Shown one piece after another: positions 1-40,769 of a stretch of DNA of 40,769 nt (position 1 is the stretch's first letter; each line of letters begins with the position of its first letter). Where the stretch lies: NCBI GenBank assembly GCA_903906305.1, contig CAIVJR010000009.1, positions 100,687 to 141,455 of the forward strand, read 5' to 3'. The notes under the pieces were generated by a model, which searched no databases, was not told the DNA's origin, and saw nothing but the letters and a program-made list of their open reading frames with translations. Source of the DNA: an uncultured bacterium. Its GTDB lineage: Bacteria > Patescibacteriota > Dojkabacteria > SC72. The translations under genes and the position numbers were made by a program.

Positions 1-882
1 ATAGTTGTTCAACATACGTTTGGGAATATCGCGAATGTAGAGAAAATTGCAGAGATTGCGAAGAGGCATAATATATTTATTATTGAAGATTGTGCTCACC
101 TTTTCTATACGAATTACAGTAAAACTGATATCAACAAATACAGTGATGTATCTTTCTTTAGCTTTGCCCAAGACAAGGGTATTAGTGCTGTACAGGGTGG
201 GCTTGTAGTTATTAACAACCCGCAATTCAAGGATGTAGCTATGAATTTGTACCTTAATGTTGAGGATCAAGACAAATCGCAGGGGATGTATAACGCAAGG
301 TATATAAAGCTATGGAGTATGATAAAAAAATATTACTTCACTCCAATTCTTCCATTTCAATCACGTATTACGTTAGGAAAAACATTGGTGATGATATTCA
401 GATGGTTAGGATTAATTAAACAACAAGCTACAAGCTCGGTAGATACAGCATTAAGTATGAATAGAATTAGTGAAGTGCAAAGTGCACACTTACTAAATCA
501 ACTTAATAAGTGTGATGATATGAATAAACGAAGAGAAGAGATCGCGAATATATATAATGAAACACTGAACCCTCAATTTAGAAATAATGGTGCTACAAAG
601 TACTTACTAAGATATCCGGTGCTACTCTCTAATCCCGGGGTTGTGATGCAACAACTAAAAAAACATAAGTATATTTGTGGTAGATGGTACAATTCTGTTG
701 TGTTTCCGATGAAGAATTCACTTGAAGAAATTGGCTATACCCAGGGTTGCTGTCCAACTGCGGAATTGATCACCAAGGGTATTTTAAATCTTCCAACCAA
801 TATTGATTTAACAAACGATGAAGCTATTGAGATTGCAAATATCGTAAATGAAAACGCTAAGTCTTTTAAATTTAGTAACTAG
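1..882 (+). CDS. DegT/DnrJ/EryC1/StrS-family aminotransferase, 5' truncated by the window edge
   Basis: This is the C-terminal part of a PLP-dependent sugar (or related) aminotransferase. The frame is open from base 1, so the first ATG at 241 is internal. The upstream codons read VQHTFGNIANVEKI, then IIEDCAH, the fold-type I strand whose Asp contacts the PLP pyridine nitrogen. Next comes SFFSFAQDKGISAVQGG, the segment that in this family holds the Schiff-base lysine, followed by the GG turn. The remainder matches the family C-terminal domain in length. The family usually makes amino sugars for surface glycans. The FemAB-like gene starts 5 bases downstream, so the pair probably belongs to a cell-envelope operon. 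The exact substrate cannot be read from the sequence. Confidence 0.85.
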   Translation: MVVQHTFGNIANVEKIAEIAKRHNIFIIEDCAHLFYTNYSKTDINKYSDVSFFSFAQDKGISAVQGGLVVINNPQFKDVAMNLYLNVEDQDKSQGMYNARYIKLWSMIKKYYFTPILPFQSRITLGKTLVMIFRWLGLIKQQATSSVDTALSMNRISEVQSAHLLNQLNKCDDMNKRREEIANIYNETLNPQFRNNGATKYLLRYPVLLSNPGVVMQQLKKHKYICGRWYNSVVFPMKNSLEEIGYTQGCCPTAELITKGILNLPTNIDLTNDEAIEIANIVNENAKSFKFSN

Positions 883-887
883 CCCAA

Positions 888-1949
888 ATGTCACAACTAG
901 AATTCAGAGAGGTAATAAATGAACAAGAATGGAATAATTTAGTTTTAACATTACCGAATTATTCATTTCTTAACAGCAGTGCAAGGTATCAGTATTTGAA
1001 AGAGGTTGGTGGAAATACATTTAGATATTTGGTTTACAAAGAAAATGAATTCAGGGGAATTGTTGCTGGCAATATTGGCCATTCTAAGATATTTGGAAAG
1101 TTTTTAGAGTGTAAACATACCCCATTACTTAAGAATGCAAATAAGGCGGATTGGAGCGAGATATTGACCTTCTGTAAGGACCTAGGACGCACAAATAGAT
1201 GCTTCATGGTACGTACATCCCCATTAATTGAGAGTGATTCTAATCTTGAAGAAGCATATACTGGAAATTACGTAGTTGAAGCTCCTATCCAAAATATCGA
1301 TGCTTTGATTTCCCAGTATTTTGATATGAGCAAATCTGAGGATGAGTTAAGACATGATATGACGGATTCAACGAGGAACAATATTAACAAGCTTTCTAAG
1401 AATCCAGATATCTCTGTTAAGATGTTTGATGATAATTCACAGTTTGAACTATTTAAGAATTTCCATGAACAAACTAAAAAGAACAAGGGGTATATAGATA
1501 GACCTGCAGAGTTACTTCTCAAGGAATTACAAATCCAGGTTGATAATCGTATGTGCTATATGATTGTTGGATATTTTCAGAATAGACCTATTAGTATTTG
1601 GCAATGTACGGTGTTCGGGAAATATATGCACATATATCAGGCTGGTAGTGATACAGAATTTAGAGAAAAGAATATCCGTGTTACATACTTACTATTCTGG
1701 GAATCAGTTAAACTTGCAAAACAGTTAGGACTACAAGTATTAGATTTGTTTGGAGGCATGACACCACCAAACTATACTGGCAAAAAGCATCCTTGGTCAG
1801 GAGTGAATTCATTTAAAGAAAGTCTTGGGGGAAAGAAAATGGTATATATGCATAGCAGAGATTTTGCAATTAACAGATCTATGTATTTCCTTTACTACAT
1901 ATATTCATATCTTAGAACTACATTAAAGGGATATACCGTTAAGTGGTAG
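888..1949 (+). CDS. FemAB/FemX-like peptidyltransferase (GNAT fold)
   Basis: The 353-aa protein resembles the FemAB / BioF2-like acyltransferases that transfer an amino acid from aminoacyl-tRNA to the peptide of lipid II. Supporting features are an N-terminal half with FLNSSARYQYLKEVGG, the TRNNINKLSKNPDISVKMF segment typical of the second GNAT-like domain, and the C-terminal DLFGGMTPPNYTGKKHPW segment followed by FKESLGG, a hallmark of the family's substrate-binding end. No signal peptide or membrane segment is visible, in line with a cytoplasmic or membrane-peripheral enzyme. It lies 5 bases after the aminotransferase with no separate promoter visible. It converges on the DUF2207 gene with a 2-base gap. 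Which amino acid is added is not predictable. Confidence 0.8.
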   Translation: MSQLEFREVINEQEWNNLVLTLPNYSFLNSSARYQYLKEVGGNTFRYLVYKENEFRGIVAGNIGHSKIFGKFLECKHTPLLKNANKADWSEILTFCKDLGRTNRCFMVRTSPLIESDSNLEEAYTGNYVVEAPIQNIDALISQYFDMSKSEDELRHDMTDSTRNNINKLSKNPDISVKMFDDNSQFELFKNFHEQTKKNKGYIDRPAELLLKELQIQVDNRMCYMIVGYFQNRPISIWQCTVFGKYMHIYQAGSDTEFREKNIRVTYLLFWESVKLAKQLGLQVLDLFGGMTPPNYTGKKHPWSGVNSFKESLGGKKMVYMHSRDFAINRSMYFLYYIYSYLRTTLKGYTVKW

Positions 1950-1951
1950 AC

Positions 1952-3676
1952 TTACCAACTTCCACCACCACCACCACCGAATCCTCCGCCTGAGCTTCCT
2001 CCGCTAAATCCACTTCCACCAGATCCGCCATGTGAGGATGCAAATCCATTTGCGCTATTGCTCGGCGTAGCGTGTGCTACTACTTGATGATTCATATGAT
2101 TTAGAGATGTGGAAAGGAGGTATGCATTAAACAAACTGTTATTACTACCTTCATACCATGAAGGAGGTTCTACATACAAATCTTCGAATTCCTTTGCCCA
2201 TTTCTTTTCCAGCCCAAAAATCATAGCGTATGGAAGAAGTTGTTCAAATACACCGAGATATTTTTTAGGATTGTCATGGAACTCAATTCTATGCTTCTCA
2301 GCAGTATTTATATACATTTTCAAACCTTCCAATTCGTAGTACATTTCATTACCAGTTGTACTTCGTTTGTCTATTGAAAATCCAAAGATTGTTATTGTTG
2401 TGAATGAAATGAGCAACCCAAAGAACCAACTCATTGCGGCATTGTTTACAAAAAGCATAACAGCAAAGAAGCAAAGCATAATCCCTAAAATACCAAGGAA
2501 TCCAAATTTGTTTGAAATACTTTTTTGTGAATTAGAATAGTACTCTTCACTGTATAGTCGCTTTTCAGTAGATGCTTTAAGCGTAGCTACGGTAGTATAG
2601 AATTTGGTGCTAAGACTTTTTAAACTGACAGTATCTTTCTCTCCGAATAAACCATCATAGAGGATCTTTTCCTCAGGATCAGTAGGTACATCTTTTTCAG
2701 TTTTGATTAATTCATATTCTTTATTTGAGACTTGTTTGATCTTTATATATTTGTTTATTGCTAAATTGATGATCTGCGCCGTTATGATGTTGCTAGGCAA
2801 TCCATTCTTATATACAAATCCGCTTCTAAGTGGGTTCCAACCCTTGGGCACATTGTAATTAGGAATAACGGTTATCTTTTTATTCTTGTTTACTTTTGTT
2901 GAAGCAACTATTACCACAATAATTGCTAATATTGGAAGGAATATTCCTAAGTTAGCAATTATTGCCTGTATTCTCTGTTGGCTAGTAGTATCTGCAATGG
3001 TGCCTTTGGGCATAGCTAAAACAACAGTTAGCCCCTCATATACATCAAGTGAATCAGTTTTAACTGTTACTTTGTTTTCCCCTAATTCTGTAAATGTACA
3101 ATTTGAAGCAGTAGAATCCGTAGCCCCTGTGTAGCAAAGTTTGTTGGTAATCTTTCCAGGAACTGTGACATTAGCTATTACTGAATTGATTGGGACATCC
3201 CAGCCTGTGCCAGTGATATTAATATATAGTTCATCGTGATCATCAAAATAGTTGATGGCATATGTAAGTTTGTAATCTAGAACATACGTGTAATCACCAG
3301 TTATAGTTGCGTCACCATCTCCAATTTTAAATGTAGCATACCCGTTGCTATACTCTCTTTCATAGCTATCATATCTATTATCAGGAAACCCTGTTCTAAA
3401 GTAGTAAAGATCATTTAATTTCAAGAGAGTGGGGCGTGTAAAGGATCCAGTAGTTTTGTAGTTAATTGGAATCTCTCTATATATACCATGACGAGCAAAG
3501 GTGAAGTGGTAGTCGATTGATTCATTGATAGATATAGAAGCATCTTGGTTGAGGGTTACATCACTGTTAAATACATTAATATAGTCAGTGTAGTTGTAAT
3601 CCTGAGCAAAAGTCTTAGAAGGTAATACTAAAATTACTCCCAATACTAGTGAAAGCGCAAGTAATAGCTTCTTCAT
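1952..3676 (-). CDS. DUF2207 membrane protein with Gly/Ser-rich tail
   Basis: This 574-aa protein has a signal peptide (about residues 1-25, ending in a TFAQ-like site) and an extracytoplasmic beta-rich DUF2207 region (about 26-230, with the family's INESIDYHFTF and HGIYREIP motifs). A membrane helix follows around 240-262, then a cytoplasmic region, two more helices around 395-435, and a conserved IFGLEKKWAKEFEDLY segment. The C-terminus is a low-complexity tail of Gly and Ser ending in W, which is usual for the family. Its function is unknown. It starts 8 bases after lemA stops, and LemA + DUF2207 is a recurrent pair in many bacteria, so the two probably act together at the membrane. Confidence 0.88.
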   Translation of the reverse strand: MKKLLLALSLVLGVILVLPSKTFAQDYNYTDYINVFNSDVTLNQDASISINESIDYHFTFARHGIYREIPINYKTTGSFTRPTLLKLNDLYYFRTGFPDNRYDSYEREYSNGYATFKIGDGDATITGDYTYVLDYKLTYAINYFDDHDELYINITGTGWDVPINSVIANVTVPGKITNKLCYTGATDSTASNCTFTELGENKVTVKTDSLDVYEGLTVVLAMPKGTIADTTSQQRIQAIIANLGIFLPILAIIVVIVASTKVNKNKKITVIPNYNVPKGWNPLRSGFVYKNGLPSNIITAQIINLAINKYIKIKQVSNKEYELIKTEKDVPTDPEEKILYDGLFGEKDTVSLKSLSTKFYTTVATLKASTEKRLYSEEYYSNSQKSISNKFGFLGILGIMLCFFAVMLFVNNAAMSWFFGLLISFTTITIFGFSIDKRSTTGNEMYYELEGLKMYINTAEKHRIEFHDNPKKYLGVFEQLLPYAMIFGLEKKWAKEFEDLYVEPPSWYEGSNNSLFNAYLLSTSLNHMNHQVVAHATPSNSANGFASSHGGSGGSGFSGGSSGGGFGGGGGGSW

Positions 3677-3683
3677 ACCCTTA

Positions 3684-4235
3684 TTAGAATTTTATCTCAA
3701 CATTCTTTTGTTCTTCCTCTGATGCTTCAAAGAAAGGCTCTGCCTTGAATCCAAACATACCAGCAAGTATGTTGTTTGGGAATACAACAATCATTGTATT
3801 AAAGTCTCTAACAGTACCATTGTAGAATCTTCTAGACTTCTGAATGTTATCTTCTAAATCTTTAAGACTTGTTTGCAAATCTAAAAAGTTGGTATTTGCT
3901 TTTAATTCTGGATAGTTTTCAGCTAATGCAAATATTTTTGAAAGACCTTTTGTGAGTTGATCCTCAATCTTTGCTTTTTCATCAAATGAACCTGCAGACA
4001 TAGCCTTTGTTCTCAATTCTGTTACTGCTTCAAATGTCCCTTTCTCATGCTGTGCATAGCCTTTAACGATTGAAACAAGATTTGGGATCATATCGTATCT
4101 CTGCTTTAGCATTGTTTCAATGTCTGCTGAAGCCTCGTTAATCACAACCTTCTGGCTTGCAAGCCTGTTGTATAACGAAACAAGAATTATTGCTAAGAGC
4201 AAAACAATTCCTAATATTATGTATAGTGCTGTCAT
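3684..4235 (-). CDS. lemA: LemA family protein
   Basis: The 183-aa protein has one N-terminal membrane helix (about residues 3-23) followed by an all-alpha LemA domain. Recognisable motifs are LASQKVVINEASADIETMLKQRYDMIPNLV near the start of the domain, VRDFNTMIVVFPNNILAG, and a C-terminal FGFKAEPFFEASEEEQK. Length and motif order are those of a complete family member. It is transcribed just ahead of the DUF2207 gene. LemA proteins are membrane-associated and of unsettled biochemical function. Confidence 0.95.
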   Translation of the reverse strand: MTALYIILGIVLLLAIILVSLYNRLASQKVVINEASADIETMLKQRYDMIPNLVSIVKGYAQHEKGTFEAVTELRTKAMSAGSFDEKAKIEDQLTKGLSKIFALAENYPELKANTNFLDLQTSLKDLEDNIQKSRRFYNGTVRDFNTMIVVFPNNILAGMFGFKAEPFFEASEEEQKNVEIKF

Positions 4236-4293
4236 GTAAATATTTTCTTAAGTTATATATCTATATTTTAGATTCTTTCGGTAGGGAATGCAA

Positions 4294-4324
4294 TATAAAA
4301 AGAAACCCCTCCAAGTGAGGGGTT
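4294..4324 (-). terminator. Intrinsic terminator of the H1-like gene
   Basis: On the minus strand the sequence folds as AACCCCTC - ACTTG - GAGGGGTT (bases 4317-4324 with 4304-4311), immediately followed by TCTTTTTAT. It lies 25 bases beyond the stop of the histone-H1-like gene and is a textbook rho-independent terminator. Confidence 0.88.
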
Positions 4325-4348
4325 GTACATGCATGTATTGGTTTTAAA

Positions 4349-4540
4349 CTATTTCTTCTTAGCTACTTTCTTTGTAGCTTTCTTCTTAACAACCTTCTTT
4401 ACAGTTGTTTTCTTTACAGCCTTTTTAGCAACTTTCTTTTTTGCTACCTTTTTTACAGCTTTTTTGACAACCTTTTTGACTGTCTTCTTTGCTGCTGGCT
4501 TTTTAACAACTTTTTTCTTTGTTGTTTTAGCTTTGGGCAT
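4349..4540 (-). CDS. Histone H1-like Lys/Ala-rich DNA-binding protein
   Basis: This 63-aa protein consists almost entirely of Lys, Ala, Val and Thr in VKKAVKK / AKKKVAKK-type repeats. It is strongly basic and resembles bacterial histone-H1-like proteins (HctB/AlgP-type tails) that bind and compact DNA. The ATG at 4540 begins MPKAKTTKKK. No Shine-Dalgarno is visible. A TTGACA-like box lies on the minus strand at 4593-4598, but no convincing -10 goes with it. A strong terminator follows, so the gene is probably monocistronic. Low complexity means homology alone proves little. The complementary frame also stays open (Phe/Thr-rich) but is a shadow of the repeats. Confidence 0.82.
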   Translation of the reverse strand: MPKAKTTKKKVVKKPAAKKTVKKVVKKAVKKVAKKKVAKKAVKKTTVKKVVKKKATKKVAKKK

Positions 4541-4605
4541 TTTTGTAAAGGTAATAGATTAAATACTATTAATTTAACACTTGGGGAATGTTTGTCAATA
4601 TCGGG

Positions 4606-5607
4606 CTAATGGGTAGCTGTCAATATTGTATAAACAGTGTATGCAAGGTATGTTACAACGATGATGATACCTGATAGGCGACTGAGAGTTTTCATTTTTC
4701 CAAATAATCTCATCTCTGCCAATACTAATATTACAATCACTGCGCCATAGATATTTACAAAAACAGTATCATTTATAACGCCCTGAGGTACATTAATTGG
4801 GTTGATAATTGCAAGTAGTCCAATGCCAAGGCCTAAGTTTAGAATGTTCCCTCCAAATACGTTACCAACAATCAGATCGTTATTTCCTTTCTTTGCCGCG
4901 ACTATACTAGCTACAATAGTTGGGATTGATGTTCCTATACCAACGAGAGTTAGGCCCAATATATAGCTGCTGATTCCTGTTACTTGAGAGAATATTGGGG
5001 TTAGTAAGGTGATGCCAAATGATGCTACTAATATTACAAAAATTAACACTGAGATATTGAATAGCTGTTTTCCTACATCTTGGGCGTTAGGTTTTTTAGT
5101 TTTTAAACCCACAACCTTCTTGAAATCTTCTTCAACTTCCCTATTTTTATGAAAGAAACCATATTGTATGATTACAACCCAAGCTGCAATTAAGAAGAGT
5201 ACTAAGATAATGCCATCCAACCTTGAAACTTCCTTGTCTATAACCAATGCTGTGAATAGGGCGGTAATAGCGAAGTACAGAGGTATTTCTTTTTCGAATA
5301 CTTCCTGCTTTACCATTATAGTTGTCATGAATGCTGGGATACCCAATGCTAAACCAAGGTTTACGTAGTTGGTCCCAAGGAGATTTCCTAATGCAATATC
5401 ATGTTGATTCCCAACGAAGGCCATTATACTTACAAGCAAGGTAGGAGCTCCTGTCATGAGTGCTACAAGCGTAGTTCCGATGAGTACATCACTAACACCA
5501 ATATTTCGTGCAAGTTTGATGGAGATGTTTACAAGATACTTTCCACTAAAGGTCAATATGACAAAGCAGACGATTAATCCAAGCGTAGATAATAGTAACG
5601 GTGGCAT
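4606..5607 (-). CDS. Sodium/calcium antiporter (CaCA family, YrbG-like)
   Basis: This 333-aa integral membrane protein has about ten hydrophobic segments and the two inverted alpha-repeats of the CaCA exchangers. The first repeat contains GTTLVALMTGAPTLLVSI followed by DIALGNLLGTNYVN. The second contains GTSIPTIVASIVAAKKGN followed by DLIVGNVFGGNILNLG. In most relatives the repeats read G-T-S-x-P-E; here the Glu is replaced by Thr in both (GAPT, GTSIPT), which could alter ion specificity. The start at 5607 (MPPLLLSTLG) was chosen because the longer in-frame start at 5646 lies inside the tRNA-Pro gene. No Shine-Dalgarno is visible. It probably follows the tRNA on the same transcript. Confidence 0.88.
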   Translation of the reverse strand: MPPLLLSTLGLIVCFVILTFSGKYLVNISIKLARNIGVSDVLIGTTLVALMTGAPTLLVSIMAFVGNQHDIALGNLLGTNYVNLGLALGIPAFMTTIMVKQEVFEKEIPLYFAITALFTALVIDKEVSRLDGIILVLFLIAAWVVIIQYGFFHKNREVEEDFKKVVGLKTKKPNAQDVGKQLFNISVLIFVILVASFGITLLTPIFSQVTGISSYILGLTLVGIGTSIPTIVASIVAAKKGNNDLIVGNVFGGNILNLGLGIGLLAIINPINVPQGVINDTVFVNIYGAVIVILVLAEMRLFGKMKTLSRLSGIIIVVTYLAYTVYTILTATH

Positions 5608-5634
5608 ATGAGCAGATTGATCAAATATAGAATA

Positions 5635-5708
5635 TCGGGGTGACACGACTTGAACGTGCGACCTCTGCGTCCCAAACGCAGCGTTCTAGCCAACTGAACT
5701 ACACCCCG
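5635..5708 (-). tRNA. tRNA-Pro (anticodon UGG)
   Basis: The minus strand folds into a complete cloverleaf: acceptor CGGGGTG/CACCCCG, anticodon stem CTGCG/CGCAG with loop TTTGGGA (anticodon TGG), T arm GCACG-TTCAAGT-CGTGT, and discriminator A. C at position 1 is the usual identity feature of bacterial tRNA-Pro. The 3' CCA is not encoded (TAT follows). The antiporter start codon lies 27 bases downstream. Confidence 0.96.
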
Positions 5709-5745
5709 ATAACTGTGAGATTTTAACACAACATACGAAAAGAAA

Positions 5746-5770
5746 AAAGGGAGATGTTTAGTCTCCCTTT
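5746..5770 (-). terminator. Intrinsic terminator after the DUF4870-like gene
   Basis: AAAGGGAGA (5746-5754) and TCTCCCTTT (5762-5770) form a 9-bp stem with a 7-base loop. Read on the minus strand it is followed by TTTCTTTTC, giving a rho-independent terminator between the membrane-protein gene and tRNA-Pro. Confidence 0.85.
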
Positions 5771-5796
5771 TAATATCTATTTACAATCTTTAGCTA

Positions 5797-6132
5797 TTAG
5801 ATAGCTGAGAGTAATTTCAATGCCCATCCAGATAATACTGGAACATCAAATCTTTCACCCTTGTATGCTTTAACCATACCTACAATTATCAATACAATTG
5901 TAAGAGGAGCTAACAACCATCCGATTACTGGAACCCATGAGAAGAATTGTAATATGCCGACTAGTGTATATTGTGCACCCATGTATCTTACAAAATTATC
6001 ATCCTTCTCTACGAACATAAGGATAAGACCAACAATAGGAATACATGCGAGTACACCCATCCATTGGTTTTTCTCATTGTACTTGATTTCTTCTAATGTA
6101 AATATTTTTTTGGCTTTCTTTTCTTCTGCCAT
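5797..6132 (-). CDS. DUF4870-like small membrane protein
   Basis: This 111-aa protein has a charged N-terminus (MAEEKKAKK) and then three hydrophobic segments (roughly residues 26-42, 53-70 and 72-90). The pattern NQWMGVLACIPIVGLILMF - EKDDNFVRYMGAQYTL - GMVKAYKGERFDVP matches the DUF4870/Tic20-like layout, in which a conserved FVR.HA.Q motif separates the helices; here the usual His is Gly (MGAQ). Function is unknown. It is transcribed divergently from lexA across a 144-base gap that carries the GTATAC repeats, so it might share LexA control. Confidence 0.7.
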   Translation of the reverse strand: MAEEKKAKKIFTLEEIKYNEKNQWMGVLACIPIVGLILMFVEKDDNFVRYMGAQYTLVGILQFFSWVPVIGWLLAPLTIVLIIVGMVKAYKGERFDVPVLSGWALKLLSAI

Positions 6133-6200
6133 ATTAGTAACGTCACAATAAAATTATTTATATCAATAAGGATACTATCAAGGTATGAGGTTTACAAGGG

Positions 6201-6274
6201 GTATACTACAGGTAGTTGCAAGGGTATACCAAATGGGTATACTAGTATATATAAATAAATTTAAAGCAGTATAC
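6201..6274. promoter_or_regulatory. Four GTATAC half-sites: probable LexA operator array
   Basis: The palindrome GTATAC occurs at 6201-6206, 6224-6229, 6237-6242 and 6269-6274, the last one 2 bases before the lexA ATG. The first three share a G immediately upstream. Starts lie 23, 13 and 32 bases apart. Position directly before lexA fits autoregulation, but the LexA box of this lineage is not known to me, so the assignment is an inference from repetition, symmetry and location. Confidence 0.6.
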
Positions 6275-6276
6275 AT

Positions 6277-6933
6277 ATGGGAGATATATTAACAGAGAAG
6301 CAGATCTTAGTTCTTAAAGCTATTCGTGATTTCTTCATAGCCAATACCTTTGCTCCTTCATTAACAGAATTACAAAGGATACTTGGTATAACTACAAAAA
6401 GAGGTGTAGTGGTTCATCTTATGGCCCTTGAAAGAAAAGGATACATCATTAGAACAAATGAACCAAGAGGTATTAGATTGGTTGATGAAGATGAAGATTC
6501 AGTTGCCTTCGAATATATGGTTGGTATACCTATACTAGGTTATGTAAATGCAGGTACACCCCTAGTCAATGCTATTGAAGAAAATCTTGGTATGTTAAAA
6601 GTTCAGGGGAAGATTTTAGGAAAAGTTAAGAAAGGACTATTCTCAGTAATAGTTAAAGGTGACTCAATGAATGAAGAAGTTATTGATGGCACAAAGATAT
6701 CTGATGGAAATTATTTGATTGTAGACAAGGATAGCGCTGTTGAAGACGGTGATGTCGTTGTAGCTATTATTGAGAATTCTGCAACAGTTAAGAAAATTAA
6801 AAGAGGAAAAGACATGGTAACTTTGTATCCAAACTCTAATAACCCAATACATCAGCCGATATTTGTAAATCGTGATTGGAGTGGTTTAATTAATGGGAAA
6901 GTTATCAAAGTATTAGAGAAACCAACTATCTAA
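6277..6933 (+). CDS. lexA: LexA SOS repressor
   Basis: The 218-aa protein has an N-terminal winged-helix domain (about residues 1-70, with PSLTELQRILGITTKRGVVVHL as helix-turn-helix). A S24 self-cleaving domain follows: the autocleavage site is Ala92-Gly93 in GYVNAGTP, the catalytic serine is S130 in GDSMNEEVIDG, and the catalytic lysine is about K172 in ATVKKIKRG. All residues needed for RecA-stimulated autoproteolysis are present. The upstream GTATAC repeats suggest it represses itself. Its 3' end overlaps the convergent nrdG by 8 bases. Confidence 0.95.
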   Translation: MGDILTEKQILVLKAIRDFFIANTFAPSLTELQRILGITTKRGVVVHLMALERKGYIIRTNEPRGIRLVDEDEDSVAFEYMVGIPILGYVNAGTPLVNAIEENLGMLKVQGKILGKVKKGLFSVIVKGDSMNEEVIDGTKISDGNYLIVDKDSAVEDGDVVVAIIENSATVKKIKRGKDMVTLYPNSNNPIHQPIFVNRDWSGLINGKVIKVLEKPTI

Positions 6934-7618
6934 TCTCTACATTTAAAACAAAGGGCTTAATATTCTTTTTCAGAGTCTTAAGCTCTCGCTCAGTAAAAGA
7001 GTTTTGTTCTGAAAGAGTAGAGTTAATTGTTTTTCCAGCTCTGAAGTTTTGAACATAGTACTGTTTCGCACCATTAATCATTCCACCTATGGCTTTTGAC
7101 GAATCAACTGTATGTATACCTTTTACAAATGTAGTTCTAAATTCATAGTCTATACCTGAATTCATAATTATAGATATGGATTGTTTTACACTCTTTAACG
7201 CATTCTCCCCAGTAAATGTCAGGTAGTCTCCTTCCGGATATTTAATATCCATAGATATATAATCTAGAACACCATGTTGGATTAATTTTTTTAGTTTACT
7301 AGGAAGCAAACCATTTGTATCTAGTTTAACAAGGTATCCAAGGTCCTTAATTGATTTTAAGAAGGGTTCTAGGTCATCGTAGAGGAGTGGTTCCCCACCA
7401 GTAATAACTACTGCTTCCAATTTTCCAACCCTAGATTTAAGAAACCTCAAAACTTTTTCAGGATCATAGATTTCCTCTGGTGCAATGTCTTGTATAACAA
7501 GCTCTGGGTTATGACAATACTCACACCTTAAATTACACCCATGCGTGAATATGATTGCAGATAACTTGCTAGGATAATCTATCAATGATAGCTTTTCTAA
7601 CCCTGCAATCTTTAGCAT
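6926..7618 (-). CDS. nrdG: Anaerobic ribonucleotide reductase activating protein (radical SAM)
   Basis: This radical SAM enzyme of about 230 aa installs the glycyl radical on class III ribonucleotide reductase. It opens MLKIAGLEKLSLIDYPSKL, the family N-terminus, followed by the cluster motif C28-x3-C32-x2-C35 (GCNLRCEYCHNPEL) and the SAM-binding GGEPLL. I prefer the start at 7618 over an ATG 9 bases upstream because its ATG overlaps the stop of the preceding nrdD tail (ATGCTAA), indicating translational coupling, and because the family usually starts at this point. It is the last gene of the nrdR-nrdD-nrdD'-nrdG unit. Confidence 0.92.
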   Translation of the reverse strand: MLKIAGLEKLSLIDYPSKLSAIIFTHGCNLRCEYCHNPELVIQDIAPEEIYDPEKVLRFLKSRVGKLEAVVITGGEPLLYDDLEPFLKSIKDLGYLVKLDTNGLLPSKLKKLIQHGVLDYISMDIKYPEGDYLTFTGENALKSVKQSISIIMNSGIDYEFRTTFVKGIHTVDSSKAIGGMINGAKQYYVQNFRAGKTINSTLSEQNSFTERELKTLKKNIKPFVLNVEIR

Positions 7619-7752
7619 GTAGTACAACCCATCTTAAAGAATTTTCTGTCATTCCATTCTGCCTGTTTACCAATATTCCATTGATTAACAGGCCTTATAT
7701 ATCCAACAACTCTTGAATATACCTCACACTTTTGTCTTGTAACTTTTTTCAT
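7612..7752 (-). CDS. Detached NrdD C-terminus carrying the glycyl-radical motif (46 aa)
   Basis: This 46-codon ORF reads MKKVTRQKCEVYSRVVGYIR and continues through PVNQWNIGKQAEWNDRKFF to MGCTTC. In ordinary NrdD this is the extreme C-terminus: RVVGY holds the glycyl radical (here Gly17), and the Cys residues complete the zinc-binding end. The main NrdD ORF upstream stops just before this region, at CPKCDIEV plus 12 residues. The two are separated by 28 AT-rich bases, lie in different frames, and cannot be joined by a single frameshift because further stops intervene. The stop overlaps the nrdG start (ATGCTAA). It therefore looks like a genuine small subunit that assembles with NrdD. Confidence 0.85.
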   Translation of the reverse strand: MKKVTRQKCEVYSRVVGYIRPVNQWNIGKQAEWNDRKFFKMGCTTC

Positions 7753-7780
7753 AACTTTGGACAGTTAAAAATTATATATA

Positions 7781-9844
7781 CTAAACAATCTCATCAAATT
7801 CCATTCCATCCTTGTATCCAACCTCAATATCACACTTAGGACAGAACCTATGTTCTCCAGCAATATATCCATGCTTAGGGCATATACTAAAGGTGGGAGT
7901 TAAAGAAAAATATGGAAGTTTGTAACTTTCAGCCACTTTCTTGACTAAATTCTTTACACTTGTTGTGGAAGAAATCTTCTCTCCAATGTACAGATGTAAT
8001 ACTGTTCCACCAGTATATTTACATTGGAACTCGTCCTGTTCATCCAAAGCTTCAAAGATATCATCAGTGTAGTTGACTGGGAGTTGAGAACTATTAGTGT
8101 AGTAGGGAACCATTCCTCCCTTACCCACCAAATCTGCAGCAGTTAATATATCAGGGAACTTCTTCTTGTCTGCCTTTGCAAATTTGTATGTAGCACCCTC
8201 TCCCGGAGAAGCTTCAAGATTGAATAGCTGATTGGATTCTAATTGATAGTTCATTAATACTTCTCGCATATGATCCATAATCTCTAGGCCCAATACTCGA
8301 CCTTCCTCTGATGTAATCCCCTTAGTTTTGTCTTTGAAGAAGTTAACAAGGGATTCATTCAAACCAAGGATGCCAATGGTATTGAAGTGGTTTTTGTAAT
8401 ATTCTCCAAAACGTTTCTTAATGTCTCCAAGATAGAACTTAGAGTAAGGGTATAATCCTTTTTCAGTATATTTTTCGATGAATGCACGTTTAATGAGCAA
8501 GCTTTGCTTAGAAAGCTCCATCATGTGATCTAATTTCTTAAAGTAGTCCTTCTTATCCTTACTCAAGTATCCAATCTTAGGAAGATTAATAGTTACAACT
8601 CCAAGACTCCCCGTTAAAGGATTGGCTCCAAAAAGACCTCCACCTCGTTTTCTAAGCTCTCGGTTATCTAGTCTTAATCTACAACACATACTTCTCGCAT
8701 CATCAGGGTTCATATCTGAGTTTACGAAATTTGAGAAGTAGGGGATTCCATATTTAGCAGTCATTTCCCATACTGGTTTGTAGTCTGTATTGTCCCAATC
8801 AAAATTCTTAGTAATATTGTATGTAGGTATGGGGAAGGAGAAGAGTCGACCTTGAGAATCCCCTTGCATCATTACCTCACAGAATGCTTTATTCAACATT
8901 GCCATCTCAGGTTGGAAATCCTTGTATTTTTCTTTTTGAACTTTTCCACCAATGATTACCCCTTGTTCAGCTAATTGCCCTGAAGGAATTAAGTCCATAG
9001 TTACATTTGTAAAAGGAGTTTGACATCCGACCCTTGTAGGTACATTCATGTTGTACAGGAATTCCTGCATCTTTTGTTTAACCTCTTTGTATGTCAATTT
9101 GTCATATCTAATGAATGGTGCAAGATATGTATCGAAACTTGAGAAAGCTTGAGCTCCTGCAGCCTCATGCTGCAAGGTATAGAAGAAGTTTACGCATTGG
9201 CCCAAAGCTGCACTGAAATGTTTAGCAGGGGCAGCAGCGATCTTTCCAGATACCCCTGTGAAGCCCTTAAGAAGAAGATCTTCTAGACTCCAACCACAGC
9301 AATATACTGCCAGCATACCAAGATCATGGATATGTATATCTTTATCTATATTTGCATTAGAAATTTCCTTTGGATATATACTATGTAACCAGTAATTAGC
9401 TTGTACTGTAGATGAAATATAGTTATTCAAACCTTGCCATGAATATGTCATATTGCTATTTTCATTTACCTGCCAATCTTCAATATCAATGTATCCCCTT
9501 ACCAACGTATCTGCATCTATTAATGACTTAATATTCATTACCTGATTCTTAAGATCAACAAACAAACCAAAAGCAATAGATGTTTTACCATGTCCCATAT
9601 TGATGAGAACCTGTTTTACAACATCTGCAATCTCTTCAGTTTTTACATATTTTCGTTTTGGATATTTAGCAATTAATTGTTTTACTACCTCGTCAGTTGT
9701 CTCTTCAGCTCTTTTCCTGTCATGGCCTCCAACACTCTCTGCAGCCTTAAATATCCCAGTAGCTATTCTTTCTCTCTCAAACTTAACGATTCTTCCGTCT
9801 CTCTTCTTGACCTGGAACGAGTTCTGTATTTTTAGGGCAGCCAT
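7781..9844 (-). CDS. nrdD: Anaerobic (class III) ribonucleoside-triphosphate reductase, main subunit
   Basis: The 687-aa protein reduces ribonucleotides to deoxyribonucleotides without oxygen. An N-terminal ATP-cone (about residues 8-100, VKKRDGRIVKFERERI...) gives allosteric control. The catalytic barrel includes the family motifs DKDIHIHDLGML, VPTRVGCQTPFTNVTMDL, RLFSFPIPTYNIT, SMCCRLRLD and LTGSLGVVTINLP. The C-terminus retains the first zinc half-site (ICPKHGY...HRFCPKC) but ends at MEFDEIV without the RVxGY glycyl-radical loop, which is in the next ORF. It starts 18 bases after nrdR with no visible Shine-Dalgarno. Operation presumably needs the 46-aa tail protein plus NrdG, and NrdR probably represses the operon. 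Confidence 0.95.
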   Translation of the reverse strand: MAALKIQNSFQVKKRDGRIVKFERERIATGIFKAAESVGGHDRKRAEETTDEVVKQLIAKYPKRKYVKTEEIADVVKQVLINMGHGKTSIAFGLFVDLKNQVMNIKSLIDADTLVRGYIDIEDWQVNENSNMTYSWQGLNNYISSTVQANYWLHSIYPKEISNANIDKDIHIHDLGMLAVYCCGWSLEDLLLKGFTGVSGKIAAAPAKHFSAALGQCVNFFYTLQHEAAGAQAFSSFDTYLAPFIRYDKLTYKEVKQKMQEFLYNMNVPTRVGCQTPFTNVTMDLIPSGQLAEQGVIIGGKVQKEKYKDFQPEMAMLNKAFCEVMMQGDSQGRLFSFPIPTYNITKNFDWDNTDYKPVWEMTAKYGIPYFSNFVNSDMNPDDARSMCCRLRLDNRELRKRGGGLFGANPLTGSLGVVTINLPKIGYLSKDKKDYFKKLDHMMELSKQSLLIKRAFIEKYTEKGLYPYSKFYLGDIKKRFGEYYKNHFNTIGILGLNESLVNFFKDKTKGITSEEGRVLGLEIMDHMREVLMNYQLESNQLFNLEASPGEGATYKFAKADKKKFPDILTAADLVGKGGMVPYYTNSSQLPVNYTDDIFEALDEQDEFQCKYTGGTVLHLYIGEKISSTTSVKNLVKKVAESYKLPYFSLTPTFSICPKHGYIAGEHRFCPKCDIEVGYKDGMEFDEIV

Positions 9845-9862
9845 TATATGTAGTAGTAAAAA

Positions 9863-10312
9863 TTAAAATTTCTCTAACTTATTTATCTCCTCTTTAATAT
9901 CCTCAAGATCCTTAAACTCTTTGTATACTGAGGCAAAACGAATGTATGAAAGCTGATCCTTGGTCTTCAACCATTCTAAAATCATTCCGCCAATCGCTCT
10001 TGAACTAACGGGCTCTTCACTATTTATGACGTAGCGTTCTACCTGTTCTGCGAAATCCTCAACTTCATGGATAGTCACAGTGTTTTCATTGATTGCTTTC
10101 TTAATTCCTTTAATAATCTTGTTAATATCAAATGTTTCTAAAGAGCCGTCTTTTTTTAAGATGGAGACATCCATTTTTTCTATTCTTTCATATGTAGTAA
10201 ACCTTTTTCCACAACGAAGGCACTGTCTTCTTCGTCTTGTAGAGCTATCTTCTCGGTTATCTCGTTTATCTACAACTTTTGTTGTATCACAAGCACAAAA
10301 GGGACATCTCAT
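9863..10312 (-). CDS. nrdR: Transcriptional repressor NrdR
   Basis: The 149-aa protein has an N-terminal zinc ribbon (C3-x2-C6 and C31-x2-C34, MRCPFCACDTTKV...CLRCGKRFTTYER). An ATP-cone follows (about residues 46-136, VSILKKDGSLETFDINKIIKGIKKA), which senses ATP/dATP. It represses ribonucleotide reductase genes by binding NrdR boxes. It is the first gene of the nrd operon, and a partial box is visible upstream at 10415. Length and motifs are complete. Confidence 0.96.
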   Translation of the reverse strand: MRCPFCACDTTKVVDKRDNREDSSTRRRRQCLRCGKRFTTYERIEKMDVSILKKDGSLETFDINKIIKGIKKAINENTVTIHEVEDFAEQVERYVINSEEPVSSRAIGGMILEWLKTKDQLSYIRFASVYKEFKDLEDIKEEINKLEKF

Positions 10313-10414
10313 ATATTTATATCAACATGTTGTGTATGCCTTACAAGTTACCCCCAACAGGTGGTATGGTCAAGAGGCCGATAGAATGATAATTGTATAG
10401 TCGTCGATAATCCA

Positions 10415-10430
10415 ACACAATATACAGTAG
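10415..10430. promoter_or_regulatory. Possible NrdR box
   Basis: ACACAATATACAGTAG matches the NrdR consensus ACACWATATATWGTGT at 13 of 16 positions. It lies about 100 bases upstream of nrdR. A second box at the usual helical spacing is not convincing. The rest of the 212-base gap between nrdR and the divergent nucleotidyltransferase shows no other element I recognise. Confidence 0.4.
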
Positions 10431-10524
10431 GGAAATATTACAGGACTAGTTATGAGATATATAAGGTTTTGACTATGTCAGAATAAGCATATAACATGTA
10501 TAACTAAGTTAAAAAATTCTTTAT

Positions 10525-11010
10525 ATGATATTCGAACTTAAAGATTTCCCCAAATTAAAAGAAAAACTCGGGGATAAGAAGATTGTTTGTACTTCTGGAT
10601 TCTTCGATCCAATACATCCTGGGCATGTATCTTGTATTACGGAATCAAAGAAATTTGGTGATGTTCTAATTGTAGTTGTAGATGGAGATCAAAGAGCAAT
10701 TACAAAGAAGGGTAAATCATTTATGTTAGAAATGGACAGAGCATATATTGTAGACCATCTTGTTGGTGTAGATTATGTAACGATATATAACCACCCAACT
10801 GAGAATAACTGCATTGAAGCTATCGATATCATAAGGCCCGATGTTTTTACAAAAGGGGGTGATAGAGTAGGTAATACTACCCCTGAAGCTCAGTTAATTG
10901 AGAGCTATGGTGGAAGAATAGAATACAATGTTGGAGATTCTAAAATTTGGTCCAGCTCAGACTATTTAGAGGATTGGCATCAATTTAGAAAGTCCCAAGA
11001 ATCTATCTAG
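10525..11010 (+). CDS. Cytidylyltransferase-like nucleotidyltransferase (RfaE2/TagD-type)
   Basis: The 161-aa protein has the nucleotidyltransferase core of the HxGH superfamily: KIVCTSGFFDPIHPGHVSCI near residue 20 holds the nucleotide-binding HPGH. RPDVFTKGGDR is the GGDR-like motif typical of ADP-heptose synthase nucleotidyl domains. It probably couples a sugar- or polyol-phosphate to a nucleotide for envelope glycans. The usual ISTS(S/T)I motif is replaced by IWSSSDY. Substrate is unknown. The gene is divergent from nrdR and converges on trxB with an 8-base overlap. Confidence 0.82.
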   Translation: MIFELKDFPKLKEKLGDKKIVCTSGFFDPIHPGHVSCITESKKFGDVLIVVVDGDQRAITKKGKSFMLEMDRAYIVDHLVGVDYVTIYNHPTENNCIEAIDIIRPDVFTKGGDRVGNTTPEAQLIESYGGRIEYNVGDSKIWSSSDYLEDWHQFRKSQESI

Positions 11011-11926
11011 GTCTTTTGGATAGATACTTAAATATAGCATTAGCAGCTATTCCACCTTCTCCAACAGCTGTCACAACTTGTCTAAAGCCATTTGAAGCAG
11101 TTGTACAGTCTCCAGCAGCCCATATACCCTCTACATTGGTAGCCTGTGTCTGATCAACCTTTATATATTTCTTTCCATCAACTTCTAAACCAAGAATATC
11201 AGCGAACAGACCATCAGGTTCAGATCCAATCTCAATGAATACACCATCAACATTTACATATTGTTCTCCATTGTATGGTTGAGATAGCTTTATTCTTTCC
11301 AATCTATTTTCTCCCTCCAAACCAATAGGGAGGGTTTTAAGAATTATTTCTACATTCTTTCTTGCCATTAATTGATCAACCCACATAGGTTCACCAAGTA
11401 ATTCTGTACCTCTGTAGATTAGATATACCTTCTTAGCAATATCAGAGAGCATGGTTGCAGACATTACTGCTGCGTTCTTACCACCGACAACTGCTACGGT
11501 CTTGTCTCTGTAGAACATTGCATCACAGGTAGCGCAGTAGGAGAGTCCTTTTCCTAAATATTTCTCTTCATCAGGTAACATAAGTTTGTTTCGTTCCGTA
11601 CCTGTTGTTAGGATTACAGTTTTAGCTTCGAATTGATTATTTCTATCCGTATATACATGGAATATCCCATCAACCTTCTTAATGTCCACAACACTTTCAT
11701 ATGCTATTCCTGCTCCAAGGTCCTTAGCTTGTTTTTCAAATTTTGCACTTAATTCAATACCCGAGATATCTTGTAATCCAGGGTAATTACACACCATATG
11801 TGCTTCTGAGATTGTTCCACCAACTATTTTTCCAAATATGATGTTTGAGAGTTTGTATCTACTAGCATATATACTTGCAGAATATGCTGCAGGCCCACTT
11901 CCTACTATGGCTATGTCGTATATCAT
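11003..11926 (-). CDS. trxB: Thioredoxin reductase
   Basis: The 307-aa flavoprotein has an N-terminal FAD site (IAIVGSGPAAYSASIYA), the redox-active C131-A-T-C134 pair (SYCATCDAMFYRDK), an NAD(P)-binding fold starting AVVGGKNAAV, and the C-terminal FAD motif EGIWAAGDCTT. It recycles thioredoxin with NAD(P)H. The NAD(P) motif has GGKNAA in place of the common GGGDSA, a variation that could bear on cofactor use. It faces the nucleotidyltransferase convergently. Confidence 0.94.
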   Translation of the reverse strand: MIYDIAIVGSGPAAYSASIYASRYKLSNIIFGKIVGGTISEAHMVCNYPGLQDISGIELSAKFEKQAKDLGAGIAYESVVDIKKVDGIFHVYTDRNNQFEAKTVILTTGTERNKLMLPDEEKYLGKGLSYCATCDAMFYRDKTVAVVGGKNAAVMSATMLSDIAKKVYLIYRGTELLGEPMWVDQLMARKNVEIILKTLPIGLEGENRLERIKLSQPYNGEQYVNVDGVFIEIGSEPDGLFADILGLEVDGKKYIKVDQTQATNVEGIWAAGDCTTASNGFRQVVTAVGEGGIAANAIFKYLSKRPR

Positions 11927-12029
11927 ATGTGTTAGAGATTACAAATTAGTATATATTCTGATATATATTCTAACATATATGTAAAGAAGGGGTGTTTTAG
12001 TAATATATGAATTATCGCACCGTAGTTTC

Positions 12030-12102
12030 AAGGTGTGTCTGGGGGTGTAGTAATGTTAAATCGCATAAAAGCGAATATCTTTATCCCCTCAGACACAACC
12101 TT
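12030..12102 (-). other. Cassette A 3' compound stem-loop
   Basis: An outer stem (AAGGTGTGTCTGGGGG with the complementary arm ending CAGACACAACCTT) encloses an inner hairpin TCGC-ATAAAA-GCGA (12061-12074). It is followed at 12106-12114 by CCTATTTCT. The same arrangement occurs after the small ORFs of cassettes B and C. No U-tract follows on either strand, so it is not a plain terminator. Confidence 0.65.
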
Positions 12103-12126
12103 TCACCTATTTCTTTGTTTCATTTG

Positions 12127-12288
12127 CTACACAACATTATTTAGGAATGGCTCAAAATAGAGCTTCCCTTGCGGAAGAACTGATGTCCCAGGCTGGCCTG
12201 AGGCTTTTGAAGCTGTAACAATAAGAATTGCTGCTAATACCAATAAGACAATAATAATTACCCAAAGCACTTTCTTTTTTCGAAACAT
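12127..12288 (-). CDS. Small single-span membrane peptide, cassette A (53 aa)
   Basis: The start at 12288 is fixed by a strong AAGGAGGAA Shine-Dalgarno 4-5 bases upstream; a longer frame starting at 12366 runs through the leader inverted repeat and is not credible. The peptide has a basic start (MFRKKK), one hydrophobic helix (about residues 8-28) and a polar tail ending FEPFLNNVV. It has no recognised family. It is flanked by the same leader and 3' elements as the small ORFs at 19144 and 23876, although the peptide sequences differ. It could be a type I toxin-like peptide or a secreted/membrane signal. Expression probably comes from its own promoter at 12440. Confidence 0.75.
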   Translation of the reverse strand: MFRKKKVLWVIIIVLLVLAAILIVTASKASGQPGTSVLPQGKLYFEPFLNNVV

Positions 12289-12308
12289 GATTTCCTCCTT
12301 CTGGTTTA

Positions 12309-12356
12309 GTAAAACCTCAAAATTGTTAACGATTGTTAAAAACTTAGAGGTTTTAC
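12309..12356 (-). repeat. Cassette A leader inverted repeat
   Basis: Perfect 10-bp arms GTAAAACCTC / GAGGTTTTAC enclose a second palindrome, GTTAACGATTGTTAA, giving a nested hairpin or cruciform. It lies between the promoter and the Shine-Dalgarno of the small gene. The equivalents in cassettes B and C keep the form but use different arm sequences. Confidence 0.75.
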
Positions 12357-12431
12357 ATAAGCTCAAAAAAGAAGAAGATCACCGAAATAGGCTTTTAAAA
12401 GAACAATATAGGCTTATTCAACCTATAGTAT

Positions 12432-12440
12432 ATTATAACA
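12432..12440 (-). promoter_or_regulatory. Extended -10 promoter of cassette A
   Basis: The minus strand reads TGTTATAATATACTATAGG, an exact TGnTATAAT extended -10. The stretch TATAATATACTATAGGTT is shared with the cassettes at 19473 and 24259. It sits just past the map stop codon. No convincing -35 is visible. Confidence 0.72.
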
Positions 12441-12454
12441 TATTTAGGATAAAA

Positions 12455-13219
12455 TTACGCAACAACCCCCCAATCTAGGGTATTTGTGAGGATTTCAGGC
12501 TTATTCTTTCTAACAATCACCATATATTCAAACATAACGCTATTTCCACCATGTTCGGTATGTACTGACCAACCATCCTCATCTGTATATATATGACCAG
12601 TATCATCAACCACCTGACATTCAACGCACACAACCATACCATCAACTAGAAGATCACCTGTACCTGGTTTCCCAAAGGCAGGGATATCAGGATATTCATG
12701 CATAGATTTACCAATACCATGACCTACATACATCTTAATAATATTGAAACCATTATCCTTAGCTGTTTTCTCCATTACATAACCAAGATCACCAGTTCGA
12801 TTACCAACCACAGCCTTAGCCATAGCATTCTCAACTGCGGCTCTCCCAGCCTCTAAAAGCTTCGCATTTTGTTTAGAAGGTGTTCCTATGCTCCAAGTCC
12901 AACAATGGTCAGTAAAATATCCTTTATATGTAATTCCGGTATCAATTGAGACAAGGTCTCCTTTTTTCAAAGGAACATCTTTTGGAATACCATGTACAGC
13001 CACATCATTAACGGAAATACAAAGATTATTTTGATAGTTATCTACTGTTGGAAAATTTGGTTTTACACCATATTCTTTACAAAGTTCACCCATGAGTTTA
13101 TCTAATTCAAGTGGTGTAACTCCTTCTTTTACATTCTTTCCCAGTTCTGACAAAATTTCAACAGAAATTTCTGCTGCCTCGCGAATCATTAATTCATCTT
13201 TTGGGTTCTTTATATTCAT
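12455..13219 (-). CDS. map: Type I methionine aminopeptidase
   Basis: The enzyme removes the N-terminal methionine from nascent proteins. Metal ligands can be followed in order: VHGIP (His), SIDTG (Asp), FTDHCWTW (Asp), GHGIGKSMHE (His), VECQ (Glu, in the place of the common IEP) and FEYMVIV (Glu). From the 13219 start (MNIKNPKDELMIREAAEI) the protein is 254 aa, the normal type I length. A frame opening at 13357 adds 46 residues without homology that overlap a folded RNA element, so I reject it. The VECQ and SVMFEY variations differ from the textbook E. coli enzyme. Confidence 0.93.
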   Translation of the reverse strand: MNIKNPKDELMIREAAEISVEILSELGKNVKEGVTPLELDKLMGELCKEYGVKPNFPTVDNYQNNLCISVNDVAVHGIPKDVPLKKGDLVSIDTGITYKGYFTDHCWTWSIGTPSKQNAKLLEAGRAAVENAMAKAVVGNRTGDLGYVMEKTAKDNGFNIIKMYVGHGIGKSMHEYPDIPAFGKPGTGDLLVDGMVVCVECQVVDDTGHIYTDEDGWSVHTEHGGNSVMFEYMVIVRKNKPEILTNTLDWGVVA

Positions 13220-13278
13220 ATGGCCATTATACACGCCTAGGAAAGAACATGGAACTGACGAGTAAGGGATTTGAAGAT

Positions 13279-13374
13279 TGTAGGTTGTCGGACTTGCACC
13301 GCTTAAAGATGAGTCAACATCGCATGCTACACAAGGTAGCAAGGGGAGCTTCTCCACCTCCCAACCAACCTACA
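13279..13374 (-). ncRNA. Unassigned folded element, tRNA-like five-helix leader upstream of map
   Basis: On the minus strand a closing stem TGTAGGTTG / CAACCTACA (9 bp) encloses four hairpins: GGGAG..CTCCC, TGCTA-CCTTGTG-TAGCA, GATG-TTGACT-CATC, and CGG-TGCAAGT-CCG. The order resembles a class II tRNA (D, anticodon, variable and T arms). However, the putative anticodon loop lacks U33 and the T loop lacks TTC, so it is not a functional tRNA as read. It could be a leader regulatory RNA of map or a decayed tRNA. The same stems also form on the + strand. Structure was inferred by eye. Confidence 0.5.
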
Positions 13375-13420
13375 TAACAATAGCTAGTGTCTTTATTAAG
13401 TTTCTATTTTCTACTAACAA

Positions 13421-13439
13421 TTGTCAATCTAATTGACAA
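13421..13439. promoter_or_regulatory. Palindrome upstream of the radical SAM gene
   Basis: TTGTCAAT-cta-ATTGACAA is a perfect 8-bp inverted repeat with a 3-base spacer, about 20 bases before a candidate -35 box. The symmetry and position suggest a repressor or activator site for the RiPP maturase gene. Confidence 0.5.
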
Positions 13440-13459
13440 GTATCGTTAGTCTTATAGTG

Positions 13460-13488
13460 TTTACTTCTGTCTAGATAAGTATTAAAAT
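13460..13488 (+). promoter_or_regulatory. Candidate promoter of the radical SAM gene
   Basis: TTTACT (13460-13465) and TAAAAT (13483-13488) are separated by 17 bases. An AAGGAG Shine-Dalgarno lies at about 13524-13531, ahead of the ATG at 13540. Confidence 0.45.
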
Positions 13489-13539
13489 AGACTGTTGTGT
13501 CGCTCTTTTCAAACAAAATATTATAAGGAGTAAAAACCG

Positions 13540-14838
13540 ATGGGCAACCTACTGTGGAAACAGATTCATCCAAATATCTTTTTTGTTTATGTAGATGGAA
13601 TTGGTGTTGTGTATGCCCCACTTCTTGGCAAGTTTTTTTCTGTGCCAAAAGAAGCTATGGGAATTGTTTGGGATTATTTAAATTCAGGAAAGCCTGAAAC
13701 ACATGAATTACATCAACACCTAATATCGGAAGGTTTCTTTGAAGAAGTTGAAATGCCTCGTATAGCGAAAGAAGGACCGTTCAATAGCAGAGAAGTTACA
13801 CTTTCAGTAACCTCCGCATGTAATTTACGGTGTATCTATTGTTATGCGAATGCAGGAATAAACTTCTGTGATCTCCCCTGGGTACTTATAGAGAAATCAA
13901 TTCAACAATTGTACGTATACGCTAATGAGCGTAATGATACCGATGTTGAACTTAGTTTCCATGGGACTGGAGAAACGCTTGTAAGATGGCAAGTGATGGT
14001 TAAGGCTGTAAACTACGCCTTACAACTCTTGCCAGAAGGCTGGACTATTCATTTCTCGTTAGTTACAAACGGGACTTTAATAGACGATGAAAAAGCACAG
14101 TTTCTAAAGAAGTACGGCTTCTCTGTAGTTCTATCAATGGATGGAATTGAAGAGATTCAAAATATTCTTCGTCCAAAAGCAGATGGAACTGGTTCTTTTG
14201 ATGATGTGGTGAAAGGAATGAAAGCATTAGTAAAAAATGATGTTTTCTTTGCCGTGCGAACCACAGTTACTGGCCTGAATCAAGATACCATTCTGGATTT
14301 TCTTGAACTCTGTGCCACTAATGGATGCAGGGAGATTAGTGCTGCACCTTTCTCTGCTACTGGTAGAGGGCAAGATGGTGTTGATGATGTTGATCCAGAT
14401 ATCTTCGTAAAAAATTATCTTCTCGCTAAGAAACGTGCTAGAGAGCTAGGAATGATTTTTAAAACGCCTTCAGATTGCTTAGATAACGCAAGTGTCCGTT
14501 ATTGTAATGCAGATGGAGAGTCATTCGCTCTTATGCCAGAAGGAATTATCTCGTGCTGTACCCGCGTTACAAGAAAGAATGACCCTCTTGTAGATCTTTT
14601 TGTCATTGGGCATATAACCGAAGAAGGTGTGGAGATTAATCAATCGAAGGTTGAAAAACTTAAGACTCTAAACCTTCACAATTATCAGGAGTGTCAAGAA
14701 TGTTTCGTTAAGTACACCTGTTCTGGTGGATGTCACCATACCAGATTTTTAAACGGAAATCATCAGCCGGCTTCTTACTGTGAGATAATTCGTGCTGTAG
14801 TATGGGACACACTGAAAAATGCTGCCTTTGAAGCATAA
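13540..14838 (+). CDS. RiPP-modifying radical SAM/SPASM maturase
   Basis: The 432-aa protein has an N-terminal PqqD/RRE-like region (about residues 1-70, FFVYVDGIGVVYAPLLGKFF...) of the type that binds precursor leader peptides. The radical SAM motif is C94-x3-C98-x2-C101 (SACNLRCIYCY). A C-terminal SPASM domain binds two further iron-sulfur clusters: C322-x12-G-x4-C340, then C385-x2-C388-x5-C394-x3-C398 and C414, an exact match to the SPASM spacing. Such enzymes form thioether or C-C crosslinks in ribosomal peptides. A 29-aa Cys-containing ORF starts 60 bases downstream and is the likely substrate. A good AAGGAG Shine-Dalgarno and seemingly higher G+C than neighbouring genes suggest acquisition by transfer. 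Confidence 0.88.
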   Translation: MGNLLWKQIHPNIFFVYVDGIGVVYAPLLGKFFSVPKEAMGIVWDYLNSGKPETHELHQHLISEGFFEEVEMPRIAKEGPFNSREVTLSVTSACNLRCIYCYANAGINFCDLPWVLIEKSIQQLYVYANERNDTDVELSFHGTGETLVRWQVMVKAVNYALQLLPEGWTIHFSLVTNGTLIDDEKAQFLKKYGFSVVLSMDGIEEIQNILRPKADGTGSFDDVVKGMKALVKNDVFFAVRTTVTGLNQDTILDFLELCATNGCREISAAPFSATGRGQDGVDDVDPDIFVKNYLLAKKRARELGMIFKTPSDCLDNASVRYCNADGESFALMPEGIISCCTRVTRKNDPLVDLFVIGHITEEGVEINQSKVEKLKTLNLHNYQECQECFVKYTCSGGCHHTRFLNGNHQPASYCEIIRAVVWDTLKNAAFEA

Positions 14839-14840
14839 TC

Positions 14841-14869
14841 TTGCAGTTTCTAGGAGATATCCTTATAAT
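14841..14869 (+). promoter_or_regulatory. Sigma-70-type promoter of the RiPP precursor
   Basis: TTGCAG (14841-14846), a 17-base spacer and TATAAT (14864-14869) form a near-consensus promoter. It begins 2 bases after the maturase stop and lies 29 bases before the precursor ATG. A dedicated strong promoter suits a peptide made in excess over its maturase. Confidence 0.75.
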
Positions 14870-14898
14870 AAAGAATTCTATGAGAAAGGAGAATCGCC

Positions 14899-14988
14899 AT
14901 GTTCGGTAAAACTGTAACTATAAAAGTTCAGACGAACAGCCGCGGGTGCAAGGACGACAAGCAGTGTTCGTGCCGAAGTAGTGCATGA
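14899..14988 (+). CDS. Probable RiPP precursor peptide (29 aa)
   Basis: A GAAAGGAG Shine-Dalgarno 8 bases upstream and a near-consensus promoter precede this ORF. The peptide begins MFGKTVTIKVQTNSRG and ends CKDDKQCSCRSSA, with cysteines at 17, 23 and 25. This suggests an amphipathic leader of about 14 residues followed by a Cys-containing core after SRG. Cysteines adjacent to Asp/Lys/Ser acceptors fit sactipeptide- or ranthipeptide-type thioether formation by the upstream SPASM enzyme. The second half is about 58 % G+C, well above the surroundings. I do not recognise the peptide family. No dedicated transporter lies nearby; the convergent S41 peptidase is the only protease in reach. Confidence 0.75.
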   Translation: MFGKTVTIKVQTNSRGCKDDKQCSCRSSA

Positions 14989-15009
14989 AAGTCGTTTTTG
15001 TTGCCAGCT

Positions 15010-15057
15010 CTGGAGATGATTGCATTATTTGCAAACAATATTGTCAATCATCTCCAG
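15010..15057. repeat. Perfect 13-bp inverted repeat after the RiPP precursor
   Basis: CTGGAGATGATTG (15010-15022) and CAATCATCTCCAG (15045-15057) are perfectly complementary around a 22-base loop. The repeat sits between the precursor and the convergent peptidase gene. No T-tract follows on either strand, so its role as a bidirectional terminator is possible but unproved. Confidence 0.7.
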
Positions 15058-15066
15058 CACGTTCCA

Positions 15067-16206
15067 CTATAAAAGCTTTGATAGATATTCAATTTGTGTG
15101 TCTTTCCCATTCAATAAATCCGACATTAATGTATTCACTGCATAGGTAGGTCTGAATGATTCACTTAGTTTATATCCCTTTGATCTAAATATTTTCGAAG
15201 ATGAAAATACTTTTAATTTTGAATTGGGTAAAATAAAAGATTGATTTTCTCCATAATGTGTAGGATTCCCATGTGGTATTTCACCTACTGAAATTACATT
15301 TTTGATCCTTGATAATTCTAGAACATTAAGAATTGCAGATGAGTAGGTATCTGCACTTGTTAGGATGATAATCTTATATTGACCTTCTGATCTTTTTAAA
15401 AATCTAATCAATGGCTTTAATACATCAGAATCTCCTCCCTTATTATTTCTGAAATCAATAATTAAGTTTTTTAATTGAGATTTATCAAATTGCTCAGTGA
15501 TTTGGGTGATTTTTAGGTCTTTTCTTTCCTCGCAACTATTGTATTGAAAATAGAAAGCTTTAATTTGTGGTAATACGGTAACCCAGTATTTATCTCTTTC
15601 CAATAATGTTACAGACGTTTGTTTTACCTTCTCCTTTAAAGTAATCGTCTCTGTATTGTAATCTTGTGGACGAATTGCTACAAAAACACGAGCATCTTCC
15701 TTTTCTAATTGTAGTTTTATATTTTCATTCTTTTTTATGCCTAAGTATTCAAGTATTGATGGCTCTACAATTTTTGATGAGAGATAATATCTTGTAGAGA
15801 TCTCATTTTCTTGCGGAATGAATGATTTTATTCTCAATTCTAATTCATTCATATTGTAATCATTTATGCCAAGCAGTTTTGATCCTAAATAATTAGATAA
15901 GCATTCCGAGGATTGAGTTAAGTAATAACCATTATTCAGGTATTCAAACTTAAACATAAAATTCTCTTTTCCTAGAACATCATCTGAGAGACCTAGATAT
16001 GTATGACCATCATTTAATACTGCTAGACAAGTCATGAGAGCTAATCCAAGGTCTTTTATGTTACTAGCATTTACAGTATTGCTTTCTAGTAAAGCAGTAA
16101 ACTTCTTTTTTGTAATATACTTATATGGATTTGGATGAATTTGTTCTAGCTTCTTATGGAGTTCTTTTATATCTTGTTGTATTGCTACTGTATTTAAGGT
16201 TTTCAT
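15067..16206 (-). CDS. S41-family (tail-specific protease-like) peptidase
   Basis: From the ATG at 16206 the protein is 379 aa; an in-frame TTG at 16233 would add nine residues and overlap the helicase stop. The C-terminal half carries the S41 core: LIIDFRNNKGGDSDVL (the strand-loop before the active site), TSADTYSSAILNVLEL with the candidate catalytic Ser in YSSA, and GEIPHGNPTHYGE. An N-terminal helical region contains LNDGHTYLGL, also typical of the family. No signal peptide and no clear PDZ domain are visible, unlike exported CtpA-type enzymes, so it may act in the cytoplasm. It converges on the RiPP precursor; a role in peptide processing is only a positional guess. Confidence 0.75.
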   Translation of the reverse strand: MKTLNTVAIQQDIKELHKKLEQIHPNPYKYITKKKFTALLESNTVNASNIKDLGLALMTCLAVLNDGHTYLGLSDDVLGKENFMFKFEYLNNGYYLTQSSECLSNYLGSKLLGINDYNMNELELRIKSFIPQENEISTRYYLSSKIVEPSILEYLGIKKNENIKLQLEKEDARVFVAIRPQDYNTETITLKEKVKQTSVTLLERDKYWVTVLPQIKAFYFQYNSCEERKDLKITQITEQFDKSQLKNLIIDFRNNKGGDSDVLKPLIRFLKRSEGQYKIIILTSADTYSSAILNVLELSRIKNVISVGEIPHGNPTHYGENQSFILPNSKLKVFSSSKIFRSKGYKLSESFRPTYAVNTLMSDLLNGKDTQIEYLSKLL

Positions 16207-16225
16207 CTCAGTATTATACCTCGAA

Positions 16226-17386
16226 CTACCCAATAATATATAGCTCTTCTTCCGCTCTTGTTACAGCGGTATACAACCATCTTCTCCAGTTATCATCACT
16301 CATTTGTGGAAATCTTTCTTCAAACAGTATAACCCGTTTAGCTTGACTGCCCTGGGCCTTGTGTACCGTTAAAGCATATCCAAAATCAAACAAATTCATA
16401 TTCTCAGGTAGATATTGAGTATTTGTTTCAGCCTTTCCAAATTGATCAAGGCTTACAGGCCCTACAAACACCTCATCCTCATCATCTAAGGATATCTCTG
16501 CATCGTAGAACTTACCTACATGGTTCTTAGATATGGAAAGTATCGTGCCTGTCATACCATTAAAAATTCCCATACTAGGATTATTTTTAAGACATATTAC
16601 CCTGTCACCATACTGTGGCTCTGGAGATTCAAATTCTAGCAATTGTCTAATCCCTTTATTCAAATCTACTCGTGTTCGATTGTATCCCGTTAGTACCATT
16701 GTCTGGTCATCAAACGATTCTAGCTTGTCAGAAAGAAACTCTTGAGTGTTTTCATTGTTCTTTGAAAGCTTTTTAACAGTATTAGAAAATTCTAACTGAG
16801 GAATATGCCCATATCTACGAGCTATTTCGGAAACCTTAATGATCGGATTATCCCTTTCTTGTCTAAATATCTCCTCGAGCTTAATATTTGGTCTTTCCAT
16901 CAAATTGAAAGTACCTTCTACAGGTGGAAGTTGACCATGATCCCCAGAAGCAAGAATAGGGACACCATAGCTTAAAAGATCGTCCCAGATCTGTCTGGTA
17001 ACCATAGAGGCCTCATCTACAATGATTAAATCATATGTAAATTCTTCCTGAAGCTTCTTTTCCCATCCAATGATATTGTCTTTTTCATCACATATGGCTT
17101 TGTAGATAAGACCATGAATAGTACCTATGTAATCAGATTTAAAGATTGATTTTGCGTCTCTAAGCTTGTGCTGCAAGACTCTCGCAGCTTTTCCAGTATA
17201 ACTACAGTATGCAATCTTAATGTTCTTTTTTTCTTTGTGAAGATGTTGTCCTAGATATCCAAGCATTGTAGTTTTACCAGTTCCTGCATAACCGCCAAAG
17301 GTTAAGTACTGTACTGGATGCTCCTTGTACCATTGTAATATGTCATCAATGATAGATTTTTGTTTTTCTGAGAATGCTATGTCCAC
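16226..17386 (-). CDS. RecD-like / AAA_30 superfamily 1 helicase
   Basis: The 386-aa protein has Walker A GGYAGTGKTTML (about residues 31-42), Walker B IIVDEASMV, motif III GDHGQLPPVEG, an SH3-like insert (YGDRVICLKNNPSMGIFNGMTGTI) and the C-terminal UvrD_C-type motif LTVHKAQGSQAKRV...YTAVTRAEEELYIIG. It is a compact RecD2/Dda-like 5'-3' helicase without the long N-terminal domains of RecD2. It is divergent from the thioredoxin-CcdA gene by 36 bases. Confidence 0.9.
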   Translation of the reverse strand: MDIAFSEKQKSIIDDILQWYKEHPVQYLTFGGYAGTGKTTMLGYLGQHLHKEKKNIKIAYCSYTGKAARVLQHKLRDAKSIFKSDYIGTIHGLIYKAICDEKDNIIGWEKKLQEEFTYDLIIVDEASMVTRQIWDDLLSYGVPILASGDHGQLPPVEGTFNLMERPNIKLEEIFRQERDNPIIKVSEIARRYGHIPQLEFSNTVKKLSKNNENTQEFLSDKLESFDDQTMVLTGYNRTRVDLNKGIRQLLEFESPEPQYGDRVICLKNNPSMGIFNGMTGTILSISKNHVGKFYDAEISLDDEDEVFVGPVSLDQFGKAETNTQYLPENMNLFDFGYALTVHKAQGSQAKRVILFEERFPQMSDDNWRRWLYTAVTRAEEELYIIG

Positions 17387-17422
17387 TTGAGATGTTAAGA
17401 GATAATTGATAGATTAAAAGAC

Positions 17423-18883
17423 ATGTCTAATGTATATAGTCTACTAAAAAAGAGCAAGTTTATACAAATAATCCTAACATTAGGTTTATTTTTAATGGTA
17501 CCTAGCTTTGTAAGCGCACAAGAGACTACAACAATAACTCCTGTTACAGAACTAAAAGCTTTTACATACTTTACAGGTATTGGATGTCCTCATTGCGCAA
17601 AGGTATCTCCTACAATACACAAAAGTGTTAATACCCAGGATGGTTTGTTAATGATTGAGTATGAGATATATCAGGAATCCTCTAATGCTAGAACATTGTA
17701 CAGTTACAATTCAAAATATGGGTACGAGTTGGCTATTCCGTTGATTTTGTATGCTCCTAAGGATTTTGATCAAGGGGACACACCAATTCTTAATAACTTT
17801 GATACACAAATAGCCAAGCTTCAAACCAATACCATTGAGTTAGCTAACAAAACGGTTAGTTGGGACGACTTAAACCTTAATGATTTTGAAGGAAAAGTGA
17901 AATTGTTAACAAAAGACAGGATGGCGATGCAGAGCACTACAAAGGATTTAACTAGGGAGCAGATTGTATTAATAAAAGAGTTCTTAGTTACCAAAGATTT
18001 AGATGTGTACGTTCAAACTTTACAAGGAACAAAAGTTAAGGATATGACTATTGAGTACCCAGGAGGTAATGAAATATATTCCCATGGAGTTAATATTGGC
18101 TCATGGACTTTACATTGGAGAGGGAATAGTGATGCACAGATAACAGATGGGAAAACGACAAATACAGATTCAGTTTCTTCAGATTCAGGTAGTATCTCGT
18201 GGGGCAAAATATCGGCACTTGCACTTACAGATTCAATTAATCCTTGTGCTTTGTCTGTGCTTTTAATGATGTTGATAGCCATAGCTACATACCATCCTAA
18301 GGATAGAAAACAGATATTGTGGGCAGGGTTGGCCTTCGTAGCAGCCGTATTCATTACGTACTTCATATATGGATTACTAATTGTTAAGGCTTTCGAGGTA
18401 GTTCAGGGGATTAGTAGTATTAAATTGTATTTGTATAAGGGGCTAGGGGCAGGTGCAATTATTTTGGGTTTGCTTGAGATTAAGGATTTCTTCTTCTACA
18501 AGCCTGGATCTATTGGTACTGAGATGCCTATGATGTTTAGACCCAAGGTTCAGCAGATTCTTGCTAAAGTTACTTCTCCTTTAGGAGCATTTGGATTGGG
18601 TATGTTTGTTACTTTATTCTTACTGCCTTGTACCATCGGTCCATACATTATATTGGGTGGTATGCTTTCATATGGTGAGTTTGCAGGTGCATTGCCATAT
18701 CTTACTGTTTACAATTTGATATTTGTACTTCCAATGGTAGTTATAATCCTACTGGTATTCTTTGGTTCTAAGAGTATTAAACAGGTTACAGAGTGGAGGG
18801 AGAAGAATGTTAAGGTTATGCATTTAATAATTGGCATAATATTCATTCTTTTAGGCTTATCTATGTTCTTTGGGTTGTTTTAA
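17423..18883 (+). CDS. Thioredoxin-like / CcdA (DsbD-type) membrane fusion
   Basis: The 486-aa protein starts with a hydrophobic signal/anchor (about residues 13-32, ending FVSAQ). An extracytoplasmic thioredoxin-like segment follows with C55-P-H-C58 (FTGIGCPHCAKVSP). After a Ser/Asp-rich linker come six or so membrane helices of the CcdA/DsbD transporter type, with the paired cysteines in SINPCALSVLL and FLLPCTIGPYI. It would carry electrons across the membrane to reduce extracytoplasmic disulfides. This fits the many Cys-rich secreted proteins encoded immediately downstream, and trxB nearby could supply the electrons. Confidence 0.86.
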   Translation: MSNVYSLLKKSKFIQIILTLGLFLMVPSFVSAQETTTITPVTELKAFTYFTGIGCPHCAKVSPTIHKSVNTQDGLLMIEYEIYQESSNARTLYSYNSKYGYELAIPLILYAPKDFDQGDTPILNNFDTQIAKLQTNTIELANKTVSWDDLNLNDFEGKVKLLTKDRMAMQSTTKDLTREQIVLIKEFLVTKDLDVYVQTLQGTKVKDMTIEYPGGNEIYSHGVNIGSWTLHWRGNSDAQITDGKTTNTDSVSSDSGSISWGKISALALTDSINPCALSVLLMMLIAIATYHPKDRKQILWAGLAFVAAVFITYFIYGLLIVKAFEVVQGISSIKLYLYKGLGAGAIILGLLEIKDFFFYKPGSIGTEMPMMFRPKVQQILAKVTSPLGAFGLGMFVTLFLLPCTIGPYIILGGMLSYGEFAGALPYLTVYNLIFVLPMVVIILLVFFGSKSIKQVTEWREKNVKVMHLIIGIIFILLGLSMFFGLF

Positions 18884-18885
18884 AT

Positions 18886-18905
18886 AACCAAATATTTCAA
18901 TGGTT
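18886..18905 (+). terminator. Weak terminator-like hairpin
   Basis: AACCA (18886-18890) and TGGTT (18901-18905) pair around a 10-base AT loop and are followed by TGTTATAT. It lies 3 bases after the CcdA-fusion stop. The stem is short, so confidence is low. Confidence 0.3.
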
Positions 18906-18945
18906 TGTTATATGAGTTGCCTATAATAGGGGTTATACTAACGAT

Positions 18946-19053
18946 ATGGGTATAAATACTAATGATTTATATCAATATTTATTAGTAATATAGTGATTTT
19001 GTATAGATATTTATCATGATATGTAATATATTCATGATTTCCGATTATATCGG
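18946..19053. repeat. 108-bp perfect direct repeat, copy 1
   Basis: This AT-rich block is identical to 23679-23786 over 108 bases. It contains three successive inverted repeats: ACTAAT..ATTAGT, ATCATGA..TCATGAT and CCGAT-TAT-ATCGG. It abuts the compound stem-loop of cassette B, so it may be the distal part of that transcript or a promoter/structured RNA read on the + strand. Confidence 0.9.
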
Positions 19054-19064
19054 AGGGGGTTTTC

Positions 19065-19117
19065 GAGGAAAGTCTGGGGTATGTCATAAAGACAATATAT
19101 ATTTCCCAGACTTCCTC
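19065..19117 (-). other. Cassette B 3' compound stem-loop
   Basis: GAGGAAAGTCTGGGG pairs with CCCAGACTTCCTC (one bulged base) around an inner hairpin TGTC-ATAAA-GACA (19082-19094). CCTATTTCT follows at 19122-19130. The fold is shared with cassettes A and C, although the loops differ. Confidence 0.68.
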
Positions 19118-19143
19118 TAGACCTATTTCTTATTTTTGCAATC

Positions 19144-19302
19144 TTACGACTGCACATTGTAGTTCTTTGTCGGTTCCGTAATATAAAACGGGTTTGCATT
19201 GCTACATTGCACGAAAGTTTTTTTAGTAACGTAAGCTACTGAAAGTGCTACGATGCAAACAAACATGAGTGACATTAATACAATTACCAATGATTTTTTC
19301 AT
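19144..19302 (-). CDS. Small Hok-sized membrane peptide, cassette B (52 aa)
   Basis: This 52-codon ORF begins MKKSLVIVLMSLMFVCIVAL behind a GGGAAAGGAGAAGTAAC Shine-Dalgarno region. It has one hydrophobic helix (about residues 4-25) followed by VAYVTKKTFVQCSNANPF and a polar tail ending KNYNVQS. Size, a single helix and a basic turn followed by Cys recall the Hok family (E. coli Hok is also 52 aa, with a TRKSLC segment after its helix), but the resemblance is architectural, not proven homology. Flanking leader and 3' elements are shared with cassettes A and C. It is transcribed away from the surface-protein module that starts at 19597. Confidence 0.75.
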   Translation of the reverse strand: MKKSLVIVLMSLMFVCIVALSVAYVTKKTFVQCSNANPFYITEPTKNYNVQS

Positions 19303-19347
19303 TGTTACTTCTCCTTTCCCATTAGGGAATATAACTAATATAGTGTG

Positions 19348-19404
19348 TTACACGAACATTAGAACCTTTAAACAAAAAGATTAAAAGTTTTGAAGTTCGT
19401 GTAA
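19348..19404 (-). repeat. Cassette B leader inverted repeat
   Basis: Perfect 10-bp arms TTACACGAAC / GTTCGTGTAA enclose an A/T-rich 37-base interior. The repeat lies between the promoter and the Shine-Dalgarno of the small gene. A second small palindrome, TTCCC-ATTA-GGGAA, sits between this repeat and the start codon, and cassette C has its counterpart. Confidence 0.75.
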
Positions 19405-19472
19405 AACAGGGGGAGAATATTTAGAAATAGATCTTTTAAAGAGCAGTATAAGTTATTTCTAACCTATAGTAT

Positions 19473-19481
19473 ATTATACCA
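19473..19481 (-). promoter_or_regulatory. Extended -10 promoter of cassette B
   Basis: The minus strand reads TGGTATAATATACTATAGG, with the extended -10 TGGTATAAT. TGTATA lies 17 bases upstream as a weak -35. The downstream leader (TTAGAAATAACTTATACTG...) is nearly identical to that of cassette C. Confidence 0.75.
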
Positions 19482-19558
19482 CACTCTGTAATTATTATAC
19501 AATAATCCCTAATAGAAGTCTTTTATATAGGTACTGTATTTCTTCAAATACTTTGGTA

Positions 19559-19564
19559 TATACT
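19559..19564 (+). promoter_or_regulatory. Promoter-like motif of surface module 1
   Basis: TATACTAAATATATCTAACCTGCCTA lies 33 bases before the start codon. TATACT is a good -10, and the same TATACTAAAT...CTGC block precedes module 2 (24369) and the exonuclease-module 3 unit (28404), so it is a shared promoter. No Shine-Dalgarno follows. Confidence 0.55.
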
Positions 19565-19596
19565 AAATATATCTAACCTGCCTAACATAGGATACT

Positions 19597-20808
19597 ATGC
19601 AAGTAGTTATGTCTAAAAAGAAAAAATACATCCTTCTACTATTAGTAATATTGGTATTATCTGCTGTCACTGCAGGAATATATTTATTTGTTAATCCAAA
19701 GATAAATGGTTCTACATCATATACAGTAGATAAATACTCAGATGTTACTAATTGGTGCGATACTAACCGGGAGGGAGGGAAATTAAATGTTGATTGCAAG
19801 GCTCTGTTAATCAATATTGATTCGAACAGTTGTTTCGAGGTACAGGTAATCACAAAGGACAAAGAGTTAAAGGATTTAACTGTATGTGAGAAGAATGGTA
19901 CTCTTTCATATACCAATGATGTGTTAGGATACAAAAAGCTCATGCCCGTAGATATGATATTTACATATTCGAAGGAAGGAATACTAAGGGATTACTCCTT
20001 TGCCAATGTTTCCTTCTCCAAAATTGATGGGCAATACATACAAAACGTAGTCGAGAACGATATGGATCAATTGCTACTATCAAAGGCTTCTAATCTTTCA
20101 ATAAAAAATAGTTTTGATGTATGTCCTACATCTTACGAACTTAGAAATTATCTATTTGAGGATATGTTAAGTGAATACTCCCAATTTTATTCTCTTAATA
20201 TTCTTAAGGAAGATTTGTATCATGCGTATTCTTTCAATAGCTTGGAGAATTATCAGATAACTCTATTATTTGCATGTGATTCAAGTAGCAAGCTACAGTA
20301 TAATTCGGTATGTAATTTAAGTAATATAAGTAAGTCATTATCTATTGAAAAAAACGTTCCCCGTATTTTTGTTACAGAAGATAATATAAACTGGAATAAC
20401 AATCTTGATACCCTAGATATCGCTTATTTAAAAGAAATTTCGTTGATCTATGACAATTTATTTCTCAAGAACGATGCAACTACGAAATATCTATCAAAGA
20501 TATCTTCTCTGATAAATGCAGTAAATATTAAAGAAAATCTTGGGGAATCAACATTATGCGCACTATATCCTATATATCAGACACTAGCAAAAACGGATAA
20601 TCAATACATAGCGGATCAACAATTTATTGAAAATTTTATCCAAATGAATATAAAAAAAATCACATCTCCAATATGTGGAAAAATCCTTCAAAATGAAGAG
20701 ACTGATGCACGGGGCCTTTACTTGAAGCTATCTGCAACAAAATTAAATACAGGAATTTTAAATATATATAATCAATGCTCTAATTTAAGAATTTTAGCTA
20801 ATGAATAA
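19597..20808 (+). CDS. Membrane-anchored surface protein of module 1 (unknown family)
   Basis: The 403-aa protein has a short basic N-terminus (SKKKKY), one membrane helix (about residues 11-31) and a long extracytoplasmic part. I do not recognise a family. The first ~160 residues are clearly homologous to the proteins at 24405 and 29201 (YTVDKYSDVTNWCDTN, LINIDSNSCFEV, TNDVLGYKKLMPVDM), whereas the C-terminal half diverges and keeps only scattered Cys and LLFACDS-type motifs. An alternative ATG four codons downstream gives MSKKKK, matching the start of the third copy. Its stop overlaps the next ORF by 8 bases (ATGAATAA), so the two are translationally coupled and probably work together. Confidence 0.85.
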   Translation: MQVVMSKKKKYILLLLVILVLSAVTAGIYLFVNPKINGSTSYTVDKYSDVTNWCDTNREGGKLNVDCKALLINIDSNSCFEVQVITKDKELKDLTVCEKNGTLSYTNDVLGYKKLMPVDMIFTYSKEGILRDYSFANVSFSKIDGQYIQNVVENDMDQLLLSKASNLSIKNSFDVCPTSYELRNYLFEDMLSEYSQFYSLNILKEDLYHAYSFNSLENYQITLLFACDSSSKLQYNSVCNLSNISKSLSIEKNVPRIFVTEDNINWNNNLDTLDIAYLKEISLIYDNLFLKNDATTKYLSKISSLINAVNIKENLGESTLCALYPIYQTLAKTDNQYIADQQFIENFIQMNIKKITSPICGKILQNEETDARGLYLKLSATKLNTGILNIYNQCSNLRILANE

Positions 20809-23647
20809 GTTAATACTCAAAACTTCATTTTTTTTACTCCTTTGTTTTTTATTAGTGAATGCTTCTAAAACAGCAATCTTTGCTCAAACTCCCTTTGTTG
20901 AAGTTTCGAGAGAATGCTTAAATAGGACAGATGGGGGGTGTAATTGCTCATCTGGCACGAGAATAACATGTTGCAATCCATCCAAGATTTGCTATGAGAG
21001 AGAAAGTGAAACTCATGATCCAGGAGATGATGTGGTAACACAAGGTCAAAATTTCTCACCTAAAGTAATTTTATGCCAAGCCGTAATACCAGGAAATTAT
21101 ATCCTTTCATATTGTGATGAAGTTAATACCTGCTATGATGCTCATTCTGTTCCTTGTTCTTGTTGTGTCCCCAATTGTGATAACGGTGGTTGTGAAGTAC
21201 CAGCTTGTCCTTCTGGTAGCCAAGAATTAGCTAACGGTTGTTCAGTATCCTCTGTTCAATCATGTTCCTACAGTAATAGTTGTAATACGGGATCCTGTGG
21301 TGGAGGCTCCCGCACCTGTTACTACTCTGAAACCAATCTTTCCTTTGTTCAAGGAAATGGTAGCACCTCAGGCCCTACCACTGTAAGGATCATTGTTGAC
21401 GAGAAACCATATGAACTCTCCACTAACCCTGCAGAACCAACCCACATCAAACTTCCAGCCCTAGGTTCTTCTAACGTTCAGATAACTACACCAACCTTCA
21501 CAGCTCCAGTGACCTCAAGAGGAGCTAATTACTACTATCAAGCCAATAACTACGGTAACAATAACGAATGGGAGACATGGACAACATGCTCTGGAATAGC
21601 AGGAGAAGACTTCTGTACTACCATGCCTAATCCAAACAATACTCAAACCCTTGTACCAACATCAAAAACCATAAATCAAGTATTTAAAGAAGGCGCTACA
21701 GGAGAAATATCTGCAATGTATGCAACCACAGACAAATGTACAGATACATACAAATACTCGTTGCCAATCAAAGGTTACTACGTCGTAGACTATATCCCTG
21801 TGCCACCAGAGCCATGCACCCCAGGAGCTCCTACATGCCCATGGATACCTGAAATAACGACAAATACTACAGAAAGAGGCTGTGCATCCCTTACATACTC
21901 TGGTACTGAGATTAACAATGAACTGCATATAAATGCAGCAGTAACAGATACAGACAATTTAAATGAAATACAAGCATTTACTCTTTGGTTTTCGAAAGAC
22001 ACAAATATCCCTTCGCTCGGAACAACATCCGCCTCATATACGGGAAGCAATACCAATGACTTAGGAATAATGATTAAAAAGAACGGAAGCGATTGGGACA
22101 ATCCAAACATCTACGCAACCAACTTAGATCAAACCTGGGGGCAAATATCTCTCACAGACGGCATTGGATATATAAACATAGCAGGAACAAACATAATAGA
22201 AATATATGACATAGCTGTAACGCAGGATACAAAAATTACCTTTGATTACAAAATAAAGTTCTTAAACAACATCTCAAATCTCTCAGGTATATACAATGTC
22301 TACGGAGGATCCTTAGATACCCATATGATCAATGGAAATATCTTAGATCAAAGTTACTTCTACAAGTTCTTTGATTGGGGAATAGATTTAATCAATCCAA
22401 CAGTAGAAGAGATCACTCAACAGATTCGAGATCCACAGAATACGTATATGATTTGGAGTAATGCAGATGTAACAAGTGGAATAGGGAGAACTGTAATTAA
22501 TGCATACAGATTGGGAGGAGTATCTACAGACCCAGAAGGAGTTAAACTCTATCTTCCCGCAGCTTACACCACTCTAAAGGGAGCCATCACACTTGATCCA
22601 AACACTCAGATACCTGCAGATCCTGAAATAGGGCTGTACAACGATACAAATGCTTGGATATTTAATACAAATACAGGAGAAACTGACCTTGTTAACGTTG
22701 GAAATAACGAAAGTGGAAAGATTGCCTTGTATATTACTGCATATGATGTTGCTTGTAATACCAATGGTATAACTGATGAAATAGATCTTAACCCATGGTT
22801 TGCTACAAGAGGGGCATCCGTATACTCTCAAGGAAATATATCTTCTACTGCAAAGGATGTGGCAGGGTTACCATACCTTGATGGTGTATTTAATTCAATA
22901 ACAGGAATGAATTCGAGCCTAATAGACATAGGTACCGAACTACTCGCCACTAGAAGTATGTCTATTTCTAATCTTCTACACTCCGGGAGTGGGGCAGTTA
23001 TGGCTACAGATATTGAAGACTCAAATAACACAAAGGATGTTTGGTACAATAAATTAATAAGAAAATTTGGAGAGTACAAACCCGAATTAACTTCTTTTTT
23101 GAAAGACGCAGGCGATAACAGTGTCTCTGATAGCTGTATTGGTTCGAGGTGCTACATGCAATCAACAGAAAACATATCAATCCCCGCGGGATACACATGT
23201 GACAGACCAACACTCTTTGTTTCTGAAAAGAATATACATATATCTCCCAACATATTAAGTGATACTGGATTACTCTCAGGGTGTATATTCCTAGCTAAGA
23301 ACAATATATATATTGATGAGGGAACATTTAAATCGACTGGTACTAAAGTCATGTATGATTACATAGAAGGATATATGATTGCAGACAACCAGGTAATATT
23401 CTCTGTAGCAGATGAATCACAGGTTCTTAGAGACGGAGTAGAGATCTTTGGAGGTGTTGTTGCCTTAGGAACCAATCCAACAAGTAGTAACACAGGAATA
23501 TCAATCCAAAGAAATCTAAGACTATACAGTCAAATTAATCCAACTGTAGTACTAACATACGACAACAAATACTCAAGTATATCTACGATCTTCTTTGGTA
23601 CTGAGTACAGTCTCTACAAACAAGAAGTGGGATTTAAGACTTTCTAG
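20801..23647 (+). CDS. Large Cys-rich secreted surface protein of module 1
   Basis: The 948-aa protein has a signal peptide (about residues 1-29, ending FAQ). A cysteine-dense N-terminal region follows (about 39-174; CNCSSGTRITCC, CSCCVPNCDNGGCEVPACP). A middle region contains ATSRG/VTSRGANYYYQANNYG and PCTPGAPTCPW, and a repeated beta-type module ends DLNPWFATRGASVYS. A conserved C-terminal ~175-residue domain begins IPAGYTCD and runs through GCIFLAKNNIYI to LYSQINPTVVLTYDNKYSS. The last domain is nearly invariant between the three paralogues (25601, 30466), while the Cys-rich N-terminus varies most. No enzyme motif is visible. A pilus-associated adhesin or matrix protein is an inference from export, Cys content and the pilin-like gene downstream. 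Confidence 0.85.
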   Translation: MNKLILKTSFFLLLCFLLVNASKTAIFAQTPFVEVSRECLNRTDGGCNCSSGTRITCCNPSKICYERESETHDPGDDVVTQGQNFSPKVILCQAVIPGNYILSYCDEVNTCYDAHSVPCSCCVPNCDNGGCEVPACPSGSQELANGCSVSSVQSCSYSNSCNTGSCGGGSRTCYYSETNLSFVQGNGSTSGPTTVRIIVDEKPYELSTNPAEPTHIKLPALGSSNVQITTPTFTAPVTSRGANYYYQANNYGNNNEWETWTTCSGIAGEDFCTTMPNPNNTQTLVPTSKTINQVFKEGATGEISAMYATTDKCTDTYKYSLPIKGYYVVDYIPVPPEPCTPGAPTCPWIPEITTNTTERGCASLTYSGTEINNELHINAAVTDTDNLNEIQAFTLWFSKDTNIPSLGTTSASYTGSNTNDLGIMIKKNGSDWDNPNIYATNLDQTWGQISLTDGIGYINIAGTNIIEIYDIAVTQDTKITFDYKIKFLNNISNLSGIYNVYGGSLDTHMINGNILDQSYFYKFFDWGIDLINPTVEEITQQIRDPQNTYMIWSNADVTSGIGRTVINAYRLGGVSTDPEGVKLYLPAAYTTLKGAITLDPNTQIPADPEIGLYNDTNAWIFNTNTGETDLVNVGNNESGKIALYITAYDVACNTNGITDEIDLNPWFATRGASVYSQGNISSTAKDVAGLPYLDGVFNSITGMNSSLIDIGTELLATRSMSISNLLHSGSGAVMATDIEDSNNTKDVWYNKLIRKFGEYKPELTSFLKDAGDNSVSDSCIGSRCYMQSTENISIPAGYTCDRPTLFVSEKNIHISPNILSDTGLLSGCIFLAKNNIYIDEGTFKSTGTKVMYDYIEGYMIADNQVIFSVADESQVLRDGVEIFGGVVALGTNPTSSNTGISIQRNLRLYSQINPTVVLTYDNKYSSISTIFFGTEYSLYKQEVGFKTF

Positions 23648-23678
23648 TAATTCCTATAGCGAGTATAGTACCAATTAA

Positions 23679-23786
23679 ATGGGTATAAATACTAATGATT
23701 TATATCAATATTTATTAGTAATATAGTGATTTTGTATAGATATTTATCATGATATGTAATATATTCATGATTTCCGATTATATCGG
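23679..23786. repeat. 108-bp perfect direct repeat, copy 2
   Basis: Identical to 18946-19053 at all 108 positions, including its three inverted repeats. It precedes the stem-loop of cassette C exactly as copy 1 precedes that of cassette B, which dates the duplication (or a conversion) of the cassette-module unit as recent here. Confidence 0.9.
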
Positions 23787-23797
23787 TATGGGTGTTC

Positions 23798-23872
23798 GAG
23801 GAGTGTCTGGGGGTTGGAATAATGTATTGATGCTTGAAAGCAACAAATATAGTATCTCCCAGACACATCCTC
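23798..23872 (-). other. Cassette C 3' compound stem-loop
   Basis: GAGGAGTGTCTGGGGG pairs with CTCCCAGACACATCCTC (one bulge) around an inner hairpin GCTT-GA-AAGC (23832-23841). CCTATTTCT follows at 23875-23883 and on the minus strand overlaps the stop codon of the small ORF. Confidence 0.68.
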
Positions 23873-23875
23873 ATC

Positions 23876-24088
23876 CTATTTCTCATTCTGAAATTGATCC
23901 CGACAATACGTTTCCTCAAGTGCTGGGCTTCCACGTTTTGGATTATGATCCTTGAATTCTCGGCAGCCATTGCTGTCACAAAAACGAGGTCCATCACAAA
24001 GAGGTAAGGGAACTGCGGGTGGAGTGCAAGCACTCACAGCAAATACAAAGAAAAGCAAAACCAAGGCAACCCTTACTAAGTTTCTCAT
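23876..24088 (-). CDS. Small Cys-containing lipoprotein, cassette C (70 aa)
   Basis: The ORF starts MRNLVRVALVLLFFVFAVSA-C behind a GGGAAGAGGAGAAATT Shine-Dalgarno region. Residues 5-20 are a signal peptide and AVSA-C21 fits a lipobox, so the product is probably a lipoprotein. The mature part has four more cysteines (31, 37, 42, 62), a Pro-rich start and the charged end RDQFQNEK. No family is recognised. The coding sequence is unrelated to the peptides of cassettes A and B, yet the leader, promoter and 3' elements are conserved. The stop codon TAG is part of the conserved AGAAATAGG motif. Confidence 0.75.
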   Translation of the reverse strand: MRNLVRVALVLLFFVFAVSACTPPAVPLPLCDGPRFCDSNGCREFKDHNPKRGSPALEETYCRDQFQNEK

Positions 24089-24136
24089 CAGAATTTCTCC
24101 TCTTCCCTTTTGGGAATATATAAATTTTATATTGTG

Positions 24137-24193
24137 TTACACGAACCTCAGAACATTTAAACAAAATTGTTAAAAGCTTTGAAGTTCGTGCAA
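24137..24193 (-). repeat. Cassette C leader inverted repeat
   Basis: TTACACGAAC (24137-24146) and GTTCGTGCAA (24184-24193) pair with a single mismatch. The interior contains TTTAAACAAAATTGTTAAAA, a second A/T palindrome. TTCCC-TTTT-GGGAA lies between it and the small gene. Together with the promoter and hairpin below it fills the 316-base gene-free stretch 24089-24404. Confidence 0.72.
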
Positions 24194-24258
24194 ACACAGG
24201 AGATTTATAGAAATAGGTCTTTTAAAGAACAGTATAAGTTATTTCTAACCTATAGTAT

Positions 24259-24267
24259 ATTATACCA
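24259..24267 (-). promoter_or_regulatory. Extended -10 promoter of cassette C
   Basis: The minus strand reads TGGTATAATATACTATAGG, identical over this core to cassette B, with TGTATA 17 bases upstream. The transcript would open with TTAGAAATAACTTATACTG. Confidence 0.75.
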
Positions 24268-24303
24268 CACTCTCTACTTATTATACAGTAATTCTAAATC
24301 AAA

Positions 24304-24325
24304 GCCATTTCAACCATCAAATGGC
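24304..24325. repeat. Short hairpin GCCATTT/AAATGGC
   Basis: A perfect 7-bp stem with an 8-base loop lies between the cassette C promoter and the module 2 promoter. The corresponding position of unit B lacks it, so it is a small insertion. On the minus strand TTTGATTT follows, a poor terminator tail. Confidence 0.5.
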
Positions 24326-24368
24326 ATGCTACTTATATAGGTACTGTATTTCTGCTAATACTTTGGTA

Positions 24369-24374
24369 TATACT
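24369..24374 (+). promoter_or_regulatory. Promoter-like motif of surface module 2
   Basis: TATACTAAATGTATCTAATCTGCCTA lies 31 bases before the start codon and matches the module 1 leader almost base for base, including TATATAGGTACTGTATTTCT upstream. The conservation over non-coding sequence supports a real promoter. Confidence 0.55.
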
Positions 24375-24404
24375 AAATGTATCTAATCTGCCTAAATAGA
24401 TACT

Positions 24405-25598
24405 ATGCAAGTAGTTATGTCTAAAAAGAAGAAATATACCATACTCTTGTTCGTTATGTTGGTATTAGCCGGGATTACTGCAGGTATATACTTATTTGTT
24501 AATCCAAAGGGAAATGGTTTTACATCATATACAGTAGATAAATATTCTGATGTTACCGATTGGTGTGAGACAAACCTTAAGGAGGGGAAATTGGTCTCAG
24601 ATTGCAAAGCCCTGTTAATCAATATTGATTCAAATAGTTGTTTTGAGGTAAAAGTAATTACTAAGAACAAAGAATTAAAGGATTTTACTGTATGTGAGAA
24701 AAACGACACACTTACATATACCAATGATGTATTGGGATACAAAAAGTTAATGCCTGTTAATATGGTATTTACATATACTAAGGAAGGGATATTGGGAGAT
24801 TATTCATTTAGCAATGTCTCTTTTGGAAAGGCTGATGATACATATATACAAAGTATTGTTAATGAAGATATTGCTAACTTAGTAACTATCGATCCAAGTT
24901 CTACAACAATTGAGAATAGTGTGGATTTTTGTCCGAGACCTGAAACATTACCAAGTTATGTTACTGATGCGAATAGAACTGCGTATACGGAGTACTTTAA
25001 CAAAAACATAATGGCAAAGGAGAAATATTTTGATGGGTATATGTATAACTGGGATGATAGTACAATCAGGATCTTATTTGCCTGTGACAGTGCTGAGAAT
25101 ATGGGCTATACAGATGTATGTGATAAAACAAAAATTCAAGGAAAGTCTCAATTTCCAGATGATTCGGTTTTGATAACTTCGACTTTAACCGCTAAGGAAG
25201 ATTTAGATCCTTCTGTTTTAAAGGAAATCTCACTGATATATGACAATATGTTCCTAATGGAGTCAATGAATAACATGATATCTCTGAACTTACTAGCAAG
25301 CTTAAATAATCGCATCAACTCAGCTGGAAATGTAAATAATGAAATAATCTGTAGTATAACTAAGATATACGACAACCTTTTTTTTAATGACCCCAAATAT
25401 AATATAGGGGTAAACAACCTTCATTCAATAATTACTGCGAATGCCCCCAATTTTTTATGTATTGACAATTTCTCAGACGAAAAAAGATATGATGTCTATG
25501 GGTTATACCTTAAGGCATATTATTCAAATAGAAAAGTCACTGATTTATACATTTCATATAGATGTAGAAATTTAATTAAATATCTATCTTCTAACTAA
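24405..25598 (+). CDS. Membrane-anchored surface protein of module 2
   Basis: The 397-aa paralogue of the module 1 anchor has the same MQVVMSKKKKY start, a helix at about residues 11-31, then YTVDKYSDVTDWCETN and LINIDSNSCFEVKVITKNKE. The conserved N-terminal ~160 residues contrast with a diverged C-terminal half that retains ILFACDSAENMGYTDVC and ISLIYDNMF. No family is recognised. The stop is followed after 2 bases by the large secreted partner. It probably displays or anchors that partner at the cell surface. Confidence 0.85.
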   Translation: MQVVMSKKKKYTILLFVMLVLAGITAGIYLFVNPKGNGFTSYTVDKYSDVTDWCETNLKEGKLVSDCKALLINIDSNSCFEVKVITKNKELKDFTVCEKNDTLTYTNDVLGYKKLMPVNMVFTYTKEGILGDYSFSNVSFGKADDTYIQSIVNEDIANLVTIDPSSTTIENSVDFCPRPETLPSYVTDANRTAYTEYFNKNIMAKEKYFDGYMYNWDDSTIRILFACDSAENMGYTDVCDKTKIQGKSQFPDDSVLITSTLTAKEDLDPSVLKEISLIYDNMFLMESMNNMISLNLLASLNNRINSAGNVNNEIICSITKIYDNLFFNDPKYNIGVNNLHSIITANAPNFLCIDNFSDEKRYDVYGLYLKAYYSNRKVTDLYISYRCRNLIKYLSSN

Positions 25599-25600
25599 TT

Positions 25601-28363
25601 ATGTTTAAACAATTACTTGTATTCTCTTTTTTAGCAGTTGGGCTTTTATTCATTATTGTAATATCTCCAAAGACTGTATATGGAGGAAGAGTCGGGTCAC
25701 CAGTATTGAGCAAATGTGAGCCCCAGGAGCCGTGTTATTGTGCATCAGGAGAAATCATCGAAGGAACTTGTCCAGATACTCAGAACTATATCCACTGTAC
25801 CCAGAGAACTTGTTTAAGTGGCCTTTATTATGTTAGAGATACTCCAAATACCCCATGGATTTTATCAGGGAGTTGTAATCCTGGAACAGATCCTACAAAT
25901 ACCACATATTTTAATGGATCCTACCATTCATGTTGCACACCTTCCTGCAATGGTAGTTGTGAAGTCCCATCGTGCCCATCTGATTCGCAAGAATTAGCTA
26001 ATGGATGTTCTATTTCTTCAGTACAATCTTGTTCATATAGCGATGGATGTACTGGCTCATGCAGTGGAGGTTCTCGTACCTGCTACTACTCTGAAACTAA
26101 CACCTCCTTCATCCAATCTAATGGTTCTACCTCTGGCCCTTCTACAGTAAGTATGGTAGTAGATGGAAAAACGTATACTCTTTCAACTGACCCAAACAAT
26201 CCTACCCATATCAAATTACCAGCCTTAGGTTCTTCTAACGTTCAGATAACTACACCAACCTTCACAGCTCCAGTGACCTCAAGAGGAGCTAATTACTACT
26301 ATCAAGCCAATAACTACGGAAATAGCAACGAGTGGAAGACATGGGTATCATGCTCTGGTACAGCAGGAGAAGACTCATGTACTACAATGCCCAATGCAAG
26401 TAATACCCAAAACTTCGTTCCAACATCTAAAACAGTCAACCAAGTACTAAAAGAGGGTGCTACAGGAGAAATATCTGCAATGTATGCTACTACAGATAAA
26501 TGTAATAACACATATAAATATTCATTACCAACAAAAGGATATTATGTAGTCGACTATGCTCCTAGACCACCAGAGCCATGTACTCCAGGAGCCCCAGCAT
26601 GCCCATGGATACCAGAGATATCAACAAATACTACTCAAAGAGGCTGTTCTTCTTTAACATATTCTGGGCTTGAGGCAAACAATCAACTAAATATAAAGGC
26701 TGAAGTAACTGACACTGATAGTCTTAATGAAATACAATCATTCACACTTTGGTTTAGTAAAGATACAAGTATCCCAGCTACAGGAACCATATCAGCATCA
26801 TACACAGGAAGCATAACCGATGATGTCGGTATAATGATAAAGAGGAATGGAGACGTATATGCAACCAACTCTAATCTGACATGGGGGCAGATATCTCTAA
26901 ATAGTAGTGGAGTAGGATATATCAATATGTCAGGAACAAATATAATTGAAATTTCCAGTGCATCAGTCACACAAGATACTAAAGTAACATTTAATTACAA
27001 GATAAAGTTCATAAATACTCCTTCAAACCTCTCTGGTATGTACAATATATATGGGGGATCTCTTGATACTCATATGATTAACGGTAATATTCTTGATCAA
27101 AGCTACTACTACAAATTCTTTAACTGGGGAGTAGATCTTGTAAATCCTGTAACGGGAGATATATCTCAACAAATACAAGATCCAATAAATACAAATATCA
27201 CTTGGAGTAATACAGATGTTACTAGTGGAATAGATAAAACAGTAATTAGTGCCTACAGAATAGGAGGGTTAGTTTTTGATCAGGCAACTCTTTACAACAA
27301 AAGCAATATATCAATGGGAGCCAAGACTCTTTTCTCAACAATACCTGGGGACTCTCAAATTGGACTATATAATGATTCAAATACATGGCAATTCAGTAAC
27401 AACCTAGGAGAGACGGATAGATTAAATATTCAAACCAACGAAAGAGGTGAAATTGCATTGTATGTAACTACATATGACAAAGCATGCAACACAAACGGAG
27501 ATAACGCTAATGTAGATTTAGATCCATGGTTTGCGACAAGAGGAGGTACGGTATATTCAAATGGAAACATTTCAACCTCAGCAAAACCAGTTGCAGGTTT
27601 ACCATATCTAGATGGTGTATTCAGTCCTAAAACTGGAATGAACTCAAATCTTATTGATTTAGGTACTGAGCTACTCTCCACCAGAAACACTGCAGTCTCA
27701 AATCTATTACATTCGAACAGTGGCGCAACTGTAGCTACTGAGAAAGAAGACTCAAATAACACAAAAAACGCTTGGTATAACAGACTCCTAAAGAAATTTG
27801 ATCAATACAAACCTGGATTAACAGAATTAAGTTCTGTTTTGGATACATGTACAACAGGGAAATGCTATCTGTATTCTCCTAATGATATAACCATTCCAGA
27901 AGGATATACATGTAATAATTCAATCCTGTTTATCTCCGAAAAAGACATACATATCAATCCGAACGTACAAAGTGACGATTCAAAGCTTTCTGGTTGTATA
28001 TTTTTAGCAAAGAACAACATATATGTTGATGCCGGTGCATTTAAGTCTTCTTTTGGCACTAAAGTACAATATGACTATATTGAAGGATACTTAATAGCGG
28101 ACAACCAGATCATATTCCCAATTGCTGACGAAACAGAAACTCTTAGAGATGCTGTCGAGATATTTGGTGGTATGGTTGCATTTGGAACAAACCCTACAGA
28201 TGGAGATAGTGCAATTTCTATACAAAGGAATCTAAGACTATACAGTCAAATCAATCCTACAGTAGTTTTAACATATGACAACAAGTATTCAAGTATATCT
28301 ACAATATTCTTTGGTACCGAGTACAGTCTCTACAAACAAGAAGTAGGGTTTAAAACGTTCTAA
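25601..28363 (+). CDS. Large Cys-rich secreted surface protein of module 2
   Basis: The 920-aa paralogue of the 20801 protein has a hydrophobic N-terminal signal (about residues 1-28) and a Cys-rich region that shares only the later CEVPSCPSDSQELANGCS and CSGGSRTCYYSETN parts with module 1. The middle VTSRGANYYYQANNYG is encoded by DNA identical to module 1 over 94 bases. The C-terminal domain ends LYSQINPTVVLTYDNKYSS and KQEVGFKTF like its paralogues. The first ~110 mature residues are essentially unrelated to the other copies, suggesting that this exposed end varies. Confidence 0.85.
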   Translation: MFKQLLVFSFLAVGLLFIIVISPKTVYGGRVGSPVLSKCEPQEPCYCASGEIIEGTCPDTQNYIHCTQRTCLSGLYYVRDTPNTPWILSGSCNPGTDPTNTTYFNGSYHSCCTPSCNGSCEVPSCPSDSQELANGCSISSVQSCSYSDGCTGSCSGGSRTCYYSETNTSFIQSNGSTSGPSTVSMVVDGKTYTLSTDPNNPTHIKLPALGSSNVQITTPTFTAPVTSRGANYYYQANNYGNSNEWKTWVSCSGTAGEDSCTTMPNASNTQNFVPTSKTVNQVLKEGATGEISAMYATTDKCNNTYKYSLPTKGYYVVDYAPRPPEPCTPGAPACPWIPEISTNTTQRGCSSLTYSGLEANNQLNIKAEVTDTDSLNEIQSFTLWFSKDTSIPATGTISASYTGSITDDVGIMIKRNGDVYATNSNLTWGQISLNSSGVGYINMSGTNIIEISSASVTQDTKVTFNYKIKFINTPSNLSGMYNIYGGSLDTHMINGNILDQSYYYKFFNWGVDLVNPVTGDISQQIQDPINTNITWSNTDVTSGIDKTVISAYRIGGLVFDQATLYNKSNISMGAKTLFSTIPGDSQIGLYNDSNTWQFSNNLGETDRLNIQTNERGEIALYVTTYDKACNTNGDNANVDLDPWFATRGGTVYSNGNISTSAKPVAGLPYLDGVFSPKTGMNSNLIDLGTELLSTRNTAVSNLLHSNSGATVATEKEDSNNTKNAWYNRLLKKFDQYKPGLTELSSVLDTCTTGKCYLYSPNDITIPEGYTCNNSILFISEKDIHINPNVQSDDSKLSGCIFLAKNNIYVDAGAFKSSFGTKVQYDYIEGYLIADNQIIFPIADETETLRDAVEIFGGMVAFGTNPTDGDSAISIQRNLRLYSQINPTVVLTYDNKYSSISTIFFGTEYSLYKQEVGFKTF

Positions 28364-28403
28364 AAAGAGGAAAATATTATGTCATTCTTCACATAGTTAA
28401 TGA

Positions 28404-28409
28404 TATACT
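28404..28409 (+). promoter_or_regulatory. Promoter-like motif of the exonuclease-module 3 unit
   Basis: GATATACTAAATATATATTTAATCTGC lies 31 bases before the exonuclease ATG and matches the TATACTAAAT...AATCTGC leaders of modules 1 and 2. This suggests that module 3 is transcribed together with the exonuclease. Confidence 0.5.
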
Positions 28410-28439
28410 AAATATATATTTAATCTGCTCAATATTTAC

Positions 28440-29195
28440 ATGTCCAAACCATTTCTTTACTTCGACACAGAGACCACAGACACACAAGTTAAAGACCTAA
28501 TTCAACTAGCTTTCATCACTGACTCTGAAGTTAAACTAAATATGTATTTTAAGCCAAAGCAAAATATTGCATTCGCTGCAATGGCTGTACATCATTTAAC
28601 ACCTGAGTTTTTAGAAGACAAACCATATTTAGAAGATGCTAAGCTTCCTTTAGAGAATATTGATCCTGATTTCATAGGGGAGACTCTCGAAGACTATCTT
28701 CATTTCCTTGCAGATAAATACATATGGGTAGCACACAATGTCGACTTTGATTTAGAGGTACTGGATAGAAAAGGGATTAAGATTCCTAATTATATATGCA
28801 CATTGAAACTTGCTAGAAACATGTTCTATGAGGGAGACCACGATCTAGATAGTTATGCGTTACAATTTCTAAGATATTCCCTCGGGTTATACAAGACTGA
28901 AAATCTTGATCACAATACAGCTCATGATGCTTTAAGTGATGTATATTTTCTTAGAGACCTATTCCACTACATGCAAGCAAACAGTACTCTCAGTGCTGAG
29001 AATATGATTCTCATATCTAAAGAACCTCAGTTTATGCGTCAAATGACGTTTGGAAAATATGCAGGCAAAACACTAGAAGACATTGCAAGAACAGACCGAG
29101 GGTATCTAGAATGGATAGTGGATACAATGGCTGATAAACCAGATTTACAGTGGAATGCAAAAAGAGTCTTAGGAGATGGATTAACATTGTTTTAA
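28440..29195 (+). CDS. DnaQ-like 3'-5' exonuclease (ExoX-type, with DUF3820-like tail)
   Basis: The 251-aa protein has an RNase H-fold exonuclease domain: ExoI motif FDTETTD (D9, E11), ExoII WVAHNVDFDLEVL, and ExoIII HDALSDVYFLRDL. After residue ~190 comes MTFGKYAGKTLEDIARTDRGYLEWI, the DUF3820/ExoX C-terminal motif. It would degrade single-stranded or damaged DNA. It sits between surface modules 2 and 3 and shares their promoter motif. The next start codon follows its stop after 5 bases, so it is co-transcribed with module 3. That location is odd for a DNA-metabolism gene. Confidence 0.9.
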   Translation: MSKPFLYFDTETTDTQVKDLIQLAFITDSEVKLNMYFKPKQNIAFAAMAVHHLTPEFLEDKPYLEDAKLPLENIDPDFIGETLEDYLHFLADKYIWVAHNVDFDLEVLDRKGIKIPNYICTLKLARNMFYEGDHDLDSYALQFLRYSLGLYKTENLDHNTAHDALSDVYFLRDLFHYMQANSTLSAENMILISKEPQFMRQMTFGKYAGKTLEDIARTDRGYLEWIVDTMADKPDLQWNAKRVLGDGLTLF

Positions 29196-29200
29196 ATACA

Positions 29201-30469
29201 ATGAGTAAGAAAATGACAAAAAAACAAATACCTTTATTAATATTTCTAATTTTGCTTTTTGTACTATGCCTTGTGGCAGGGATTTATTTCTTCCTTAAAC
29301 CTAAGAATTCACCAACTACTGCGTATAGGGTAGATAGATATCAAGATTTAGTTGATTGGTGCGATACAAGTATAGAGGAGAATAACCTTAATGTTAGTTG
29401 CAATGCATTGTTACTAGAGATAAGAACAGTTGATGCAAACAATAGCTGTGCTGAGGTCCAAATAATTACCAAAAATAAAGAATTTAAAAGTGTCTCAATA
29501 TGTGGAGATGGAAGCGCAATTACATATTCTAATGATGTATTGGATTACAAGAAACTAATGCCAATAGACATCAATCTTTCTTATAAAAGAGCGGATACTC
29601 TCAGCAACTTTGAATTACAGAATATCTCATCATCAAAAATTGACGAAGAATATATCCCAAATATTGTTAATGAAGATATCTCAAAACTAATTAATACTTC
29701 TATTGAGAGAACTCTTACTGAAACAACTGTTGAAGACGGTACAAAATATCTAGGCGCTAACCAGGAAACATATACAATTACGAACAGTGTAGACTATTGT
29801 CCAACACCGAAATTATTACCTAACTACATCTCTCAAAGACAGCAATACACTCAATTCTATGAAGAAAACATTTTATCTGAGGCAGATTATAATAATATTT
29901 CAGAAGATCGATTATTTGGTGAAATTTTTGAAAAGCTCTTCGCATGTGATAGCGCCAACCAACTAGGTTACAATACGTGTGATTTATCTGAGATTAGTAG
30001 CATACCTTCCATACCACAAAGCCTTGTCACTCTCGATACCACGGAAGTAGTATGGAATAAAAAAATGGATTTAATGGATAGGGTACATCTAAAACAAATA
30101 TCTGCAATATATAACAATATGTATGCAAATAAAAAGACAGAAACACAATATATTGTAGATTTAAATACTTTAATATCAAATATAAACACAAAAAAAGAGT
30201 TAAATGAAATCACTTTCTGTTCAGCATACAAGCTCTTTGATTCGCTCTCTACAGAAAATAATCAATTTGAAGGAAAGAAAAGCTTCATAAAAAGTACTGT
30301 CATAGCGAATATGGATAAAGTTACTTCAAGACTATGCCTTGATATTTTTACAGAATCAGAAATTGATTTACAAGGAGCATATTTAAAAGTATATTTTAGT
30401 AATATGAATAACAAAAGTATATTCAGAATATATAACCAGTGTAATAACTTAAGCAGTATTATCAATTGA
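29201..30469 (+). CDS. Membrane-anchored surface protein of module 3
   Basis: From the ATG at 29201 (MSKKMTKKQIPLL) the protein is 422 aa; a start at 29150 would lie inside the exonuclease gene and add residues without a counterpart in the paralogues. It has one membrane helix (about residues 10-31), then YRVDRYQDLVDWCDTS and YSNDVLDYKKLMPIDI as in modules 1 and 2. A unique insertion of about 25 residues (LTETTVEDGTKYLGANQETY) precedes the NSVDYCPTPKLLPNYI motif. Its stop overlaps the TTG start of the next gene (TTGA). Confidence 0.83.
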   Translation: MSKKMTKKQIPLLIFLILLFVLCLVAGIYFFLKPKNSPTTAYRVDRYQDLVDWCDTSIEENNLNVSCNALLLEIRTVDANNSCAEVQIITKNKEFKSVSICGDGSAITYSNDVLDYKKLMPIDINLSYKRADTLSNFELQNISSSKIDEEYIPNIVNEDISKLINTSIERTLTETTVEDGTKYLGANQETYTITNSVDYCPTPKLLPNYISQRQQYTQFYEENILSEADYNNISEDRLFGEIFEKLFACDSANQLGYNTCDLSEISSIPSIPQSLVTLDTTEVVWNKKMDLMDRVHLKQISAIYNNMYANKKTETQYIVDLNTLISNINTKKELNEITFCSAYKLFDSLSTENNQFEGKKSFIKSTVIANMDKVTSRLCLDIFTESEIDLQGAYLKVYFSNMNNKSIFRIYNQCNNLSSIIN

Positions 30470-33078
30470 AAAAAATCTTACTAATACTAACAATTTCAGC
30501 ATTTGTATTTCTCTTTGCTTTTGCATTTAGAACAAAAATAATTGCATATTGTTGTGGTGGATGGTATTGGTGTTGTGATGGGCCACAACCCCTCTATGAA
30601 TGTTCTGAACACTGTGGTCCTTGTCCATACTGCCAAGGACCTCCTCCTCCGAGTTGTACCCCAGGTGCTTGTGGAGGTTGCACCCCCTCATGCCCTGCAG
30701 GTCAAAGTACAACAGTAAGTGGTCCATTATGCCAATCTGGCTCTGTAAGTAGTTGCACCGGTTCAAACGGATGTGATCCTTGTACTTTAACAGGTGGCGC
30801 ATGTTACTATCCTGAAACCAATCTCACTCCATCTATACCCGCAAGCATCAGTATCATTGTAGACGGCAAAACATATACTCTCTCAACTAATCCAGCAGCA
30901 CCAACGCAGATAAAACTACCTGCCGTAAGTTCCTCAAATGTACAAATATCAGTACCAACATTTACAGCACCAGCAACATCAAGAGGAGGTGGATATTACT
31001 TCATAGCCAACAACTACGGAGTAGGTGACGAATGGAAAACATGGACAACATGCTCAGGAATAGCAGGTGAAGACTTCTGTACCACAGTACCAAACACAAA
31101 CAATACCCAAAACTTTGTTCCAACAACTAAAACAGTAAATCAAACATTAAAAGAAGGTGCCATAGGGAAGATATCTGGAATGTATACAACATTGGACAAA
31201 TGTAACAATACATATAAATATTCATTACCAATAGAAGGGTATTATATTGTTGATACAGTACCAGTTACTCCACCAATAGTCGATCCTGAAGATCTAATAC
31301 CAGATATCACAACAGATATTACAGCAAAAGGATGCACCTCACTGATAAACAGTGGTTCAGAGGTTAATAACCCACTTCATATTGAAGCTACAACATCAGA
31401 TACAAATTCAAATAACGAAATAGACGCATTTACCATATGGCTAAGTAAGGACAATACTGTACCCCCTACAGGAACAATATCCACTTCTTACACTGGAAGC
31501 ACAGATACTGACCTAGGAATAATGATAAAAAAGAATGGAGGGACATGGGATAATCCAAATATATATTCTACAAATGCTGATCTCACATGGGGGCAGATAA
31601 CTGATGGATATGTAAGAATCGGAAGTGAGAATATCATTAGAATATATGATGTATCTGTAACTCAAACAACAAATATATCTTTTGATTACAAATTAGAACT
31701 TCTCACAAACACAAGCAATTTCTATGGAGAATACAATATATATGGAGGTGTATTGGATACATATATGATAAATGGAAATGTTCTTGATCAAAGCTATTTT
31801 AAGAAATTTTTTAATTGGGGTATAGACCTTGTAAATCCAACAGTAGATGATATTGTGCAACAAGTACAAGACGCTACAAATACAAGAATAACCTGGGCCA
31901 TAAACGATACACTTAGTGGAGTAGGCAGAATGGTTATGAATGCGTACAGAACAGGAGGAACAGAATTCGATCAATTAAGACTCTATCTGCCAGTCGCATA
32001 TACAACACTTAAAGGTTCAATTCTGTTAGATTCTAATAGTAATATCCCTGCATCATTTGATATTGGATTATACAATGGTTCAAATACTCTAATCTTTGAC
32101 AACCATTTAGGAGAAACAGATTTACTTAACATTGGTACAAACGAGGGTGGCTCAATTAATATATATATCACAGCATATGACAAAGCATGTAACACAAGTA
32201 GTACAAGCGAATCAATAGATTTAGATCCATGGTTTGCAACAAGAGGCGGAACAGTCTATTCACAAAACAATATCTCCTCAAATGCAAAAGATGTCTCCAC
32301 TGTTACCACATTGGATGGAGTATTTAATGCAAATACACTAATGGACAAAGAATTAATTGACTTAGGGACAGAACTTTTAGCAACAAGAAATACCACAATA
32401 TCAACTCTCATTCATTCTAATTTAGGAGCAGTAAAAGGAGCATTGCTCTACGATTCGAACAATATGAAGAACTATTGGTTTGATCAATTAATGTCAAAAT
32501 TCAGTCATCAAACTCCTAAAGCTACCCCCTTTAATAACATCACAACAAGCGTTTCAAGTGATTGCCTCGGAGGAGCCACCTGTTCTTACTATTCAGAAAC
32601 TGATATCACTATTCCTTCAGGATATGTGTGTGATACCCCCACGCTATTTGCTTCGAAAGGAAATATAAATATTGAACCAAATGTTACAAGTGATCAAAAT
32701 GTACTTTCAGGGTGTATATTCTTAGCCGGAAATAATATTAATATTCTTGATGGGGACTATAAATCAACAGGAAGCATTATTGAATACGACTATTTAGAGG
32801 GCTTTTTGATTGCTGAAAATCAAATTAACTTTCCACTAGTAGATATTAGTAGATCACTGAGAGATGGAATAGAGATTTTTGGAGGAGCAGTTGCATTAGG
32901 GTCAACACCAGTTACTGGAGAAAGTGCAATCTCAATAAAGCGTGATTTAAGACTTTTCAGTCAAATAAATCCAGCTGTAGTATTAACATATGATAATAAA
33001 TATTCCAGTATTGCATCTATATTTTTTGGTGCAGAGGCTCCAATATTTAGACAAGAAGTAGGGTTTAAATCATTTTAA
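30466..33078 (+). CDS. Large Cys-rich secreted surface protein of module 3
   Basis: The 870-aa protein starts at a TTG that overlaps the stop of the anchor gene. The signal peptide is about residues 1-23. A short Cys/Pro-rich segment (YCCGGWYWCCDGPQP, CSEHCGPCPYCQGPPPP, GACGGCTPSCPAGQ) replaces the longer Cys-rich ends of the paralogues. From ~residue 115 on it aligns throughout: ATSRGGGYYFIANNYG, DLDPWFATRGGTVYS, and the C-terminal GCIFLAGNNINI...LFSQINPAVVLTYDNKYSS. It is the most diverged of the three copies. Its close spacing (17 bases) to the pilin-like gene links the module family to pili. Confidence 0.84.
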   Translation: MKKILLILTISAFVFLFAFAFRTKIIAYCCGGWYWCCDGPQPLYECSEHCGPCPYCQGPPPPSCTPGACGGCTPSCPAGQSTTVSGPLCQSGSVSSCTGSNGCDPCTLTGGACYYPETNLTPSIPASISIIVDGKTYTLSTNPAAPTQIKLPAVSSSNVQISVPTFTAPATSRGGGYYFIANNYGVGDEWKTWTTCSGIAGEDFCTTVPNTNNTQNFVPTTKTVNQTLKEGAIGKISGMYTTLDKCNNTYKYSLPIEGYYIVDTVPVTPPIVDPEDLIPDITTDITAKGCTSLINSGSEVNNPLHIEATTSDTNSNNEIDAFTIWLSKDNTVPPTGTISTSYTGSTDTDLGIMIKKNGGTWDNPNIYSTNADLTWGQITDGYVRIGSENIIRIYDVSVTQTTNISFDYKLELLTNTSNFYGEYNIYGGVLDTYMINGNVLDQSYFKKFFNWGIDLVNPTVDDIVQQVQDATNTRITWAINDTLSGVGRMVMNAYRTGGTEFDQLRLYLPVAYTTLKGSILLDSNSNIPASFDIGLYNGSNTLIFDNHLGETDLLNIGTNEGGSINIYITAYDKACNTSSTSESIDLDPWFATRGGTVYSQNNISSNAKDVSTVTTLDGVFNANTLMDKELIDLGTELLATRNTTISTLIHSNLGAVKGALLYDSNNMKNYWFDQLMSKFSHQTPKATPFNNITTSVSSDCLGGATCSYYSETDITIPSGYVCDTPTLFASKGNINIEPNVTSDQNVLSGCIFLAGNNINILDGDYKSTGSIIEYDYLEGFLIAENQINFPLVDISRSLRDGIEIFGGAVALGSTPVTGESAISIKRDLRLFSQINPAVVLTYDNKYSSIASIFFGAEAPIFRQEVGFKSF

Positions 33079-33095
33079 TTTGATATACTAATATA

Positions 33096-34070
33096 ATGAA
33101 AAAAGAAAGATATTCTGCACAAGCGTTAGCAATAGCAATGGTAGTTTTAGTAGTTTCCTCCATACTAGCTATCTCTATTTACTCCAGAGTATCAAAAGAC
33201 AAATCTCTTTCACTTGATGAAAGAAATTCTGCAGAGGCTCTTGAGATCTCTGATCTGATTTTAAACTATCTAACGGCATCTCCAATTGATTCAACCATTA
33301 ATACGATCGAAGAAACAGGAACTCAATCTCTTGCAGATCCTTCAGGAATAACTCTAACAGAAAGTGCAACAAAGACAGAAATTAGTGATTTACTAGATAG
33401 CCTTTCTGGCGTATCAAATAGTCTAGACAATCTAAGTATTTGTCCAATTACAGTTTCAGATAATACATATTTTTTGAACATTAGAAAAGCAGATCTAGAT
33501 ACATATTTTGAAGTACGCCCAGGGCAAATTATGGCTTTACCAGTAAAAGGTATATCCCTACCAGTTGACGCTAATGCATGCACAACAACAATTAAAACAG
33601 CTGTTCGAGGTGATAGTGGAGCAGGATTTTCAGTAACAAAAGTCTATGCCCGAAACTATACCAATGGCATTGCCTCATCATACAAACCATACCAGGAAGA
33701 AGATGTTCTTCATTACTGTTTTGCAACATCATCAACATGTAATAGTGAAGGAACACTTGGTGGTGGGTTGAACTGGATTCCATTCAAAGATGATGGTACA
33801 GAAAACATAACTGTGGCTCTTAATGAAATTAAAACATACAATAGTGATGATTACCGTCTAGATGAAATAAAAATAACCGCTATTGGAGGAACAATTGGAA
33901 TTTCATACAACATTCCAACTACATGTACAGAAGAGTTAAATATGATTAATGTACAAGCTGGAGCAAACTGCAGCGGAACATACAGAGGAAAATCTGTATT
34001 AATCCCTGCAAAACAGTGGGAAGTACCACTTTTCAACTATGTACTCTTCAATGGTGAAGGCTCCCTCTAG
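33096..34070 (+). CDS. PilX/pilin-like secreted protein
   Basis: The 324-aa protein has a short basic start (MKKERYSAQA) followed by one long hydrophobic helix (about residues 9-29, LAIAMVVLVVSSILAISIYS), then a run of charged residues (RVSKDKSLSLDERNSAEALEISD) with no cleavable-looking end. This is the pattern of PilX-like minor pilins, where an alpha1 helix continues into the periplasm. The C-terminal part is beta-rich with a few Cys (CFATSSTCNSEG, CTEELNMINV..NCSG). There is no canonical GFTLIE prepilin site, so the assignment rests on topology. It ends 22 bases before the oxidoreductase start. Confidence 0.62.
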   Translation: MKKERYSAQALAIAMVVLVVSSILAISIYSRVSKDKSLSLDERNSAEALEISDLILNYLTASPIDSTINTIEETGTQSLADPSGITLTESATKTEISDLLDSLSGVSNSLDNLSICPITVSDNTYFLNIRKADLDTYFEVRPGQIMALPVKGISLPVDANACTTTIKTAVRGDSGAGFSVTKVYARNYTNGIASSYKPYQEEDVLHYCFATSSTCNSEGTLGGGLNWIPFKDDGTENITVALNEIKTYNSDDYRLDEIKITAIGGTIGISYNIPTTCTEELNMINVQAGANCSGTYRGKSVLIPAKQWEVPLFNYVLFNGEGSL

Positions 34071-34092
34071 TAATTTACAAACCATATTGAAT

Positions 34093-35796
34093 ATGCCAGC
34101 TAATAGATATTGCATAAAACTAGGCGGAGAATCTGGTCAAGGAATTAACACTCTTGGTATACTTCTCAGTAAAGCCATAAAATCAATAGGATATAACATC
34201 TTTTCATATCGTGAATACCCATCCCTGATTAAAGGTGGTGTTGCATCATATCAAATAGATCTCGCAAGTAAATACATAGCTTCATCCTCAAAATCATGCC
34301 ATATATTGGTAATATTAGATCCTGAAGCAGTACATGAATATCTTCATTCCCTAAATGCTAATGGTATTCTACTGTATGATGATAAGCAAGTAGTATTTAC
34401 ACAAGAAGAACAAGATTGGATAAAACAAAATAATGTTCATACCATTTACCTTGATTCACAGACAATAGCCATCAATGCAGGAGGTTCTCCAATCATGTCC
34501 AATATTGTCATGACTAGCTTCCTTTGGAAGTTACTTGGTTTTAACCCAGAAGATCTCACCAATATTGTTAAAGAAATATTTGCGTCTAAAGGAGATGATG
34601 TAATAAACAAAAATATCCTCTGTTTAAATGCAGGATACAATGCATCTGAATTCAAAAATGAATATTTACAAAATACACTCATTCCAGAACAGCTCAAGCA
34701 AGAAAATAGCAGTAAGATATTAACAGGCAATGATGCAATTGCATTAGGAGCAATATCCGCAGGAGTACGTGCATACTATGGCTATCCAATGACCCCTGCA
34801 ACCACCATATTCAAATATTTAGGAAATACATACAAAGAGACAGGTATACTCATAAAACAAGCAGAAAGCGAAATCACAGCCGTACAAATGGCACTAGGAA
34901 GTATGGCAATGGGAACCAGGGCACTAACAGCCACATCAGGAGGTGGTTTTGACCTAATGCAAGAAACCATATCATGTGCAGGAATAACGGAAACACCGTT
35001 GGTAATAGTCTTAGCTCAAAGAATAGGGGCAGGAACAGGAGTACCCACGTGGACAGGAAGCAGTGATATACATACAGCAGTAAAATCTGGACATGGTGAA
35101 TTTCCAAAAACAGTACTTTGCGTAAGTGATGTACAATCAGGATATATCTTAATCCAACAAGCTTTCAACATTGCAGAAATATATCAAATCCCCGTAATAG
35201 TTCTAACTGAGAAACAAATAGCTGAATCACTTTTTACAGTGGAAACATTACCACAACCATTACAAATCCAAAGAGGAACATACGACGGAGAAAGTAGATA
35301 CACGATAACCAATACAGGAATATCACCAAGATGGATACCAAGCTTTGACAAAAAACCATATCTAAATACAAGTGACGAGCATAATCAAAATAGTCAAAGT
35401 ACAGAAAATGCGGAAGAGATAAAAGCAATGTCAGACAAAAGAATGCAAAAGCATGCAACATTGTTAAGTAATCTACCAGAACCAACCCTCTATGGTGACC
35501 CTAATGTACCAACTGTATTAGTTGGCTGTGGAAGTACAAAAAATCCTGTCATAGATGCCATAAACGAAGGAATGAACATTGCATACCTCCACTATGAATA
35601 TATATTCCCAACTAAAACCCAAGCATTAATGAATTTAGTCTCTTCAGGCAAACGAATAATATTTGTAGAGAATAATCAAACAGGAGAGTTAGGGAAAATA
35701 TTAACAGAGGCATCGGGATACCAATTTAAAGAAAAGGTCCTTAAATACGATGGAAGACCATTGTTCCTAGAAGATATATTAAACATACAAATATAA
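34093..35796 (+). CDS. 2-oxoacid:ferredoxin oxidoreductase, fused gamma-alpha subunit
   Basis: The 567-aa protein joins a gamma domain (about residues 1-185, with GGESGQGINTLGILL) to an alpha (pyrimidine-binding) domain starting GNDAIALGAISAGVRAYYGYPMTPAT and including TATSGGGFDLMQETI and SAG-type loops. It catalyses CoA-dependent oxidative decarboxylation of a 2-oxoacid together with the beta subunit. I chose the start at 34093 (MPANRYCIKLGGESGQG) since the longer frame from 34039 overlaps the pilin-like gene and adds no homologous sequence. The stop overlaps the beta start (TAATG). No ferredoxin-like delta subunit is encoded nearby. Confidence 0.92.
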   Translation: MPANRYCIKLGGESGQGINTLGILLSKAIKSIGYNIFSYREYPSLIKGGVASYQIDLASKYIASSSKSCHILVILDPEAVHEYLHSLNANGILLYDDKQVVFTQEEQDWIKQNNVHTIYLDSQTIAINAGGSPIMSNIVMTSFLWKLLGFNPEDLTNIVKEIFASKGDDVINKNILCLNAGYNASEFKNEYLQNTLIPEQLKQENSSKILTGNDAIALGAISAGVRAYYGYPMTPATTIFKYLGNTYKETGILIKQAESEITAVQMALGSMAMGTRALTATSGGGFDLMQETISCAGITETPLVIVLAQRIGAGTGVPTWTGSSDIHTAVKSGHGEFPKTVLCVSDVQSGYILIQQAFNIAEIYQIPVIVLTEKQIAESLFTVETLPQPLQIQRGTYDGESRYTITNTGISPRWIPSFDKKPYLNTSDEHNQNSQSTENAEEIKAMSDKRMQKHATLLSNLPEPTLYGDPNVPTVLVGCGSTKNPVIDAINEGMNIAYLHYEYIFPTKTQALMNLVSSGKRIIFVENNQTGELGKILTEASGYQFKEKVLKYDGRPLFLEDILNIQI

Positions 35797-36653
35797 TGGC
35801 AATAGATATAAACGAATACAATTCAAAGCTTAAACCCACATGGTGTCCAGGATGTGGAAATTTCCTAATACATATGTCCTTGAAAAAGGCACTTTCAGAA
35901 CTAAACATAACCCCATCACAAACATATATAGCCTTTGATATCGGTTGTAATGGCAATGGAGCAGACAAAATAAATACATATGCATTTAAGGGATTACATG
36001 GAAGAGCAATCCCACTATCAGCGGGCCTGCATTTAGCAAATAGAAAATTCACAGTCATAGCAGACTTAGGAGATGGCGCATGCTTCCATGAAGGATTAGA
36101 CCATCTGATACACGCCATACGATCCAACTATGACATTACTATAATAATACATAACAACCAAAACTTTGCATTAACCACAGGACAAGCAACACTTACAACA
36201 GATGAAGAAAAACCTATGTATGGACTCCCAGATAGCAAGCCTGAGAGGACCTTAGAGCCATCTGAAATAATCCTAAGCGCTAATCCGTCCTTGTATGCAC
36301 GCGGATATTCTGGTGATATGCAACAAATGACTGAACTAATCAAAGCAGGAATACAAAACAAAGGATGTAGTGTAATTGAGATAATGCAATTATGTCCAAC
36401 CTACAATGAAGAATGTACTCCTCAATGGTTTATGCAACGAATACACAAAATAGAAGATACTAACAGAACATTAGAAGAGGCAAGAAAAGTAGGAACAATT
36501 ACTGATGAAAGCATAAATACTGGTATAATATATCGCAATACGCAACTCAAAACATTCTACGAGCTACTAGAAAATCGAAAAGATACACAAACCGAACTAG
36601 TAGATGAAGTAAAACAGTATGATGTTCAAAAATTATTTGACCAATTTAAATAA
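35796..36653 (+). CDS. 2-oxoacid:ferredoxin oxidoreductase, beta (TPP-binding) subunit
   Basis: The 285-aa protein has TWCPGCGNF near the N-terminus (cluster-ligand cysteines), DIGCNGNGADKIN, and the thiamine-diphosphate motif GDGACFHEGLDHLIHAIRSN ending in HNNQNFALTTGQAT. Electrons pass to ferredoxin. PTYNEECTPQW is the usual PxCxTxN-like region in altered form. The ATG overlaps the preceding stop by one base, and its own stop overlaps the next ATG in the same way, so the three genes are translationally coupled. Substrate (pyruvate versus other 2-oxoacids) is not decidable here. Confidence 0.93.
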   Translation: MAIDINEYNSKLKPTWCPGCGNFLIHMSLKKALSELNITPSQTYIAFDIGCNGNGADKINTYAFKGLHGRAIPLSAGLHLANRKFTVIADLGDGACFHEGLDHLIHAIRSNYDITIIIHNNQNFALTTGQATLTTDEEKPMYGLPDSKPERTLEPSEIILSANPSLYARGYSGDMQQMTELIKAGIQNKGCSVIEIMQLCPTYNEECTPQWFMQRIHKIEDTNRTLEEARKVGTITDESINTGIIYRNTQLKTFYELLENRKDTQTELVDEVKQYDVQKLFDQFK

Positions 36654-38761
36654 TGGAAAATGTAATATTCTCACCTAAATCAATAGCCATAGTTGGAGCA
36701 TCCCAAGACTCAGAAAAAATTGCCTCTGTAATTCTTAAAAACCTCCTTGAAGGAGGATACAATGGAAAAGTATTTCCCATTAATCCTAAGTATGAAGAAA
36801 TACAAGGAAGACAATCATACCCTGACATTATTTCAGTAAAAGAAAGTATTGATTTAGTTTGTATCGCAATACCATATCAATTTGTTGATACAATCATAGA
36901 TCAATGTATTAAAAAGAAAGTAAAGTCGGTAGTTATAATTACTGCTGGATTTAAGGAAACTGGAGACGAGGGCAAAGCCTTAGAATTAAAAATTGCAGAG
37001 AAATTACAAATAGCGGGAATTAGATTACTTGGACCAAATTGTCTTGGATTCATAAATAACAAAGCAAAGATAAACCTTTCCTTTGCAAGACAGAATCCTG
37101 GAGATGGAAATATTGCATTTGTATCACAATCAGGAGCATTTTGTACTGCAATCTTAGATATGGCTTGTGAGAGTGGAATAGGATTCTCCCATATAATATC
37201 TCTTGGAAATAAAGCAGATATACATGAGAATGAGTTAATGCTAGACCTACTTTTTGACAAAGATGTAAAAGCATTAGCTTTGTATCTTGAAGAATTTGCT
37301 GATGGAAAAGAATTTATCGCTCTTGCTCAGAAAGCCAAGAAACCAATACTATTAATAGCTCCAGGTAGCTCTGAAAAAGCCAAACAAGCCATCTCATCAC
37401 ATACAGGATCTCTAGCTTCATCATATGACACAATCGTTGCAGCTGTAAAAAAAGGAAACATCATTATGGCAGACAATTCAGAAGATCTCTTTGAATTAAT
37501 AATGCTCATAAATCAGGATGCAATTCCAGATGGAAGAAAAATCGCAATTATAACCAACGCTGGAGGACCAGGAATACTTGCGACAGATGCAGTAGAAAAG
37601 GAAAATTTAGAATTGACAGAAATAGGAGAAAAAACAAAACAGAAATTGCTTAAAGTATTACCAAGAGAATCAAACATTAAAGATCCAATAGATCTTCTTG
37701 GAGACGCAAAAAGTGATAGATATGAATTAGCAATGGAAACAGTATTAGAAGAAAAAGATGTCGATTCAATATTTGCAATTTTAACACCACAACTAATTAC
37801 AGATATCGAAGGTACTGCACAGAAGATTGTAGATATGAGCAAACAAACATCCAAACCTATCTATGCATGTTTCTTAGGTGGAAAAGATGTAAAAGCTGGA
37901 TTTAGAATACTAAAGCATAACAATCAACCATCATTTAATGATATTCAAGAAGGTATACACCTAATAGCTAAATTGGCAAAATTTGAAGAAAATAAAGAAA
38001 AGACAAAAGTAGTGAATTGTGATGATTACAAAGTAAGGGCTAAGCACAAGAAAGAAGTTAGTGAATATACTAATGGGGAAGAGATCAAAATACTGCCAGA
38101 AAACCTAGCAATATCGTTGCTTCAAGAATTTAAAATAGACATTCCACAAGAATTAGTTACTGGAAGTATTGAAGAAGCAGTAGACTTCGCAGCAATGAAT
38201 TTTCCTGTAGCTATAAAGGCTACAGCAAAGGATTTAGCACATAAAACAGATTTCAAGGGTATATATCTAGATATTAGAACTATCTCTGAATTTGAGGAGA
38301 AATTTGTGGAGTTAAGAGAAAATATCTCAAAGATAACAGGTAACCCTGCACCAGAAATTCTCGTTCAGGAAATGATAGATGGAAAGGTAGAATTTTTCAT
38401 TGGAGCAAATAGGGAAGGGGATTCGAAGATATATGAAAAAGATGGAAAAGGTTTTGGACATCTTTTAGCAATAGGACAAGGCGGAATATATACAGAAGTA
38501 TATAAAGATATTAAACATATACTGGTTCCAGAAAATGATGAGAAAATCAAGGATCTCTTTGATGAAACAAAGGTTTCAATGATTATAAATGGATACAGAG
38601 GGAAACCTGTACTAGCTAAAGAAAAGATCCTAGATTTAATAACTAAAGTAGAAAAATTACTTATCAACTATCCTGAAATCATTTCCATGGATATTAATCC
38701 AGTTATGATAACTGAAAAACGTGCGGTTGTGGTTGATGCTAAATTCTATGTTAAGAAGTAG
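36653..38761 (+). CDS. Acyl-CoA (acetyl-CoA) synthetase, ADP-forming, fused alpha-beta
   Basis: The 702-aa protein converts acyl-CoA + ADP + Pi to acid + ATP + CoA. The alpha part has an N-terminal CoA-binding Rossmann fold (SIAIVGASQDSEK), RLLGPNCLGF, FVSQSGAFCTAI, and the phosphohistidine loop SSH250TGSLASS. The beta part (about residues 480-702) is an ATP-grasp domain: FPVAIKATAKDLAHKTDFKG, ILVQEMIDGKVEFFIGANRE and GFGHLLAIGQGGIYTEVYKD. Following the oxidoreductase with TAATG overlap, it gives substrate-level ATP from 2-oxoacids, the classic archaeal/CPR fermentation step. The 3' end overlaps murE convergently by 11 bases. Confidence 0.94.
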   Translation: MENVIFSPKSIAIVGASQDSEKIASVILKNLLEGGYNGKVFPINPKYEEIQGRQSYPDIISVKESIDLVCIAIPYQFVDTIIDQCIKKKVKSVVIITAGFKETGDEGKALELKIAEKLQIAGIRLLGPNCLGFINNKAKINLSFARQNPGDGNIAFVSQSGAFCTAILDMACESGIGFSHIISLGNKADIHENELMLDLLFDKDVKALALYLEEFADGKEFIALAQKAKKPILLIAPGSSEKAKQAISSHTGSLASSYDTIVAAVKKGNIIMADNSEDLFELIMLINQDAIPDGRKIAIITNAGGPGILATDAVEKENLELTEIGEKTKQKLLKVLPRESNIKDPIDLLGDAKSDRYELAMETVLEEKDVDSIFAILTPQLITDIEGTAQKIVDMSKQTSKPIYACFLGGKDVKAGFRILKHNNQPSFNDIQEGIHLIAKLAKFEENKEKTKVVNCDDYKVRAKHKKEVSEYTNGEEIKILPENLAISLLQEFKIDIPQELVTGSIEEAVDFAAMNFPVAIKATAKDLAHKTDFKGIYLDIRTISEFEEKFVELRENISKITGNPAPEILVQEMIDGKVEFFIGANREGDSKIYEKDGKGFGHLLAIGQGGIYTEVYKDIKHILVPENDEKIKDLFDETKVSMIINGYRGKPVLAKEKILDLITKVEKLLINYPEIISMDINPVMITEKRAVVVDAKFYVKK

Positions 38762-40343
38762 TTAATAGCTTCTTTGTTTCTTCAATATCATTCCAGGGAT
38801 ATTCCGTTTGACCAAAACACAACGATTTCTCGTGTGCTTTTCCAGTAATAACAATGGTATCTCCACTTCTTGCTAATTCTAAACCTTTTTTAATAGCATC
38901 TCTTCGATTAGTAACATTGCTGCTCATATCATCAAACCTAATAAGTTCACCATTTTTGTTATTTCCTTCTTTCCATCCAGATTCTATTTGATCATTTATA
39001 TCTTTTAAGCTTTCCAACCTTGGATCTTCAGCTGTAAGTATTGTAATATCCGCTAGCTCATTAGAAATCTTTCCCATCATAGGTCTTTTATAGAAATCTC
39101 TATGTCCTGCACTTCCAAACACATTAATTATTCTTCCTTCTTTTCTATACTTTTTAATTGAGCTCAATACTTCAAAAAGAGCATTTGGAGTATGAGCATA
39201 ATCAACAATCACTTTAAACGGTGTTTCTTGAAGAATCTGCATTCTACCTATTACTGTACTAAATGTTGAGATATATTTAACACAATTTTCTATAGAAATA
39301 CCTTCTTGCATACAAATCAAAGAAGCACACATAAAGTTACTCACATTATATTCTCCTAAGATTGGAAGATTTACATCAAAATATAAATTCTGGTATTTTA
39401 GCTGAAAACTTAAACCTTTTTCTGTCTCTACAATATCTCTACTCATTAAATCTGAATCCCCAATTCTACTGTATGTTTGATATACAGATGCGATTTTTGA
39501 TAACACATCAAATGATTTATCATCCTTGTTGAGTATAGTCATTCCATTGGCCTTTAAATGGTTAGAAATCAGCAATGATTTTGCATTGCAGTAGTTTTCC
39601 CAAGTTTTATGATAATCCAAATGCTCAGACGTAATATTGGTATATCCAACTTCTTCAAACTTTAGACCTGCCAATCTACCTTGCTCAAGTCCGTGTGAAG
39701 TACTTTCAATAATGATATGTGTACATTGGGCATCCTCTGCAATTTTTATAATCTGTGCCACCTCTTGAGAAGATGGTGTTGTAGTATGCAAAAAGCCGGT
39801 ATCTATTTCTTTGTCATCAATAATACAAGATACAGTTGTAATCAATGCTGGCTTGAATCCTGCGTTCTTGAGGATATGATAGATCATTGTACAAGTAGAG
39901 GTCTTTCCATCAGTACCCGTAACACCTATATATTTTATTTTAGATTGATCTACAAAATATAGGGGAGCTATATCTGATTGAATAAACGCTTCTTTTGCTG
40001 AATCGTTCATTTGCCCTGATTCATAACCATCTGTTATTTGATGGTAAAAATGACCTATTTCATATCCCTTAATATCCTTATTATCCTCAAATATTATTGC
40101 TTGAATTTTTTGAGGCAGATCATTGGAATAAAGATAGAAATCTCCAGATAAATGTTCTCCAATATTGGGATTTCTATAATTAATTACAATTCCTAGTTTC
40201 TCTAATTTTTCAGTATTATCATTCTTTTTGAGATCATAACCTATGATTTCAACGCCTAAGAGAGAAAGGAATCTGGCTATATAATAGGCGCCTTTTCCCC
40301 CTATACCCAAAATACTTATTTTTTTGATATTTGAATAATCCAT
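38751..40343 (-). CDS. MurE-like UDP-N-acetylmuramyl peptide ligase with MurC-like N-terminus
   Basis: The 530-aa Mur ligase adds an amino acid to a UDP-MurNAc peptide. Residues 8-30 (ISILGIGGKGAYYIARFLS) form a Rossmann GxGGxG motif as found in MurC/Mpl rather than the N-domain of MurE. The central ATPase domain (GVTGTDGKTST, residues 141-150) and the MurE signatures TTTPSSQEVAQI, ESTSHGLEQGRLAG, NITSEHLDYHKTW and VDYAHTPNAL are clear. The C-terminal specificity region reads AEDPRLES where DAP-adding enzymes have DNPR, so the substrate could differ. It is convergent with the ADP-forming synthetase. No other mur genes are in the window. Confidence 0.87.
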   Translation of the reverse strand: MDYSNIKKISILGIGGKGAYYIARFLSLLGVEIIGYDLKKNDNTEKLEKLGIVINYRNPNIGEHLSGDFYLYSNDLPQKIQAIIFEDNKDIKGYEIGHFYHQITDGYESGQMNDSAKEAFIQSDIAPLYFVDQSKIKYIGVTGTDGKTSTCTMIYHILKNAGFKPALITTVSCIIDDKEIDTGFLHTTTPSSQEVAQIIKIAEDAQCTHIIIESTSHGLEQGRLAGLKFEEVGYTNITSEHLDYHKTWENYCNAKSLLISNHLKANGMTILNKDDKSFDVLSKIASVYQTYSRIGDSDLMSRDIVETEKGLSFQLKYQNLYFDVNLPILGEYNVSNFMCASLICMQEGISIENCVKYISTFSTVIGRMQILQETPFKVIVDYAHTPNALFEVLSSIKKYRKEGRIINVFGSAGHRDFYKRPMMGKISNELADITILTAEDPRLESLKDINDQIESGWKEGNNKNGELIRFDDMSSNVTNRRDAIKKGLELARSGDTIVITGKAHEKSLCFGQTEYPWNDIEETKKLLTTS

Positions 40344-40412
40344 TATTATTAATTCAGGAATATATTTTGTTCCAAATTGTGAATATACGGGTATAAATGA
40401 TACGCAATTTAT

Positions 40413-40766
40413 TTAAAGTTCGTATGGTGTATATTCTGTTGGTACATCAGCAGGAGATTCTAAAACTATAAATTTGTCGCCTGCGTCTCCTTCAAACACA
40501 ACTGTGCTTATACCTGAATTATCAGTGATCGCTGCCATATTTCTCTGAGTAATAGCATTATAACCCTCTTGAGAATTAATACCTTCAAAAACTTTTCCTA
40601 TTGTAGGAACAAATAAAGCACGATTCCAGTTTCCTGTTCCGTCTGGTATATCAAATCCTGGAACTGGAATATCATCTTGATCAAGAATGACTCTGGCATA
40701 CCTATCTATAACTGCTCTCTCAACTTCAGTAAATTCTGTTTTTGTTTGTAATAGATCAGGATTCAT
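40413..40766 (-). CDS. Unidentified protein, probably truncated by the window edge
   Basis: The 117 readable codons start at an ATG three bases from the window end; the frame remains open to the edge, so this may be an internal Met. The sequence is acidic and non-membrane (VIDRYARVILDQDDIPVPGFDIPDG, GDAGDKFIVLESPADVP). I recognise no family. The 69 bases between it and murE contain only AT-rich sequence with GGGTATAAAT, a possible promoter element similar to the beginning of the 108-bp repeats. Confidence 0.55.
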   Translation of the reverse strand: MNPDLLQTKTEFTEVERAVIDRYARVILDQDDIPVPGFDIPDGTGNWNRALFVPTIGKVFEGINSQEGYNAITQRNMAAITDNSGISTVVFEGDAGDKFIVLESPADVPTEYTPYEL

Positions 40767-40769
40767 AAA

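Follow-up and report, generated by a model that had tools for sequence, protein, structure and literature searches.

The leader and trailer of pre-16S rRNA follow a simple plan, in which a hairpin precedes boxA and boxA in turn precedes one half of a long-range helix enclosing the product (PMC10250234, PMC4807359). In E. coli rrn operons, 18-19 nt separate boxA from boxC, and 30S biogenesis requires a leader-trailer helix of >17 bp (PMC10250234). Whether boxA and the Nus factors act at E. coli rRNA by blocking Rho termination or by keeping the 5' strand in place while its 3' partner is transcribed is a matter of debate, and tethering through boxA has been proposed to favor the leader-trailer helix (PMC4807359, PMC10250234). 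BoxA, with the consensus GYTCTTTAANA, also occurs in the mRNA leaders of the suhB-type genes of gamma-proteobacteria, and the Nus complex represses suhB translation in E. coli; the complex is held to keep the ribosome off the Shine-Dalgarno sequence (SD), one target is a toxin gene, boxA lies ≤50 nt upstream of the start codon, and exchanged exported proteins are not among the published targets (PMC5725501). As far as the accessible part of that source goes, it describes no leader-trailer helix around the open reading frame. A further point of comparison is provided by the type I toxin loci Hok/Sok and AapA/IsoA, in which the SD is buried in the full-length transcript and whose hallmark is a primary transcript that cannot be translated (PMC6733600).

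Three cassettes from an uncultured bacterium related to Ca. Dojkabacteria/WS6 resemble each of these systems in part. As in pre-16S rRNA, a hairpin is followed by boxA and one strand of a long-range helix, here termed the clasp, and the lineage's own rrn operons share both the boxA and the adjoining helix strand, unlike the spaced arrangement of E. coli. Whereas pre-16S rRNA encloses 16S, the cassettes enclose no rRNA but an open reading frame (52-173 aa) whose SD is buried, the clasp is mostly 9-13 bp in comparison with 20-22 bp in the pre-16S of the family, and the cargo has been exchanged. Like the suhB-type mRNAs the cassettes carry boxA in an mRNA leader, but it lies 114-147 nt from the ATG, outside the suhB-type limit, and they possess a leader-trailer helix and exchanged exported cargo. 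They share a buried SD with the type I loci, and two of them (c1 and c2) encode single-span peptides, although a consensus scan found no antisense promoter shared by them and the cargo consists mostly of larger lipoproteins or anchored soluble domains. We know of no boxA in Hok/Sok or AapA/IsoA mRNAs and, to our knowledge, no messenger RNA combines boxA, an end-to-end clasp and an exchanged protein. Gene regulation in these ultra-small uncultivated bacteria is little known, and a literature search from whose coverage most subscription journals were absent found no description of boxA-clasp mRNAs or of RNA regulation in Dojkabacteria.

Three cassettes and their boxA elements

The window (the whole stretch analyzed, 40,769 nucleotides) holds cassettes c1 to c3, all on the minus strand. 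A sequence-only reading had proposed them at 12030-12440, 19065-19481 and 23798-24267, each with an extended -10 promoter, a GTTCTTT(T)AAAAG leader motif, a nested inverted repeat, a strong SD, an open reading frame and a compound 3' stem-loop, and inspection of the sequence confirmed the cassettes and every one of these parts, with the leader motif reading GYTCTTT(T)AAAAG. The promoter is the extended -10 element TGnTATAATATACTATAGG, a 5' hairpin is also present in all three cassettes, and the open reading frames of c1, c2 and c3 encode 53, 52 and 70 aa. The features are as follows.

12432..12440, minus: c1 extended -10 promoter TGTTATAAT (sequence; the same element heads the other cassettes)
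12410..12424, minus: c1 5'-terminal hairpin H1, AGGTTGAATAAGCCT (sequence, folding; equivalent AGG...CCT hairpin in relatives)
12393..12404, minus: c1 boxA-like element GTTCTTTTAAAA, one T more than the consensus (sequence; consensus from PMC5725501)
12384..12392, minus: c1 clasp P1, 5' strand GCCTATTTC (folding, strand permutation, covariation)
12371..12377, minus: c1 anti-SD tract CTTCTTC (folding, SD-pairing test)
12309..12356, minus: c1 leader hairpin P3 (folding, covariation/controls)
12294..12298, minus: c1 SD GGAGG (sequence; predicted paired)
12127..12288, minus: c1 open reading frame, 53 aa, single-span exported peptide without known family (translation, profile search)
12105..12113, minus: c1 clasp P1, 3' strand GAAATAGGT (strand permutation, covariation)
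12031..12101, minus: c1 compound 3' stem-loop (sequence, folding)
19473..19481, minus: c2 extended -10 promoter TGGTATAAT (sequence)
19450..19465, minus: c2 5'-terminal hairpin H1 (sequence, folding)
19434..19444, minus: c2 boxA GCTCTTTAAAA (sequence; matches GYTCTTTAANA)
19423..19434, minus: c2 clasp P1, 5' strand AGATCTATTTCT (folding, strand permutation, covariation)
19409..19417, minus: c2 anti-SD tract TTCTCCCCC (folding, SD-pairing test)
19350..19402, minus: c2 leader hairpin P3, ACACGAAC...GTTCGTGT (folding, covariation/controls)
19311..19315, minus: c2 SD AGGAG (sequence, SD-pairing test)
19144..19302, minus: c2 open reading frame, 52 aa, single-span exported peptide (HOK_GEF match, E=0.11, sub-threshold)
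19119..19130, minus: c2 clasp P1, 3' strand AGAAATAGGTCT (strand permutation, covariation)
19065..19117, minus: c2 compound 3' stem-loop (sequence, folding)
24259..24267, minus: c3 extended -10 promoter TGGTATAAT (sequence)
24236..24251, minus: c3 5'-terminal hairpin H1 (sequence, folding)
24220..24230, minus: c3 boxA GTTCTTTAAAA (sequence; matches GYTCTTTAANA)
24209..24217, minus: c3 clasp P1, 5' strand CCTATTTCT (folding, strand permutation, covariation)
24199..24203, minus: c3 anti-SD tract TCTCC (folding, SD-pairing test)
24139..24191, minus: c3 leader hairpin P3 (folding, covariation/controls)
24097..24100, minus: c3 SD GGAG (sequence, SD-pairing test)
23876..24088, minus: c3 open reading frame, 70 aa lipoprotein
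23875..23883, minus: c3 clasp P1, 3' strand AGAAATAGG, which overlaps the stop codon (strand permutation, covariation)
23798..23872, minus: c3 compound 3' stem-loop (sequence, folding)

The claims that a strong SD is rare in this genome and that conserved flanks surround non-homologous peptides also held within the window. An SD-like motif lies ≤20 nt from the start in only 4 of the 28 other window genes, and c2 and c3 share 84-89% identity in their flanks against 19% in their proteins (c1 and c2 flanks, 73-76%). Cassette c1 lies between map and trxB, the site that carries the frame in most related genomes, and c2 and c3, both copies of a single module, adjoin a duplicated surface-gene module; the suggested association of two cassettes with surface modules applies to c2, c3 and their genus but not beyond. 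The sequence-only reading overlooked two pairings, one between the leader and the 3' flank that spans the entire open reading frame and one between the SD and a pyrimidine tract in the leader. It recognized neither the clasp nor the resemblance to pre-rRNA, and it did not identify the leader motif as boxA.

On sequence grounds the motif in the leader is a boxA of the rrn type. The c2 and c3 elements fit the consensus exactly, c1 has one T too many, and relatives carry GCTC(A/T)TTAAAA or GCTCATTAACA, with one copy (L069) changed beyond the core. Because the source assembly lacks 16S, the rRNA boxA was taken from a genome of the same genus (L089) and from the family, whose rRNA leaders, including that of L089, carry AGCTCCTTAAAAG and close variants (a more divergent form in three genomes). 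In these operons boxA is followed by a 20-22 bp helix around 16S, which starts at the same position as in the cassettes and shows compensatory changes between genomes. Family-wide, TGYTCWTTAAAA occurs 97 times versus 30 for the reversed control pattern; chance alone would account for about one-third of the 97, boxA being a weak motif in AT-rich genomes, and many of the other boxA sites in the family show no clasp. The source genome encodes NusB (PF01029, E=2e-29), Rho and RNase III. Binding of NusB-S10 to the motif and its recruitment to RNA polymerase are inferred, as there are no binding data.

The clasp and the buried Shine-Dalgarno sequence

The 5' strand of the clasp lies directly after boxA or overlaps the last A's of boxA, and the 3' strand follows the open reading frame, often overlapping the stop codon. 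Cognate strands pair at -18.3 kcal/mol and non-cognate strands at -13.6 kcal/mol, a difference reached in none of 50,000 permutations (relatedness ignored). In the clasp alignment 89% of cells are paired, in comparison with 23-48% when the register is shifted, and downstream complementarity rises above the shuffled background solely between +6 and +12, counted from the boxA start. Covariation, one of the checks that the earlier reading had proposed, was observed, with 8 of 11 clasp pairs changed on both sides (0 of 500 shuffles, relatedness ignored), and covariation or controls also support hairpin P3 and the pairing that buries the SD. The predicted folds of the c1, c2 and c3 transcripts are far more stable than dinucleotide shuffles (z = -4.0, -7.6 and -4.9), and for 18 cassettes the SD is unpaired in silico with a probability of 0.047, versus 0.262 with shuffled leaders. 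The clasp of the trxB-type cassettes, only ~9-13 bp, falls short of the >17 bp required for 30S biogenesis in E. coli and is probably short for RNase III, which speaks against a full equivalence with pre-16S rRNA.

Distribution of the frame and exchange of its cargo

Further copies in related genomes, another proposed check, were found by a promoter search together with model R2, and the full frame was confirmed in 19 of the 32 genomes of the family. These fall in 6 of the family's 12 genera, with the usual site between map and trxB; the raw R2 tally of 11 genera at E≤0.01 includes weak matches that failed on inspection, and six genera are counted. The source genome has three copies of this frame and relatives have one or few, and the frame could be verified in none of the 10 genomes examined from other families. 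Simplified leaders without boxA or clasp occur (L020, L067), and the SD, the start codon and a signal or membrane segment are retained in all complete cassettes. The exact promoter-plus-boxA pattern had no matches in viral contigs.

Coding sequences have been exchanged repeatedly inside a retained frame. In G026 and G028, TrxB is 97% identical, the 5' frame 99% and the 3' frame 97%, and the enclosed proteins are 34% identical; in G023 and G031, TrxB is 99% and the 5' frame 91% identical, and the enclosed proteins are unrelated, as are those of c2 and L011, whose 3' frames are 98% identical. At the map-trxB site, G000 and G001 differ in the presence of the whole cassette. The exchange probably occurred by recombination in the flanks. 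The earlier proposal of a dedicated small-peptide expression system was right in that conserved regulation surrounds swapped open reading frames, but the cargo is not limited to small peptides; it reaches ~260 aa in related boxA-clasp transcripts, and at the orthologous site lipoproteins, or single-span proteins with soluble domains, of 113-173 aa predominate. Pfam and NCBIfam searches gave no cargo match above cut-off. An AlphaFold2 model of one lipoprotein (fam1, L053) has a small beta-rich fold (pLDDT 74.5, two-sequence alignment), for which Foldseek found no match in the PDB at E≤0.001, and a comparison of the c2 peptide with plasmids returned only two weak, chance-like matches.

Possible explanations for the cassettes

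The explanation that we favor, with somewhat more confidence than doubt, is that the cassettes are a class of mRNA built on the plan of the lineage's pre-16S rRNA, with Nus recruitment, 5'-3' closure and delayed translation. The strong extended -10 promoter would start a transcript that folds into a hairpin at its very 5' end, and boxA, if it acts as in E. coli, would recruit NusB-S10 and tether the leader to RNA polymerase. We propose that the polymerase resists Rho despite the untranslated nascent RNA, with its buried SD and closed loop, because boxA recruits NusB-S10 and ties the leader. The clasp 3' strand, as it emerges, would pair with the 5' strand held at the polymerase, and the closed RNA, with hairpins at each end, would be a stable message with little translation until it is opened at a later stage. 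Such a frame would be neutral to its cargo, and for that reason exported and membrane proteins are exchanged within it. The analysis itself establishes the architecture, its covariation and distribution, the SD pairing in silico, the likeness to pre-16S and the cargo exchange. In the absence of expression or binding data, Nus binding, Rho resistance, transcript stability, translation timing, expression and cargo function are inferences.

An alternative is that the cassettes are ordinary paralogues, with promoter, leader and terminator alike by duplication or gene conversion, no role for Nus factors, and structure serving only SD burial and mRNA stability. Although c2 and c3 are duplicates of one module, SD-burying structured leaders are common and in AT-rich DNA boxA is only a weak motif, the order of boxA and clasp repeats, at a fixed boxA-clasp distance, at loci that are unrelated to one another and differ in sequence, and again in the rRNA operon, and we consider this explanation improbable but worth keeping in view. 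It is also possible that the cassettes are type I toxin loci of the Hok or AapA kind, in which 5'-3' pairing and SD burial block the full-length mRNA and an antisense RNA is the antitoxin. Both pairings are present in silico, c1 and c2 are single-span peptides of 52-53 aa, and a boxA-regulated ParE-like toxin has a precedent (PMC5725501). A Hok/Sok-type locus is nevertheless not supported, since the HOK_GEF match of c2 is weak (12.6 bits, below the cut-off of 22), with no match for c1, c3 or other cargo, a consensus scan, the only search made, found no antisense promoter common to the cassettes, and relatives carry the larger lipoproteins described above; we regard type I toxin loci as unlikely.

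The elaborate, covarying structure and the highly variable open reading frames might suggest that the actual product is a structured RNA with a regulatory or scaffold role, the open reading frame being a passenger. This is hard to reconcile with the translation signals and the signal or membrane segment in all complete cassettes, with purifying selection on the protein (L025/L026, dN 0.10, dS 1.00) and with cargo families conserved across genera; moreover, an Rfam search of both strands of the stretch at a permissive threshold gave chance matches only, none above the gathering score and none to rRNA, and an RNA product appears very unlikely. A strict cargo-exchange locus, at which silent donors or a recombinase swap open reading frames by a programmed mechanism like that of antigenic variation, would fit near-identical genomes that differ in the open reading frame within conserved flanks and the whole-cassette difference between G000 and G001. 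The Pfam scan, however, revealed no recombinase among the window genes that it covered, and the few copies of the frame (three here, one or few in relatives) also speak against such a locus, which we hold to be highly improbable.

Returning to the pre-16S plan, we are evenly divided as to the broader proposal that this is an undescribed class of bacterial mRNA, in which the rRNA production line (boxA, Nus factors and clasp) makes closed messages, with translation delayed, for exported and membrane proteins that are rapidly exchanged, and in which genomes throughout a family of Patescibacteria each hold several such loci. If true, it would provide a route to express exported proteins without co-transcriptional translation. 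The frame flags loci where exported cargo changes faster than the remaining genome, and such loci may guide the search for proteins that mediate contact with hosts, rivals or phages. The layout of boxA and clasp on many unrelated short transcripts with differing clasp sequences amounts to a natural experiment and points to the two elements acting as a unit. Other boxA-clasp mRNAs with unrelated clasps were found at L138, L139, L140, L141, L144, L145, L154, L172, L183 and L196, and their proteins are small and mostly membrane proteins.

The cassettes and exchange of their cargo

The sequence-only reading had placed three minus-strand cassettes in the window, and these are present as it described them:

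12030-12440, minus strand: cassette c1, ORF of 53 aa
19065-19481, minus strand: cassette c2, ORF of 52 aa
23798-24267, minus strand: cassette c3, ORF of 70 aa

Folding of each transcript beats 100 of 100 dinucleotide shuffles (z of -4.0, -7.6 and -4.9 for c1, c2 and c3, respectively). The Shine-Dalgarno (SD) sequence is indeed rare in this genome, as that reading held, with an SD-like motif preceding just 4 of the 28 other window genes. Its central claim, that conserved flanks surround swapped coding sequence, is supported by the distribution of the frame (extended -10 promoter, hairpin, boxA, a closing helix termed the clasp, and 3' stem-loop), covariation in the clasp and exchange of the encoded proteins, or cargo.

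The source assembly comprises 787 kb in 10 contigs and is 99% complete. Searching by promoter pattern, by synteny with trxB and with a sequence model of the frame (R2), then reading each locus, we verified the full frame in 19 of 32 genomes of the source genome's family (6 of 12 genera). Two further genomes have reduced leaders without a clasp (L020 and L067). No frame was found among ten genomes examined from other families of the order; one R2 match there (G033, E=0.008) involves the promoter part of the model alone. Among named genomes, exact frame matches come from Candidatus Dojkabacteria / candidate division WS6 and from other records of Patescibacteria. The majority of copies are flanked by map, an M24 peptidase gene, and by trxB, which is exactly the position of c1; in some genomes an extra gene intervenes between cassette and trxB. 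Since this site is empty in the same-genus genome G001, where map directly adjoins trxB, the cassette is gained or lost as a whole unit. The trxB match is reported with an internal stop codon at L076 (G002) and L078 (G021); the window trxB is intact.

Every one of the 19 cargo proteins contains a signal or membrane segment. The ORFs encode real proteins, as judged from L025 versus L026 (dN 0.10, dS 1.00). Three families recur, with eight (fam1, mostly 113-131 aa), four (fam2) and two (fam3) members, and none is matched by the cargo of c1, c2, L011, L069 or c3. Cargo is exchanged within the frame. Genomes G023 and G031 share 99% identity in TrxB and 91% from promoter to boxA, whereas one carries a 163-aa fam2 protein and the other an unrelated 72-aa two-span protein; between G026 and G028, TrxB is 97% identical and the frame ends 99% and 97%, and the cargo proteins only 34%; and c2 and L011 have 98% identical 3' flanks around unrelated peptides. 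The L120 (G008) cargo, a lipoprotein, has a perfect tandem repeat of QEI downstream of its lipobox, likely a length-variable spacer.

Three copies of a surface-type two-gene module, encoding proteins of about 400 and 870-948 aa and without a Pfam match, lie at 19597-33078 (plus strand), the large protein being 58-71% identical in the pairs compared. Only the first two copies have a cassette divergently upstream of them, c2 and c3, and the large surface-type genes beside these cassettes are a duplicated pair (48% and 71% identical). The same pair of small inverted repeats, CCGATATAATCGG and ATCATGAATATATTACATATCATGAT, comes after both c2 and c3 (19000-19060 and 23735-23795) and also occurs downstream of L011, from a same-genus genome.

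boxA, the clasp and the start site

The leader motif GYTC(T/A)TTAAAA fits the published E. coli boxA consensus GYTCTTTAANA (PMC5725501), except for an A at one position in relatives. The decisive comparison for this putative boxA is an internal one, with the family's own rRNA leaders, in which AGCTCCTTAAAAG and similar boxA forms lie about 160-195 nt upstream of 16S. The single extra T in the c1 boxA may make it a weaker one. The source genome encodes NusB, Rho and RNase III.

The strand immediately 3' of boxA pairs with one at or just past the stop codon, forming the clasp. In 19 complete cassettes the mean duplex energy is -18.3 kcal/mol for cognate strands versus -13.6 for non-cognate strands. 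The cognate mean was not reached in any of 50,000 random re-pairings. In the clasp-strand alignment (A8), 89% of cells are paired and 8 of 11 pairs have changes on both sides; in 500 shuffles, neither pairing percentage nor covariation score ever reached the observed value, and shifting the register lowers pairing to 23-48%. The register of the A8 strands was chosen manually, and this biases the alignment toward the named structure, but the cognate/non-cognate test is independent of that register; relatedness is uncorrected in both tests. As far as sequence evidence can carry it, the boxA-clasp architecture is well established.

Downstream of the 5' clasp strand, a pyrimidine tract (TCTCC and variants) pairs with the SD, whose mean unpaired probability is 0.047 versus 0.262 when the leader upstream of it is shuffled (Wilcoxon p 4e-6; 18 non-independent cassettes). 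Between tract and SD, a long hairpin (P3) shows covariation at 8 of its 10 predicted pairs, and the inner hairpin of the compound 3' stem-loop is retained in most copies.

Relation to the rRNA precursor

What kind of transcript is this? The cassettes match no Rfam family. They share 5'-3' pairing and a buried SD with Hok/AapA messages, and the sequence criterion tested for a Hok toxin failed; the function of the cargo is undetermined, and a toxin role for some of it is not excluded. Identity as rRNA operons was rejected, as was identity as suhB-type leaders, the cassette boxA lying 114-147 nt from the start.

In the family's rRNA operons, AAAGTTGAAGAGTGACAGGAAG, the strand that immediately follows boxA, forms a pairing of 20-22 positions with CTTCCTGTCACTTTTTAGCTTT; the latter lies in most operons about 25-30 nt beyond the 16S end, and there are compensatory changes between genomes. 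The cassettes thus share the layout of pre-16S, an ORF standing where 16S would be, and the conserved frame probably either descends from the rRNA precursor plan or has converged on it. For E. coli the proposal is that boxA, once bound by NusB-S10, remains tied to polymerase, keeping the leader strand ready for the trailer, and bases inserted after boxA reduce 30S activity (PMC10250234, PMC4807359). At suhB, the Nus complex acts as a translational repressor, and the cause proposed is a loop that forms between boxA and polymerase (PMC5725501). By inference, these steps working in the cassettes would yield a message that is produced at a high rate, shielded from Rho as long as it is not translated, joined at its two ends and translated only later. 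A Nus-factor mechanism is likely, although there are no binding data.

Other boxA-clasp transcripts

The boxA-then-clasp order recurs at other boxA sites of the family with unrelated clasp sequences.

Further loci with the boxA-clasp order
L140: clasp of about 20 bp; 64-aa protein
L138, L141, L144/L145, L154: unrelated clasp sequences
L139: two in tandem
L183/L196: clasp of 17-21 bp; secreted protein of about 260 aa
L172, L145, L173: in the source genome

Scanning offsets from the boxA start, we found excess downstream complementarity only at +6 to +12 and near zero elsewhere. The mean z in that range was 2.8 for one of the two common clasp types and 2.5 for the other; it was about 1.1 for all other sites, a mixture of true sites and chance motifs.

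Multi-span proteins of about 110 aa are encoded by boxA-clasp transcripts at L139, L141, L195, L198, L144 and L145, many with the clasp GGTTCTACC or similar, and several adjoin what seems to be one and the same convergent downstream gene. L134 (G020), L136 (G027) and L137 (G029) represent a second leader type, in which two boxA motifs, GCTCTTTAAAA and GTTCTTTAAAA, are spaced about 100 nt from each other. Here GCTGGATTGG pairs with CCAATCCAGC to close the transcript around a single-span protein of some 150 aa. Many family genomes also have another recurrent promoter-like motif, TATATTATACTATAGG (L028, L030, L031 and L047), in some cases followed about 100 bp downstream by a further copy resembling TATATTATACTATAAG.
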